A stretch of 64,000 nucleotides of DNA from Pyrenophora tritici-repentis. Its lineage: Eukaryota; Ascomycota; Dothideomycetes; Pleosporales; Pleosporaceae. The stretch covers positions 9,848,451 to 9,912,450 of the forward strand of contig NC_089390.1 of assembly GCF_003171515.1 (NCBI RefSeq), given 5' to 3'. Both the position numbers and the translations under genes were made by a program. Under the pieces are notes generated by a model, which was not told the origin of the DNA, did no database searches, and saw nothing but the letters and a program-made list of their open reading frames with translations. Within the stretch, counting starts at the first letter, position 1. Each line of letters opens with the position of its first letter. Of the stretch, positions 1 to 64,000 are shown in pieces.

Positions 1-1
1 C

Positions 2-565
2 AGCATCTTCGCGCTCAAGTTCCTGGAGTGGTGGCATGCCTCAGATTTCGCCCGACAATTGTCGAGGAAAGCAGCCGAGAACATTGAACTACCGCCACCG
101 ATACTGCCTTCGCTTCCGCCATCTGCGAAACAACTGGCAGCAAAACAAGCTCATGCATCTGAGAAAGGACGACCTACATCATCGTCATCCAATAAGTCTC
201 AGTCCGCGAATCCCCCAATATCCTCGAAAACACTCCTTCCCATCCTGACCGTAACCCAACCATCATCATCCACGCTCTGCCCCATCTGTGTAACGCCCAT
301 CATAACTCCAACAGCGTCGCCAACGGGCTTCGTATATTGCTACACGTGTATACATCGATGGGTGGAAGGCGAGCATGACCGCCAGGTTGCCTTCATGGAG
401 GGCACTGCTGGACTTAGGTCTGGAGACGGAGAAGCAGAAGATGAGGGTTGGGGCAGAGAAGAGGGCAGTCGAGAGGGAAGATGGGAAAGCGGAAAGGGCA
501 GGGATCCCGTGACCGGAAGGAGAGTGCTTGGCGGAACAGAGGCTTTGAGAAGGGTGGTTGTCTAG
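2..565 (+). CDS. PEX12: Peroxin-12 (RING-type peroxisomal E3 ligase subunit), 3' part only
   Basis: This is the C-terminal part of PEX12, a peroxisomal membrane RING protein that acts with PEX2 and PEX10 to ubiquitinate the import receptor PEX5. The frame is open from base 2, so the 5' end lies outside the window. It begins with the typical FLEWWHASDFARQLSRK stretch, continues through a Pro/Ser-rich linker and reaches the zinc domain at about 273-350 (CPIC, then YCYTCIHRWVEG). That domain has the reduced cysteine set usual for PEX12, which binds a single zinc. It closes with the family tail EGKW/ESGKGRDPVTGRRVLGGTEALRR. The stop is TAG at 563-565. Identification is from family sequence memory and is strong; only completeness is limited. 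Confidence 0.93.
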   Translation, partial: SIFALKFLEWWHASDFARQLSRKAAENIELPPPILPSLPPSAKQLAAKQAHASEKGRPTSSSSNKSQSANPPISSKTLLPILTVTQPSSSTLCPICVTPIITPTASPTGFVYCYTCIHRWVEGEHDRQVAFMEGTAGLRSGDGEAEDEGWGREEGSREGRWESGKGRDPVTGRRVLGGTEALRRVVV

Positions 566-1263
566 GATACCATTGCAGCGTTTTGTAGTTTTGAGCGACT
601 AGTACCAGATTATGATACCAATAATGGAATAGCGTATATTGACAACTCCGATGTTGGTGTCAGCACGTGATAATCGCAAGCGTAACCCCGCCACTAGAAC
701 CCGAGGTATTTCAACTGTACATCGAGATTGGCCGGAGTCGGGCTGCTCCTACGTCCGGCTATCGTGGTATTATAGCGCACGGTATCACCGGTACTGTATG
801 CAAGCCGTTCAAAACATGAGTCGCCCATGCGCTGCCTTCACCGACAAAGAACCGGCATGGACGTGTGTGTAATGGTCTCACCAACCACGTCTCACCAATA
901 CCGGCGACGTTTTGACCATGTACGGGTATGCAGCGATTGGCAACCATCGAGTCCCGATCGCGTAGCTAAGACTCATATCGTGCATCTCCACCTTGCCCAT
1001 GTCATGTGTCGAAGGAATGGCAAAGGGCGGAAGCCAATGTCAAAAGGCGTTGGGTTCGCGTGGAGCTGCCGGATTAGGCGAGCGGCTAACATGCTGCAAA
1101 ACTTCTTTATATATCAACTTCTCCGTCGAACTTGGGCAACACTCTCGCCATCTTTACTGATTAATTTTCTTGACTTGTTCTTGCAAAATTCAACTGCCCT
1201 GCTCGATATCTTGGTACATTGTGATTTATTTAGAGTACATCCTAGCCCGAGCGACTGCCAGAA
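566..1263. other. Intergenic, probable promoter of the MATE gene
   Basis: No convincing coding sequence: the small open frames here lack family motifs and overlap one another. A CT-rich stretch at 1105-1200 just upstream of the next ATG is typical of a fungal core promoter and leader. Confidence 0.5.
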
Positions 1264-3305
1264 ATGGCCCCACCACCACCACCACCACCACCACCAATGT
1301 CCGGCAAGGACTCTTCACAAGATGTCACATCTCACACGGAGGGCTTGATCCAGCCGCAAGATATTGCAGAGAATGCAATTGCGCGAGATCTCCAAGAGGA
1401 AGAAGGATCTGAACAAGTCATTGCAGATGACAATTCTTCTTCAAGTTCAGATACCGTTCGGCAGTATGACATGATCAACTCTTACCGCCGCCCCTCATAC
1501 GTCAACGCAGGCGCACGCCCAACGGCAATAATGTCTACCAGCGTGCCCGAGCGGGGCCACCAATCTACGTCATGGAAGAAGCACAGTCACCTATCAAGGA
1601 AAGAGAAGGATACCGTCCGCGATGAGGAACGGAGTTTACTCCGAGACAACCACATAATCCCGCCGAAACATCCCCGAGCCGGACGGGAAGGCCCATTTGA
1701 TCGCGTACGAACCAAGCTTTCAATACCAGGGCTACGCAGAGTGAAAAGCACATCGGACGAAGAAAGTGCCATCGGGACGCCAGACGAGCGAACAGCCCTG
1801 CTGGGGGCATCCAGAGGCGATCCCAGCCAACCATACGGCGGCTTGGATACCCCCAAGACCATCCACAGGACGTGGAATGAAGCCGTAGCCGCTGGCAAAA
1901 TCAACACAACATGGCAGCGAGAAACCAAAGTTCTAGCCAAGAGCTCTGCGCCTATGATTCTGACTTTCCTACTGCAATACAGTCTACCAGTTGCTAGTAT
2001 CTTCACCGTCGGACACATCGGCAAGACTGAACTCGGAGCGGTGAGTCTGGCCAGCATGACTGCTTCAATCACGGGCTATGCGATATATCAAGGCTTAGCC
2101 ACTTCACTCGATACACTGTGCGCCCAAGCCTACGGGTCCGGCCGTCCGCACCTCGTGGGCTTACAACTCCAACGTGCGCTATGCTTCTTGATGGTCGTCA
2201 CAATCCCCATCTCACTCGTCTGGGCTTTCGGCGAACAAATCCTGTCGCATCTCGGTCCGGAGAAGGAGACAGCTCGCCTCGCCGGTCTGTACCTCAAGGT
2301 GCTCATCGCGGGTGCACCTGGCTACGCAGCGTTTGAGTGTGGAAAGCGGTACGTCCAAGCGCAAGGCATCTTCAGCGCAACCATGTACATTCTCCTCATC
2401 TGTGCGCCACTCAACGCCTTCCTGAACTGGTTTATGGTGTGGCACCTAGGCTGGGGATTCATCGGCGCCCCGATTGCCGTGTCCGTGACTGAGAATATTC
2501 TCCCGCTCCTCCTCTTCCTCTACATCCGCTACGTCGACGGCTACCAGTGCTGGGGCGGCTTCGACAAGCGCGCGCTGAGGAATTGGATGCCGATGATTAA
2601 ACTCGCACTTCCGGGACTCATCATGGTACTAGCGGAGTTCCTAGCCTTTGAGATACTCACTTTAAGCTCAAGCTGGTTGGGCCCAACTGCTCTCGCCGCA
2701 CAAAGCGTACTCGGTACCGTTGCTGGTATAACGTTCCAGATCCCGTTCCCCATCAGTGTCGCTGTCTCCACACGTGTGGCTAATCTCATCGGCGCTACAC
2801 TTTCTGTTCCGGCGAAGACGGCGGCTAAAGTCTCCATCTTCGCTGCTGTCCTCGTTGGTACTTTTAACTTTTCCATGCTGTATCTTTTCCGCCAATCTAT
2901 TCCCCGCCTCTTCACTCCCAACGAGGAAGTCATCGAAATGGTGGCTACGCTACTGCCGCTCTGCGCTGCCTTCCAAGTTGTCGACGCTGTTGCTGCTTGC
3001 TGCAATGGTATACTGCGTGGACTTGGTCGACAGGAAATCGGCGGTTACGTCGCTTTGTTCGCTTACTATCTTGTTGCTCTTCCCATCAGCTTCTTCACTG
3101 GGTTTGGGTCGCCGCATTGGGGTTTGTGGGGTCTTTGGAGTGTAAGTTTTGACCATTCTGATGATGTCGGATTGGATGCTAACGTTGTATTCAGGGACCG
3201 GCTTTTGCGTTGTGTATTGTTGCGGCTATTGAGGGTGTTTTTATTTGGCGGACGAATTGGGATCAGGCGGTTGAGGCGGCTAAGCTGCGGAATGCGGCAA
3301 GTTAG
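1264..3305 (+). CDS. MATE-family efflux transporter (one intron)
   Basis: A multidrug and toxin extrusion protein, an integral membrane antiporter of the yeast ERC1 type. A hydrophilic N-terminal extension of about 210 residues, opening with nine prolines from a CCA repeat, precedes the MATE fold. The conserved blocks LLQYSLPVASIFTVGHIG (about residue 236) and LDTLCAQAYGSG (about 282) are clear, with twelve expected membrane segments to the end. An intron at 3142-3194 (53 nt; GTAAGT donor, TGCTAAC branch site, CAG acceptor, phase 0) must be removed. The second exon then ends FIWRTNWDQAVEAAKLRN, the usual MATE tail, giving 662 residues. The ATG at 1264 has A at -3 and G at +4; a second in-frame ATG at 1297 is an alternative start. 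Substrate cannot be told from sequence. Confidence 0.92.
3142..3194 (+). other. Intron of the MATE gene
   Basis: GTAAGT at the 5' end, TGCTAAC branch site ending at 3183, CAG at 3192-3194. Its removal restores the MATE C-terminal frame; reading through gives a non-MATE tail. Confidence 0.9.
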
Positions 3306-6161
3306 TGTTGTTGGTAATCATGGCGTTATTTGGAATTGGGGTTTTATCATGGCGGGATGAATCATGGATGGGATGGGAAAAGTTGTTATGTTATTGACGT
3401 GAATGATGAACTGAATTGGCGCAAGCTACCACCATATACAGTCTACATGGTTATGCCCTTTCCCCAAGTAACCTACTAGATCTACTTGGTGGACTCCAGT
3501 GGACGATTACACTAGCGTGAATATCATCATTTGTGTTGAGAATACAGTCCGTAAGTGACTTGGTGGTATCAAGCGGAGGAGTAGTCACATGATTGGTGAC
3601 ACGTGCAGGTGGGTCCTAGCGGGGAGCTTGGACGCAGCTGCACGCAACACGGATCTACGAACGTGTGAATAGCTCCTTAGTCAATACAATACGAGTCGTA
3701 CCACCACTACCGTTGTGCCTTAGAGAGCGCTCTATTAGGTAGTCATACTACTACTAATAGTGCCAGCTTCTCAATAATTTGCAAGATACCCATGTTATGT
3801 CCTTGTTTAAATACTCACAATAAAATCAAGCCCAGTCTACCACATGCTCAACCCCAACCAGAACAATCTCGACGATCACCTATACTACAGCCTCCAATTC
3901 ACATACCTAAACCCCCGCATCTCCCCTCTCACACAATAAAAACATCATACCACGTCTCTAACCTCTTCTGCCCGCTATCGCCCCTAATAGCATCAAGATC
4001 GGGTATATACACCATACCATACCTATCACCTCGCCATAATTTCAGCCTGTGAGATACATACTGGCCCGCACACGCACCGCGGGAACGGGAAAAGCGGCTA
4101 CCAGTGCCGAAGCCGAAGCCGAAGTCGATGCTGACGCCGACGCCGACCGGGGAAAAAGCTCATGCGTTGAGTCCGGGATGCAATCGCGAGCCGCGCACTA
4201 GTTTCGTGCATAGGGGCGTGGCATACTGGCGTGGTATTGGGTCGTTTGGCGAGGCGGAGGTACTTTACGTGAGACCGCAGTAGTGCGTTTCTGAGCAATG
4301 GGTTAGGGTGTGGAGGGTTTCGTGGTAGAGGCTGTTTGAGGGGGCGGGTAATGGTGAGGGTGAGAGGAAGTGTGTATAGTGGGTTTGGGAGAGCTGGTAG
4401 TATACTTATGTTCTTGTCAAGTTCTGGTATGTCGTGGGATTAAAATGGGAGATTGTGCTAAGGTCTTTGATACTGGGGAAGATGTGGTGAGTCAGTCCTG
4501 GAAGAAGTGGGTAGTTTGCTGCTTTGCGGCGTCGCTGCCGTCATGTTGCTCGATGTCGATGTAGGAGATGAAGACTTGATTGCCATGAATTGGTAAGCTG
4601 AGGTTCACAGCGGAGAATCTCGGGTTCGTAGTTTAGAAGCTTGCGCAATGGGTGTATGCAGGTGGTGGGGCACGACATGACGATTCTTCCACTTGCTTTT
4701 GCGTGAACAAAGGCAAGTTTGGGCATGTCTCACTTGGCTTGGATATGACATTTCATGTTTCTATAAGCTGGGCTTTGGTGTTGAGGTCAGCGGTATTGGT
4801 CCGTCGGCTACGCAACCCCCTTTGGTAGTAGTAAAAACCCCTCTTTTGAACACTAGCGTACGCTTTGGGAAATCGAGGGTATCAGTAGAGGAACACTTGT
4901 AACAGGGGTAAGAGTAGGGGTTTCGAGCTTTCCCCAGATCTCCGAGGTCTTCTGTCAGACGATCCTATGCTTGCGAGGTCATTGGCGTATTATGCTCAAG
5001 GAAAGTAATACTGCAATCGTTCGAAATACCACAATCGTTCGAATCGTTCTTCCTGATTACCAATCCGGGCCGCATGGCAAGATACAGAATTCCAAATCAC
5101 AAGAACAGTTTCTAGACATGCATGTACATGATCGAATAAAGCATTGCTACCAGTTCACGATTCACCATAGCATTACGACAGCGGTGGTTAAAGCACATGA
5201 AGCAGCCAATCACAGTTGGCAGCCTCGCCTTGGAAAACACGTGACATGTTACATGCATATCAAACGCTTTGGGCCGGCCCGGCCGTTTTCCAACCAAACA
5301 CTTTCCATCGGCGGCCAGTCTTGGTGTCCCTATTTCGCCGAAACCATCTGGAAAAGCCACACTTACCTATTTGTAGCATCTCGCAATATGGGTCATGCGG
5401 CAATGCAGATGTATTGAATGCAGACTCAGTTGAACGTTGGGGTAAACGACTGTTCTTGTTGAGAAAAACGCCCAGCGAAACTCATCCACCGTCGATCCCC
5501 TTCATCAGTGCCGCGCGGTATAGGTGTGGGTATTGTTCGTCTAGTGTTTGGAAGCATTGTGGCGTGATGAGCCAACCCCGGACTTTCGGACTCTTGACAG
5601 GGACGCGGACTTTCGCTGTGGCTGTTACCCATCGAGGCCTCTAACGAGGCCAGAGACGGCTAGCGCGACAGACCATGGGTTCCCCCTGGTCTTCCCGAAC
5701 AACCCGAAACGCTTGGCAAAGGCATCCTCCTCAATCACCACATGGCGTCTGCGCATCTTCTCCTGGGGCACCATTTCAATGTTTGTGAGACTACTTTGCG
5801 ACATGTTACCGTGGCATGAGTGACCGAATTATGCCCATCCCCGCCTGTCAGACGCGTACACAGCCGATCCCTGTGGCTGGGCAGCCTACTTTCTCGAGTG
5901 CCGCATGAAGCAAAGTCTCATATATCATCGTGGCTGAAGACCTTCACTTATGCTTCAGACAGAGTCTCGATACTATTCTTCCACTCCCTAAACTTTTTTT
6001 GTTCGACTTTTCTTCATTGCCTGCTGGTCTTGGCCTAACTGCTGGTCGGTTTTTTTTTCCTATTACACATTACATCTTTCGCCTCGACCGACGACTTCGG
6101 ATTCAGGAGACGCCGGCCGTTCTTCGGACTTTCACTTAGCAAGCCTCCACGGCCGTTCAAA
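3306..6161. other. Long intergenic region without a recognised gene
   Basis: About 2.9 kb. Several short open frames on both strands have no recognisable motif and are probably chance. A short GCCGAA/GCCGAC simple repeat lies at about 4108-4147. The 200 bases before 6162 are pyrimidine-rich (for example 5983-6060), as expected for the promoter and leader of the MFS gene. Confidence 0.5.
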
Positions 6162-7818
6162 ATGGGTTGGGGTGTACTCGAGAGTTCCCGGGCGGCATGC
6201 CCCAGGGGCACGTCCAGAGTAGGCGTCAAGGACACAAGCGAGGACAAGGTACAAGAGCTGGATACTTCGAAGAGGTCGGGAGGCGTCGTACTTGCACCAC
6301 AGCCTAGCGATGATCCAAACGACCCTCTCAACTGGACCCTCAAGTGGAAAGCTCTCCATCTATTTGTCCTTTGCTTTGGATCTGCCGTAACCAATGCGTA
6401 AGTCCTCGAACAACGACTGTCCACGGCTATACGATATGCTAATCCGATACAGCCAAACTACCATGCTGACTCCTGGACTGGAGCCCCTCACCGAACAGTA
6501 CAATAGTAATGGGGGCGACATTTCCACATGGGTTGTTACTGCACCGACTTTCTGGACCTCGTTCGGTGCTTTCATCGTAGTTGCAGGGTCAGATGTTTGG
6601 GGCAGAAGGCCATTCTACGTCTACAGCGTCGCATTGCTCGCCATCGCCAACTTTGCTGCCGAGATCTCCTCGACCTTCCCTATGCTGGCTATCGCCCGTA
6701 CTGCCGGTGGCCTCCTCTCCGCACCTCTGTTCACGCTTCTCACCGCCACCATTGCCGATTTGTTCTTCCAACACCAGAGGGGTCGATCTATTGCCGTCTG
6801 GAACGTTCTGCTCAACTCTGGAGCTCAGGTTGGTTCAGTCTTTGCCGGTTTCGTCACTGATGCCTTTGGTGTGTCGGCCAACTTCCTCATCACCGGTATC
6901 CTCTACACCGCACTCATTCCCGTCTTCTACTTTACCATCTTCGAGTCGGCCTACTTCAACCGCAAGACTGACGACGTCACGACCATTAATGTTAAGGCCG
7001 ACAAGCTTAGCAACGAATGGGACCAGGAGGATCTCAAGGCTTCTGTGCGACCTGAGAAATACACCTTCAAGCAGAACCTGGCCATGTCTAGAGGCCGTCT
7101 CTCCAACAAGTCCTTCTTCAAGGGCATGGTCAAGCCCCTTGGTCTCATTACTTCGCCCATTGTCATCTACAGTTGCTTCCTCAACGCTGTCGTATTCCTC
7201 TTCCTCGTCGGAGTGTCCACCTTCATGTCTATCCTTCTGTCTGCTCCCCCATACGACTTGACCCCTAGTCAAATTGGTCTCACCAACCTACCCGTTTTCG
7301 TTGTCGGTCTAATCACCGGTCCTCTGTTCGGTTGGATGTCTGATGCTTCAGTCGCTTTCATGGGCCGCCACAACGGCACCAGCAAGGGCATGGCCGAGCC
7401 AGAGTTCCGTCTAGTTCTTCTTCTTGTCGCGACTCCCATTGCCATGGTCGGTCTGCTCGGTCTCGGCCTGGCGTTCCAGAACAACCTCAAGTTCGTCTGG
7501 ATCGTTGTCTGGATGGTCGTCACCAACGTTGGCAGTCTCTCTGGTATCCAAATCGCCATCTCGTACGTCATTGACTGCCACCCGGAACACTCGGCCCAGG
7601 CTTTCGCCACCATCAACATCATCTCCGCTGCCATTGTCACTGTCGGCATCAACCCCATCATTGGCATGCTCGACACTGTTGGACCCTTCTTCGTCTTCGC
7701 ATCCATGGCCGGCGTGGCCGCTGTCGTTACCGTAATGGCGCTTCCCATGTATGTGTTTGGAAAGAAGATCCGAGCCTGGTACGAGCAGGCGCCCTGGGCC
7801 CAACGCCTCCTCGACTAA
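6162..7818 (+). CDS. Major facilitator superfamily transporter, DHA1-like (one intron)
   Basis: A polytopic plasma-membrane proton antiporter of the fungal multidrug/polyamine (DHA1) type. The first exon ends in the family pre-TM1 signature DPNDPLNWTLKWKALHLF. An intron at 6398-6452 (55 nt; GTAAGT, ATGCTAAT branch, CAG; phase 2) joins to QTTMLTPGLEPLTEQ. The TM2-TM3 loop motif A is seen as GSDVWGRRPFYVYS at residues 124-137. Predicted product is 533 residues, normal for the family, with a central cytoplasmic loop at about residues 265-310 and hydrophobic segments to the end. The first ATG of the open frame was taken as start; the sequence before TM1 is short and Lys/Asp-rich as usual. Substrate unknown. 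Confidence 0.92.
6398..6452 (+). other. Intron of the MFS gene
   Basis: GTAAGT donor, ATGCTAAT branch site at about 6436-6443, CAG acceptor at 6450-6452. Splicing joins SAVTNA to QTTMLTPG in frame. Confidence 0.9.
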
Positions 7819-8616
7819 ACGCACTCTTTCAACAAACCCGCTTGCGTGTCATCGAGCGCATCCGCGAAGCTATCAGTTACCATCGCTCTTGAAATATCAT
7901 CTGCAAGGGGGGCTTCATGCAACTGACAGATCTCTTTTTGAGCGTTTGTTTGATGTGGGGGAACCAGGGGCTGCAGCGAGTTTGTTTGTTGGTCGGTCTA
8001 TACACGAAATACAACCCCCACTATCGACGACGCCTCAATTTGTATTTTAAAACTTATTATCGAGAGAAACGTCTTTTTTTTGGTGACGATTAGATGCCTA
8101 TAGAGTTTGAACACGCGAGTGAAGATATGATGAATGAGGTATTATGGATATGTTTACACCGGTTGTTCTGTAATGTGCAGTATACCTACCGGAAAAGTAA
8201 AGCTGCAACTTTAGCCTCTGTACTAAATGTGACTATGACTGATTTGACTGGGAGATGATATATAGGACGCCATCTTCTCTCGCGCGCTGTGTTCTAGTCG
8301 TCGCTGCAGCATGTGTGTGAGCTGCGCCATCGTCGGGTTTTGCGAGATGATACGGACTCTCAACATGAGGTAAGAGTGAAAATGCTCCGTAGAGCTATCG
8401 TCAAAATCATGTAATCGATGGTTCTCCAGTCTGGTACGCCTCTCAACATGCTCGGACGCCGTTGTCACAAGCCTTTTCCACCGTAGAGACTGCTAGAGGG
8501 ATACTCTTGACCTGAGATGATCTTGCTCGTGCACCTCCCGCTGATCAATGGACCATCGCGTCGCTGCCGCCACCTTCACCTTTTCCTCCTCTATTTCGAT
8601 GTCGTCTAGCCCGCCT
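7819..8616. other. Intergenic, 3' flank of the MFS gene up to the copia insertion
   Basis: No gene recognised. A 23-codon frame from the ATG at 8548 runs up to the insertion point, but it closes at once on the far side of the element (13989 on), so it is not a split gene. Confidence 0.5.
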
Positions 8617-8795
8617 TGTCACGGTTTGGGGTCTCTCCTGCAGTCGCAACTCACATTTGTAATGGAACGATGCCTATTTGGGACTAGCACGGTTGACGTC
8701 ACCCATCTACATAAACTTTCCATAGCTTGTACAATACAACCTCAGTTCAATCCTTCAATTCTCCGCACATGCGCACTGTTCACTCCACCGCAACA
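8617..8795 (+). repeat. 5' LTR of copia-1
   Basis: 179 bp, TG...CA termini, identical by eye to the 3' copy. Contains the TGACGTCA-like palindrome TTGACGTCACC at about 8692-8702, a possible CREB/ATF-type site, and a TA-rich stretch (CTACATAAAC) at about 8707. Confidence 0.93.
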
Positions 8796-8808
8796 GTTAT
8801 GAGCCCGG
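8796..8808 (+). other. Primer-binding site, half initiator tRNA-Met type
   Basis: GTTATGAGCCCGG directly follows the LTR. It is complementary to the anticodon stem-loop of initiator tRNA-Met (CCGGGCTCATAA), not to a tRNA 3' end. Drosophila copia is known to prime from such a tRNA 5' half. Confidence 0.7.
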
Positions 8809-8973
8809 CTGCAACCTAGGATTGTTCTCACCTGCTGCTGCAATCGTCACTCTGCTCGAGTCGCACGTTGCTATACCGCGTTCGCCACAACGCACCTGTT
8901 ACCGCGTTCACCCACGACGCACATTGCCTGGATCTCTGCCTTGATCCTTACACACACGACTACAGCCTCTGCA

Positions 8974-11900
8974 ATGGCTACTGAGTCCGACCCAGCTGTG
9001 ACGCGTGTCACTGTCATTCTCAACACACCGGACGACTGGTTTACCTGGTTGTTCATTCGCCGAGACGTTGCCAACCGCCACGGTCTCTGGCAGTACATCA
9101 ATCCTGACGTAGCTAGGGAGCTTCTCCCTGAGCTAGCGGAGGCTCCTGAGCCTCAACTCATTGACTACCAGGCTGGAGCTACTAGGCTCTCTAACCTGAC
9201 CGCAGACGACCGAGAGTCCTACCGATGGGAATGCGATCGATGGGAGCGCCGCCGCTCCGAGTACCGCACCCAGAAGAAGGCTCTGGCCGACCTGAACACG
9301 GACATCAGCAAGACGATTGCTGTACGCCACATACATCTAATCAAGGATCACGAGACACCCTACGACCGGCTGGTCGCTCTCAAGAAGTTCCTTTGCCCAA
9401 CCGACGCAACTCGCCGCCGCGAGCTTGCCGACAAATACAACGCTCTCAAGACTGCTCCACGAGCCACGAAGAAGGTCGAGCAATGGCTGGCCGACTGGAC
9501 ATACATTACCGCTCAGGGCAAGACGGTTAGTCTACCAGAGACTGACGGCAACCGACCGCAAGAGGACTTTCTGATCGCTTGCAAGGCACTCGATCAAGAG
9601 TACGCCACATCCTGCCTACGCGAGATCTTCAAACATGAAGCACGAGGCACCACTGCAGAGATCTCATCTCTTGAGACGTACGTCGCCGAGATGACCACAT
9701 ACCTACGCCGCACAAAGCCTCACTCTACTGGCCTGGCAGTCTCTGCTGCTGAGCTCGGAATCACGAAGCCGACTGAGACTCCATCAACTAGTCGAGGTCA
9801 CCGTGATGGCGCTCACCGTGACGGCGCACGGCCAACACCTACCTGCGTCTGCGGGAAGCAGCATTGGTACACTGACTGCTTCATACTGAATCCACGCCAC
9901 CCGGCACGTCCAAAGACCTATCAACCTGCAGCTGAGGCTGTACGCAAGGTTGAGGAAGCGCGGAAGGACTCCAAAATCAATGCGCGCATCAAGGCTGCTC
10001 TTGAGAGGTGGTTGACCCGCCAACCTCAGAGCAATGGATCACTGCGAGTCGATGACGGCGAGCCACCTGCCAACACAGACACGTTCGTGATATCGACTGG
10101 CCCAATGCTCAAGCCTCTTCACGACGGCCACGACAGTCACAACCGCGTCTGCCATAATAATGAGGTTGTCATTGCAATTGACGCTCGCACTGAGCCTGTG
10201 GAAGCCCTCACAACAATGGCTGTCGATGACACTACTCAGACTGAACTACGCAACCGATGGATTGTCGATCCAGGATCCAACACGCACGTCGTCAACACAG
10301 AGGCATGGAAGGGCTGGAGGAGGACGAGCGATAATCCAGAACGCCGCTCTGTCAACGCTGGCAATAGCTGTATTCTCATCACAGCTTGGGGCACGATGAA
10401 ACTCGTCGCTCATACACCAAATGGACAGCTAACGCTAGAGCTGACGCACGTCGCGTACGTCGAAGGTTTCCTGACCAGCGTCTTAGGACTGGCTCGCTGC
10501 CGATCAGAGTCAATCCACTTCGACTCTGGCCGCGACGTCCTATACATGCGCCAACCATCGAACGTTATCGCGCAACTCGAATATAATGGAGGACATTGGC
10601 TTATTGATGCAGAGCCATCACGCCGACCACCACTGTCGCTTCTCCACTCACCGCTGAGTACGTTTGGGACATCATATCGCCCGTCGTACGCGCCAAAGCC
10701 TGCCAACGTCGTTGATCGGCGCGCTGCTCATCAGATTTGGGGCCACCCAGGTCGAAAGGCAGTCAACCAGCTCGAATCGAACGTCACTGGTATCCAATTG
10801 ACAGGAGACCACATGGACTGTCTCTGCCAGACCTGCACCGAAGCTCGGATGACTCACATCATCTCGAGACGCCCGGCTGAGAGCCGCGCACAACGACCAT
10901 TCTATCGAATCGCGATAGACTTGATCTACATCATCCCTATGGGAGAGGAGTGTATCGACGGCAGCAAGTACGCCGCACACTCTATAGATGAGTACTCAAA
11001 GTGGCATGAGATAGCCACAATCAAGCGAAAGGACAAGCCGACACTTACTCGTTGGTTTATGGCCTTAATCCGCCGAATTCAGCGCGTGTACGACGCGGAC
11101 GTAGTCGCCATCCGATGCGACAACGAGAAAGGATTTGGAAATGATCTGATCAACACGACAGAAGAGCTTGGAATGCTCTACGAGCCTGCTCCACCTGGTA
11201 CAAAGGAGCCGAATGGACTTACTGAGCGCGCAGGCGGAGTCCTCACTCAGCGAGCTCGCGCTATGCGTATACACGCTCACCTGCCCAAGAATCTATCGCA
11301 TGAGATGTATCGCACTGCCGCATACATCCTTAACCGCACACCTACCGAAGCACTAGGATGGAAGACACCGTACGAGATCGTATGGGGACGAAAGCCACTC
11401 GTCGCTCATATGAGGCCTATCGGCTGTCGCGCCTACGTCTACAACCGCGATCTGAGAGCTGCCGACAAGCTTGAATCGCGCACTCTCATCGGCCACCTTG
11501 TTGGCTACCAAGGCACCAATATCTTCCGCATATGGCTTCCTACAAAGGATACTGTTATCGTCACACGCGACGTCACATTCGAACCCACGCTCTTCTTTGA
11601 TGGGATAGACGGCTACGCCTCTACGCTAGTGATCGAGGAGGTGATCGAGCTACTTGAGTATCCAGAGATGCCTCAAGACGACGATATCAGCATCGAGGAC
11701 CTGTTGACCGCTCGTCAGCGTCAGCACAGTCGCCAAACAGCACCTGTGACCTCAGCTCCGACGGCTGGAGGCTCCCAGGTGGGGGGTGAGATGGCTGACG
11801 ACGCACTCAAATCAAATCAACCTAAGGAGGACACAATACATGTAATTCCTAAGGGCTATCGCCTGCGAGGCGAGAAAGCGCCACAAGACGTTAATCTTAA

Positions 11901-13755
11901 CCCAACCGACACGAATCTTATTGTCTCTGGCAAGCGAAGTCGAAAGCTAAGAGATCTGAATAACTTTGCTGTACAGGTCTACGCTGAGAGGCTAGGACCT
12001 GAGCCTCTAGTCGATTACCTGCGAGCTTTCTCAACCGAGATTCTCTGCGACAGGGCCTCCGCCAGCGCAGACAAAGTACCACGGATCCATCAATCACAGC
12101 TGCCGCCTCTACCGAAGTCAGAAAACCAGCTTAATACACACATGTTTGGCGATCAATTTCGACACGCTATAGAGATTGAATGGCGAGATCTACGTGCCAA
12201 AGGCGTCTTTGGACACACAGAGCAATCAAAGGCCACCGCAGATAGTGAGATCCTGCCGCTGATGTGGGTCTTCTCGTACAAGACGGATGGAGATGGATAT
12301 CTCTCAAGGTTTAAGGCTCGACTCGTTGTCCGAGGAGACCTCCAAGCTCCGATAGACGATACGTACGCTGCTACACTCGCTATCCGCAACTTTCGCGCTC
12401 TTATCGCAATCGCTAATTACTTCGATCTCGAATTGAAGCAGTATGACGTCCCTACTGCCTTCTTAAACGCAAAGACTAACCGCAAGCTATACGCTGAAAC
12501 ACCTAAGGCCTTCCGCCATATTGAAGGCGAGATCATGCTGGTGCTCCGCGCCCTCTACGGCCTGAAGGAGGCACCAATCTTATGGTACAATGAGCTACGT
12601 CGACAGCTTGTCAAGCTAGGTCTAAAGCCAGTCGAAGGCTTTCCTTGCTTGTACACGAGCCGCTGGCTTATCCTATTCGTCTACGTTGACGACATTGTTA
12701 TGGCGTTTCATCGATCAAACGCCTATCACCACCGGTCCTTCGAGAAGGATCTGGTAGACCTATACAACATCAAAGCGATGGGGGACCTTACCTGGTTTCT
12801 CGGTATTCGCATCGTCCGCGATCGAGCTCTGCACAAAACCTGGCTAGTCCAAGACGCTTTCATCGACAAGGTGTGCGCTCGATTTAGCATCGAGGCTGTG
12901 GGCAAGGCTCCAGACGTCCCGCTGACGGAGAACTGGATGCCACAGTCTACTGAGGAGACTGATACTGCTCGTACGAAACTCTACCAGCAGCTTGTTGGTT
13001 CCCTTGCATATATTGCTGTCTGGGGTAGACCTGACGTCGCTCGAACGCACGTCGTCTTCGCCTGCCACCTCACCAACCCAGGACAGTCTCACGTCTCGAA
13101 GATCCGCCAGACCTGGCGCTACCTGCTCAGCACGAAGGCTCTCGCTCTTGAAGCCTCTGCTAGCGCGCAAGACATGGCTGAGTATCTCTCCGACGATCCG
13201 ACGTATCGCGATCCTCTCTTCTTTGGATCATCCGACGCCTCGTATGCTGACGAGCCTGAGACGCGCCGCAGCTCTCAGGGGTACGCATTCAAGTTTGGAG
13301 GACTTATGATCGACTGGAAATCTACTGTCCAGCGCACAGTCACAAAATCAACCACAGAATCTGAACTGCTCTCACTTTCCCTCGCAGCCTCGCAGATGGA
13401 GGAGTGGATGCGCTTCTTCGCTGGTATTGACCTTACGCTCGACTGCACGCCTACCATCTGGTGCGACAACCAGCAGACTGTTGGTATTGTCACGAAGGAG
13501 CATGATAAGCTTCATACAAAGATCAAGCACGTCGACATCCACCAGCTCTGGATTCGACAGGAGGTCACCGCCTCACGCATTAACGTCAAATGGGTACCTA
13601 CTGATCATATGCCTGCTGATGGACTCACGAAGGTACTACCAAAGCAGAAATTTATGGAGTTTGTCCGCCAACTTGGCCTCGTGGATATCACTGAGCGCCT
13701 GAGGGGACTACGTCAAGCTAATGGAGACGACCTCGACGGCATCTATATACACTGA
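8974..13755 (+). CDS. copia-1 Gag-Pol polyprotein
   Basis: A 1593-residue polyprotein in one frame. The upstream in-frame triplet at 8941 is TTG, so the first ATG, at 8974 (MATESDPAV), was chosen. In order: Gag with a short zinc knuckle (CVCGKQHWYTDC, about residue 291); aspartic protease (VDPGSNTHV, about 431); integrase zinc region (HxxxxH at about 586, CLCQTC further on) and DDE core; reverse transcriptase with DVPTAFLNA and the YVDD active site at about 1237; RNase H with SSDASYAD at about 1418 and KSTTESE. Length and domain order (PR-INT-RT-RH) are those of Ty1/copia. No stop or frameshift was seen, so the protein may be functional. Confidence 0.94.
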   Translation: MATESDPAVTRVTVILNTPDDWFTWLFIRRDVANRHGLWQYINPDVARELLPELAEAPEPQLIDYQAGATRLSNLTADDRESYRWECDRWERRRSEYRTQKKALADLNTDISKTIAVRHIHLIKDHETPYDRLVALKKFLCPTDATRRRELADKYNALKTAPRATKKVEQWLADWTYITAQGKTVSLPETDGNRPQEDFLIACKALDQEYATSCLREIFKHEARGTTAEISSLETYVAEMTTYLRRTKPHSTGLAVSAAELGITKPTETPSTSRGHRDGAHRDGARPTPTCVCGKQHWYTDCFILNPRHPARPKTYQPAAEAVRKVEEARKDSKINARIKAALERWLTRQPQSNGSLRVDDGEPPANTDTFVISTGPMLKPLHDGHDSHNRVCHNNEVVIAIDARTEPVEALTTMAVDDTTQTELRNRWIVDPGSNTHVVNTEAWKGWRRTSDNPERRSVNAGNSCILITAWGTMKLVAHTPNGQLTLELTHVAYVEGFLTSVLGLARCRSESIHFDSGRDVLYMRQPSNVIAQLEYNGGHWLIDAEPSRRPPLSLLHSPLSTFGTSYRPSYAPKPANVVDRRAAHQIWGHPGRKAVNQLESNVTGIQLTGDHMDCLCQTCTEARMTHIISRRPAESRAQRPFYRIAIDLIYIIPMGEECIDGSKYAAHSIDEYSKWHEIATIKRKDKPTLTRWFMALIRRIQRVYDADVVAIRCDNEKGFGNDLINTTEELGMLYEPAPPGTKEPNGLTERAGGVLTQRARAMRIHAHLPKNLSHEMYRTAAYILNRTPTEALGWKTPYEIVWGRKPLVAHMRPIGCRAYVYNRDLRAADKLESRTLIGHLVGYQGTNIFRIWLPTKDTVIVTRDVTFEPTLFFDGIDGYASTLVIEEVIELLEYPEMPQDDDISIEDLLTARQRQHSRQTAPVTSAPTAGGSQVGGEMADDALKSNQPKEDTIHVIPKGYRLRGEKAPQDVNLNPTDTNLIVSGKRSRKLRDLNNFAVQVYAERLGPEPLVDYLRAFSTEILCDRASASADKVPRIHQSQLPPLPKSENQLNTHMFGDQFRHAIEIEWRDLRAKGVFGHTEQSKATADSEILPLMWVFSYKTDGDGYLSRFKARLVVRGDLQAPIDDTYAATLAIRNFRALIAIANYFDLELKQYDVPTAFLNAKTNRKLYAETPKAFRHIEGEIMLVLRALYGLKEAPILWYNELRRQLVKLGLKPVEGFPCLYTSRWLILFVYVDDIVMAFHRSNAYHHRSFEKDLVDLYNIKAMGDLTWFLGIRIVRDRALHKTWLVQDAFIDKVCARFSIEAVGKAPDVPLTENWMPQSTEETDTARTKLYQQLVGSLAYIAVWGRPDVARTHVVFACHLTNPGQSHVSKIRQTWRYLLSTKALALEASASAQDMAEYLSDDPTYRDPLFFGSSDASYADEPETRRSSQGYAFKFGGLMIDWKSTVQRTVTKSTTESELLSLSLAASQMEEWMRFFAGIDLTLDCTPTIWCDNQQTVGIVTKEHDKLHTKIKHVDIHQLWIRQEVTASRINVKWVPTDHMPADGLTKVLPKQKFMEFVRQLGLVDITERLRGLRQANGDDLDGIYIH

Positions 13756-13809
13756 TCCTGTTCAGCTGTCGTTGACTCCCTGCCTGCGCGTCTACGCCAG
13801 CTGGGGGTG

Positions 13810-13988
13810 TGTCACGGTTTGGGGTCTCTCCTGCAGTCGCAACTCACATTTGTAATGGAACGATGCCTATTTGGGACTAGCACGGTTGACGTCACCCATC
13901 TACATAAACTTTCCATAGCTTGTACAATACAACCTCAGTTCAATCCTTCAATTCTCCGCACATGCGCACTGTTCACTCCACCGCAACA
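13810..13988 (+). repeat. 3' LTR of copia-1
   Basis: Second 179-bp copy, preceded by the polypurine tract CTGGGGGTG at 13801-13809 and followed by the target duplication CGCCT. Confidence 0.93.
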
Positions 13989-14778
13989 CGCCTTGATATC
14001 GCCACGTGCAACTAGCAGAAACCTCTCGCATAGAAACTAAACCGCCGTATTTCTGGTGTTTATTGAATTGAAGAAGATCATATGTATTGAGTTGAAGAAG
14101 GTGACTCGGCGGGCCTCCCGAATCGCCAGGCTACCAAGCGTGTCGCTGCTGCTGCTACTGCTGCGTGGCGTGCGGCATCGTGAGACTATGTAAACCCTCT
14201 TCTCTCCCTCATTTCCCGCCCATTGCGCACATGAAGTTTTCACATATCCGCTGGCAATCAACCTGATAAACTGCGCAGCATACATTGTTCAACAGCGCGG
14301 TATATTCGACTCGACGAAGCGCCTGAAACTACCACACCCAGAAGTCTCCTAAGGTTACATCCACGCGACAAATTCGCGATCATGGAGAACCCCAAGCTAA
14401 GCAGCGCCCCTTCTCCCTTATCCTACTTGGCACCCGCCTCCCCCAAAGCCCGCGCCAACTTTCCCGTTTCGACGCCCATCTGCACTTAGATCTTGGCCGC
14501 GGAACTTGGTGCCATACGCCGCGATGCAGTCGCCCACGCTCATCTTTCTCCTGCCTAGCGTAATTGTCAGCGCTTTTCCTATACCGTAATAACTCCGTGA
14601 CAACTCGTCCGCCCAAGATGATCCGATCAGCGGTGCCAACGCTAACTATCTCACGGCCTTGTTGGCGCATCGAATTGGATGGCTTTGGAGCTGCTTCAAG
14701 GAAGAGAACTGATATCATTCTAAAGCGGCATACATAAGAGCCCCGCGCGTATGTGGACTGACGTACGGATCTATCCAG
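13989..14778. other. Intergenic, with a possible patatin-like relic
   Basis: No intact gene. On the - strand at about 14500-14580 a stretch reading ALTITLGRRKMSVGDCIAAY resembles the block after the GTSTGG nucleophile elbow of patatin-like phospholipases, where the usual form is approximately LIAxMLGRLxMSVxxCIxAY. The elbow itself is not intact in any frame. I treat this as a possible degenerate relic only. Confidence 0.3.
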
Positions 14779-14906
14779 CAGACTCCGCAACAATCAATCG
14801 ATCGACATGATTGATTCCTATATAGGTTAAAGAGTTACTTTATTAGGCAGCCTTTAACCTAGATAGGAATCAATCATGCCGATCCGATTGATTGTTGCGG
14901 AGTCTG
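14779..14906 (+). mobile_element. MITE-B copy 1 (hAT-type, 128 bp)
   Basis: Begins CAGACTCCGCAAC and ends GTTGCGGAGTCTG, with 8-bp target duplications CTATCCAG on both sides (14771-14778, 14907-14914). The two halves are near-complete inverted copies, so the whole element folds into a long hairpin. No coding capacity. Confidence 0.93.
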
Positions 14907-15011
14907 CTATCCAGTTTGCGATGAACACCTGGCAGGTCAAAGATCTTTTCGCTGATCGACCAAGAAGTGCTGAAACTAACCGGCCGCACGGCTCTCAAGA
15001 TGCCCAGTTAC

Positions 15012-15173
15012 TAGACTCCGCAACAATCAATTCAATCCGGTCACTCTCCTAGACCCACTTACCTATCTAGGTAGGGCTTAAACTCCTATAGGTAACTACT
15101 AGGCTTAAAGCGGTAATCAATCAATCCAATCTGAACCTTCTAGGACCCACTTAATTGATTGTTGCGGACTGTG
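15012..15173 (+). mobile_element. MITE-A copy 1 (hAT-type, 162 bp)
   Basis: Begins TAGACTCCGCAACAATC and ends GATTGTTGCGGACTGTG. The 8-bp duplications CCAGTTAC lie at 15004-15011 and 15174-15181. Its terminal repeats share CTCCGCAACAATCAAT with MITE-B except at the outermost bases, while the interiors differ. Confidence 0.93.
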
Positions 15174-15181
15174 CCAGTTAC

Positions 15182-15754
15182 AGCCGAGCAATCTCATATC
15201 CTCGGGACGCTGTAAGCACTAACACAGGTCCTCACTAAGTAAGATCCAATGATATGTCTCATACACGAGCAAAGTCTCGGCATGATCGTTCGTGTCCAAG
15301 ATCCGGGCCTGATGCGGTGTCAGAAAGCTTTGAGGGCATAGTCTTACGCCGTTTCTTCTTTGCGATCAAAAGGTAGCTGACAGTGAGATTGGTAGTGAGA
15401 TTCGAAGCTTGACATATATGGAAGTTACAGACGTTCAGAGTCTTGAATTCTGTGATGTTGTGTTACCACTTGCGAGTAAACAAACGAAGACTTTTATAAT
15501 CCTTGTAATTGTGCAAGGTACCGTGGGCCCATAACCTAAATAAAGGAGACAGCAGTTGCTCAAACAGGCATAGCATCTAGATAGCCCGCTTTTCTCTCAA
15601 CTATAAGGGTGTGTTATGGACCGTCAGACCTCATGAAACTGCGACATCCAAAACCACCGCTTCCGAATACTTTTGAACAATCACACCGAAAGACTCTTTT
15701 CTCACCAGCTTACGCGCCACTTTGTAAACTTATTCCGATCTCTACTTACCTACT
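15182..15754. other. Intergenic, upstream region of the small secreted protein gene
   Basis: No gene recognised. The bases just before the ATG (15690-15754) are CT-rich, with TTTGTAAACTTATTCC, consistent with a fungal promoter and leader. Confidence 0.45.
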
Positions 15755-16135
15755 ATGAAGGTCTCCGTCACCGTAATCGCCACAGCTCTTACCCTCTGCG
15801 TTCAAGGCCAATCCTATGGTCAATATAAACATGTAATAAACTGGTTGGGGCCATGTTGTGGTTGGCGACCTCTTCCGGGCTACACAGACGGATGCGCAAA
15901 CGTCAGATATCCAGGACGTGGCGGGATCGAGGTCTATCAAAATTGCTGGGCAAAGGGCCCGAACTCTTTGTGCGGATCTGCGTGCAAAAAGCTGAAGGGG
16001 CAGTCCTTTGGCTGCGAGCCGTTCGTGTTTTCAACCCTATATATATATCGTCAATCTAAAAATCTTTATAGGTATGGGGATCCAACAGTATGCATCTGTA
16101 CTAATAGCTCACCTACACTAACTAAGCCTTGTTGA
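15755..16135 (+). CDS. Small secreted cysteine-rich protein (effector-like)
   Basis: I do not recognise a family. The 126-residue product starts with a clear signal peptide (MKVSVTVIATALTLCVQG, cleavage likely after residue 18). The mature part of about 108 residues has ten cysteines (34, 35, 47, 64, 73, 77, 87, 113, 115, 126), an even number compatible with five disulfides, and no membrane segment. Size, secretion and cysteine content are those of fungal effector candidates or secreted antimicrobial-type proteins, and it sits among repeats close to a chromosome end, a common setting for such genes. An alternative model removes an in-frame 51-nt stretch 16021-16071 (GTTCGT...TAG) as a weak intron, giving 109 residues with all ten cysteines kept. 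The first ATG was used. Confidence 0.65.
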   Translation: MKVSVTVIATALTLCVQGQSYGQYKHVINWLGPCCGWRPLPGYTDGCANVRYPGRGGIEVYQNCWAKGPNSLCGSACKKLKGQSFGCEPFVFSTLYIYRQSKNLYRYGDPTVCICTNSSPTLTKPC

Positions 16136-16289
16136 TAATGTAAGCCTAAATTAGAGTTAGAATCAGAATCAGATGTAGATGTTATACAATAGACATACTA
16201 ACGAGCTTAGAAATCCCAGAAACTGGATTCATTAATTGTCGGATATTGGGGATTAGGTCAAGGATACGCAATATCTATGATTGAGGCTT

Positions 16290-16560
16290 GGGGTATTATT
16301 ATTATTATTATATTTCCATTAGAGTCCTGTATCAGTCGGTGACTATGTAGGACTTTGGCTAAGCCGTTCTATGTATGTTGTTCAATATGGAGTTTCTATA
16401 GGTCTTGTACAATTTGGAGGATAGTTGCGTAGTCCAATTTCCGAGCTAGTCTTCCATTGGCGCGGGTGCTAAAGAGCAGTGTGGTGAACAGAAAGAGATG
16501 TAACAGCGAGCTCTTTGCGAAAAGAAATATTGTTTGTAGTTTTATACAGTGTCTGTCTGT
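16290..16560 (+). repeat. Diverged dispersed repeat, copy 1
   Basis: This stretch, opening with a TAT microsatellite at about 16294-16312, matches in inverted orientation the segment near 25730-26020. Landmarks shared on opposite strands include GTGCTAAAGAGCAGTGTGGT and the triplet microsatellite. Identity is partial, so both are old copies. The rest of 16136-16567 shows nothing else recognisable. Confidence 0.6.
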
Positions 16561-16567
16561 TGTTTTG

Positions 16568-17340
16568 TGTAGGCGTCTGTATATAGGGATCTACAAGAGA
16601 GAGAATAGATCTATACAGCTATTGCCTGGTCGATGTTTTGCTCGTGCGTGTGCTAGTGAAAGCAGGTGCTGGAGCGGTTCGGTATATGGGGTCGGTATAT
16701 CGAGTCGGTTTAGGGCGTTCGGTAGAGAGGGTATTTGGTGTAGGCGTCTGTATATAGGGATCTACAAGACAGAATAGATCTATACAGCTATTACCTAGTC
16801 GATGTTTTGGGCGTTTTGGTGTAGGCGTCTGTATACAGGAATCTATTATAACCTAACAATAATAGACCTATACAGCTATTGCCTAGTCGATGTTTTGCTC
16901 GTGCGTGTGCTAGTGAAAGCAGGTGCTAGAGCGGTTCGGTATATGGGGTCGGTATATCGAGTCGGTTTAGGGCGTTCGGTGGAGAGGGTATTTGGTGTAG
17001 GCGTCTGTATATAGGGATCTACAAGAGAGATAGTAGATCTATACATCTAGTGCCTGGTCGGTGTTTTGCTCGTGCGTGTGCTAGTGAAAGCAGGTGCTAG
17101 AGCGGTTCGGTATATGGGGTCGGTATATCGAGTCGGTTTAGGTCGTTCGGTGGAGAGGGCTTTTGGTGTAGGCGTCTGTATATAGGGATCTACAAGAGAG
17201 ATAATAGATCTATACATCTAGTGCCTGGTCGGTGTTTTGCTCGTGAGTGTGCTGGTGACAGCAGGTGCTGGAGCGGTTCGGTATATGGGGTCGGTATATC
17301 GAGTTGGTTTAGGGCGTTCGGGTATAGGTAGCATCTAGAT
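16568..17340 (+). repeat. Minisatellite, about 170-bp units
   Basis: Units beginning GTGTAGGCGTCTGTATA start at about 16568, 16738, 16819, 16995 and 17165. Spacing is 170, 81, 176 and 170 bp, so the second unit is internally deleted. Units share GGTCGGTATATCGAGT and GCTCGTGCGTGTGCTAGTGA with few differences. No coding potential. Confidence 0.85.
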
Positions 17341-17888
17341 ATATAGGCCTATTACTTTGCAGCAATAGAGATATATACCTAAGGAAGAGCCGTTGCTCTG
17401 TCGGTTTCGTAGAGGGTGCCTTCGATCGAACATCTAAAATCAGTTGGCGCACGGGCCATTTGCAGAGATTTCTCTCAACTAAGGCCAGGTAACAACTCTG
17501 TCAAAGTTGCAGCGGCCAGCGCGCCCGCCACAACGCCTGCACGCAAAAGCAGACGTTGGAAACTGATTCTAGGAAGGCATTTCAATGGAATTGAGATGAA
17601 AAAAGGGTAATCCAGGACCTTTTTGTCATCTCGAAAAGTTGGTGTTCGATGGGGGCTTGGGGTAGCGGGGGAAGACAATGCAAAGTTCGCTTGGGCGGTT
17701 CAATACAATATTTCGCAAGCATTTCTGTACGCTCAAGTGAGAAAGGCCGGCATTTGATGTTTCAGTTTTTGTACGTGATGTCTGCGATCGTTCCATTCTG
17801 TCCCTGCTGTGACCATTTGGAGTATCCGTTCTTTGCATTCTATCCCTACGTCCAGAAACACCCTCCTCGACCATAAAAAGCGCACACG
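17341..17888. other. Intergenic, no gene recognised
   Basis: Small open frames on both strands have no recognisable motif. The segment ends at the left terminus of hAT-1. Confidence 0.45.
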
Positions 17889-20800
17889 CAGACTTTCCAA
17901 AAAGCAAGTTGACTTGGATTACTTGCTTGACTTGCTTGGTTTAAACCAAGCAAGCAAGTCAAGTAAGAGCTGGGCAGCTAAGCAAGCAAGTCAAGTCAAG
18001 ATACTTTGCTTGCTTGGCTTACTTGGTTTACTTGGTTGTTTTAGCGTTACTGTGATGAGGGTGCTAAAACTGCTGTACGGTAGATGTCGCGATGGTTTTG
18101 AAGTGTTGCAGTTGCCTCGGTTGAGTCCCAAACAGGCTAAGCGGCTATCAAATAACGTTAGCCTTAGTCTAGCGCATTGCTCCAATCTCGACGTACGCCT
18201 GTCTAGAAGCCTATCGCAATGCAGTATCCCCTATAGCAACGCGTTTTCCAGTGATTTATACTGCCCTGATACCCCCAATATGGCCAAACGTCGCCTACCA
18301 CAAACTTCTGCTCGGAGCAAACGTACGAAAGTAGCCGCTGCCACCAACAACGTCGCCTCAACTCCTGAGGCTTCACCTGAGCCTGCATCTAAGCCTGCAT
18401 CTAAGCCTAGACCTCAGCGTCGATCACCTCGCAAAACCCTAGCTGCCGCAAGCCAGGCTAACGCCTCGCCGCCAATACCTACCTTCGAGTTGCAGTTCTT
18501 AGAGTCGCAGGCGGAGGCTGAGATTGTCGCGCCCACCGAGGGCAGCCGAGCTGGCACGGTGGCTACAACTGAGGCTGGAGAGGGTGGTCAGGATGAGACA
18601 AACAGCGCACTAGTTGAGAACTTTGACGGCATTGACTGGGCACGTTTACCTGATTTTATCAAGCCATTGGCGCGTTCTAAGCGCCCAAAAAGTTGGATCT
18701 TTCAGTATGGCTACCGCGTTGTTGAGCGCCATGCTACATCTCGAATCTGGTTTGTGTGCAAGTACTGCCATGTACACAAAACTATCGACGCTGGCCGTGG
18801 TGGTTTGTTTAACATTACTCAGGCTACAACCTCAGCAGCCACCCATCTCAGCCAACCAAAGCCTGGCCACAACCTTACGAAAGATGGCCCAAAGTTAGCG
18901 CAGAGAGCTCGAGGCCAGCTGTCGTTGCGGCAAGCTTTTGACGCTGGTTTAGACGTACAACAAAACACTGCTAACGCGTTTGGAAACTTCGACGTAGAGG
19001 GCTTTCGAACAGCCACTGTCATGTGGCTTGTTAACCGAAACCACCCGCTCAGCGAACTTACGACGCCTGATTTTAGAGAGATGATGAGATTTGCCAACCC
19101 AGAGGCAGAGGCAGCGTTGTGGGTAAGTAATACCAGCGTTTCTACCTTTGTGATGAGGTTGTTCCGGTCTATACGACCGCAAGTTATCGACACCCTGTCA
19201 GGCTCAGTAAGCAAAATACACGTAAGCTTTGATGGCTGGACAACAAAGGGTGGTAAACGTGGCTTCTTTGGAGTAGTCGCTCACTTTGCCGACGCAGCTG
19301 GAATAATACGAGACTTACCAATCGATCTGCCTGAGCTCGCTGGCGCCCACACCGGTGAGGCTATTGCCAAAGCTATCTCGACGACGCTCTCAGCATACGG
19401 AATAACAAGCGACCGATTAGGCTATTTTGTACTCGACAACGCTACCAACAACGACACTGCGATCGCCGCGCTCGCGCGCGAGTACGAATTTGAGTCCGCT
19501 CACCGGCGCCTCCGCTGCAGTTGTCACACGCTTAACCTCATCGGCCAGGCTATTATATTTGGCACCAACAAAGACGCCTACGGCAACACTCAAGAGCAGT
19601 ACAATACCGAGGAGCAGTATATGCGAGAGTGGCGGAAAGATGGCCCTATTGGAGTGCTAGTTGACGTCATCAACTATATCAAAACGCCGCAACAGTACGA
19701 GCTTTTTCGTGGCTACCAGCGCCTTGCCAACAACAACCTGCCTGCTGAAGGGCGTCTCAAAGTACTCGAGCCAGTCAAGCCTGTCGTCACTCGCTGGAAC
19801 TCATACTATGCTGCTTTTGAGCGCGCTACCAAGCTTCAAGCCGCGTATAACTTGTACGCTGAGCATCATATCAATAGGGTTATCCTTGAAGATGCGCACG
19901 CTGCGCAGCGGAATAATAAGCGGCCCGACGCCCCAAACTGGATGAGATCAACTGGGCTCCGAGCTGCTGACTGGGCGGTGATTGCAGAGTACCAGGACTG
20001 CTTAGAGCCGCTCAAGTACGCCACAAAACGCCTCGAGGGACGCTCTAAGGATGGCAAATACGGCGCAATCTATGAGGTTATACCCGTTTTTGAGTACGTA
20101 CTCAGCAAGCTTGAGGCCCGGGCGCGCCCGTTCGAGCACGTCGACTTCAACGCTCATGCCGAGGCTCCAGAGGATCACCTCAACGTCAACCTCCGCGCCG
20201 CGTGGAGCAAAGCCAACGACTACTACAACAAGCTCGACGACTCGCCCGCTTACTACGCCGCTGTTTGCCTACACCCGTACTACAAGAACTACTGCGATGT
20301 GGCGTGGGCAGACAAAGCTGATTGGCTTACTAGTGCCAACGCGTCGTTCCAACAGCTTTGGGCGGCATACAAACCTCAACGAGCACGCCAGCGGTATACA
20401 ACTGCGCCGAGTAGCAACAACATAGACGAGGCAATTATTGCTATACTTAGCCGCAACAATGACCGAGAGGCTCCACTTGACGAGTTTGAGCGCTGGAAAA
20501 CACAAGAGCCGCAGTGGACGCAGGAGCAGTACAACGCAGATGGAAATCCTGTCCAATACTGAATACAACTACTGCCGAAATACCCGCATTTAGCGCAGTT
20601 TGCAATCGATATCATGACTATCCCAGCATCAAGCAGCGACTGTGAGCGCCTCTTCAGTGAGCTTGGCGACCTTCTTGAACCTAAACGACGTGCTCTGGGC
20701 AGTGAGCTACTCGCAGCTCTTCAATTAGTAAGGTCATGGGTGCGAGCTGGTTATAAACCGTACAACTGTAGCGAGGCTAAGCTTTCAGATGAGCAGCTTG

Positions 20801-21020
20801 TAGGAGATTACAACATACTAGAGTGGAACACTGAGTTTTGGTAATTTGTATGTAGCTTAATCTCTTTGTAGTAGTCAAGTAATCCAAGTACTTGCAAGTA
20901 ATACAAGCAAGTCAAGCAAGTAAAAAAATCACCCCAAGCAAGTCAAGTAAAGCCTATGTTTGAACCAAGCAAGTCAAGTTTAGAGCGGTGACTTGCTTTA
21001 CTTGCTTGTTGGAAAGTCTG
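17889..21020 (+). mobile_element. hAT DNA transposon hAT-1
   Basis: A 3132-bp element with inverted ends CAGACTTTCCAAAAAGCAAG (left) and, on the complement of the right end, CAGACTTTCCAACAAGCAAG. Both subterminal regions are packed with CAAGCAAGTCAAG-type motifs, which in hAT elements bind the transposase. The flanking 8-mers are CGCACACG on the left and GTTATCTG on the right: they do not match, so the usual 8-bp duplication is missing and one flank has been rearranged. The right end abuts a TLH fragment. Confidence 0.85.
18280..20844 (+). pseudogene. hAT-1 transposase with one premature stop
   Basis: Close relative of the hAT-3 transposase (32319-34889), sharing long blocks such as KIHVSFDGWTTKGGKRGFFG. 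From the ATG at 18280 (MAKRRLPQTSARSK) the frame contains a BED-like zinc region (VCKYCHVHK, about residue 163), the RNase H-like core and the C-terminal dimerisation block PASSSDCERLFSELGDLL. The frame is interrupted once, at 20560-20562, where TGA replaces the TGG (Trp) of the paralogue. The same frame then continues to the stop after NTEFW at 20844. A single point nonsense just before the dimerisation region suggests recent inactivation, or a readthrough-dependent product. Confidence 0.85.
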
Positions 21021-21531
21021 GTTATCTGATTGGCGCGGCAAATGTGCTCTTTGTATGGCCTGGATCCAAGACGAAGCCGAGCATTTGGCGGATGCGTGTC
21101 CATTCTCCCCCTCATGTCACAAGCACTTAGCGACCCATGTTCGGCACTTGGAGGGCATTGTGTGGTCCCCTTATACCTCCTGCGTGGCGTGCCGCGTTCC
21201 ACAGGGGCTCTGTGCGCGATGGGAGGAGCGGCCCGAGGGTGGGCTCTTCTACGACCGTGGGCCTGATCACTGTCAGTATCCTGGTATCCTTCTGAAAGCC
21301 GTCGCGGCTTTGATTTATACGCACTCGGAGCCCTTTAAGGTCTGGATCCGGCCTCATCTAGTACAAGCGGGCATGGCTGACAGACCGGTAACGAAGGAAA
21401 AGTACCTCCAGGTGTTAGGAAAGGAAGCCCAACTAGGGGGTCAGAAAGTGAGCAAGTTGGCCCTTTTTTTCCATGACTGGGCAGCGGGGGACGTGGAGTG
21501 TCTAAGCCCCCAGCCAAACCAATTTCGATAG
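21021..21531 (+). pseudogene. 3' fragment of a telomere-linked helicase gene
   Basis: Encodes a relative of the C-terminal zinc module of TLH-C. Matching features are CALC against CGLC, a downstream Cys, CRVPQGLCARWEE against CGVPQEICKRWER, and HCQYPGILLKAV against CQYRGILIGGLL. The frame is open from the hAT-1 end to the stop at 21529-21531. Everything upstream of this module (zinc fingers, recombinase-like block, helicase) is missing. It is a truncated copy, showing that TLH sequence once reached at least 25 kb further inward than the present gene. Confidence 0.75.
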
Positions 21532-21927
21532 ACGTCGGGAGCCACTTAGCCATCTTCAGGCTTAAACACGCCTATCTTAGTCTTTATAGGTGCAGCAACT
21601 CTATCTAGCGTCTAACTAGCAATTGAGATTAGGGTTATCTACAAAAGTTTGTGTTAAGTCGTGATAAAGTTGCGATGAAGTTGCGATGAAGTTGCGATGA
21701 AGTTGCGATGAAGTTGCGATAAAGTTGACTAGTGTGCTTGGCATCTGACTTATAGGACCGCAGTCCCTAAAGTTAGGGTTACCTTTATAGCCACTTTGTA
21801 CCTACTTTATATTAAGCTATACTTTTTATTCTGAACTTTGTAACGACTTTGTATTAAGTATAGTTAGCCTTGTTTCTTGTAGTGGTCGCTTAATAGCAAC
21901 TTTTCCGAGGGCGTGGCATATAGATAT
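21532..21927. other. AT-rich intergenic with short tandem repeat
   Basis: No gene. Five 11-bp units AAGTTGCGATG lie at 21667-21721. Confidence 0.6.
21667..21721 (+). repeat. 11-bp tandem repeat, five units
   Basis: AAGTTGCGATG repeated five times; the last unit ends in A. Confidence 0.9.
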
Positions 21928-22014
21928 TGTGAACAGTCCGTAGGAACTGTATTCTAGCTACCTAGTCCAGATGCTATTTACAGTCAAGATAAAGAAAGAA
22001 GGTAAGACGCAAGC

Positions 22015-22244
22015 TGTCAGATTGTGATGGGTTATCAAAGACGGGGATAGTAGTATAATAATATGATGGGGATCGATTGTATTGTTCTGGTCTGATGTCG
22101 TTGTGTTCTGTTCTTCTCCAACGCTGTTCGATCAGTTGGGTCGCGGTGGATTGTGCGCGCTGACTAATTTAACTGATCCACAGAATCCACAGCTCCGAAC
22201 ACCCGGATTTTGTCCACCACCCAAAATATGCCCCTATTCTGACA
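22015..22244 (+). repeat. Solo LTR (family LTR-B)
   Basis: 230 bp beginning TGTCAGATTGTG and ending CTATTCTGACA, with 5-bp duplications CAAGC at 22010-22014 and 22245-22249. The duplicated CAAGC straddles the junction between the hAT-2 target duplication and the first base of hAT-2. Confidence 0.85.
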
Positions 22245-22765
22245 CAAGCATACATGGGCAAACTGGTTAACCGGTTGAATTTACCGACTGAAACAACCGA
22301 CCGGATCAATTTTAGAGACCAAAACAACCAACTAGTTAAACTAGTTAAACTAATTAGACTAGTTGTATTTTATAACGTATCTATCTACTAACTAAAATTA
22401 GTATTAATACACTTAACAAGCTGTTGATCTAACTCATTTGCAGTACTTTGATTAACATAGGGATCCGGCGTGATAGGAAATCCTAATCCACTCGCCCTAA
22501 CAGGGTAAATGTGCCCCTTTTTTAGCCAATTGCCTATACACTTAATAATCTCAATATTCTGAGGCGTTAGCCTGAGACGACTCCATGAACATGTTCTCCG
22601 AGCTCCTGAGAACACCCTCTCTAGCTCTGCAGACTCTGCAGGAATTGAGAGGATAGTGATAGCTATTCGAGAGAGACGAGGGTAGCATCGCCTTTGAGTT
22701 GACTGACACCACCACTCTAGTAGAGTAAGCTTCAAACTATTAAGATTAATAGGTTCTATCTTAAT

Positions 22766-22980
22766 TGTGAACGGTCTGTAGGTACTGTATTCCAGCTACC
22801 TAATCCAGATGCTATTTACAGTCGAGATGAAGAGAAGAAGAGGAAGTGGGCGGCCATCCCGCTTTGTTTGGGTTGGCGCGCGGCGCACGGTGCACGGGCT
22901 GCTGGGGGAAGGAGTGATAGAAGGAAGGAAGCGACTAGGCCAGCGGCCTAGTCATGTGACCTAGGGCTCAGCCCGTTACA
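22766..22980 (+). repeat. Solo LTR (family LTR-A), complete
   Basis: 215 bp, TGTGAACGG...CCCGTTACA, with 5-bp duplications TTAAT at 22761-22765 and 22981-22985. Lies inside hAT-2, so the family jumped again after hAT-2 had split the older copy. Confidence 0.88.
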
Positions 22981-24256
22981 TTAATAAAAGAATAGAAATC
23001 ATCTACAGCTCTAGGTAAAGCATACTTAAGCCTTTGCTTTGCCTTATACTTTGCAAAGCTATTTAACTTTGCTAAATTAAGCTCTACTACAGCAGCCGCA
23101 TCTCTAGTTAGAGAAGTGTCCTTAGTAAGTTGACTATTAAACTCTTCCTAAATTATGCTAGCTGATTTGATTGCAGAATCAACCCAAGCCTTCTCCCAGA
23201 ATGTGTCAAGATATGCGCGGCGAGATGACGGATCAAGAAGGATAGCAGCTCCATAGGCAGGAACCTCGTCAGCACGACTATAGTACTTGTTAAGGACAAA
23301 CCAGCCTATGTTGATAGCTCTAACCATACGGAGGTCCTTTTTAGGCCTAGAGGAGTATCTCTTCTACAAGCCTTGTTAGTAAAGAATCCTAGAGTCTTAG
23401 CTTTCTAAACGTACCTTCTCATCTTCAAACTTCTTTAGAAGAATCTCAATAATAAGCAGCGATTGAGCAATTAAGCTCTACCCCTCCGCGTACAGAGTAG
23501 CCTCAGCAAATGTCTCAAGGAACTCATGTGCTCTATCGAGAATCTGCCAGTCCTCTCCAGTTAGTCGGTTATCTCCGAAAGCTACTTCATGCTAAAACAT
23601 AAACTCAACAATCTGAGGTTTCATCCTTTTTGCCCGGCTGATAAAGTAATACCATGAGTTCCAGCGAGTGCGATTGTCGATCCCTAGCTGCAGTCCTACA
23701 GTATCTCGCCATAAGTCCATGTAGATAGTAGAACTACGGAGCAGTTTAGCAAGACCATAGAGCTTGCGTAATGCTAGAATGTTCTTAATTATCGCAGTAG
23801 ACAAGACGTCAACAACTGCATATGAGAACTGCGTTGATTGTCCTACGGAGTAGATACACAAGGTTATATACATGAGATGTGCGTAAGCACATGACGGCAA
23901 AGGAGTGAAAGTGAAGGTTGTAGAACATTCGGCCAAGAAGCATCGGGCCGATTCCAAGAAGGGTAGTCCTGAATGGCAACATTAATGCCCACAAACTTAT
24001 CAGCAGTAGACTCCTGGCTTGCTACACTCTTAGCTGTATTCGCACGCCGCCTCTTTCGACGTTCTTGTACAGCCTGATCCTTTTCCGTAGAACGCTGTTC
24101 TGCCTCTCTTCTTCGCCTCTCAGCTAGCACATCTAAGAATATATTAATAAGCTCTTCGCCCTTAACTTCAGCGGCCTTAGTAAATGCAGCTTCAAGTGCT
24201 TCCTTCGATGACGCAAGTAGAAATGCTTAGAGGCTTAGGTTGATGATATAGGCTAT

Positions 24257-24468
24257 TGTGGTGTAGTAGCTTGTCACGTGTTCGGCGTTAGGTAATCGGC
24301 GCTAGGGTTGAGTATTTTAGGACGACTCCGCGTAGAGGAGCTCGACAGTTATCGTACACCATTCTTAATACTACCGTTTATTGTTCGGATACCTTCTTGT
24401 TCTCTACTCTCTACCGATTGCGGGTCGGCAGCCTCTCTTCTGACTATTGAGGCTATCCCTCTACCACA
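24257..24468 (+). repeat. Solo LTR (family LTR-C, gypsy)
   Basis: 212 bp, TGTGGTGTAGTAGC...CCTCTACCACA, flanked by CTAT on both sides (24253-24256, 24469-24472). Appears identical to the gypsy LTR at 26991-27202 in opposite orientation. Confidence 0.88.
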
Positions 24469-25659
24469 CTATACAGCGAACACGCCGTTGCTCTGCATTA
24501 AAGGAAATGCCCTTAGCATAAAGTAGCCTTTCGAGATACTGCAAAGTAGTGTTATTTGAGGTAGCATTATCTCTAGTATGCCAGCCAATCTTTAACGCAA
24601 TTCTATAGGTCTCTATAACCTGCAGAAGCAACTCAGCTTAACACTCTCCACTATAGGTATAGCGACATTCTAGGAGAGCCAGTAATCTAGTTTGAAGCTT
24701 ATAGTTTACATCGACTTACTGTGCAGTAATGCCCAGAAGAGAATAGCGGTTAGGCGAAGACCAGAGATCGGAGGAGATGTGAATAGAGCTCACAGCGGTT
24801 TGTAGGCTCTCTTTAATCTGTTCCTAATAGTAGGCTTTATTTGTGATGATTATGCGTAGGAGCGATCGTCGGGTTTTTAGAAGTTGGTCCTCAATATACG
24901 GATTGGCAGCAAGAGAGAGCTCTTGGAACTCTTTCCACTTAATAGCAGAAAACGGGAGCCGACGCTGTGTGAAGAGGGCTACGATAGCATTATGATACCG
25001 CGGGAGACTGAAGACGTTCCTTATAGAATCGGGCGACGGAGAAGAAGAGAAAAAGGACGTAATCTTGCGAGGGTTATGTGTAAGGGAGTTTCCAGTCACT
25101 GACTCAGGAGCTAGGCTTGATAACGCGAGAGGAAGAGTAAGAGCTAGTAATGGGTGATTATTCCGAACGTGTCGGACCGCATTTATGCGATGATTTCCGG
25201 AGAACGGTCGAAGAACGCAAACTTTGCAGGTGTAGATAGTAACGCCCTTACTACTCCTTTTTATAGATAGAGGCTCCTTAGAGATCTCTATAAAGGAGTA
25301 GAAGTTGGCAGGTAAAGATGAAGACGAGGTTTCAGCAAGAAGTGACATAACGTAGAATAGTAACGAGGAAAGAAGTAAGCTTGCAGGATTATATTAAAGA
25401 CAAGAAGCTTATAGATATTCAACTAGTTAACCAGTTTAACCAATTTAATTATATTAATCAAACCGGTCGACCAAGACCGGCCGAAAATGCCGACCAACCG
25501 GTTAACCGGAATAACCGACCGGAATAACCGACCATTTTGCCCATGTATAGACGCAAGCGGCGAGCCTGCTTTGTTTGGGTTGGCGCACGGCCCTCACGTT
25601 GCCGGGGAAGCGACTAGGCTAGCAGCCTAGTCATGTGACTCGAGGCTCAGCCCGTTACA

Positions 25660-26990
25660 CCTAGCTTTTATTACGAGTACTAGAATTAGAACAAGAAAAT
25701 GGCACCTAGGGCAACCACCAGAAATACACACAGTCACTGTATAACACTACCTTAGAGAGAGCTACTCTATAAAACTAACAAAACTGTATTTCTTACTATA
25801 AGAGCCCGCTGCTACATCTCTTTCTATCTACCACACTGCTCTTTAGCACTAGCGCCTACTCCAGATCTACTCTAGAATAGGAGCACGCAAAACATCCTCC
25901 AAACTGTACTACCCCAAAGAAACTACTCATAGAAAACACCTATATAGAACGGCCTAGGCCAAAGTCTTGCATAATCTCTGACTAAAAAGGACTCTAAATG
26001 GAATAATAATAATAATAATCCGTTAACGGGAAACTGACGGATTGTTGACATGTCTAGCCAGCCACTCCACAGCAGGTAAAGGGACTGGGTTAAAGTCTAG
26101 AATCGTAGCTTTGGACAAGATCTCCGAATAAGCACTGCGAAACGAAGAGATAGTTACTCGTGATCTGACAGCTTTAATATTTCACCTAGATGAGTACTAA
26201 TGGCCTCCATAGGCGGAGGACGAAATGCACCATCTTTTACCTTGATCAAGGTGGAGAGGCAGGATCGTAAGTCCTCTACCTAGTCTAGCAGGGTATCCCC
26301 TAGTTATATTAATGTTGTTACGATGGGCAATCGCTTGTCCGACTTCCAGTATTCCCCGGAACGCGATGCGGGCACCGCGGCAATGAGTCGTTGTGGACGC
26401 AGCAGTACCGCTCAACTCTATCCGCCCTCTCACCACTCTCTCCAATTCTCATCTCCTTTTTTATAACCATACAGCTATCCCTACAATAGCGACGCCGTGA
26501 AATTATTATTAGAAGTAATGTTCCGATCCCCTATGCAAAAAGAAAACACTGTGCCTCTAAAGATAGCATGGTGGAGAATGCGTAGTTATGTGATGACAAT
26601 GTCGGAGCATCGCGGTAGTCTCTTCGGCAGCATGTCGGACCTACAAAGTTCCGCACAGATCGGCAAAAAAAAATTCAAAAACATACAACAGCGGGGATTC
26701 GCTAGTGGTCACCCACCTAACTACTAATCCGCCGGTACACTGCTTATATATGGCTGAGCGGACGGGAAGCCTAGTTCTCAGTGTCCTATGGTCGTATGTG
26801 AGGTAAGTCAAACTTTCATTTAATATAAAGTGTTTTGTTGAACTACAAAAAGGCCGATTTTCCTGCAGTTGTAGCATGAAGGTATATATAGTGGATAGTC
26901 TGACATGTTTAATAAGTGATTCGGTTATAACGTGTTGACAGCTGCGCAGGACATCGAACACCAACTTTTCGAGTCGAGCAAAAGGTCTAG
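25660..26990. other. Intergenic with one diverged repeat
   Basis: Positions 25730-26020 are the inverted, diverged partner of 16290-16560, ending with an AAT microsatellite at about 25990-26010. The remainder (26021-26990) has no recognisable gene or element. Confidence 0.5.
25730..26020 (-). repeat. Diverged dispersed repeat, copy 2
   Basis: Complementary-strand match to 16290-16560. For example CCACACTGCTCTTTAGCAC here corresponds to GTGCTAAAGAGCAGTGTGG there. Confidence 0.6.
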
Positions 26991-28649
26991 TGTGGTAGAG
27001 GGATAGCCTCAATAGTCAGAAGAGAGGCTGCCGACCCGCAATCGGTAGAGAGTAGAGAACAAGAAGGTATCCGAACAATAAACGGTAGTATTAAGAATGG
27101 TGTACGATAACTGTCGAGCTCCTCTACGCGGAGTCGTCCTAAAATACTCAACCCTAGCGCCGATTACCTAACGCCGAACACGTGACAAGCTACTACACCA
27201 CATTTTCCTCCCCAGCCTCCAGCTTGGTCCCCTCAAGCTGCCGAATGCCTCTCAAAACTATCCGACCCGCTTTCGACGACTCCTCCGACTGTCTCGCGAT
27301 GCCTGCCGCAACCTGCAACCATGCTGCCTTCCTGACAAACACTCGCGTTTGCTCCTCCACCTCCGAAGCGCTCTTAACTAGTCCAGGCCAGAGGTTCTTG
27401 TTGAAAGTCCCTCCGCAAGCCCACCGCTGCCTTCAACTGCTCTCTCACCTTACAACCACGGCAGCGATCGCCTCTCTTCTTCCCAATAGCTGCTCGGTGA
27501 TGCTAACCTCCCCAGCCTCTTCTGTCTCCCTTACTCTGTGTCGCTGTCCCCGCGCGCTATCCGGAGGCGCCGGCTTTGCCCTCCCCTTCTTGAACCTTCC
27601 ACGATATTTCCTCGGTTTATCCCTCCGACTATCGTTCGCCTGTCTTGCTCTCCTTCGCGGTCCTCCCCAGCCTGAACATCTCTTGTCTGGTCAGCTCTTG
27701 GCGTCGCTTGCCTTTGTCTTGGCGCCGTAGGCCTTGCCATTGGCAATCTCTCGGTCTCGGGATACAACCGCAAGCGCCCTCGCAGCAGGCTATCTTCTAG
27801 CTCCTCCGGCAGTTCTTCGAATTTCTTTAGGCGATCAGCCCGAGTTGTATTCGGAAAAGCAACCTCATTTAGATCCTCTAGCCGGTAGTACCCTTTATCT
27901 GCCTGCGCCTCCCGAACTCTGTATGGACCTCTCCACCTGTCATCGAGCTTCCTATCCGAGCTCTTGTCGATGGACTTAATCGCGTCCCAAACTAAAACTA
28001 GGTCTCCTACTTGAAAGGGCTTCGGCACGTCCTTCTTAGCGTTGCGGCTCTCCACAGCTTCTCTCCGAAGTCTTCTCGTACGTTGGACTGCTTCTTCCAG
28101 GTTCTCTCTGCGGAATTGCAGCTGCGTAGCTCTCACCGCAAGAAGATCGGCATGGCTCCGAACTTCGCTCCACGGTAGGCTTTGCCACGTTGGCACTACA
28201 AGTTCAATCGGAAGGACCGGATTTTGACCAAGCACCAACTGCGCAGGTGAGAACCCGAGCGGTCTTCGTAGCGACACTCTCTCGGCCCACGTTATTGCTG
28301 ACAAGTTGTCTATCCACAAGCCCGGCATCTTTGCCAGCCCATGGATAAAGCCTTGATGACCTCTTTCGATAAGCCCTTGCGCGCGCGAGTTATACGCGGA
28401 GGCTTGAACCCGGTGAATACCAAAGAGCGTAGCCAGCGACTGGACTACTGACTTGTTCTCGGTTCCGCCGTCTACCGAAATCCTTTCGGGCACACCCCAA
28501 CGACAGCAGATCTCTTCAAAGATAAACTTCGCAACTGAATCGGAACTTGCTGTCGAGAGCGCACGAGTCTCTGGCCAGCCCGAAAGATACTCTCTTGCAA
28601 CTAGCAGGTAGGTCCTGCCGCGTACCCTAAGATATATGCCCAAATGCAA
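26991..28649 (-). mobile_element. 5'-truncated Ty3/gypsy retrotransposon
   Basis: On the - strand: the C-terminal part of an integrase, then a short tail, a polypurine tract (GGGGAGGAAAA) and a 212-bp LTR at 26991-27202 beginning TGTGGTG. Gag, protease, RT, RNase H and the 5' LTR are absent. The truncation point is near 28650. Confidence 0.85.
27531..28649 (-). pseudogene. gypsy integrase, C-terminal part
   Basis: An open stretch of about 370 codons covering the integrase core from after the first catalytic Asp. It shows TYLLVAREYLSGWPE, the second Asp in ISVDGGTENK and the Glu in AQGLIERGH. It then has a GPY/F module (DDRWRGPYRVREAQAD) and a basic tail. The upstream region with the HHCC finger and the first Asp is missing, so this cannot be a complete integrase. 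Confidence 0.85.
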
Positions 28650-28972
28650 CCTTATAAGAGTTCATTTTAGAGCCAATCAGCAGCGTCGGAGCATGCGATC
28701 CTAGCTTAGCGCCTCGCCTCATCAAAACTCTCGGCTACATCCGTCTTCATTAAGTCTCGCTGAATAAACCTTAGCTTTTGCATAAACATTAAGTTATATA
28801 GGCTACCGGTAAAGGCCCGAAAAGCAAGAACCGAGATGCTATAGCTTAGTCGCCTCTTGTGTTGCAGTCTCTCCTATCTTCTCTCACTCGCCTTCACTAG
28901 CACTCTAACCTCTTATCCTCTACGATATCTTATTGCGTCTTTCCTACCTTCTTACCTTACGCTTTAATAATA
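28650..28972. other. Probable promoter and leader of TLH-N
   Basis: No coding sequence. A TTATATAG motif lies at about 28793, and a long CT-rich leader (28855-28965) precedes the ATG at 28973. Confidence 0.45.
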
Positions 28973-31900
28973 ATGGATCTCTTTGCATTCTATGCTGAAC
29001 ACCAAGTTATTGTGTGTAAGCTATGCGCCTGCGCTGTTGCGCCTCTGCATCTTGTTAGCCATATCAGCAACCTACACCCTCATGAGGCGTGTCGCGACGC
29101 AGGCCTTGACTTCGCTAAGTTTCGGGTGAGAAAAGCAGCTAACACTATTGCTGAATGCCTGAGAGAGAGATACAGCCTGCTTGATCCAAGGACTCAGAGG
29201 ATTCTACGACCGCTACCTACAGACCCACCTCTTCCAGATCTAAAGCTTCACCGTGGTTACCAGTGTAGTCGCTGCGACTATATAGTCTCTCGCTCTAAGT
29301 CTAGCCAAAGATTGCTAGAGCGGCACTTTAGTCAGCAGCACAGGATCCTACCCCGAAAGAAAGGACGGCCAGGGAGATCAATTACTATACTAGAAGAAGA
29401 CAAAGGACCAATATACAGAGAGGCCTATTGCCAGCGCTTTTTTGCTTCAGGCCATCAGAGCTCTTTCTTTACAGTCTATGTCCCAGATCAAGTGCAGGAT
29501 CTAGTGAAGACTAGATCAAGAGGGCACGCCGACGTCTACCGAGCCTTGGTTGATGAGCAGCTTATAGCAGGGAACGAAGAGCAGAATGCTAGAGCGCAGA
29601 TCTATAGCAGCCAGGTCACAAAAACTGAGGTATCGCCGTGGCTTGAGATGACTAGATGGCCGCGCTATTTCTACCAGACTCCGCAACAATCAATCGATCG
29701 ACATGATTGATTCCTATATAGGTTAAAGAGTTACTTTATTAGGCAGCCTTTAACCTAGATAGGAATCTGTCAGATCAGATAAGATATTGCACAAAAGTGA
29801 TGGATGTTTATGATTTATTTGTTCTTTTCTCTGTTCTAAGGTGCGCGCTGAGAGTTTTGTTCTGCTAAGACGCTAACCCGTTATTAGCTAGCGGTGTCGG
29901 CACTTTCGGCTCGACACGCCTGCTATCTGACACACCCCCTCAGCTTGGAAGGCATATTGCAAGCTGCATAAACTGGTTGATCGATCCTACATAATGAGGC
30001 CTTCCAGTTGCTCTTGCACCTCCTTGAGCTCAATCTCTCTGAGCGGGGCTTCTTCGCGCTCGACGAGTCCCAGTTGATCAAGGAACCTGGCCCATTTATT
30101 GGCTGGCAGTGGCTTTGTGAACCCGTCTGCGATCATGTTGTCAGACGGCACATACTCTACCTTGATCACCTTTCGGGTAACCTCCTGTCGTAGCCAGTGA
30201 TTGTGTATGTCAACGTGCCGAAGCTTTGTTTGCAATTTGGCAACGTCTTCATTTACTAGACGGATCGTCTGAGTATTGTCGCACTTGATTGTGATAATTG
30301 GATTGCTTAGCTTTACCTGAAGCTCTTTTAACAACCGCGACGTTAAGATTGCCTCCTTAGCAACTTGTGATAGGGCAAGCAGCTCTGCTTCTGTTGTTGA
30401 TGTTGTCACAGTATCTTGCTTGCTTGCTCTCCAGGCGATGAGTCCTCCGAACAGCTTGATTGCGTATCCCTGCGAGCTTTTCCTATCCAGTGTGTTGTCT
30501 GCAAACGACGCGTCACTTGCTACCTCGAGGCCATCGCCTCTACCGAGTTCGAGGGCTAGGGATTCTGTTTTCTTGAGATACAGGAGCACACGGTCTGCAG
30601 CGTCTTGGTGTTCTGTACTTGGATTGATTAGGAAGCGAGCAAGTCGTGATGTTGCAAAGGCTATGTCGGGTCTTGTTGTGACTGCAGCGAATAGAAGCGA
30701 TCCAATCTTGCGTTGGTACTTGTTGACTTCAGCTGGTGCTGCGAGTCCTTCTCGTGGTCGGAGTTCGATGCCTGACATTGGCGTATCATGCCTTACATTT
30801 TGGTGGTTGATGAGTTGACTGATTTTGTCGACGTATGCAGCTTGAGATAGCTGTATGGTCTTCTGCTTGCGATTGCGCATAACCTCTACACCGAGAAACC
30901 ACTGTAAGTTGTCTCCTCCCGTACAAGCGTATTTTTCTTGGATCCAGTTGATGGCCTTCATGGCCTCTGATTCTTGCTTTGAACGGTACGCAACGATGAT
31001 GTCGTCCACATAGAAGAAGATGATAACTCCGTCTTTGATCATGCAGCATGGCTCCTGTGGTATTTGTTGAAACCCTATCGAAGCAAGAGTTGCGGTGAAT
31101 TCTTTCTGCCACAGTAATGGTGAGATCCGGAGCCCGTAGAGTGCCTTTTGCACTTTGAGTAGAGTGCCAGGCTTCTGATATCCTTTTGGCATCCTCATGT
31201 ATATTTCTCTGTCGATTGCAGCATGCACAAAAGCATTAGTGACGTCGTATTGTTTCAGCTCAAGATCGTATTTGGCGGCGATTGCCATAAGCATTCTGAA
31301 TGAGCGTCCTGCCAATGTTGCTGCGTATGTGTCTTGGGAGGTGATGTTGCGTTGTTGGTCTCCCCTTACTACCAATCTTGCCTTGCATTTGATGAGGCGG
31401 TGATGCTTGTCGAGTTTGTAGGTGTATACCCACATACAGTCTAGGATCTGGTGCCCTGCTCGTTTGACTGGTGATGCTTGGACCTCAGTCCATGACTTCA
31501 TTTGTTGGTGACTCCGAAGGTGTGTCTTTTCTGCTTCCTTGAACATTTCGTATAGTGGATGGTCTTCCAGCTTTGAGTATGCTGTTGGGAGTGGCGGTAG
31601 CTGGTTACGATGGGGCTTGATTCCCTTGGATAGTAGTCTCTTCACCTGAGCCTTATCGATTGGCTTTCCTTCGTGTTGACCAATGTGTCCTGATTCGGTG
31701 CCGGCCATGAATGCGGCTGCCCATGGACTGGTCATTGATGTTGATTGGTTGGACATGTTCGTCATATCCTCGTTGTTCACCTCTCCTTGAACTAGCAAGG
31801 CCACAGGTGGAGGAGTTGGTGGCGGGGTTAGATATGCCTCTACCACCTTCCTTCCTTGGTGGTATCTGGTTTTCTGAGTGCGCGGGCTCTCTTCCTGCGT

Positions 31901-32140
31901 CGTATCGTCCTCGTAGAACGTCTCGGTTTCTGGTTGTTGGCTCTGAGTACCTGGGAGTTCGACTGTTCTCACCCAAGTTGCGATTTCCTCTAGGGTGTTG
32001 TGCATGAGATTGTCCATCAGGTCCTCAGTCTTGCCGTTGAAGATTGTGTCTTCGTCAAACACTACGTCGCGAGTGCTGATTACCTTTGCCATGGATGGGA
32101 TCCATATGCGGTAAATGTTCGTTGACTGGTATCCCACTAG

Positions 32141-35100
32141 CAGACTTGTCATTAAGCAAATCAAACAAACTTTGGACGCTGATTTGATTTGTTTGTACAA
32201 AACTTAAGATTGTATTTGAGTTGTTTAGTTTGATAGTGTTTTAGGAGGCCGTTTGTTTGAAAGTTTGATAGATTTGATACTGTTTAGGTGCTGATCTAAT
32301 CGTATATCGTATATATTACTAAGCTTCGCTGTCCCACTTGCATATTTCGTATATTGCAGCTACCTCAGCGTCAGTTACATCGCCTGAGTTGTAATCAGAT
32401 GGAGGCTTAAAGCCAGCGTCGCGCCAGCTTCGTATACACTGTATTGCTGCAAGCAGTTGTGACCCAATTTTGCGTCGCCTTGGCTCTAATAAATCACCGA
32501 GCTCGCTGAACAGCCGCTCGCACTCACAACTTGAGGCTGGTATTGTTAATATATCGATCGCCATACGCGCTAGGTTAGGATACTTTGGGCGTAGGCTTAT
32601 CCAATAGCTAACAGGATTACTACCTTGTTCGAACTGCTCCTGCGTCCAGCGGAGTTCAAACCGTCGCCAACGCTCCAGCTCATCCATCTCTGTCACCTCA
32701 ACAATGCCATAAGGCTCCGCATTAACGAGCGCGTTGATGGCGTCGTTGATACCACTTGAGAGCCGCACTGGTGGGCGACTTTGGCGCTGTATTTGCGGCT
32801 TATAGAACGCCCAAAGTTGTTTCAACCCAGCGTTGTTTGCCTCAAGCCAGCTCGGTTTGTCGCGCCAGCTGTTCTCACAGTAGTTCTTGTAGTATGGGTG
32901 GAGGCAGGTAGCGGCAAAGTATGCGGGTGATTCGTCGAGCTTAGTGTAATACGCGTTAAGCTTTGCCCAAGCTGCGCGTAGGTTGATAGGAAGGTGATCT
33001 TCTGGCGCGCTATTGGCATTATAGTCGACGCTTTCGTGGTTTTTAAGTAGCTGCTCGTACACGGCAAGTACAGCTTCGAAGACAGGTATAACCTCGTATA
33101 TCGCGCCGAAACGGCCAGCTTTACCGCGAGCTTCAAGCCGTTTTGTCGCCTCCTTTAGCGGCTCCAACACTGATATATACTGGGTTATTACCGCCCAATC
33201 GTCAGCCGTAAGCCCATTAGATCTCATCCAAGCTGGTACTTTAGTGAGCTTATTGTTACGGCTACGCGCGTACGCGTCGGCGCCCATCGTCCTTTCGATG
33301 TGGCTTTGGGCGTACTCATCAACGGCGTTATGGAGTTTTGCGGCGCGTACAAAGGTGTCGTGAAAGCTGTTCCAGCGCGTGACGACTGGCTTTACCGGCT
33401 CGAGTATTTCCTGCTTTTGGTCGGGAGCCTTAGCGTTAACACGGCGCTGGCAATCGGCAAAAAGATCGTGTTGTTGCGGTGTTTGGATGTAGTTGATGAT
33501 ATCGATTAGTACACCAAGCGGACCTTGCTGCCGCCATTCTTGTAGGTAGGCTGCCTCTGTTTTGTGCTCGTCCTGATCATTATCGTACGCGTCCTTATCA
33601 AAGCCGAAGATAATCATCTGTCCGACTAAGTTAAGTGTGTGAGGGCCGCAGCGGAGGCGGTGATGGCTTGCTGTAAATTCAAAGCGTTGGGCGAGTTTGG
33701 TGACGGCGGTGTCATTAGCGTACGCGTTGTCGAGCACAAAGTACCCAAGCTGGCTACGTGTTATACCGAAGACATCGATTATATTGCCAACAACTTCAGC
33801 TATCCTCTCGCCCGTGTGGGCGCCCGTAAGCTGAGGCAGCGCGATAGGTAGGTCCCTGATAGTGCCGTCGGCGTCAGCAAAATGAGCAACAACTCCAAAG
33901 AAGCCGCGCTTGCCGCCTTTTGTCGTCCAGCCATCGAAGCTTATATGGATTTTACTAATAGCCGACGAGAGCATCTGAACAACCTGCGGCTCCATATAGC
34001 GATACAGCCTCATCACGAAGCTAGCTACACTGTTGTGACTTACCCACAGCGCGTCAGCTGCCTCCGGGTTGGCAAACTCTATCATCTGCCTAAACGCAGG
34101 CGTTTCGAACTCGCGGAGAGGGTGGTTATTGTCGACAAGCCACGTAACAGCGGCGTATCGAAAGCGCTGTACGTCGAAGTTTCCGAGCTCGTTAGCGACG
34201 CCTTGAGGTACATCGACACCGCCCTCGGTCATCATCTTAAGCGTCGTTTGGCCTCGCGGTAGTGTAATCGAATCCAGTTTGCCCTTGCGATCGTAGCCGT
34301 GGCCAAGTAGCTTCTGCGCGAGGTGGTTGATAGCGTTACTGGTCGACTTTGTAACCTCTGGATAGGCGCAAAAGATCTTACGATGATGGCAGTATTTGCA
34401 AACAAAGAACGTACGATGAGGCTCACGGAGAGAGGCAACGCGGTAACCGTACTGATATACCCAACTTTTGTTGCGCTTCAACGTACGCAGCGGCTTCGTA
34501 AAACGCGGTAAACGCTTCCAATCAATGCCGTCAAAGTTGTCCGTAAACTCGTCATCAAAGCCAGTATCATCCCCGCCTTCGATAGCCTCACTTGTAGCCT
34601 CCGTAGCAGCCCTACTACCCTCGGCCGGCGGTTGTATAGTAGCTTCTGGTATAGCGTCGCGCAACTGCGACTCGAACGGCGCGTCTTCGGTGGCCTGGCT
34701 TGCTGCAGCAGCTAGGGCTTTACGTGGCGAGGTGCGGATAGACAGCTCAGGCTGCGAATCGTCCATCAGGATAGGCTGCGATGCACTGCCTTTAGCTGTT
34801 TTGGCGCGCTTGTGGGGGCCGTGGGGGCCGGGGGTGCCCTCGGCGGCGCGTTTTAGGTTACGAAGCGGCATTTTCGGCGTGTTGGGCAACGAGAAACACT
34901 AAAACGTGCTGTAGAGACGGTAGTGTAGCTGCAAAAGATGGCTAACAGCGATATAGAAGATGGGAGATGGGATATAAGATAGCGGTCATCGACGGCTAGC
35001 GACGCTCGTGTAGTTATATGATGACTAAGCTAGATGCAACACAAGAAAACTATCGCGAAATTGCTACCTCCGCTATCTCAAAAACATCATTAAAGTCGAT

Positions 35101-35299
35101 CTTAAAGCACCTTAGGACATCATCTATAGAACAGCTCGCTATGTAATATTAGTCAAACAGTCAAACAAACTAAACAAATTTCGATCGTACGTTTGATTTG
35201 TTTGTATATTTCTATAGGCAGCGTTTGGTTTGTTTAATTTGCTTATAGTCAAGCAAATCAAACAAACTATTCAAACGCGTTTGCTTAATGACAAGTCTG
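32141..35299 (-). mobile_element. hAT DNA transposon hAT-3, apparently complete
   Basis: 3159 bp with inverted ends CAGACTTGTCATTAAGCAAA. The 8-bp target duplications CCCACTAG lie at 32133-32140 and 35300-35307. The subterminal regions hold many copies of CAAACAAA / TTTGTTTG motifs. One long transposase frame on the - strand. The ends, duplication and frame all look intact. Confidence 0.93.
32319..34889 (-). CDS. hAT-3 transposase
   Basis: 856 residues from the ATG at 34889 (MPNTPKMPLRNLKR; a second Met seven codons on is an alternative). It catalyses cut-and-paste movement of hAT elements. A basic, probably nuclear-targeting N-terminus (HKRAKTAKG) is followed by a BED-like zinc region (VCKYCHHRK...), the RNase H-like core (KIHISFDGWTTKGGKRGFFG; YFVLDNAYANDTA) and the C-terminal dimerisation block (PASSCECERLFSELGDLL). 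No stop or shift is seen. Compared with the hAT-1 protein it keeps the Trp codon (SYW, about residue 765) that is a stop there. Possibly active. Confidence 0.92.
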   Translation of the reverse strand: MPNTPKMPLRNLKRAAEGTPGPHGPHKRAKTAKGSASQPILMDDSQPELSIRTSPRKALAAAASQATEDAPFESQLRDAIPEATIQPPAEGSRAATEATSEAIEGGDDTGFDDEFTDNFDGIDWKRLPRFTKPLRTLKRNKSWVYQYGYRVASLREPHRTFFVCKYCHHRKIFCAYPEVTKSTSNAINHLAQKLLGHGYDRKGKLDSITLPRGQTTLKMMTEGGVDVPQGVANELGNFDVQRFRYAAVTWLVDNNHPLREFETPAFRQMIEFANPEAADALWVSHNSVASFVMRLYRYMEPQVVQMLSSAISKIHISFDGWTTKGGKRGFFGVVAHFADADGTIRDLPIALPQLTGAHTGERIAEVVGNIIDVFGITRSQLGYFVLDNAYANDTAVTKLAQRFEFTASHHRLRCGPHTLNLVGQMIIFGFDKDAYDNDQDEHKTEAAYLQEWRQQGPLGVLIDIINYIQTPQQHDLFADCQRRVNAKAPDQKQEILEPVKPVVTRWNSFHDTFVRAAKLHNAVDEYAQSHIERTMGADAYARSRNNKLTKVPAWMRSNGLTADDWAVITQYISVLEPLKEATKRLEARGKAGRFGAIYEVIPVFEAVLAVYEQLLKNHESVDYNANSAPEDHLPINLRAAWAKLNAYYTKLDESPAYFAATCLHPYYKNYCENSWRDKPSWLEANNAGLKQLWAFYKPQIQRQSRPPVRLSSGINDAINALVNAEPYGIVEVTEMDELERWRRFELRWTQEQFEQGSNPVSYWISLRPKYPNLARMAIDILTIPASSCECERLFSELGDLLEPRRRKIGSQLLAAIQCIRSWRDAGFKPPSDYNSGDVTDAEVAAIYEICKWDSEA

Positions 35300-36421
35300 C
35301 CCACTAGGTATCCAATCCAGGCCTTCGGATCTAGTCTCTGTAGCCTGGACTTTCCTCTGTGGGTGTCGTCTGTCATTGCGAAAGCCTTACACCCATATGC
35401 TTTTAGGTGAGCTTGATTTGGTTTTCGAGGTCCGGTGACTATGCCGTTGATGGCAGCTGCGCGTGTAAAGAATATTTCGTATGGTGTCTTCCAATTGTTT
35501 GGGTAATTTGGCGTTCGATTGTATAGGTATACCGCCGCTCTGGTAGTTTCTGGCCAGAGTTCCCATGGAAGGTTTGCATCCAGTCGAATTGCGCGTGCCT
35601 TTTCTTTTATAACACCCCCTGAGCGCTCGGCTCCTCCGTTTTGAGCTTGAGTATCTGGAGCGGAGGGCTCGAGTTTGATTGATAGGGACGTGCACCATTT
35701 TTCGACCTCTTGTTTGACGGTAACGATCTCGTTGTCAGTCTCGATGACTTTGACTGTGATGTTGAATTGTTTCTTCATGAACTGGACGAAGAGGCCTAGG
35801 AGGCGAATGATTGAGCGAGCCGGTCTGTTGTCCTTGAAGTAGAAGTCCCATGTGTATCGGGACCGTCGGCAAGTGACCAGCATTTGGCTCTTCTCCTTGG
35901 TGAAACTGCCGTCCTCATACTCATGGAAGTCGATGGCTACCCTTTCACCTGGCCCTTCGTCGTTCAGTCTGGGCGTCCTGCGTATTTGTCGTTTCGATTT
36001 TGACCTGCCGCAGGCGTCACACTCCACGGTAGTGATGCCCTTGATCCTCACCCCCTCAGATTGCTGCACGAGGTGCTCGATCGCGGACGGCCCGGGATGT
36101 CCGAGTCGTTTGTGCCATAATATGGCAGTAGCCTTTTGTGGTGATCGTTTGGCTCGATTCATACGCACATGAAAGGCTGAAGTTGATGTAGTAGGTGGCT
36201 CGATAACCCATTGCCCATAGTGTTCCGATAAGGTGGCAATGGTTGAACCATCCCATCGTCGTAGGCTTGTCGGGTCTTCTCGATTGTCCCACCATATACC
36301 TTGTCTTCGGAGCAGCCTGAATGATACGAGGCTGCAGAGGAAGTCTGGGCACCAGGCAACATTGCTCAGGTGTAGAATTTGTTTGCCCTGAGCCCTCTCT
36401 GCCGTCACCTTGACTGCTCCG

Positions 36422-36583
36422 TAGACTCCGCAACAATCAATTCAATCCGGTCACTCTCCTAGACCCACTTACCTATCTAGGTAGGGCTTAAACTCCTATA
36501 GGTAACTACTAGGCTTAAAGCGGTAATCAATCAATCCAATCTGAACCTTCTAGGACCCACTTAATTGATTGTTGCGGACTGTG
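36422..36583 (+). mobile_element. MITE-A copy 2, inside copia-2 pol
   Basis: 162 bp, 8-bp duplications CTGCTCCG at 36414-36421 and 36584-36591. Same sequence as the copy at 15012-15173 by eye. Splits the protease-integrase linker of copia-2. Confidence 0.94.
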
Positions 36584-36806
36584 CTGCTCCGTATCCTTGT
36601 ATCCAAACCCTTGAGTTGCCAGCCCAAATGTAATCTCCCATCGCAGGCGGGCGTACGTCTTCGAGCCTTGAGAGGTTGTTGCAGATGTGCGTCGTCGAGC
36701 CAGAATCCAGGATGAATGCATCCTTTAATGGGTATCCTTGATTGCTCGCATTGAATGCCGCTTTCATCATGCCCTCGTCCAGCCTCGAGATCTCGCGTCC
36801 ATCTAG

Positions 36807-38159
36807 TCAATCAGTGACTGAGTCCGGTGTTTGTGATGTCTTGATGTAGGGTGTAATCGATCGTGATGCCGTAGTTAGGCGTGGTCGCTTCGTTTCCAGG
36901 TTTGTTTCCTGTATTATTCTTTGTAAGTCTGCATCATGCTGAAGTTTGTACTGTACCAGCTTTGTGATGTGTTTGTTCGGTTTGAACCAATCTGGGGTCT
37001 CCAAAGTTGGGTTGACATAGTAGCAGCTACTGATGTCATGGCGTTGTTCACAAGCAGGACATATATCGCCAGCTTCTGCTGTATTCCTTTTCTGGAATTG
37101 CTTGGACTTGTTGCCAGGTGCATTCATTTTGCGTTTGTTTGTTTGCCTTTGGTTTCCCTGGCTAGGGTTGGTAGATGGCGCTCTAATTTGCACACTTGAG
37201 GCGTCCCCCTGTGTGTTCGAGTCGGATTCACCGCTCGCCGCGTAGGCTGCTTCACCCGTCATAAAGGCACTTCTTGATTTGCCTCGTGTTGGGTGAGCTA
37301 GGCTCATATGTTCGCGGAAGAGTTTCATCATCTGCCTTCTTTCTATATTGTTCCGGTCGCTTCCCGCTCCAGTGAATGTTGCCATCCATGCTGGGGCAAT
37401 CTTAGAGACTGCTTTTAGGAAGTCGTCCACAACCAGCTTGCTTTGTATCACGTCCCCTATCTTTAGGGCTTCGGCGCGAGTTGCAGCTTGGTCGTATTCG
37501 CTGAGCCATGATTCCCAATTTTGCGGGCTTCTCATAGGTCTCAAGGAATCGTGGTACCTCTCTCGTACCCTTCTGATCTCATCGTCGAGGTCTACTCCAA
37601 CTGCTACCTGGAGGTTTGTGATCCAGGTGCGGAGAGTTCCATGTTCCTCAAAGCAGCTCACTTGGAGGTGTGGGCTAACTGTTGCATTCAGGTGTCTGAT
37701 CATTGCCGCAATGTTTGTGCGTTCGTCTCGATAGTTTCGTTCGCGTATTTTGTATGATTCAAAAACCATCTTGAATTCCCTTGAGTCCCCATCGTATGCC
37801 TCCTTCCCCTCCGCTGAGAGTTCTGAGTATCGAGCTGGTATGGCTGGAGTTTGAACAGCAGGGTTGACTATGTCAACTGTATCTTGTGTAGGCGCTCGGG
37901 CATTGGCTCTCGCGGTTCGTGTAGAGGAGGATGGAGCTGATGATGTATTTCTCAGAGCAGCGGCTGGTTCATAGTCGGATACGAGTGGAGGGAGAGGTTC
38001 GGTCGGCTTTGTACGAGGCTGAGTGTTGCCCGCTGGATCTACAATGTCCCAGATCTCTAGGGCTTCGCATTGCATCTTGATTTGGCGGTACCAGGGGATC
38101 CATTTGCTCGAGTCGGTGAGGATGACTGTTGCGTCCCTCTGGCTCTGGTTTGTCGCCAT
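36807..38159 (-). CDS. copia-2 Gag, ending at UGA-CUA
   Basis: 450 residues from the ATG at 38159 (MATNQSQRDATV); the upstream in-frame start lies within the LTR and is not used here. The UBN2-like Gag body is followed by a zinc knuckle (CPACEQRHDISSC). The stop at 36809-36807 is TGA followed by CTA, and the same frame continues into the protease (LDSGSTTHICNN). TGA-CTA is the best-known stop-codon readthrough context in eukaryotes, so this may be a regulated Gag/Gag-Pol boundary rather than a mutation. Confidence 0.85.
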   Translation of the reverse strand: MATNQSQRDATVILTDSSKWIPWYRQIKMQCEALEIWDIVDPAGNTQPRTKPTEPLPPLVSDYEPAAALRNTSSAPSSSTRTARANARAPTQDTVDIVNPAVQTPAIPARYSELSAEGKEAYDGDSREFKMVFESYKIRERNYRDERTNIAAMIRHLNATVSPHLQVSCFEEHGTLRTWITNLQVAVGVDLDDEIRRVRERYHDSLRPMRSPQNWESWLSEYDQAATRAEALKIGDVIQSKLVVDDFLKAVSKIAPAWMATFTGAGSDRNNIERRQMMKLFREHMSLAHPTRGKSRSAFMTGEAAYAASGESDSNTQGDASSVQIRAPSTNPSQGNQRQTNKRKMNAPGNKSKQFQKRNTAEAGDICPACEQRHDISSCYYVNPTLETPDWFKPNKHITKLVQYKLQHDADLQRIIQETNLETKRPRLTTASRSITPYIKTSQTPDSVTD

Positions 38160-39529
38160 TATTGCGTGTTCGTTGCTCGTTATAGAGGCAGTGAGACTCT
38201 TAATTGTCAGATCAGATAAGATATTGCACAAAAGTGATGGATGTTTATGATTTATTTGTTCTTTTCTCTGTTCTAAGGTGCGCGCTGAGAGTTTTGTTCT
38301 GCTAAGACGCTAACCCGTTATTAGCTAGCGGTGTCGGCACTTTCGGCTCGACACGCCTGCTATCTGACAGAATCAATCATGCCGATCCGATTGATTGTTG
38401 CGGAGTCTGATTTCTACGGCCTAAACATGGCCGACGTCGCGCCGCTGGCGTACGCAGCGAACCCGATCACTGAGCCCGCGCTTATTCTCCTTGGAGAGAG
38501 TTTTGACCGACTTATCGAGTGCGCGCACCGTTCTATCCGCGAGGATAAGATTAGCGTCTTCGACCAGGCACAGATTAACAGCTTCATCTCCGGCCGTTCA
38601 GGCAGGCACGATCGTATGCTCATGGTCAAACTAGCCAAGAGTACGTTTCGCGCCTATAAGGGCATCTGGAAGCGCCTTCTCTGCTTCGTGTATCGAACAA
38701 GCCAGCCAACGCAGAGCATCCCCTTACTACACAGGCTCACTACCGCCCAGCTATTTCATCTTGATCGGGCCCTTCACCTTGCAGAGCAGCTCTCGCCCCT
38801 CCAGCGCCTATCACGAAGTAACGCGTCACTTACAGAGGAAGCAGGAGTAGAAGAGATAGTCCGCGACCTAGACAGGGCCTGTCTGCTCCTCTGTATTGCT
38901 CTGCTCGACCACACGCTCCAAGGCGACCATTTTGAGAGTGTAGTATTGAGCTTTCTTGCTGTTCTAGGTATTGACGGGAGCTCTGGTGGCGTCTTCCGCG
39001 GCCCGCTTAGCTATTCCCCTGATCTCTCCAAGTTTGTCAAAATGGCGCAGATGCTTGTTGTACAACGATCAGTAGTAGCTGCAGAAGACGGCGAGGTGGA
39101 ACACCCCTCCTACATGCTAGACGAGATGAGGGAGCGGTTCATGGTTCGAGGATCTCGCACAGCCTTTGACTGGGCGTGCCGCTTGCGATCGTACGCAAAA
39201 AAAGTAGTAAGCAACACGACGTCGCTTGGCTACATCGCCTGGTCAGAGGATGGAAGCTTAGTCACGTACAAGGACACAGGCTTCAGCATGGACGCGCTTC
39301 GCAAATTTATTGCCGTTCAGGTTAAAAAAGCCCAGCAAGAGCTAGAAGATCTGCTTCTACTCCATCCTGAAGAAGCTCGCGACGATATTGTGCCACCGGT
39401 CTATCTCTATCGCCTCCAAGATAACCACAGCAACGGGCAAAAAGGCTGGAACTTCCTGAAAGACCAGCGCAATGCGGATCAGCTCCAGGAGGGTGGCGAT
39501 AGATGGTTGCTTAATAGAGTTCTTGAGAA

Positions 39530-39657
39530 CAGACTCCGCAACAATCAATCGATCGACATGATTGATTCCTATATAGGTTAAAGAGTTACTTTATTAGGCA
39601 GCCTTTAACCTAGATAGGAATCAATCATGCCGATCCGATTGATTGTTGCGGAGTCTG
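39530..39657 (+). mobile_element. MITE-B copy 3, inside TLH-N
   Basis: 128 bp, 8-bp duplications CTTGAGAA at 39522-39529 and 39658-39665. Splits TLH-N within codon 605. Confidence 0.94.
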
Positions 39658-40238
39658 CTTGAGAACGACTGGCTGAGGAACGAGATGGTTGCTATGAGCC
39701 CAGAGTCGCAGCTTCGGTGGAAGAAGAAGGCAGTGCAGGCGTACTTTGAGAAGGTGGACAAGTTCCTTGAACGGCTGCTCCTCCTCATCCACATGACGGG
39801 CGGCCAGCCTCCGCGTGGTACAGAGCTCATAGGACTGCAGCACAGCAACACCGCCCAGGGACAGCACCGCGGTATCTTTCTAGAAGAAGGGTTGATTAGC
39901 ACAGTCACCTCGTACCACAAGGGCTACAACATTACTGGATCGACAAAGATTATCCACCGATACCTACCAAAAGAAGTAAGCGAGCTGCTGGTGTACTACC
40001 TATGGCTTATCCTGCCCTTTTGGCAGCAGCTTGATATCCTCGTCTATAAGCGCAAAGATCCACATTCTACCTTTCTTTGGCCAAAGGGAAGCGGAACCTG
40101 GGACTCAAGCAGGCTTACAAGAGTAATTGCACGAGAAGCCCGTCTATACCTTGATACAACACTTAGTATCCTAATTTACCGGCATCTTGCTATTGCTATA
40201 TCCCGCCAACACCTTCCCTGTGGCGGCTTTAAGCGAGA

Positions 40239-43200
40239 TGTTGGATCAGAGGAGAGATGAGAGAGAAGGTTGTTCTATTGAGAGAGTTGCAGAGAGCGAC
40301 TATATACATGAAGTAGAGTATCTGGAGCATTCCAGATCAGCAGTGTGTTACGTAGCTGTGACGATAGTAGAACATTCTAGTTGACACACCCCCTGAGGGC
40401 TGACACACCCCCTGAGGTTTCCATATTAGATGGATACCTCAAAAACAAATTGAAAGAGATGCAGACTAAACTATGGATGAGGCACAGGACATGGCACGTC
40501 CTTGACGATGAGATGACGGATGTCCTTCATGCCCAGCTGTCTGACAAAGTTCTCGTGTTTCTGACGAGGAAGTAGCTTAGTGAAGCCGTCAGCAGGCATC
40601 TCAGCAGTAGGTTTCCACTCAACAGTGATCCTTTCAGCTTCCACCTCTTGGCGGAGCCACATTTGATGAATGTCGACGTGACGAAGCTTGGTTTGAATTC
40701 GATCAGAATCGCCTTGTACGAGGCGTACAGTCTGAGCGTTGTCACACCAGAGAGCCTTCTTGGTGTGAAGCGTGAAGCCAATGTTGCGGCAGAAGCGATC
40801 CCAGTATTGCGATTCAACGCCAGCAGCAGAGAGAGCGTAGAGCTCTGCTTCAGTAGTAGAGCGGGTTACTGATCGAAGTACGGTAGCCTTCCAGTCAACA
40901 GGCATGCCGTACAGCATAAAAACGTATCCAGCAGATGATCGACGAGTCTCTACATCGTCTCCGAATGAGGCATCAGCAGCACCGAAGAACGTAGGCAGTG
41001 TTGAGTTGATCTTTGTTGCAAACGTCTGGGTAGGCTCACCCCCTCGAGCACTGATGGCCAGATACCTAGTACCGTACAGGTATTGCCACACGTGCTTGAT
41101 CTCCGAGAGGTGAACTGGTCCTGGATTGATCAGGAACCGTGAAAGGATTGAGTGAGCGTGAGCGACGTCAGGACGCGTCATGATCTCAATGTACGCTAGG
41201 TTGCCAACAAGGCGTTGATAGGTTTTCGTAAGCAAAGGATCAGACACTCCATCGTAGGGTAATAGCCTCGACGTAGAGGAGAGAGGCGTGGAAGGGTATC
41301 TTCCATCAGAGCGGATAAGGTCAAACTCAGTGCAGACCTTGTTGATGAACGCATCCTGGACTAGGTAGAGCTGGCGGCTAGCAAGAACTCGCTCAACTCG
41401 AATACCGAGGAACCATTTAACGTTGCCCATTTGGCGCAGGCTATATAGCTTAATAAGCTGTCGTTCGAGCTTCTCGAAATCTTCTTGGTAGTCGGGGTGA
41501 TAGAGGATGATGATATCGTCCACGTAGAAGAACAGGATTATCCGATCGTTCATCCAAAGGCATGGGAACCCTTGAACAGGGTGTAGCCCAAGCTTTCGCA
41601 GTGAAGCTTGGAGGTGTATAGCCCACAAGCGTGGAGCTTCCTTCAGGCCATACAGGGCGCGCAGAAGTCGAAGAATCTGGCCGTATCTATCCTGGAATCC
41701 ATCCGGAGTTCGTACATGTAGAGGACGATTAAGTGTAGCGTTAAGGAACGCGTTTGGCACATCGTATTGCATTGCGTTAAGGTTGAAAGCACATGCAAGA
41801 GCCATAAGAGCTCGGAAGAGGCGAGCAGCAAGAGTAGCTGCGTACGTATCGCCGTACTGATCCTGCAGATCTCCTCGGACGACAATTCGAGCCTTGTATT
41901 TGAGAAGATATCCATCTTCATCAAATTTGTAGGTGAATACCCACATCAAGGGTACAGCATCTGTTGTGTCTGCTGTGATGTCTGGTTTGGCAAAGGTGCC
42001 TTTCTTCCAGCAGCTGTTGAATTCTGCGTAAGCAGCAGCTTCAAATTGCTTTCCATGAGCGTGACGTTTCAGTTCTTTCCAGTGACGTGGTGGAGGCGGA
42101 AGATCATCGCGATGAATGCGAGTAGGATCAGATCGCGTTGGTTGTGATGCAGCTGAGATAGCATCATTTGCTTGCGCAATCGTAGCAGAAAAAGCAAAGT
42201 ACTTAGAAAGGTCAGGGGCTGCCTCGATGTAGTGCGCTTGGCGACGTCGTCTGCCAGTGATGATGTTGTCCTGTGAGAGATTCGGGTCTCGTCGTTGCGG
42301 AGCATTGTTCTGATGTCGATCTGGTATGTAGATCTCAGCGTCGTCGTCGTAGTTGTTCCACCCCCAGGTGTCCTGTGTGGAGATGAGTCCATCAAAGCAG
42401 AGGACTCCTGCAGTAGTTGTTGTTCAACTGGATCAGGAGAAGGACTTCGATCTTGTCCTTCGAAAGCGGGTGTAGGAGATGGAGAGAGGAGTTGGCGAAC
42501 AGGCTTCTGATACACTGCAATAGTGTCACTATCATACTCCTTTTCAGATACATGATCTAGTGGTAGGACAGGCGTAGTGATTGCTTCCTGTCGTTGTCGT
42601 ACAGGCTGCGCCACGACAATGGTATCTCCATCGTATTCCTCCTCAGGAATGTGGACCGTCTCGATAATGCGAGGCTCCACGGGTGTTGTTGATGGCTTCT
42701 CCTTGTAAAGCTCATCAATGAAGCGTACATCTCGTACACGGATAACTCGATTCGTGGTAGGTATCCAGACTCGATAGATGTTCGAAGCGTCGTATCCAAT
42801 AAGGAATCCTTCAAAGGTGCGCTTCTCCAGTTTATCCCCTCTTAGGAGATGCTTGTCAAGTATGAATCCACGGCTTCCAATGATATGGAGTCGTGATAGA
42901 TCTGGTCGAATGCCAGTGACCATCTCTTGTGGCGTACGCCATTCAAGAGCCTTTGTCGGAGTGACGTTGAGGAGTCTTACCGCAGTACAGACTAGCTCAT
43001 TAGCTAGTGCCTTAGGTAGACCAGCATGGATACGGATGACTCTGGCGACTGTAACAATCACGGCTCCAGCTCTCTCCGCACCCCCAGCTGTGCTGGAGTA
43101 TCAGGTGATCTCATTTCTACCTTAATACCTGCTGATGATAGCTCTTCTTGAGCAGAGGAACCGAGGTGTGCCTCAGCTCTGCCATACCCAACGTCTCCAT

Positions 43201-45615
43201 CCATGAAGACTATAGCTACCTGGTAGCCGTATACTCTTTCAATCTTGTTGATGAGTCGAATAATAGCAGGAACAACAGTAGCTTTGTGTCGACTCCTGAG
43301 AGTACAGATCTCATGAAATTTCGTGTACTCACACACTGCATGCAATGCCCATACGTCACCGTTGTAACATACTGCGCCATGTTCCTGAAGTTGGATAATG
43401 TCGATTGAAATGCGATAGAAAGGTCGACAGGCTTTATCAGCGCGAGGACGGCGACTGATGTCTTCCTTCATCTTGCCTTGAATACACGATACACAATCGT
43501 CTGTCCATGGATCTCCTTTTCCGTTTGTGCCTATCTTGAGGCCAGTAGTTGCATCTTGAAGGTGTTCAAGTGCCTGATAGCTTGGGTGTCCGAGCAGTTG
43601 ATGCGCTCGCATCGCAGTGACAGTTTGAGGAGCCTTCTCCTGGCTCGATCTTGCAGCCATGCTGAGAAGCTCATGGCGAGGAGGGCGATCAGCCTCCTTC
43701 GCATCGAGCAGCCAGTGGCCATGACTGTATTCAAGGTTGGCTACAACATTGGAGATCCTCTCTTTGTAGAGGATGTTGCGCCCTGAATCGAAGTGGATGC
43801 CTGAGCGTCGGCAGCGTCCAAGGGCGAAGAGGTTCGTGAGAAAACCTGGTACGTACGCGACATGCGTCAGGAGTATATCCTTCTTCTGATTGCCTCGATT
43901 AACATTGATGATCACCTCCCCCAGGCAGCAACCTGATAGCTAGTTGCGCCTGCGAAGATAACGTCGGTTGATTTGGCATTTGACGTCGTACGCCAGTTGA
44001 AATAGGTCGAGTTGCAGATATGGACGTTGGAACCAGGATCAACGATCCATCTGTCGAGCAGAGTATCACCTTTTGGTGTTGTAATCTGAGCCAAGTGAAA
44101 CGCATTGTTTGCGTAATAGTCTCCGTTCGAGTCATTGTCGTCGATTCGATCAGCGTAAGGTCGTCGGCCTCTGGATGCTGAAGTGGGTCTATCGGTCTTA
44201 TTCTCGGTCTTATTCTCGGTCTTCTTCTCAGATCGATCGGAGTTTTGTGCTGTATCGAACGTCCATCGGACGTTGTTATCCTTGTAGAGCTTCTTGATCT
44301 TCTTCAAGAGCTCGCGATCCTTAAAAGCAGTACGAACTGTGCTGAGTCTTGTTCGATTTGGTCTAAAACCTTCTGGACGGCCTTCTGCCGTTTCGTTTAG
44401 AGTGTAGCACTCTAAGATATTGTGATAGAGGCCACAGACGCATTGCGGACGGTTGTTTGGCCTTGTGTCGGTGATAGCTAGAGTAGCCTGGGTGGCCTGG
44501 GTGCTGTCCTTGGCTGCAAAGCTGCCAAGAGTCTTCGTGTGGGTACGCTTCGTCGCGATCCATCGTCGGTATCGGTTAATCAAAGCTTCAAGTGTTGGAG
44601 GGTCCTTTTTGTCCTCCTCACAGCCAATCATTAGAGTGAAATGCTGGTTAGACCAGTCAGCATCTCCTTGGGCTTCAACAGCCTGTATGAAGGCCCACTG
44701 TGGACGTGTCCCTTTCATCTCAGCCATATCTTCTGATTGGCAGAGAGACGCAATTCGAGAATATTCGTTTAGCCACGTATCAACGTTCTGGTTCCTCCGC
44801 TTCTGCTGAATAGCAGCATATTGCGAAGAAAGCTCTAGAATTTGCTGTTGATTAGTGATCCGAAAGTGATCCTGAAGTGTTCTAAGACGTAATCGTACGT
44901 CCAGATCTAGGTTGGTAATAAGATGCAGCTTTGATCGAGCTACCGTCCGTGTGATTTCAAGGTTAACCTCTCCTATAGCCTTGAGGGTAGCCTTCTGAGC
45001 ATTCGTCTTGATCTCCCACCTCCTCCACGCACTGTCTGAAGCAGTGTCTGATGGCTCGTCATCGACAGTTGGAGGTAGCTTGTTTGTGGAAGGATCGCAG
45101 TATTCCCACACACCTTTGACGGTGGCGAACTCCTTCTTCAAGGAGTACCAGAGCTTCCAATCGCTCTGGTTCTCGAGGATAACTGATGCGCGACTGACAA
45201 CTTGATCGTCCCGAGCGCTCGAGGATGCCATGATGGCCAAAAGAGCTGCCTTGCTAAGCGGCAGAGAAGCTTCGAGAAGTGATCTCAAAGGACGTGAGAA
45301 TAGATCTCAAAAAGAGAGCGTGAGACACCTTGTTTCAACGCTACAACAAGACACAAGAACAGCGTATACAACAGCGTGAACTGTGTGAATGGAGTGAACA
45401 ATCTCGTTTGAATATCGCAGCTTATTGCGGGGATACCGGGCTCATAACTGTTGGATCAGAGGAGAGATGAGAGAGAAGGTTGTTCTATTGAGAGAGTTGC
45501 AGAGAGCGACTATATACATGAAGTAGAGTATCTGGAGCATTCCAGATCAGCAGTGTGTTACGTAGCTGTGACGATAGTAGAACATTCTAGTTGACACACC
45601 CCCTGAGGGCTGACA
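40239..45615 (-). mobile_element. Ty1/copia retrotransposon copia-3
   Basis: 5377 bp. 167-bp LTRs at 40239-40405 and 45449-45615 look identical. Target duplications are CGAGA at 40234-40238 and 45616-45620. The primer-binding site beside the right LTR (- strand GTTATGAGCCCGG) is the same half initiator-tRNA-Met type as in copia-1. The polypurine tract (CCTCAGGGGGTG on the - strand) adjoins the left LTR, and a second copy of that tract lies within the LTR. Splits TLH-N within codon 796. Confidence 0.94.
40471..45231 (-). pseudogene. copia-3 Gag-Pol with three frameshifts
   Basis: From the ATG at 45231 (MASSSARDDQVV) the polyprotein runs through Gag with knuckle CVCGLYHNILEC, protease (VDPGSNVHI), integrase (HQLLGHPS, CVSC), RT (DVPNAFLNA; FFYVDDIII) and RNase H (GAADASFGD; STTEAELYA), ending at 40471. 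The frame is lost three times, each time at a run of exactly five G on the - strand (+ strand C-runs 43918-43922, 43081-43085, 42361-42365), and each time one more G would fit the family reading. A 12-bp repeat (KTENKTENKT) lies at about 44196-44225. Either one-base contractions in the genome or systematic homopolymer errors in the assembly. Confidence 0.85.
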
Positions 45616-46023
45616 CGAGACTATGGTGTTCACAAGAAAATCGCTGATCAACAAGCAACGCATGGTACATGGATCGCCGGCACGGTGTACGCGCGAGGTC
45701 TACAGGAGGCCCCAGGCCATGTCAAAGCGCGGAGTTCAGAGTATCGAGCAGCCAGCCGGGAGTGGCACAGTTTCCTTGGATTTTGGACCTACCTCAGAGC
45801 TCGAAAGCGCCCGCTAGGTGAAGAAAGTGATGAAGAATCTCTAACCCAGGGCGCCAAGTGCACCATTATAAGGGTGGAGTTTTTTGTTAGGGATGGAGAC
45901 TACGCGTATAGCGGGTATATATCAGAACCAGGGGTATGGTGGAGTATTCTTCGTAAGTACGGTGGAGTTATATTCCCTAGGCCGATTTACACCAAATTTG
46001 GACAGGTAACTCAGCGTACGTAG

Positions 46024-46277
46024 GCGCATAATCTGACAGATTTACAGCGCAGTAGACTATGTGGTTGAGGAGCTTAGGGTTTGGCGTTCTTGGTTAGGGT
46101 TACGCGTTTAGGGGGTCAGGAGGTCGCGAGGCTCGGCACCCCGCCGCGCGCGCGCCGCCGGAGTAAGCGCCGAGCGATCGACAGGGATCCGTGCTGAGAG
46201 CAGAGCGTCGGCATATAAGAAGCTAAGTAGAGTTGGTCAGCGTAGGTATTATCAAGTATTGTTACTTTTATTTCAAT
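46024..46277 (+). promoter_or_regulatory. TLH-C promoter region with telomere-like motifs
   Basis: A TATA-like CATATAAG at 46212-46219 lies about 60 bp before the ATG. A GC-rich block (46136-46165, mostly CG/CCG) lies upstream. At 46073-46115 the bases contain TTAGGGTT, TTAGGGTT and TTTAGGGGG within 43 bp, resembling degenerate telomere repeats between the two TLH paralogues. Confidence 0.5.
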
Positions 46278-49200
46278 ATGTCCGAACCTAGTAAAGAGTG
46301 CCAGTATTTCGAGCATATACCTGAGTACTGCATAGCAGCATGCAGAGAGTGCAGATATGCAGTGTGGCCAGATCAGATCGAGGGCCATTTACAGAGGCAG
46401 CATAAGGTCAGTCATAAGGAGGCAGAGGCAGTTGGACAGCAGATTCGCAGCTGGGCTGGGCTAGTCCAGTATCCCAGCGAGCTTGAGGTGCCGAGTGGTG
46501 TTCCAAAGCCCGTACGGCAGCTACCAGTACACGTAGATGGGATGTTGTGCCAGCTAGGTTCAGGCCAGTGTCAGCGGGTATTCCGTACCAGCAAAAGCTT
46601 GAAAAAACATTGGCGTATAGATCACGGATGGTCAGCAAGCAGCAGGGGAGGACGGCCAAGTCAAACTAAGCAGAAGAGCGTGCAAGCGCAGATGGAGAAG
46701 GGGTACCGGCTAGTCCATTGCCAGCGATTATTCGGGAGCCGGCACGGATCGCAGTATTTCCAGGTGCAGCCGCCCGACGAGGATGGCCCCGACGTCGTGC
46801 CTGTAGACGGGGCAGCAGCATGGGCGCAAGTGGGCGAGCAGATGGCCAAGGCATGGCAGGATATCGAGAGGCGTGCGCAGACGACGATCCAAGAGGGCGA
46901 GCGCGACGAGGTGAACCCATGGCTGGAGCGGACGCAGTGGTTGCCGTACCTAGTGGGCATGGAGAGGCCGGATTTGTTAGCGTGCATCGAGGAGCCCGTG
47001 GCAGAGCCCGATGCCAGGCAGGAGCAGCAGGCCGAGCCGGTGGAAGCAGCGATTTGGGCAGCTATGGATGGATTGGCGCGGTTCAGCCAGGCATCGATTA
47101 TTGACCGGATTGGCGTGTTTATACGGTTGGAGGCAATTCGCACAGAGATGCACCAAACCCGGTTCCAGCCGTTGCAGCCGTATATGGACAAGGACGCCAT
47201 TGTCAAGCACACACGACCATGGCAGCAGATGTTAATGTTTTTTGCACGCACACAGAAAGAGCACGCGTGGAAGAGCCCCAAGTATCGGTTCACGCGGCGG
47301 CAGCGAGAGGCATGGGAGGTGTTAATCGAACAGGCAAAGCGGAGCATAGAGGGAGACGAAGAAGATGAAGCCGAGGATATGGACGAGGAGAGAGAAGAGC
47401 TGGACGAGGAGATGATGGACGACATAGACGAGTCGATAGAGGTAGCCGAGGAAGAGCCAGGTCAGGGAGAAGGCCCCGAGCCTAAGAAGTTGTCTAAGAT
47501 ACAGAAAGCGTGTTTGGAGTTTTGCATTGCATTACTTAACCACCGCATCACCCGTAGAGAGTATGACAGCCCGCTGGTGTGCGCGTTGGCGGTGCTGGGC
47601 GTCAAGGAGGACGGGTGGAAGGGGCCGGAGCAGTACCCGCCGATATTGTCGGCGGTGATCAAGATCGCTCGGTTTATGGTCGTGCAGAAGGGACTAGAGA
47701 TGTCCGGGCCCGACGAGGATAGCGGCGATGAGACGGACGACGACTTGGATGACAGCGCGTACGAGAGCGGGCCGAGCCAGCGACGGCGTCCCAAGGGATG
47801 TTTGCAGTTAGTGCAGAGGATGATGGACCGGTTTATGGTGCGCGGCAGCCATAGCCCCATGCAGTGGATGTTGGATTTGCGGACGTATGGATTAAAGATC
47901 CATTACAACACTACAACCCGCGGGCATGTAGAGTGGACGAACGGCGACGAGCTGCTGTACAAAGAGCTGCATTTTAGCATGGCGCAGTTCCGCGGCATGG
48001 TACATGGGCTAGCTAGCGAGAGCCGGCGATTATTGACAGAGGAGTTGATGTTTGGCAGCAAGGCAGCGCCGGTGCCAGCAGTGCCATGGGAGAGCATACG
48101 TGACAACCCAACCGACGAGCGGCCAGGATGGAATTTTTTGAAGGATCATCGCACAAGCATGCCCGTCGACGGCGAGAGGTGGTTATTTGAGCGGGTAGGT
48201 AAGAGCGCCAGCATCCGGAGTCGGTTCATGAAGCCCGGGACGCAGTCAGGGGTAGACCGACAGGCAGTGGAGCGGTACATGGACCGGGTGGTAGAATTTC
48301 GCGAGAAGCTGGCGGTGTTGATGCATATGACGGGCGGGCAGCCAGTAGACTCCGCAACAATCAATTCAATCCGGTCACTCTCCTAGACCCACTTACCTAT
48401 CTAGGTAGGGCTTAAACTCCTATAGGTAACTACTAGGCTTAAAGCGGTAATCAATCAATCCAATCTGAACCTTCTAGGACCCACTTAATTGATTGTTGCG
48501 GACTGTGGCAGCCAGCGCGAGGGCCGGAGCTACTGAGCGTACGGCATAGCAACACAGTGCAAGGGGGGCATCGCAATATATTCATCGAGGACGGCATGGT
48601 AGTGTTTGTGACGCGGTACCACAAGGGATACAAAGTCAGCGGCGACGTCAAGATTATCCATCGATATTTGCCGCGCGAGGTGGGCGAGCTGGTAGTGTGG
48701 TACATGTGGCTAGTGTTGCCGTTCCAGCAGCGGCTCGAGGCGTTGGTGTGGGAGAAGGAGGCAGTTTCGTCACATATGTGGCCAGCGGACCCCAGTGGCC
48801 GCAAATGGACGACCGATCGACTGCGGGAGGCGTTGAAGCGCGAGAGCCGGATCGCAATGGGCCAGGAGTGGACGTTTGCTAGGTACCGGGAGATAGCAAT
48901 TGGCATTAGCCGGCGGTTTTTGCGTAGAGCGACTGCGTTCCAGGCAGATGAGGGCGAGGAGAACAAGGAGTGGGCTGAGGAGCAGGCAGGAGATTCGATT
49001 GCCAACGAGCAGGCGGGCCATACGTCGCACGTGGCGGGACTGGTATACGCGCGAGGGATCATGGAGCAGTCAGGGGCCGTGGCGGATAGGCGGCAGCAGT
49101 TCCGGGCATCGAGCACGGATTGGCATAGATTTTTGGGCTTCCAGGCAGGCGTGGACGACCAGAGAAGAAGCAGCAAGCGGAAGAGAGCGCCGTTTGAGAG

Positions 49201-51201
49201 CGAGGCAGACGAGGCAAGGGTGGATCGGTGGCAGCGGCTGAGGAAGATGGACGCGAGGGCGCAGCTGAAGCGCATGATGGGCGAAAAGGCCGAGTTCCGG
49301 GGCGTTCAGGAGGCAGCGATCAAAGCCATCACAGCAGGCGAGAGTCCCGTAGTAGCGGTGATGCCGACGGGGCAGGCAAGAGCTTGTTGTTCATGTTGCC
49401 GGCGTGGGCAGAGCAGGGCGGCACGACGGTGGTGGTAGTGCCGTTGATCGCGTTGCGTGGCGACATGGCACAGCGGTGCAAGAAGCTAGGGATATCGTGC
49501 GTAGAGTGGCAGAGTCGGCGTCCGCCAGACGCAGCAGCGGTGGTGTTAGTGACGCCCGAGTCGGCAGTTGGAGAGGAATTTGCAACGTTTTTGAACCGGC
49601 TACGAGCGACGCGGCAGCTAGATCGGATTATTATCGACGAGTGCCATATCGTGTTAAACCGGCAGTACACGTTCCGCAAGCAGATGCAGCAGCTAGGCAA
49701 GCTGGTGGCTGTAGAGACGCAGATGGTCATGTTGACAGCAACGTTGCCACCCAGCGAGGAGGACGAGTTATTCCGGCGAATGCATTTTGAGCGTGGGCAG
49801 GTAAGAATGTTTAGGGCACCGACAGCACGGAGCAACATAGCGTACCGGGTGGTAAGGGTAGAGAAGGAGAGGAAGAGACAGGAGGTAGAGGCAACGGTGT
49901 TGGCGATGGTACAGCAGAAGGTCCGAAAGTATAAGAGCGGCAAGATTGTAGTGTACGGCAACTCAGTGCCAAAGGTCAAGGGGTTAGCCGAGAAGCTCAA
50001 GTGCCATGCGTATCATCACCACGCGGTTGGCAAGGCAAGCATGTTGGGGGAGTTCATGGGCGGCAAGCAGCGGGTGATTGTGGCAACCAGCGCGTTGGGC
50101 ATGGGAGTGGACGTGCCCGATATCCGGTGCATTGTCCACATGGATTGGCCGTTTAGCGTGTTGGATTACGCGCAGGAGAGCGGGCGAGCCGGGCGAGACG
50201 GGGAGCGGAGCGAGGCGATCATGATGGTGCAGGACGGCGAGCAGCGAGCGGCGGATGACAAGCAGGGGGAGGCGGAGCAGCGGTTGGTGCGAGCATACGT
50301 CGAAGGCATAGACGAGGCGGCGACATGTAGACGGGTAGTGTTGGACGGGTATTTAGACAGGCGCGAGGCCGAGCGAGCTCGGTGCGAGGAGGGAGAGGAG
50401 AGGTGTGACGTATGCATGAGAGCCGACGGGGAGGAGATGGAGGAGGAGGAGATGGAGGAGGAGGAGATGGAGGAGGAGATGGAGGAGGAGATGGAGGAGG
50501 AGATGGAAGAGATGGAGGAGGTGGAGGAGGTGGAGGAGGTGGAGGAGATGGAGGTGGTGGAGGTGGCCGAGGGCGGCAGCAGCAACGAAGAAGAGGCGGA
50601 GACATTGGAGAGGGAGCAAGAAGAGGCGCGGCAGGCGTTTAATCAGCAGCAACGAGAGCAAGGCGGCCCGCGACAGAGATTGATACAGCAGCGGCAGCAG
50701 GAGTTCGCCGACGTCGAGTGGCTGCGTAGGCAGCTGGCGCAATGGATAAACCGGTGTGGGTTATGCGAGGCGGTAGGGCAAGGATCGAGCGCACACGACG
50801 TACGGCAATGTTGGCGACAGGAGAGCCAGCGGATCAAGGAGTCGATTAAGAGGATGGAAGAGACAATTAAGTTTGAGCGTTATTCGGGTTGTTTTTGGTG
50901 TGGAGTGCCGCAGGAGATATGCAAGCGGTGGGAAAGGAATAGTTTTGGGCGATATCAGAGAGTCCAAGACGGGGATTGCCAGTATAGAGGGATATTAATA
51001 GGCGGGTTATTAAGTATAGCATTAGGGCGGAGCGAGGTAGGAAACCGATGGACGGCGCGGTTAGAGGAGTTCGGGGTTAGTAATTCAGGAGCAGGGCCGA
51101 CGTTGTTTGAGTTTTTAGGAAAAAAGCGATTGTTAGAGACGGTTGAGAGCAATAACTTAGCAGGAGAGTTTTGTTGGATTACAAGATTAATAGGCGAGTA
51201 G
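46278..51201 (+). pseudogene. TLH: TLH-C: telomere-linked RecQ helicase with OrsD-like zinc fingers and a tyrosine-recombinase-like block
   Basis: Expected length is 1584 residues from the ATG at 46278 (MSEPSKECQYFE). Order: OrsD-like zinc fingers (CRECRYAVWP...H, about 22-45; CQLGSGQCQRVF...H); an acidic linker; MVRGSHSPMQW; a recombinase-like block (RGPEL Arg691, YHKG Lys726, RYRE Arg814, His858, Tyr867); then a RecQ helicase with Walker A, DECH (49635-49646), TATLP, QESGRAGRDG and a Cys cluster (RCDVC). A Glu/Met-rich tract (50437-50560) and a C-terminal zinc module (CGLC...CGVPQEIC...CQYRGI) follow. Two lesions are seen: MITE-A inserted one codon before Arg691, and one missing G in the run 49369-49372 inside Walker A. 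Orientation is toward the telomere. TLH genes are known next to telomeres in several fungi; proposed roles there are in telomere rescue. Confidence 0.85.
48346..48507 (+). mobile_element. MITE-A copy 3, inside TLH-C
   Basis: 162 bp, 8-bp duplications GCAGCCAG at 48338-48345 and 48508-48515. It adds 170 bp, not a multiple of three, and introduces stops. Confidence 0.95.
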
Positions 51202-51423
51202 AGGAAATATAGAGAGTTGTAACGTTGACGAGGGTAGCTCCAACAGCTCGAGCAGTGATCGGAATGGTCTGGTCTGGTCTGGTCTGAGGGTACAGACCAG
51301 ACCAGACCAGGTGCTTACATAAGGACCGGTCCGACCAGACCGGTCCGACCAACAAGACCGCCAAGAATGAGGCTGAAGCAAAGAAGGAAGCCGAGGAAAT
51401 GTGTTTTACTACTGACTGTCAAT

Positions 51424-53737
51424 CTAGTCGTCTTCGTTCTCACTATCCTCGATATCGCTGTTCCCCTCAGCTTGGGGCTTTCCATACCAGGCCCGGAGAC
51501 ACTCGCACGCTTCTATAATATCTGCCTTCAGCCTACCACGGCGATCGACGATAGTAAGCTTCGCGCTACTAAAAAGACGTTCGCATTCATCCGACATAGG
51601 CGAGATCGCAAACATGTCTAGAGCGAAGCGAGCGAGATCTCGTTGGGAGTCGTAGCGAGATAGCCAGTACGCAATAGCCTCATTGCAACCTGCCTCTTCG
51701 TTATGAAGCCGGTCAGTAGAGATGTATTGTTCATACAAATCAGTTGTAGAAACTGGAGCGTCTATTCGAATGCGCTTATGTTCCCGCTGGCGATCAAATG
51801 CTGGGTCAGGATCTCTCTCCTTCCTGGCTGGTGGTGGCAGCATCTCGACAGGGTACCTTCCCTTATACTCTGTCTCCCAGAGATGCTTCACCGCTAATTG
51901 TGCGTTTTCAAACCACCTCTTCTTCTCTTCGTCGCCATGAAGAACCCACTCTTGCCTGAACCATCCCCACTTGCGATATGGATCAAGGATTTGAGCCGCA
52001 TAATATGCCGGTGGAAGGTCAGTATCTTCAGGGAATCGATTTTGCCAATTCAGCTGCTGATTGTTATAGTACTCAACGCACTTTAACCAAGCAGCATCAG
52101 CGCAGCCTTGAAGGTACTTCCATGTAAAGTTGTTATCGTCCTCAGTGTGGATGTCGTGGTAGTGATCCTTCGTCTCGCTTATCTCCCGGAGAAGGCAGTC
52201 CAAAGTTGAAAACCAGTCCGCAAGTGACGTCTTCTTACCTTCAGAAAGCAAAGTTGCAGCATAGAAGTCTTTGAGAGCGAGTTCAATCTTTTCAAGCTCA
52301 AACCAGTGCTGTCCATCAAGCTTAAAGTTCGCGATCCCTACGGAGCCCTTTCCAGGTACATGACGAGCCGAGAAGAGCTCTAAACGTTCTCGAACATTTA
52401 ATGCACGTGTAATCGAATAAAACCATGAGTTCCAGCGGGTCGAGTTGTTCTGGATAAGCTCAAGCCCGTCGAATTGCGAAAGATCTCCGCCGATAATAAT
52501 TGTAGCAAACTCCTCACGCCGTTGTGGAGTAAGCCTGATGTATCGCACCAGGTTGTGAAGACGACCCAAACATCCGAACTTCTTCCAGAGCTCTTCCACC
52601 TTCGTATAGTCGCCACGTTGATGATGCTTCTCCAGCTTCGCAAGATACTTCTCACAGTTTCGCCCCATAAGGAACAGAGATGTCAACAAGCAAGTCAAGC
52701 TGGCTTGATTCTTATCGATTGCAGATCACAGACCATTCTCTGGGACGTGCCACTGTGCACGAGCCTCTATATTGTCTGTGATCTGCAATCGATAAGAATC
52801 AAGCCAGCTTGACTTGCTTGTTGACATCTCTGATAAGGAACGCCTGGCAACAGAGGTTGATGACATGGCCCAAGCAACGCAGCCGGCGATGACGACGTTG
52901 TTTTGACTTCATCCATGGGCAGAGATCCTTGAGTATAAACTCAACAGCGGTATCATTTGCCGAGGCATTATCCAGCATAAAGTATCCAATCTGATCTCCG
53001 CTAATGTCGTATTCTTCCAGCAATTCAAGGACCACCGATCCAAGATTCTCTCCAGTATGTTCGCCGTATATACGTCGCATACCTAAAGCGGTAACACGTC
53101 GCATGCCGGTAGTATCAATCCACATAGCGACGACGCCTAGGATAGCGTAAGGGTTTGGTGAAGTCCAGAGATCAAAGGAGATAGAGATCCTACTCCGTGA
53201 ATGGTGTAGGTCCTCCCTAAGCTGTTGCTTCTTCGATATGAATGCATTCATTACCCAGCTTCGGATAGTCTTCGCAGCCTTCGGGAGGTGGTTGAGTAGT
53301 GCCGGATTTAAAAAGAGGAGTAGTTCACGAAAGTACTGGTTCTCTAATTGAAAGAAGGCGATATGGCAGTACACAATCCAACGAATTAGAAGCTCTTTAA
53401 ACTTCTCTACTGACTCCTTCCAGAAAAAGATGCTGGAAGCAGCCCCATCCTTTTGCTGGTCGATTATAGACTTCCGTACAGAACCCTTTCGCTTGATGCC
53501 ACTCTGGGGATCAATCTGGTGCTTCTGTTCCAGGTGATTCCGGATCCTAGAAGTGCCATTGATGACAAACAACTCTTGCTTGCTCTTCCCAACCCTGCAC
53601 TCATGGCAGTAATACACCTCTTTCTTATCGCTATCTCGAATGTATTGGAGTCCGTACTTCCAGATGTGTGATGTACCTTGACGGAAATCCTTCCTTGCAA
53701 TTATTGCACGTTTCACGTACGTGATACCGCCCTGCAC
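51424..53737 (-). pseudogene. hAT-4 transposase, split by MITE-C
   Basis: Two open pieces, 53737-52841 and 52674-51424, join in frame when MITE-C and its duplication are set aside. Features: BED-like zinc motif (YYCHECRVGK...HLEQKH); core (RISISFDLWTSPNPYAILG; YFMLDNASANDTA); the conserved NSTRWNSWFYSI; C-terminal dimerisation block (PMSDECERLFSSAKLTIVD). The 5' end is unclear: an ATG at 54058 (MEPSTPTSPSPS) lies upstream of MITE-A but is off by one base, at an A-run near 54000, from the transposase frame. Confidence 0.85.
52675..52832 (+). mobile_element. MITE-C (hAT-type, 158 bp palindrome)
   Basis: Begins CAGAGATGTCAACAAGC and ends GCTTGTTGACATCTCTG, with 8-bp duplications ATAAGGAA at 52667-52674 and 52833-52840. 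Over 50 bp at each end are inverted copies. The subterminal AAGCAAGTCAAG motif is like that of hAT-1, so hAT-1-type transposase is a candidate mover. Confidence 0.93.
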
Positions 53738-53798
53738 GAACTCATCTGGAGATTCGTGATATTGAATAGGAGTGGGTGATAGTATAGGGGTGGGTGAT

Positions 53799-53960
53799 CA
53801 CAGTCCGCAACAATCAATTAAGTGGGTCCTAGAAGGTTCAGATTGGATTGATTGATTACCGCTTTAAGCCTAGTAGTTACCTATAGGAGTTTAAGCCCTA
53901 CCTAGATAGGTAAGTGGGTCTAGGAGAGTGACCGGATTGAATTGATTGTTGCGGAGTCTA
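53799..53960 (-). mobile_element. MITE-A copy 4, inside hAT-4
   Basis: 162 bp in reverse orientation (CACAGTCCGCAAC at the left, GTTGCGGAGTCTA at the right), 8-bp duplications TGGGTGAT at 53791-53798 and 53961-53968. Identical by eye to the other three copies. Confidence 0.95.
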
Positions 53961-54780
53961 TGGGTGATGACGTGGGGATAGGAGATGGAGTAAGAGACGT
54001 TAAATCTAGTCTTATAATATTCGATGGGGACGGTGAGGTTGGTGTTGAAGGCTCCATAACAATAGTATATAAGTAGGTTGTTAAGGACTTGATTGTTCTA
54101 TGTAAGTAGAAGACTTACCTTGATCTTAATGACTCATATTGTGCTAAATTTTCTGGCTAGATTAGTCTAAGATCTAGTCACGTGGACCTATTTATAGCCG
54201 GACCGGTCCGATCATCTAGACCGGTCCGACCACGGTCTCAAAAAATCGCCAGACCAGACCAAGTCTTGGCGGTCTAGACCAGACCAAGACCAAGTCAGAC
54301 CAGACCATTCCGATCACTGAGCTCGAGTAGCTCGGATAGTGTAAGCAGCGATAAAGGCAAGAGCAGCAAGATTAGCGAGAGCGTAGGCAGGGTTAGCAGC
54401 AAGAGAGATAGCAGCAACAGTGACGATAGTAGCAGCAGTAAGAGTAGCGACGAAGGCGAGGGTAGTAAAGATATTAGAGGTAGCGAAAGCAGCGGCAACA
54501 GCGAGAGCAATGAGAGCAACGACAAAGACGAGGGCAGAGAAGGTAATGAGAGCGGCGAGAGCAGTAAGAGCGCAGGCAGCGTTGGTAGCGAGAGCAATAG
54601 CTGCAACAGTGGCGATAGTGGCGACAGCGAGAGTAGCGAGAGTAGCGAGGGCAGCGAGGGCAGCGAGGATAGCGAGAACAGCGAGAGCAACTTGATGGCA
54701 GGCAGCGTAAGCAGTAATAGCAGCTTGAGCAGGGAGGAAAAGCGAGGGTCGTGACGACGGCGAGAGTAGCTCCAATAGCG

Positions 54781-54870
54781 AGAGCAGCAAGAGCGAGAGC
54801 AGCAAGAGCGAGAGCAGCAAGAGCGAGAGCAGCAAGAGCGAGAGCAGCAAGAGCGAGAGCAGCAAGAGCG
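54781..54870 (+). repeat. 15-bp tandem repeat, six units
   Basis: AGAGCAGCAAGAGCG repeated six times without change. Confidence 0.92.
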
Positions 54871-57800
54871 GCAAGAGCAAGGAGAGCGAGGCAGGCGAGG
54901 CAGGCGAGAGCAACGAGATGGCAAGTAGCGAGAGCGTAGGGAGCGAGAGAGGCGAGAGAAATAAGAGCAGCGACATGATAGGTAGCGTCGGCAGCGAGAG
55001 CATCGAGAGCCGCGCATATAGCGAGAGTAACGAGAACAGAGCGAGTAGCGGGAGCAGCGACGACGGTAAGGACAGCGACGAAGGCGAGGACAGCGAGGAT
55101 ATTAAGAACAGGAGGCGTGGGAGCAATAGGAGGGTAGGAGAAATAGGGAGGATATTAAGAGCAGCGCAAGCAGTAGGGACAGCGAGAGTAGGAGCCGCAG
55201 CGGCGAAAGGAGTTGTAGAAGCCGTAGCAGCGGTAGGAAGTGAGAAGCAGCGAGAGTAGCACGAGCAGCGGGGGACAGCAGGGACAGCGAGAGCAGTAGG
55301 GAAAGCAAGAGCAGGGGCAGAAGTAGTTATAGCGGCCGCAGGCGTAGTAGGAGCGGTGGGGAGTGAGGAGCAGAAGCGAGGATATCGATAGCAGCGAGAG
55401 CAGCGAGGACGGCGGGGATAGTAGGGATAGCGGGATCAGCTGTGAGAGAAGCGAGGATAGCGAGAGTAGGAGAGCAGGAGCCGCAGGCGCGATAGAAGTA
55501 AGAGTAGCAAGAGCAATAAAAGTAGGAGGCGCAACAACAATAGAAGCTTCGCAGTAGCCGTAGGCGCAGGAGGAGCAGGAGAATTATAATTAACAGCGAG
55601 GATGCGGAGAGTAGGGGCCGCAGCGTCGGCAGAAGTTATAGAAGCCGTAGAAGCCGCAGAAGCCGCAGAAGCCGCAGGTATAGAAGGAGGCGTAGGAGAT
55701 AAAGGGCAGTAGCGAGTGTAAGGAGAGCAGCAAGAGGGGATACCGCAGCAGCGATAGAAGCAGAGCAGTAGCAGTAGCAGTAGCGGCAGGAGCAATAGTA
55801 AGAATATTAAGAGCAGGGCGAGTAGTAAGGACAGAGGGGATATCGGGCAAAGCGAGAGCAGCGGAGAAGGCGAGAGGAGCAAGGACGGCAGGGATAGTAG
55901 AAATAGCAAGAGTAGTAAGAGTAGTAAGAGTAGTAAGAGTAGTAAGAGTAGTAAGAGTAGTAAGAGTAGCAAGAGTAGCAAGAGGAGGATGTGTAACCGC
56001 GAGGATAGAGGCAATGAAGGTAATTAAGGTAATTGCGATAATTGCAGGGTTAGTAAGAGCAACAAGGGCAACACAAGAAAGGCGCGAACGGCAAGGGAAT
56101 TAACAATTAAGTTAATTATAGCGATTGCAAAGACGGCGGGAACAGCGAGGATATTAAGGGCAGTAAGGGTAGCAAGGACAGCGCAAGCAGCGAGGACAAC
56201 GAGGACAGCGAGGACAGTGAAAGTAGGAGAGTAGCAGTAGCAATAGCAGTAGCCGGAGGTGTATATAAGGTGTAGGAGGTAAGAGGTAGAAGTAAGGATA
56301 TTATAAGCAGCAAGGATAGCAGGGGCAGAAGCGGCAACAGGTGCAGGGGTAGTAGGAGTAGTAATAAGAATATTAAGAGCAGTGCAAGTTATAAGGACAG
56401 GGACAAAGTAAGGACAGCAGAGATAGTAAGAGTATCAGGAGCAGGGAGAGCAGAAGCCGTAGGATTAATAGCGAAGATATTAAGAGCAGCAAGGAAATCG
56501 AAAGCAGCGAGGGTAGTAGGAGCAGCGACAAGATGAGGCGTAGCGGCCGCCGAAACCGCAGTTACCGCAGGTGGAGGAGGCGTAGGAGGTAAGGGGCAGA
56601 AGAGAGCAGTAGAGACAGCGGGAAGAGCGGGGAAAGCGAGAGCAGCAAGAAGGACGGGGATAGTAGAGATAGAGGAAGTGGGGAGAGCAGAAGCAGTAAT
56701 AGGGAGGATTGCGGAATGGGGAGGAGTAAGAGCGGCAGGAGTAAGAGTAGCAAGAGCAGGAGGTAGAAGTAAGAGGGGTAGGAGCAGGAGCAGTAAGAAT
56801 AGCAGGAGCAGTAAGAATAGTAGGTGTAGCAAGGGTAGGAGCCGCAGTGGCGATAGTGTAGAAGCGGCAGTAAACACAGGTGTATTCGTAGCGGTAGGAA
56901 TAATAACGAGCATGTTGAGAGCAGCAAGGACGGCAGGAACAGCGGGAGTTGCAATAGTAGAACTGGAACGGGTAATTAAATGGACAGTAAGAGTGATAGT
57001 AGCGATAGAAGGAAAGGTTACAAGAATAGCAGGGGTAGAGGTGGTAGAAGCGAGAGTAATTGTAATTAAGGCAAAGATAGTAGTAGTAAGAGTATTGAGT
57101 ACAGTGAGAGTACGGTAAGAGCAAAAGTTCAAAGAAGAGTTATTTATGTTAAAAATAAGCATGCGGGTATAAAGCAAAGAAAGAAAGATTAGAAAAGAGA
57201 GAGTATAAAGTCGGTGAGATTAATAATAGATAGATAAGGTAAGTAAAACCGGTATAGTTTGTAGTATATATTAGATTGTGTTTGAGAAAGAAATAAATCA
57301 TTAAATCAAGTCGGATTCGAGGATTAGGATTGTAGTAGAAGACAGAGCAAGTTGTTAGGAATAGATTAATGAGAAGATAGAAGAGATTAGAATCAAATAA
57401 TAGTAAAAAGAGATAGTTATTAGAAAAAAATAAAGAGAAAAAAGAAACCCGATAAGATTTAAGGGGAGTATAGTAGAGGGAATAGACGATGAGTAGAAGA
57501 AGAAAGAGAGAGAAAGATAAGGAAGTTTATAGAGAAGGACACAAGAAGCAATCGATAAAGAAAAGAAGGAGAAGTAAAGAAAATAGAAAGAGAAGTAAAG
57601 ATAAATATAGAGCAGGGTAAAGAGAGAGATTAGCAAGAATAGTAGTAGTAATAAGGATAAGGATAGAGTTGAGGTAGAGTACAATAAGGCATAGTTAGTA
57701 TTTAAGCAATAGTAGTAAGACGACGCCGGCGGTGTTAGACGTTTATACAGTAGGTACAGTTTAAGTTTGCCGACGTAGAATCGTGATAGAGGTACATAGG

Positions 57801-58209
57801 GTAGTAGATAATGCGATGCAGTATATAGACGGCGGTAGGCGAAGGATAGAGCCGACACAAGGTACAAGAGTATTAGAGAATTAAGAGGCAATAGGCAAAG
57901 GAGATAGTTAAAGAATTATTTAGGTAGTGTTTAGTATAGCGAGTGGTAGGAGGTATGCATATAAGTAATAAGGAGATAATTAATATAAAGGTAATTAGAT
58001 AGCAGATACAAAAGATTGTTAGTTTAGAGGGTATTTATAGCAGGATTGTTAGGATAAGTATAGGGAAGCAAGAATAGGGTTAAGTGATAAAAGGGAGTAA
58101 ATCATATTAAGAATAAGAAGAGATGGAAACAGATAGAGAAGAAAGGAAAAGAGGAAAGGAAAGAAGAGAGGGGAAGGATGGATGTGGTGGAGAGGAGAGA
58201 TAAGGAGGG

Positions 58210-58610
58210 GCAGGGAGGGTTAGAGCAGCATGAGCAGGAGCGACAAGGGGAGTGGCGGAGGTGAATATAGCAGCGGCAACAGGAGTTTAGGGGGTAAAGT
58301 AGTAAGGTAGGGAACATGCAAAGGGGCGGGTAATGGGCGAAGCGGGAAAAATATAGGGAGATATTAGTAAGGGGAGAGGGGAAGTGTAAAAAAAGCGATT
58401 AAGATTTTTTAGGAGCAGATTCAGTTTAAGGATTATAAGGGGTGTTTTTAGTAGGGGGTAGGGTAGGAGAGGAATTGTTAGGGGCGGTATTAGAAGGTAA
58501 GAGATGTAAATTAACAGTATAAAGGAGTATTTAGGGGGGGTTAATAGTGGCAGAGTTTGGGTAGACGGAGGTAGGAAAGTGTTAGGGGGCGGGGTTAAAG
58601 GGGAGAAGAG
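58210..58610 (+). pseudogene. Decayed TLH 3' end, relic 1
   Basis: Aligns by eye with 50630-51060 of TLH-C. Examples: AATATAGCAGCGGCAACAGG here against GATACAGCAGCGGCAGCAGG there; GCGATTAAGA against TCGATTAAGA; GGAGGTAGGAAA against GCGAGGTAGGAAA. It is full of stops. Most differences remove C or change G to A. Confidence 0.65.
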
Positions 58611-58628
58611 GATTTACAGTGGATAAGA

Positions 58629-58728
58629 CAGGGTTAGGGTTTAAGAATAAAGAGAGGGTTAGGGTTCAAGGATGAAGAGAGTGTTAGGGTTCACGAATAA
58701 AGAGAGGATTAGGGTTGGAGAAAAAAGA
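58629..58728 (+). repeat. 25-bp tandem repeat containing TTAGGGTT
   Basis: TTAGGGTT recurs at 58634, 58659, 58684 and 58709, a constant 25-bp spacing, with the spacer close to TAAGAATAAAGAGAGGG in each unit. A telomere-like motif embedded in a longer repeat. Confidence 0.85.
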
Positions 58729-58769
58729 GAGCGATAGGTAAGAAATAAATAGAAGAATGAAAATGTTTA

Positions 58770-59240
58770 TAAGGAAGGAGATAAAGAAGGATTATATTGC
58801 AATTAGGATAGTAGGAGAAAATAGATAGGGAATATGCGAAGGGCGGGTGATTGGCAAAGCGAGGACAAAATAGGGAGATGTTAGTAACGGGAGAGGGGAA
58901 GTATAAAAGAAACGGTTAAGATTATGTTAGAGCAGATTTAGTATAAGGGTTATTCGTTGCGTTTTTATTAGGGGGTTAGGCAGGATAAATGTAAGGGGTA
59001 GGAGAGGAATTGTTAGGGGCAGTATTGGATGGTAAGAGACGCAAATTGATAGTATAACAGAGTATTAATAGAGGGGTTAATAGGGGAAGAGGTAGGGTAG
59101 AGAGAGATAGAAGAGTTAGGGAGCAAGGTTATGGTGTGTAGAGTTGTTAGGAAAGAAGGGAATGTTAGAGATAGTAGAAAGCAATTTTTTAGCGGGAGGG
59201 TTATATTAGATTATAGGGTTGATAGCGGAGTTTAGGTAAT
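58770..59240 (+). pseudogene. Decayed TLH 3' end, relic 2
   Basis: Aligns with 50690-51201 of TLH-C, including the coding end. Examples: GGGTTATTCGTTGCGTTTTT against GCGTTATTCGGGTTGTTTTT; GGAGAGGAATTGTTAGGGGC against GGGAAAGGAATAGTTTTGGGC; GAATGTTAGAGATAGT against GATTGTTAGAGACGGT. Multiple stops; clearly non-coding now. A second copy in the same orientation about 500 bp after relic 1. Confidence 0.65.
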
Positions 59241-59381
59241 CAAAAATATAGATAGTAGGATGGATAGTAGCAGCAGAGATATTTTACACACGCATAATGA
59301 TTAATTGTTGATAAAGAGGGATTTTTAGAAAGGTGTAAAATTATAACGAAAAATTCCGATTTAAAACAAAAGAATACGTAG

Positions 59382-59569
59382 TGTTGGAAGGTCTATAGCA
59401 CTAGTGCTGAAAGGAAATAACGATAACTAGGAATGCATTCTGTTCGGTGATGGTGATTTATTACGAACACAGCTGCTACGAAGGTATACCTAAGCTCTGC
59501 GCAAGGTGGGCCGAAGTCGGGCCGAAGTGTCCAGCAGCCGACGTCTCTACCGATACTCACGATCCGACA
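59382..59569 (+). repeat. Solo LTR (family LTR-D)
   Basis: 188 bp of normal base composition, TGTTGGAAGG...GATCCGACA, with 5-bp duplications CGTAG at 59377-59381 and 59570-59574. Its unbiased composition inside the C-poor tract marks it as a later arrival. Confidence 0.88.
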
Positions 59570-61161
59570 CGTAGAGAATAAAGATGAAGATAATTCAAGA
59601 TTTTACAATGTAGAGTAGTAAGTAGAATTAAGAAATAAAGTATAAGATACAATTAAGAAAGCGAGATTAAAAGAGGAAGAAGAAAGTAAGAGTAAAAGAA
59701 GAGGAAGGTAAATAAGAGTGAAAGAAGAAGAAGAGAATTAGAACAAGGGAGGGGTGTAGAGTTAAAAAGCAAAGAAGTGAGATTAAACAAGATTAATTAT
59801 GAAAAAGTTTAAAATAAAGGAATAGAAGAAGAAATTAGAGTGGTAAATAAGGATTTACAGCAAGAGCGGCGAGGAATGCAAGGGCGGTAAAGATAGGGGG
59901 AAGAGCAACGAAGGCGAGAGCAGTAAGATGGCAGGTAGTATTAGCAGGAAGAGAAGCGAGAGGGTAGAGAGGGAGAGCAAGAAGAGCAAGGAGAGGGTAG
60001 GGAGCAACAGCAGTGACAGTAGCGAGAGCGATAGCAGGGTAGGCAGAGAGAGCAGTAAGAGTAGTAAGAGGGTAGGTAGGGAGAGAAATGTAGCAGCAGC
60101 GAGAACAGCGAGGGCAGTAAGGTCGGCGAGGGTAGTAAGGTCGGCGAGGAGAGCGAGAGCGTAGGTAGTGTAGGCAGCAAGAGCAACAGTAGTAACAGTG
60201 GCGATATTGGCGAGAGTAGCACGAGCAGTAAGAGCAGTAAGAGTGTAGGTAGTAAGAGAAAGGAGAGCGGGGGGAGTAACAAGATAGTAGACAGCAAAAG
60301 AAGTAATAGTAGTAAGCAGCGAGGAAGGCAAGGAAGGCAACGACAGCGAGGGTGGTAATATTAGCGATGGCGGCGAGAGTGTAGGCATTAAGAGAAGTAA
60401 GAGGAAGAAGAGTAATAAGAGCAGCAAGAGGAAAGAAAATAAGAGTAATAGTAGTAAGATAAATAAACGTTTTTAGCGTAATAAAAATATAATAAGGAGA
60501 TAATTAGAGTAGAAAGGATAAAAAAATAAGTAGAAAAGGGTAACAGCAGCGAGAGCAAAAGCGTAGGTAGTAAAAGTAGTAATAGCAGAGATAGCATCGA
60601 AAGTAACGAGAGTAATAGCAGCAACAGTAGCGATAGTAGTAAAAGCGAGAGCAGAGAGGATAGCAACAGCGTAGGCAGTAAAAGCAGCAAAGGCGCGGGT
60701 AGTAAGAAGGCAGGTAGCGAAGGAAACGAGAAAGAAAGTAGCAATAACAGCGAAAGTAGCAAAATAGCAGACAGCGTTGGCAGTAAAATGGTTGGCATCG
60801 ACAGAAAGGAAAGAAAGAAAGCGAAAGCAAGAGTAGCGATAGCAGTAACAGTAGCAAGAGCAGTAAGAAGGGCAAGGGTAGTAAAGTAAGCGAAAGCAAG
60901 GCGAATAAGGAAAGCAACAAGAAGGGCGGGTTTTATAAGAGTAGCAAGGGCAGGATTGTTAGCAAAAGCAAGATAATTAGTAAAAACAGCGAAGAGGGGG
61001 AATAGAAATTAGGGTTGAATAGTAAGTACAGAAGAGCAAAAAGAGAAAAAGTCAGTTAGAGAAAACAGAATTAAATATAGGAAAGAGTTTAGGATTTGTA
61101 CTTAAAAAGAAAACGAGTTTAATATACAAGAAAGGATCAGGGTTTTAAGAGTAGTAAGTGT

Positions 61162-61266
61162 AGTAAGAGGGCGGGTAGTAAGAGGGCGGGTAGTAAGAGG
61201 GCGGGTAGTAAGAGGGCGGGTAGTAAGAGGGCGGGTAGTAAGAGGGCGGGTAGTAAGAGCGCAGGT
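61162..61266 (+). repeat. 15-bp tandem repeat, seven units
   Basis: AGTAAGAGGGCGGGT six times, then a variant AGTAAGAGCGCAGGT. Confidence 0.9.
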
Positions 61267-63923
61267 AGCGAATGATAGTAAAGGCAGCGATAAGGGCGAG
61301 AGTGTCACGGACGTAAGGGCGGCGAGGATAGCGACAAAGGCGAGGGCAGCGACAAAGACGAAGGCAGTAAAGATATGGGGAGCAGGGAGGAAGGCGAGAG
61401 AAATATAAGTAGTAATAGCAAAGATAGCGATAGCAGTAACAGTAGCAATAGTAGGGAGAGCAGCAATAAGATAGGTAGTAAAAGCGTAGGTAGTAACAGG
61501 GGCAAGAGCGAGGGAAGGGAGAGTAGCAAGATAGTAGGCAGAGTTAGTAGGAAGAGAAAGGGTTGCCGAGAGGGGAATAGCAGGGAGAGTAATAGTAGCA
61601 AGATCGATAGCAGGGTAGTTAGGGAAATAGTAAGTAGCGAGAAAATACAGTAGTAGGGAGAATAGCGAGAGAGACATAGTAGTAGAGAGAGAAATAGTTA
61701 GGGAGAGGGAGAGTAAAAAGGGTTAGGGAGAAGAGATTAGAAAGAAGTAAAAGAAGAAGAGGAAGTTTAAGAAAGAGAAGAGTAGATAGAGAAAAGAAAG
61801 GAAGAAAATAAAGAGAAAAGAAGAAGGGGGAAAAGTAGAAAAAGGAGAAAAAGAGGATTAGAGAGTTAAAATAGAGAGTAAAAAGAAGGGGGAAAGGTGT
61901 AGTGTGTATAAAGAATTGATAAGGATGAGGGTAAGGGAGAGGGGGAGAGGGAGAGGGGGAGAGTGTGAGTGTGAGGGGAGGTGTAAGGGTAAGGGAGAGG
62001 GTTAGGGTGAAAGGGTAAGAGCAAGGGAGAGAGTTAGGGAGAGTAAAGAGGGTCAGGGATTGTAGTAAAAGAACAAGAGTAGGGAGAGTAAGTAAGGGTA
62101 GATAAGAATTACCCGCCCGTTAGGTAAAGAATAATTAAGCAGATAGTAGATTGTATGTGGAGGAATTTTAGGGAGGAAGAAATACAAGAGAGTTTAATAG
62201 AAAATAAGAAAGAGAGGATTAAGAGTAGGCGGAAGGGCGAAGGGAGAGGGTAGGGCAGAGGAAAAGAGGTTAAGTTTCAAGAAGCCGGCCGTTGCGGTAG
62301 TAATAATACAAAAGCGAGAGTAGTAGAAAAGAATATAAGAGAATATTATGTTTTAGGGGTAGATAGATAAGAGAGGGCGCGGAGTTGTAGACGCAAAATA
62401 ATAGTAGAGAAAGAAAATACAAGAGAGATCGAGGTAAAGGCAAAGAAAGAGAGTAAGAAGAGGAGTTTTATCAAGGTAAGATAGATTAAGGGGGCGCAGA
62501 GGGTAAATTGTAAGAGTAGAGAGTAGAGAAAGAAGAGAGAGAGAGTAAGAGTAAGCTGTAAGGTATCACAAAAAGGGTAGAGGAGAGGGTAGAGTAGAGA
62601 GAAGAAGTTTAACAAGTATAAGATAAAAGAAAGAAGAAATATAAAAGTAGAGAGAAGTAAAGAAGAAGAAGAGAATCGAAGAAGTATAGGAGGATAGAAA
62701 GAAAAGAAGGAGGTAAACGAAAAGAGAAAATAAATAAGAAGAGTATAAAAGAAGATAGTTAGAAATTAAGACGAAGTAGATAAGGAAAGAGGTATATTAG
62801 AAGAAGAAAGGATAAAGAGAAAAGAGAGGAAAGAAAAGTAGATTATTAAAAGAGAAAGAAGAAGGTAAGAGTAGAAGTAAGCGTAAAAGTAAGAGGAAAG
62901 AGAAAGAGAGTAAGAGTACGAGTAGGAGTAAAGGTAGTAATAATAGTATTAGTGAGTGTAAGAGTAAAGGGAATAATAAGAATAAGAGTAACGGTGATAA
63001 GGAGGGAGAAATAGAAGAGAAAAATAAAAAAAGTATTATAAAGCGGTAAGAAAAGAAGAAGAAAATAAAGACAAAGGGAGAAATGTAAAAAGTAGAAAGA
63101 AGAGAAAAGAGAGTTAGAAAGTAGAAAGTAAGAATAGAAAAGTAGTGATTAGAGAGTAAGGAGAAGGAGTAGAAGTGCAGTATGTATAAAGAATAAATTA
63201 AGGAGAAGATAGTAGAGAAAAAGATTAGAGGAAAGAAAGGTAAAAGAGAAAAAGGTAGAAAGAGGAAAGTAGAGTAAAGAAGATAAAGAAGAGTAAGAAA
63301 GGGACAGTAGAGAAAAGAATAGGAAGAGGTAATAGGTAGAAAGTAGAAAGAAGATAACAGTAGAAAAGAAAAGAGAGAAATAGGTAGAAGAGTAGAGAGA
63401 AGAAGTTTAATAAGTAGAAGATAAAAGGGAGAAGAAATATAAGAGTAGGGGAGAGTAAAAAGAACAGAGTTAAGGAAGAGGAAATAAGAAGAGTATAAAA
63501 GAAGATGGTATGAAGTAGAGATAAAGTAGAGAAGAGGAGAAGAAAATTAGGAGAAGAAAAGATAGAGGGGTAAGAGAGGGAGAAGAAGATAAGTGAAAGA
63601 GAGGAGGAGAGAAAGTGAAAGAGAAGAGGGGAGAAAAGAGAAGAGAAGAAATAAAGAGAATAAAGGGAAAGTAGAGAGTGAAAGGGTAGAAGAGTAGAAA
63701 AGAAGAGTTTATAGAGTAAAAGAGAAGAAGTAAAGAAAGTAAAGAGTGAAGGGATAGAAGAAGAAGAGTAGGGAATTAAAATGAAAAGGTAGGAGAGAAG
63801 AAGTAGAAAGTAAAGAAAATAAGAATAGGAGGTATAGAGAGTAGAATTGGAGAGTAGAAGAAAGAGGGAAGTTAGAGGAGAGTTAGAAGTTAGGAGAGTT
63901 GAGGAGGGAGGGTGGTGGTTAGA

Positions 63924-64000
63924 GGGTTAGGGTTAGGGTTAGGGTTAGGGTTAGGGTTAGGGTTAGGGTTAGGGTTAGGGTTAGGTTAGGGTTAGGGTTA
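63924..64000 (+). repeat. Telomere repeat array (TTAGGG)n
   Basis: About thirteen GGGTTA units running to the last base of the window, one of them shortened to five bases (GGTTA) near 63984. The G-rich strand runs 5' to 3' outward, so this is a right chromosome end. Confidence 0.98.

Follow-up and report, generated by a model that had tools for sequence, protein, structure and literature searches.

The gene TLH-C, a telomere-linked helicase (TLH) gene near a chromosome end of Pyrenophora tritici-repentis, raises the question of whether its product contains a tyrosine recombinase besides the helicase, and of how such a protein could have contributed to the spread of the gene among chromosome ends. 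The window, i.e., the whole stretch of 64,000 nucleotides that was analysed, is the final 64 kb of contig C1 in a genome of 40.9 Mb. Its distal part consists of the following:

54000..63922, forward strand: subtelomeric DNA rich in purines, beyond TLH-C on the telomere side (maximum GC skew 0.865, maximum AT skew 0.511)
63923..64000, forward strand: telomere repeats, a fungal chromosome end

The terminal 10 kb are strongly biased to purines on one strand and contain many short tandem repeats; relics of a TLH C-terminus lie within them at 58181-59230. Elsewhere in the window, an isolated stretch at 21022-21471 is similar to the TLH C-terminal domain (29% identity), and a 171-bp tandem repeat is found at 16859-17321 (2.7 copies, 94% matches).

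Genome-wide, the catalytic piece of TLH-C gave 54 match rows. Near the ends of contigs C1-C10, 30 of 31 rows, including two TLH-B pieces, are oriented to the contig end, the single row facing away being C3:51920; two rows are internal on C1-C10, and the other 21 are on small contigs. Of the 13 arms with telomere repeats among the rows listed (100 of 131), 12 bear a TLH match facing the telomere, the start of C2 being the sole such arm without one. TLH-C is, then, a RecQ-type helicase gene that is multicopy and adjoins telomeres, as expected of a TLH gene.

Architecture and predicted recombinase domain of TLH-C

The gene and its parts, including the five catalytic-type residues, are located as follows (fractions give the relatives with the residue):

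46278..51201, forward strand: TLH-C gene, OrsD – predicted tyrosine recombinase – RecQ helicase, broken copy (frames, Pfam)
46305..46625, forward strand: OrsD domain, zinc-finger-like (Pfam PF12013, E 1.2e-21)
47922..49141, forward strand: predicted tyrosine-recombinase-fold domain (limits are the aligned range of the P0129 model)
48346..48508, forward strand: MITE-like insert in the recombinase block (about 163 bp, 16-bp inverted repeats)
48518..48520, forward strand: first catalytic-type Arg (691), 316/319
48623..48625, forward strand: beta-hairpin Lys (726), 317/317
48887..48889, forward strand: second catalytic-type Arg (814), 259/263
49019..49021, forward strand: His (858), 247/249
49046..49048, forward strand: Tyr (867), presumed nucleophile, 243/245
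49360..49375, forward strand: frame break at the helicase Walker A motif, near 49370
49369..50202, forward strand: RecQ-type helicase core (DEAD and Helicase_C, Pfam E 4.1e-15 and 5.1e-15)

No Pfam match above the curated cut-off was found between the OrsD and helicase domains. The original prediction placed a tyrosine-recombinase-like catalytic block there, to be checked by structure prediction and by conservation among TLH homologues, and this reading is supported by both a fold match and five conserved residues. AlphaFold2 models of two relatives, P0055 and P0129, were matched to Xer, Cre and lambda Int, and the strongest structural neighbours of both models belong to the tyrosine recombinase/topoisomerase IB superfamily. 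The structural match thus comes from predicted models of relatives, and a tyrosine-recombinase fold is predicted for the domain of TLH-C between OrsD and RecQ.

Sequence-level searches gave little. Phage_integrase (PF00589), PF11917 (DUF3435) and GCR1_C all remained without a match at E <= 1 when the pieces of TLH-C and six relatives were scanned, and across the whole genome PF00589 gave none at E <= 0.001. No recombinase family was found at E <= 1 by the Pfam, PHROG and sequence-level routes in the proteins scanned, and a profile search of solved structures returned only helicases among the best 60 of 268. Foldseek against a viral library ranked some integrases high, with E values no better than 0.08, and in an hhalign comparison with 72 XerD-like sequences the boxes of Arg, Lys and the second Arg were aligned at a marginal level. 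A region linking the domains of a helicase that resembles recombinase motifs by chance would agree with the lack of a Pfam recombinase match and the weakness of the sequence-level comparison; two predicted structures with superfamily neighbours and the conservation at the predicted sites make such a coincidence hardly credible.

This conservation was assessed in an alignment of 325 different proteins, pooled from the best 120 of 362, 1122 and 420 matches, the first number coming from a search with the TLH-C block and the others from two further searches. The relatives were found via shared short words, and the set is therefore biased to similar proteins. The closest named protein is from Pyrenophora tritici-repentis, with 96% identity (best 120 of 362); the named matches listed include Alternaria, Hortaea, Aspergillus and Penicillium, as well as Botrytis, Colletotrichum, Fusarium and Talaromyces.

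The five residues sit at the positions proposed for them, and their codons were located in the coordinates of the window. Of 394 columns, Lys ranks 2, His 7, Tyr 9, the first Arg 10 and the second Arg 15 in conservation; the Glu of the RxxE motif ranks 4 of 394 among the 325 relatives. The residues had been picked from one sequence before the relatives were aligned, and the chance that five random columns all fall within the top 15 is about 4 in 10^8, a figure that takes no account of residue types that are often conserved or of recruitment by short words. The spacing of nine residues from His858 to Tyr867, noted in the original prediction, is the same in 255 of 255 relatives.

Thus, the predicted fold and the set Arg/Lys/Arg/His/Tyr of the superfamily were found, and the His of the HxxR motif was not: as first noted for TLH-C, His is absent at position -3 of the second Arg, and it is absent from most relatives too, which have Ala, Gln or Ser there and Tyr or Trp directly before the second Arg. 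The HxxR His is variable within the tyrosine recombinase/topoisomerase IB superfamily. The gap between Arg814 and His858 is long, as had been observed, and also acidic.

The missing HxxR His could also point to a domesticated, non-catalytic recombinase fold that serves for DNA binding only, similar to the DUF3504 domains, which derive from Crypton recombinases and have lost catalytic residues (PMC3212892). However, the residues reported as lost from DUF3504 proteins are Tyr and the second Arg (PMC3212892), whereas R, K, R, H and Y are all kept in 255 of 265 TLH relatives, these being the proteins among the 325 aligned that cover every site, and each of the 10 exceptions deviates at one of the five sites. 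A domesticated fold that serves for DNA binding only is regarded as improbable.

One feature of the window copy was overlooked at first: its recombinase block is not continuous. The predicted domain is split by the inverted-repeat insert at 48346-48508, which lies just before Arg691 and is flanked by the direct repeat GGCAGCCAG. Further MITE-like copies were found in the window at 15012-15173, 36421-36583 and 53799-53961, and a 29-mer internal to the element occurs 448 times in the genome. The insert in TLH-C starts with GT and has a possible AG end, so its splicing as an intron is conceivable. An uninterrupted TLH frame of 1611 codons with all motifs is present on C7 of the same genome. In 20 of the 30 genome copies fetched, all four motif blocks are in one frame (stops not counted), and the Arg box is absent from that frame in 10 of the 30. 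At the loci L015-L023 and L028, the match sets in directly behind the Arg box, 4 to 15 residues into the query, and a break or insertion lies close by, as in the window copy; such breaks possibly reflect a hotspot or purged activity.

A second TLH copy in the window, TLH-B, is split by retroelements:

28973..29671, forward strand: TLH-B, OrsD part
38379..39560, forward strand: TLH-B, middle part
39643..40257, forward strand: TLH-B, recombinase part with RGTEL, YHKG and YRHLAIAISR
45607..45842, forward strand: TLH-B, His-Tyr part (THGTWIAGTVYARG) and 3' end, cut by the left end of TLH-C

TLH-B resembles proteins that end shortly after Tyr. In a tree of 77 sequences, two helicase-free clades have 100/100 support, one with P0186, P0218, P0232 and P0236 and the other with P0221, P0194 and P0198; their tails are 49-69 residues long, and all five residues are present in 7 of 7 members. 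Since these clades keep all five residues, the recombinase block has likely been maintained for a long time without the helicase, as judged from the sequences. Other short proteins are scattered in the tree, with at least 11 label changes in all, and may be truncated gene models.

Left end of the TLH unit and its joints

The left boundary of the TLH-C unit is represented by three features:

45841..45842, forward strand: CT at the left joint; the preceding sequence is the 3' part of the TLH-B gene
45843..45854, forward strand: AACCCAGGGCGC, the left terminus of the TLH-C unit, identical to that of the main form
45857..45880, forward strand: imperfect inverted repeat adjoining the left end, a candidate recombinase binding site (lead only)

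The main form of the left end, TAACCCAGGGCGCTCAATGGTACG, was found in the genome at 29 exact places and two with three mismatches. The window variant matches it in the first 12 bases, and 14 of the next 25 differ. Joints were read for 30 of the 31 main-form places and for the window variant, 31 in all; the place not included, C10:2505211, is an internal relic. This TLH left-end relic (L075, C10:2505080-2505300) is far from the contig end, with no recombinase match listed near it.

The 31 joints fall into 23 distinct flanks and share one exact starting base. This one exact left end behind 23 flanks separately supports the supposition that the gene is part of a mobile or self-duplicating unit. 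The base C precedes TAACCC in 22 of the 23 flanks, giving CT at the joint; CT makes up 5.8% of the dinucleotides in the window. In the window itself, the BLAST match of TLH-B to P0186 extends to 45858, 16 bases beyond the joint, which makes this joint less clean than the others.

Related copies allowed the unoccupied target to be read for seven flanks, four of them at positions within a single dispersed repeat and the others in a MITE, in a Copia element and in a shared subtelomere. YCT is present at the joint in 7 of 7 targets. One of these, C3 versus C5, passes into subtelomeric DNA rich in purines and is a weaker case than the rest; of the remaining six, four are positions in one repeat family. 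Because the unoccupied targets already read YCT at the joint, the unit proper starts with AACCC. The start codon of TLH-C (46278) is 435 bp inside the left end (45843), and TLH-C is the leading gene, directed inward.

The C3 region L057-L058 (C3:44501-63900) contains a truncated, oppositely oriented TLH copy; after it come an element bearing direct repeats of 154 bp and the target flank of C5, which is joined there to subtelomeric DNA rich in purines.

An imperfect inverted repeat is also present at the corresponding place in L031-L056. When the window variant is compared with the main form, three pairs of this repeat are changed on both sides and still paired; two other pairs of the window variant mismatch. 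A single-strand hairpin at the left end was rejected as proof, the folding z-scores of three variants being -0.44, 0.29 and -2.47; single-strand folding of the window variant was no better than that of shuffles.

Distal target halves and possible routes of spread

The cleanest test of what became of the target is the Copia element on the left arm of C6. The proximal half of this element occurs at 52 places, 51 of which also have the distal half; the exception is the TLH joint at C6:24970, and with two mismatches at most, no distal half was found between this joint and the telomere. For the dispersed repeat on the right arm of C6, the distal part was found, again with two mismatches at most, only within an intact copy. 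Both C6 joints look like replaced tips, not insertions. Simple interstitial insertion is disfavoured, the distal target half not being found on the two telomere-complete arms tested. At the left of C8, where the contig end has no telomere, the second half of the MITE target was not found in C8:1-10000, 10075-13929 and 14520-15420. In six stretches of about 10 kb and one of 19 kb, no right end of the unit was detected apart from the telomere side. Overall, replaced chromosome tips account for the data better than ordinary insertion does.

The preferred reading, with a probability of about 0.52, is that TLH-C contains a predicted recombinase domain and that its family joins the left end AACCCAGGGCGC to YCT sites near chromosome ends, a cassette of TLH plus telomere replacing the old tip. 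The recombinase is the candidate for making the joint because it is encoded 435 bp inside a fixed end, its residues are kept, and a precise end is combined with a short shared core, which would be the expected trace of site-specific recombination. Given that one and the same base opens the unit after many unrelated sequences, whole chromosome tips would likely be grafted onto new places by the protein. In such a process, OrsD fingers would bind DNA, the helicase would open the ends, and the recombinase would make the joint via a tyrosine-DNA intermediate. The incoming cassette would bring its own telomere, so a single crossover would leave a distal fragment, which would then be lost.

In the main rival explanation, the fold is real, and the units owe their spread to end joining or break-induced replication: a chromosome broken in ...CT would anneal to the left end, which is telomere-like (it reads GGGTTAG on the complementary strand), and copying would proceed to the telomere, the recombinase serving another purpose, e.g., resolving joined ends. 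A joint of 2-3 bp of microhomology, a left end resembling a telomere unit and a missing distal target half, the expected result of break repair, agree with it; in the blast fungus, short seeds are reported to give rise to de novo telomeres, and chromosome ends to undergo break-induced replication (PMC7367193). Thus, distal loss is explained, but the single start base is explained poorly: homology of 2-3 bp should give many start points, whereas the 31 joints behind 23 flanks share one base. The recombinase residues, moreover, are among the most conserved of the block, also in proteins without the helicase. Spread by break repair is considered rather unlikely.

Grafting by the recombinase would also permit a wider proposal, put forward tentatively and at somewhat less than even odds: TLH units may be a new class of mobile elements, in which a recombinase-RecQ fusion grafts a gene-plus-telomere cassette onto YCT and the old end is discarded, the helicase-free OrsD-recombinase proteins being relatives.

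Comparison with known systems and meaning for chromosome ends

TLH genes, OrsD near Ustilago telomeres, Cryptons and Starships are already known. Descriptions of telomere-linked helicases in fungi go back to the 1990s (cited in PMC4522978), and TLH-C shares with the Y' helicase, UTASa and fission yeast tlh the character of a subtelomeric multicopy RecQ-type helicase gene, here facing the telomere. OrsD-bearing subtelomeric sequences are known in Ustilago (PMC10532341), and for subtelomeric RecQ helicases of Agaricus or other fungi the helicase core is reported as the only domain found (PMC7473861). A recombinase domain was not found reported for these systems, in contrast to the predicted one of TLH-C. 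No report joining TLH or OrsD to a tyrosine recombinase was found in a library of open-licence papers.

Like Cryptons, which in fungi combine a tyrosine recombinase with GCR1_C (PMC3212892), TLH units would be small, with a eukaryotic tyrosine recombinase and a short shared core. Unlike Cryptons, TLH-C lacks a GCR1_C match at E <= 1 and is fused to a helicase; no TLH copy with two flanking direct repeats was found, and the copies are mostly at chromosome ends. In Starships, the gene of the DUF3435 captain leads just inside the 5' end and points inward (PMC12134995), as does TLH-C. However, TLH proteins have no DUF3435 match at E <= 1, DUF3435 genes being present elsewhere in the genome, and the TLH unit extends to the telomere, no second element end having been found in the stretches read.

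XerA, XerH, Cre, lambda Int and the protelomerases share with TLH the predicted catalytic-domain fold, the order of residues and the His-Tyr spacing of nine. TLH differs in the long acidic insert between the second Arg and His, the absence of the HxxR His, and the fusion to OrsD and a helicase. The telomere-targeted retrotransposons MoTeR and FoTeR are likewise mobile DNA at fungal chromosome ends, and FoTeRs co-occur with TLH genes (PMC12857005); in contrast to them, TLH-C has no reverse transcriptase detected by Pfam, and its joints are in non-telomeric DNA.

Among the proteins scanned here, Pfam seems to miss a recombinase family present in many fungal genera. A conserved recombinase within TLH would give a testable reason for the location of these genes at chromosome ends and for their spread. 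If this is true, the turnover of fungal chromosome ends would be partly enzyme-driven, and, should tips indeed be replaced by the recombinase, the chromosome ends themselves would be the transposing unit.
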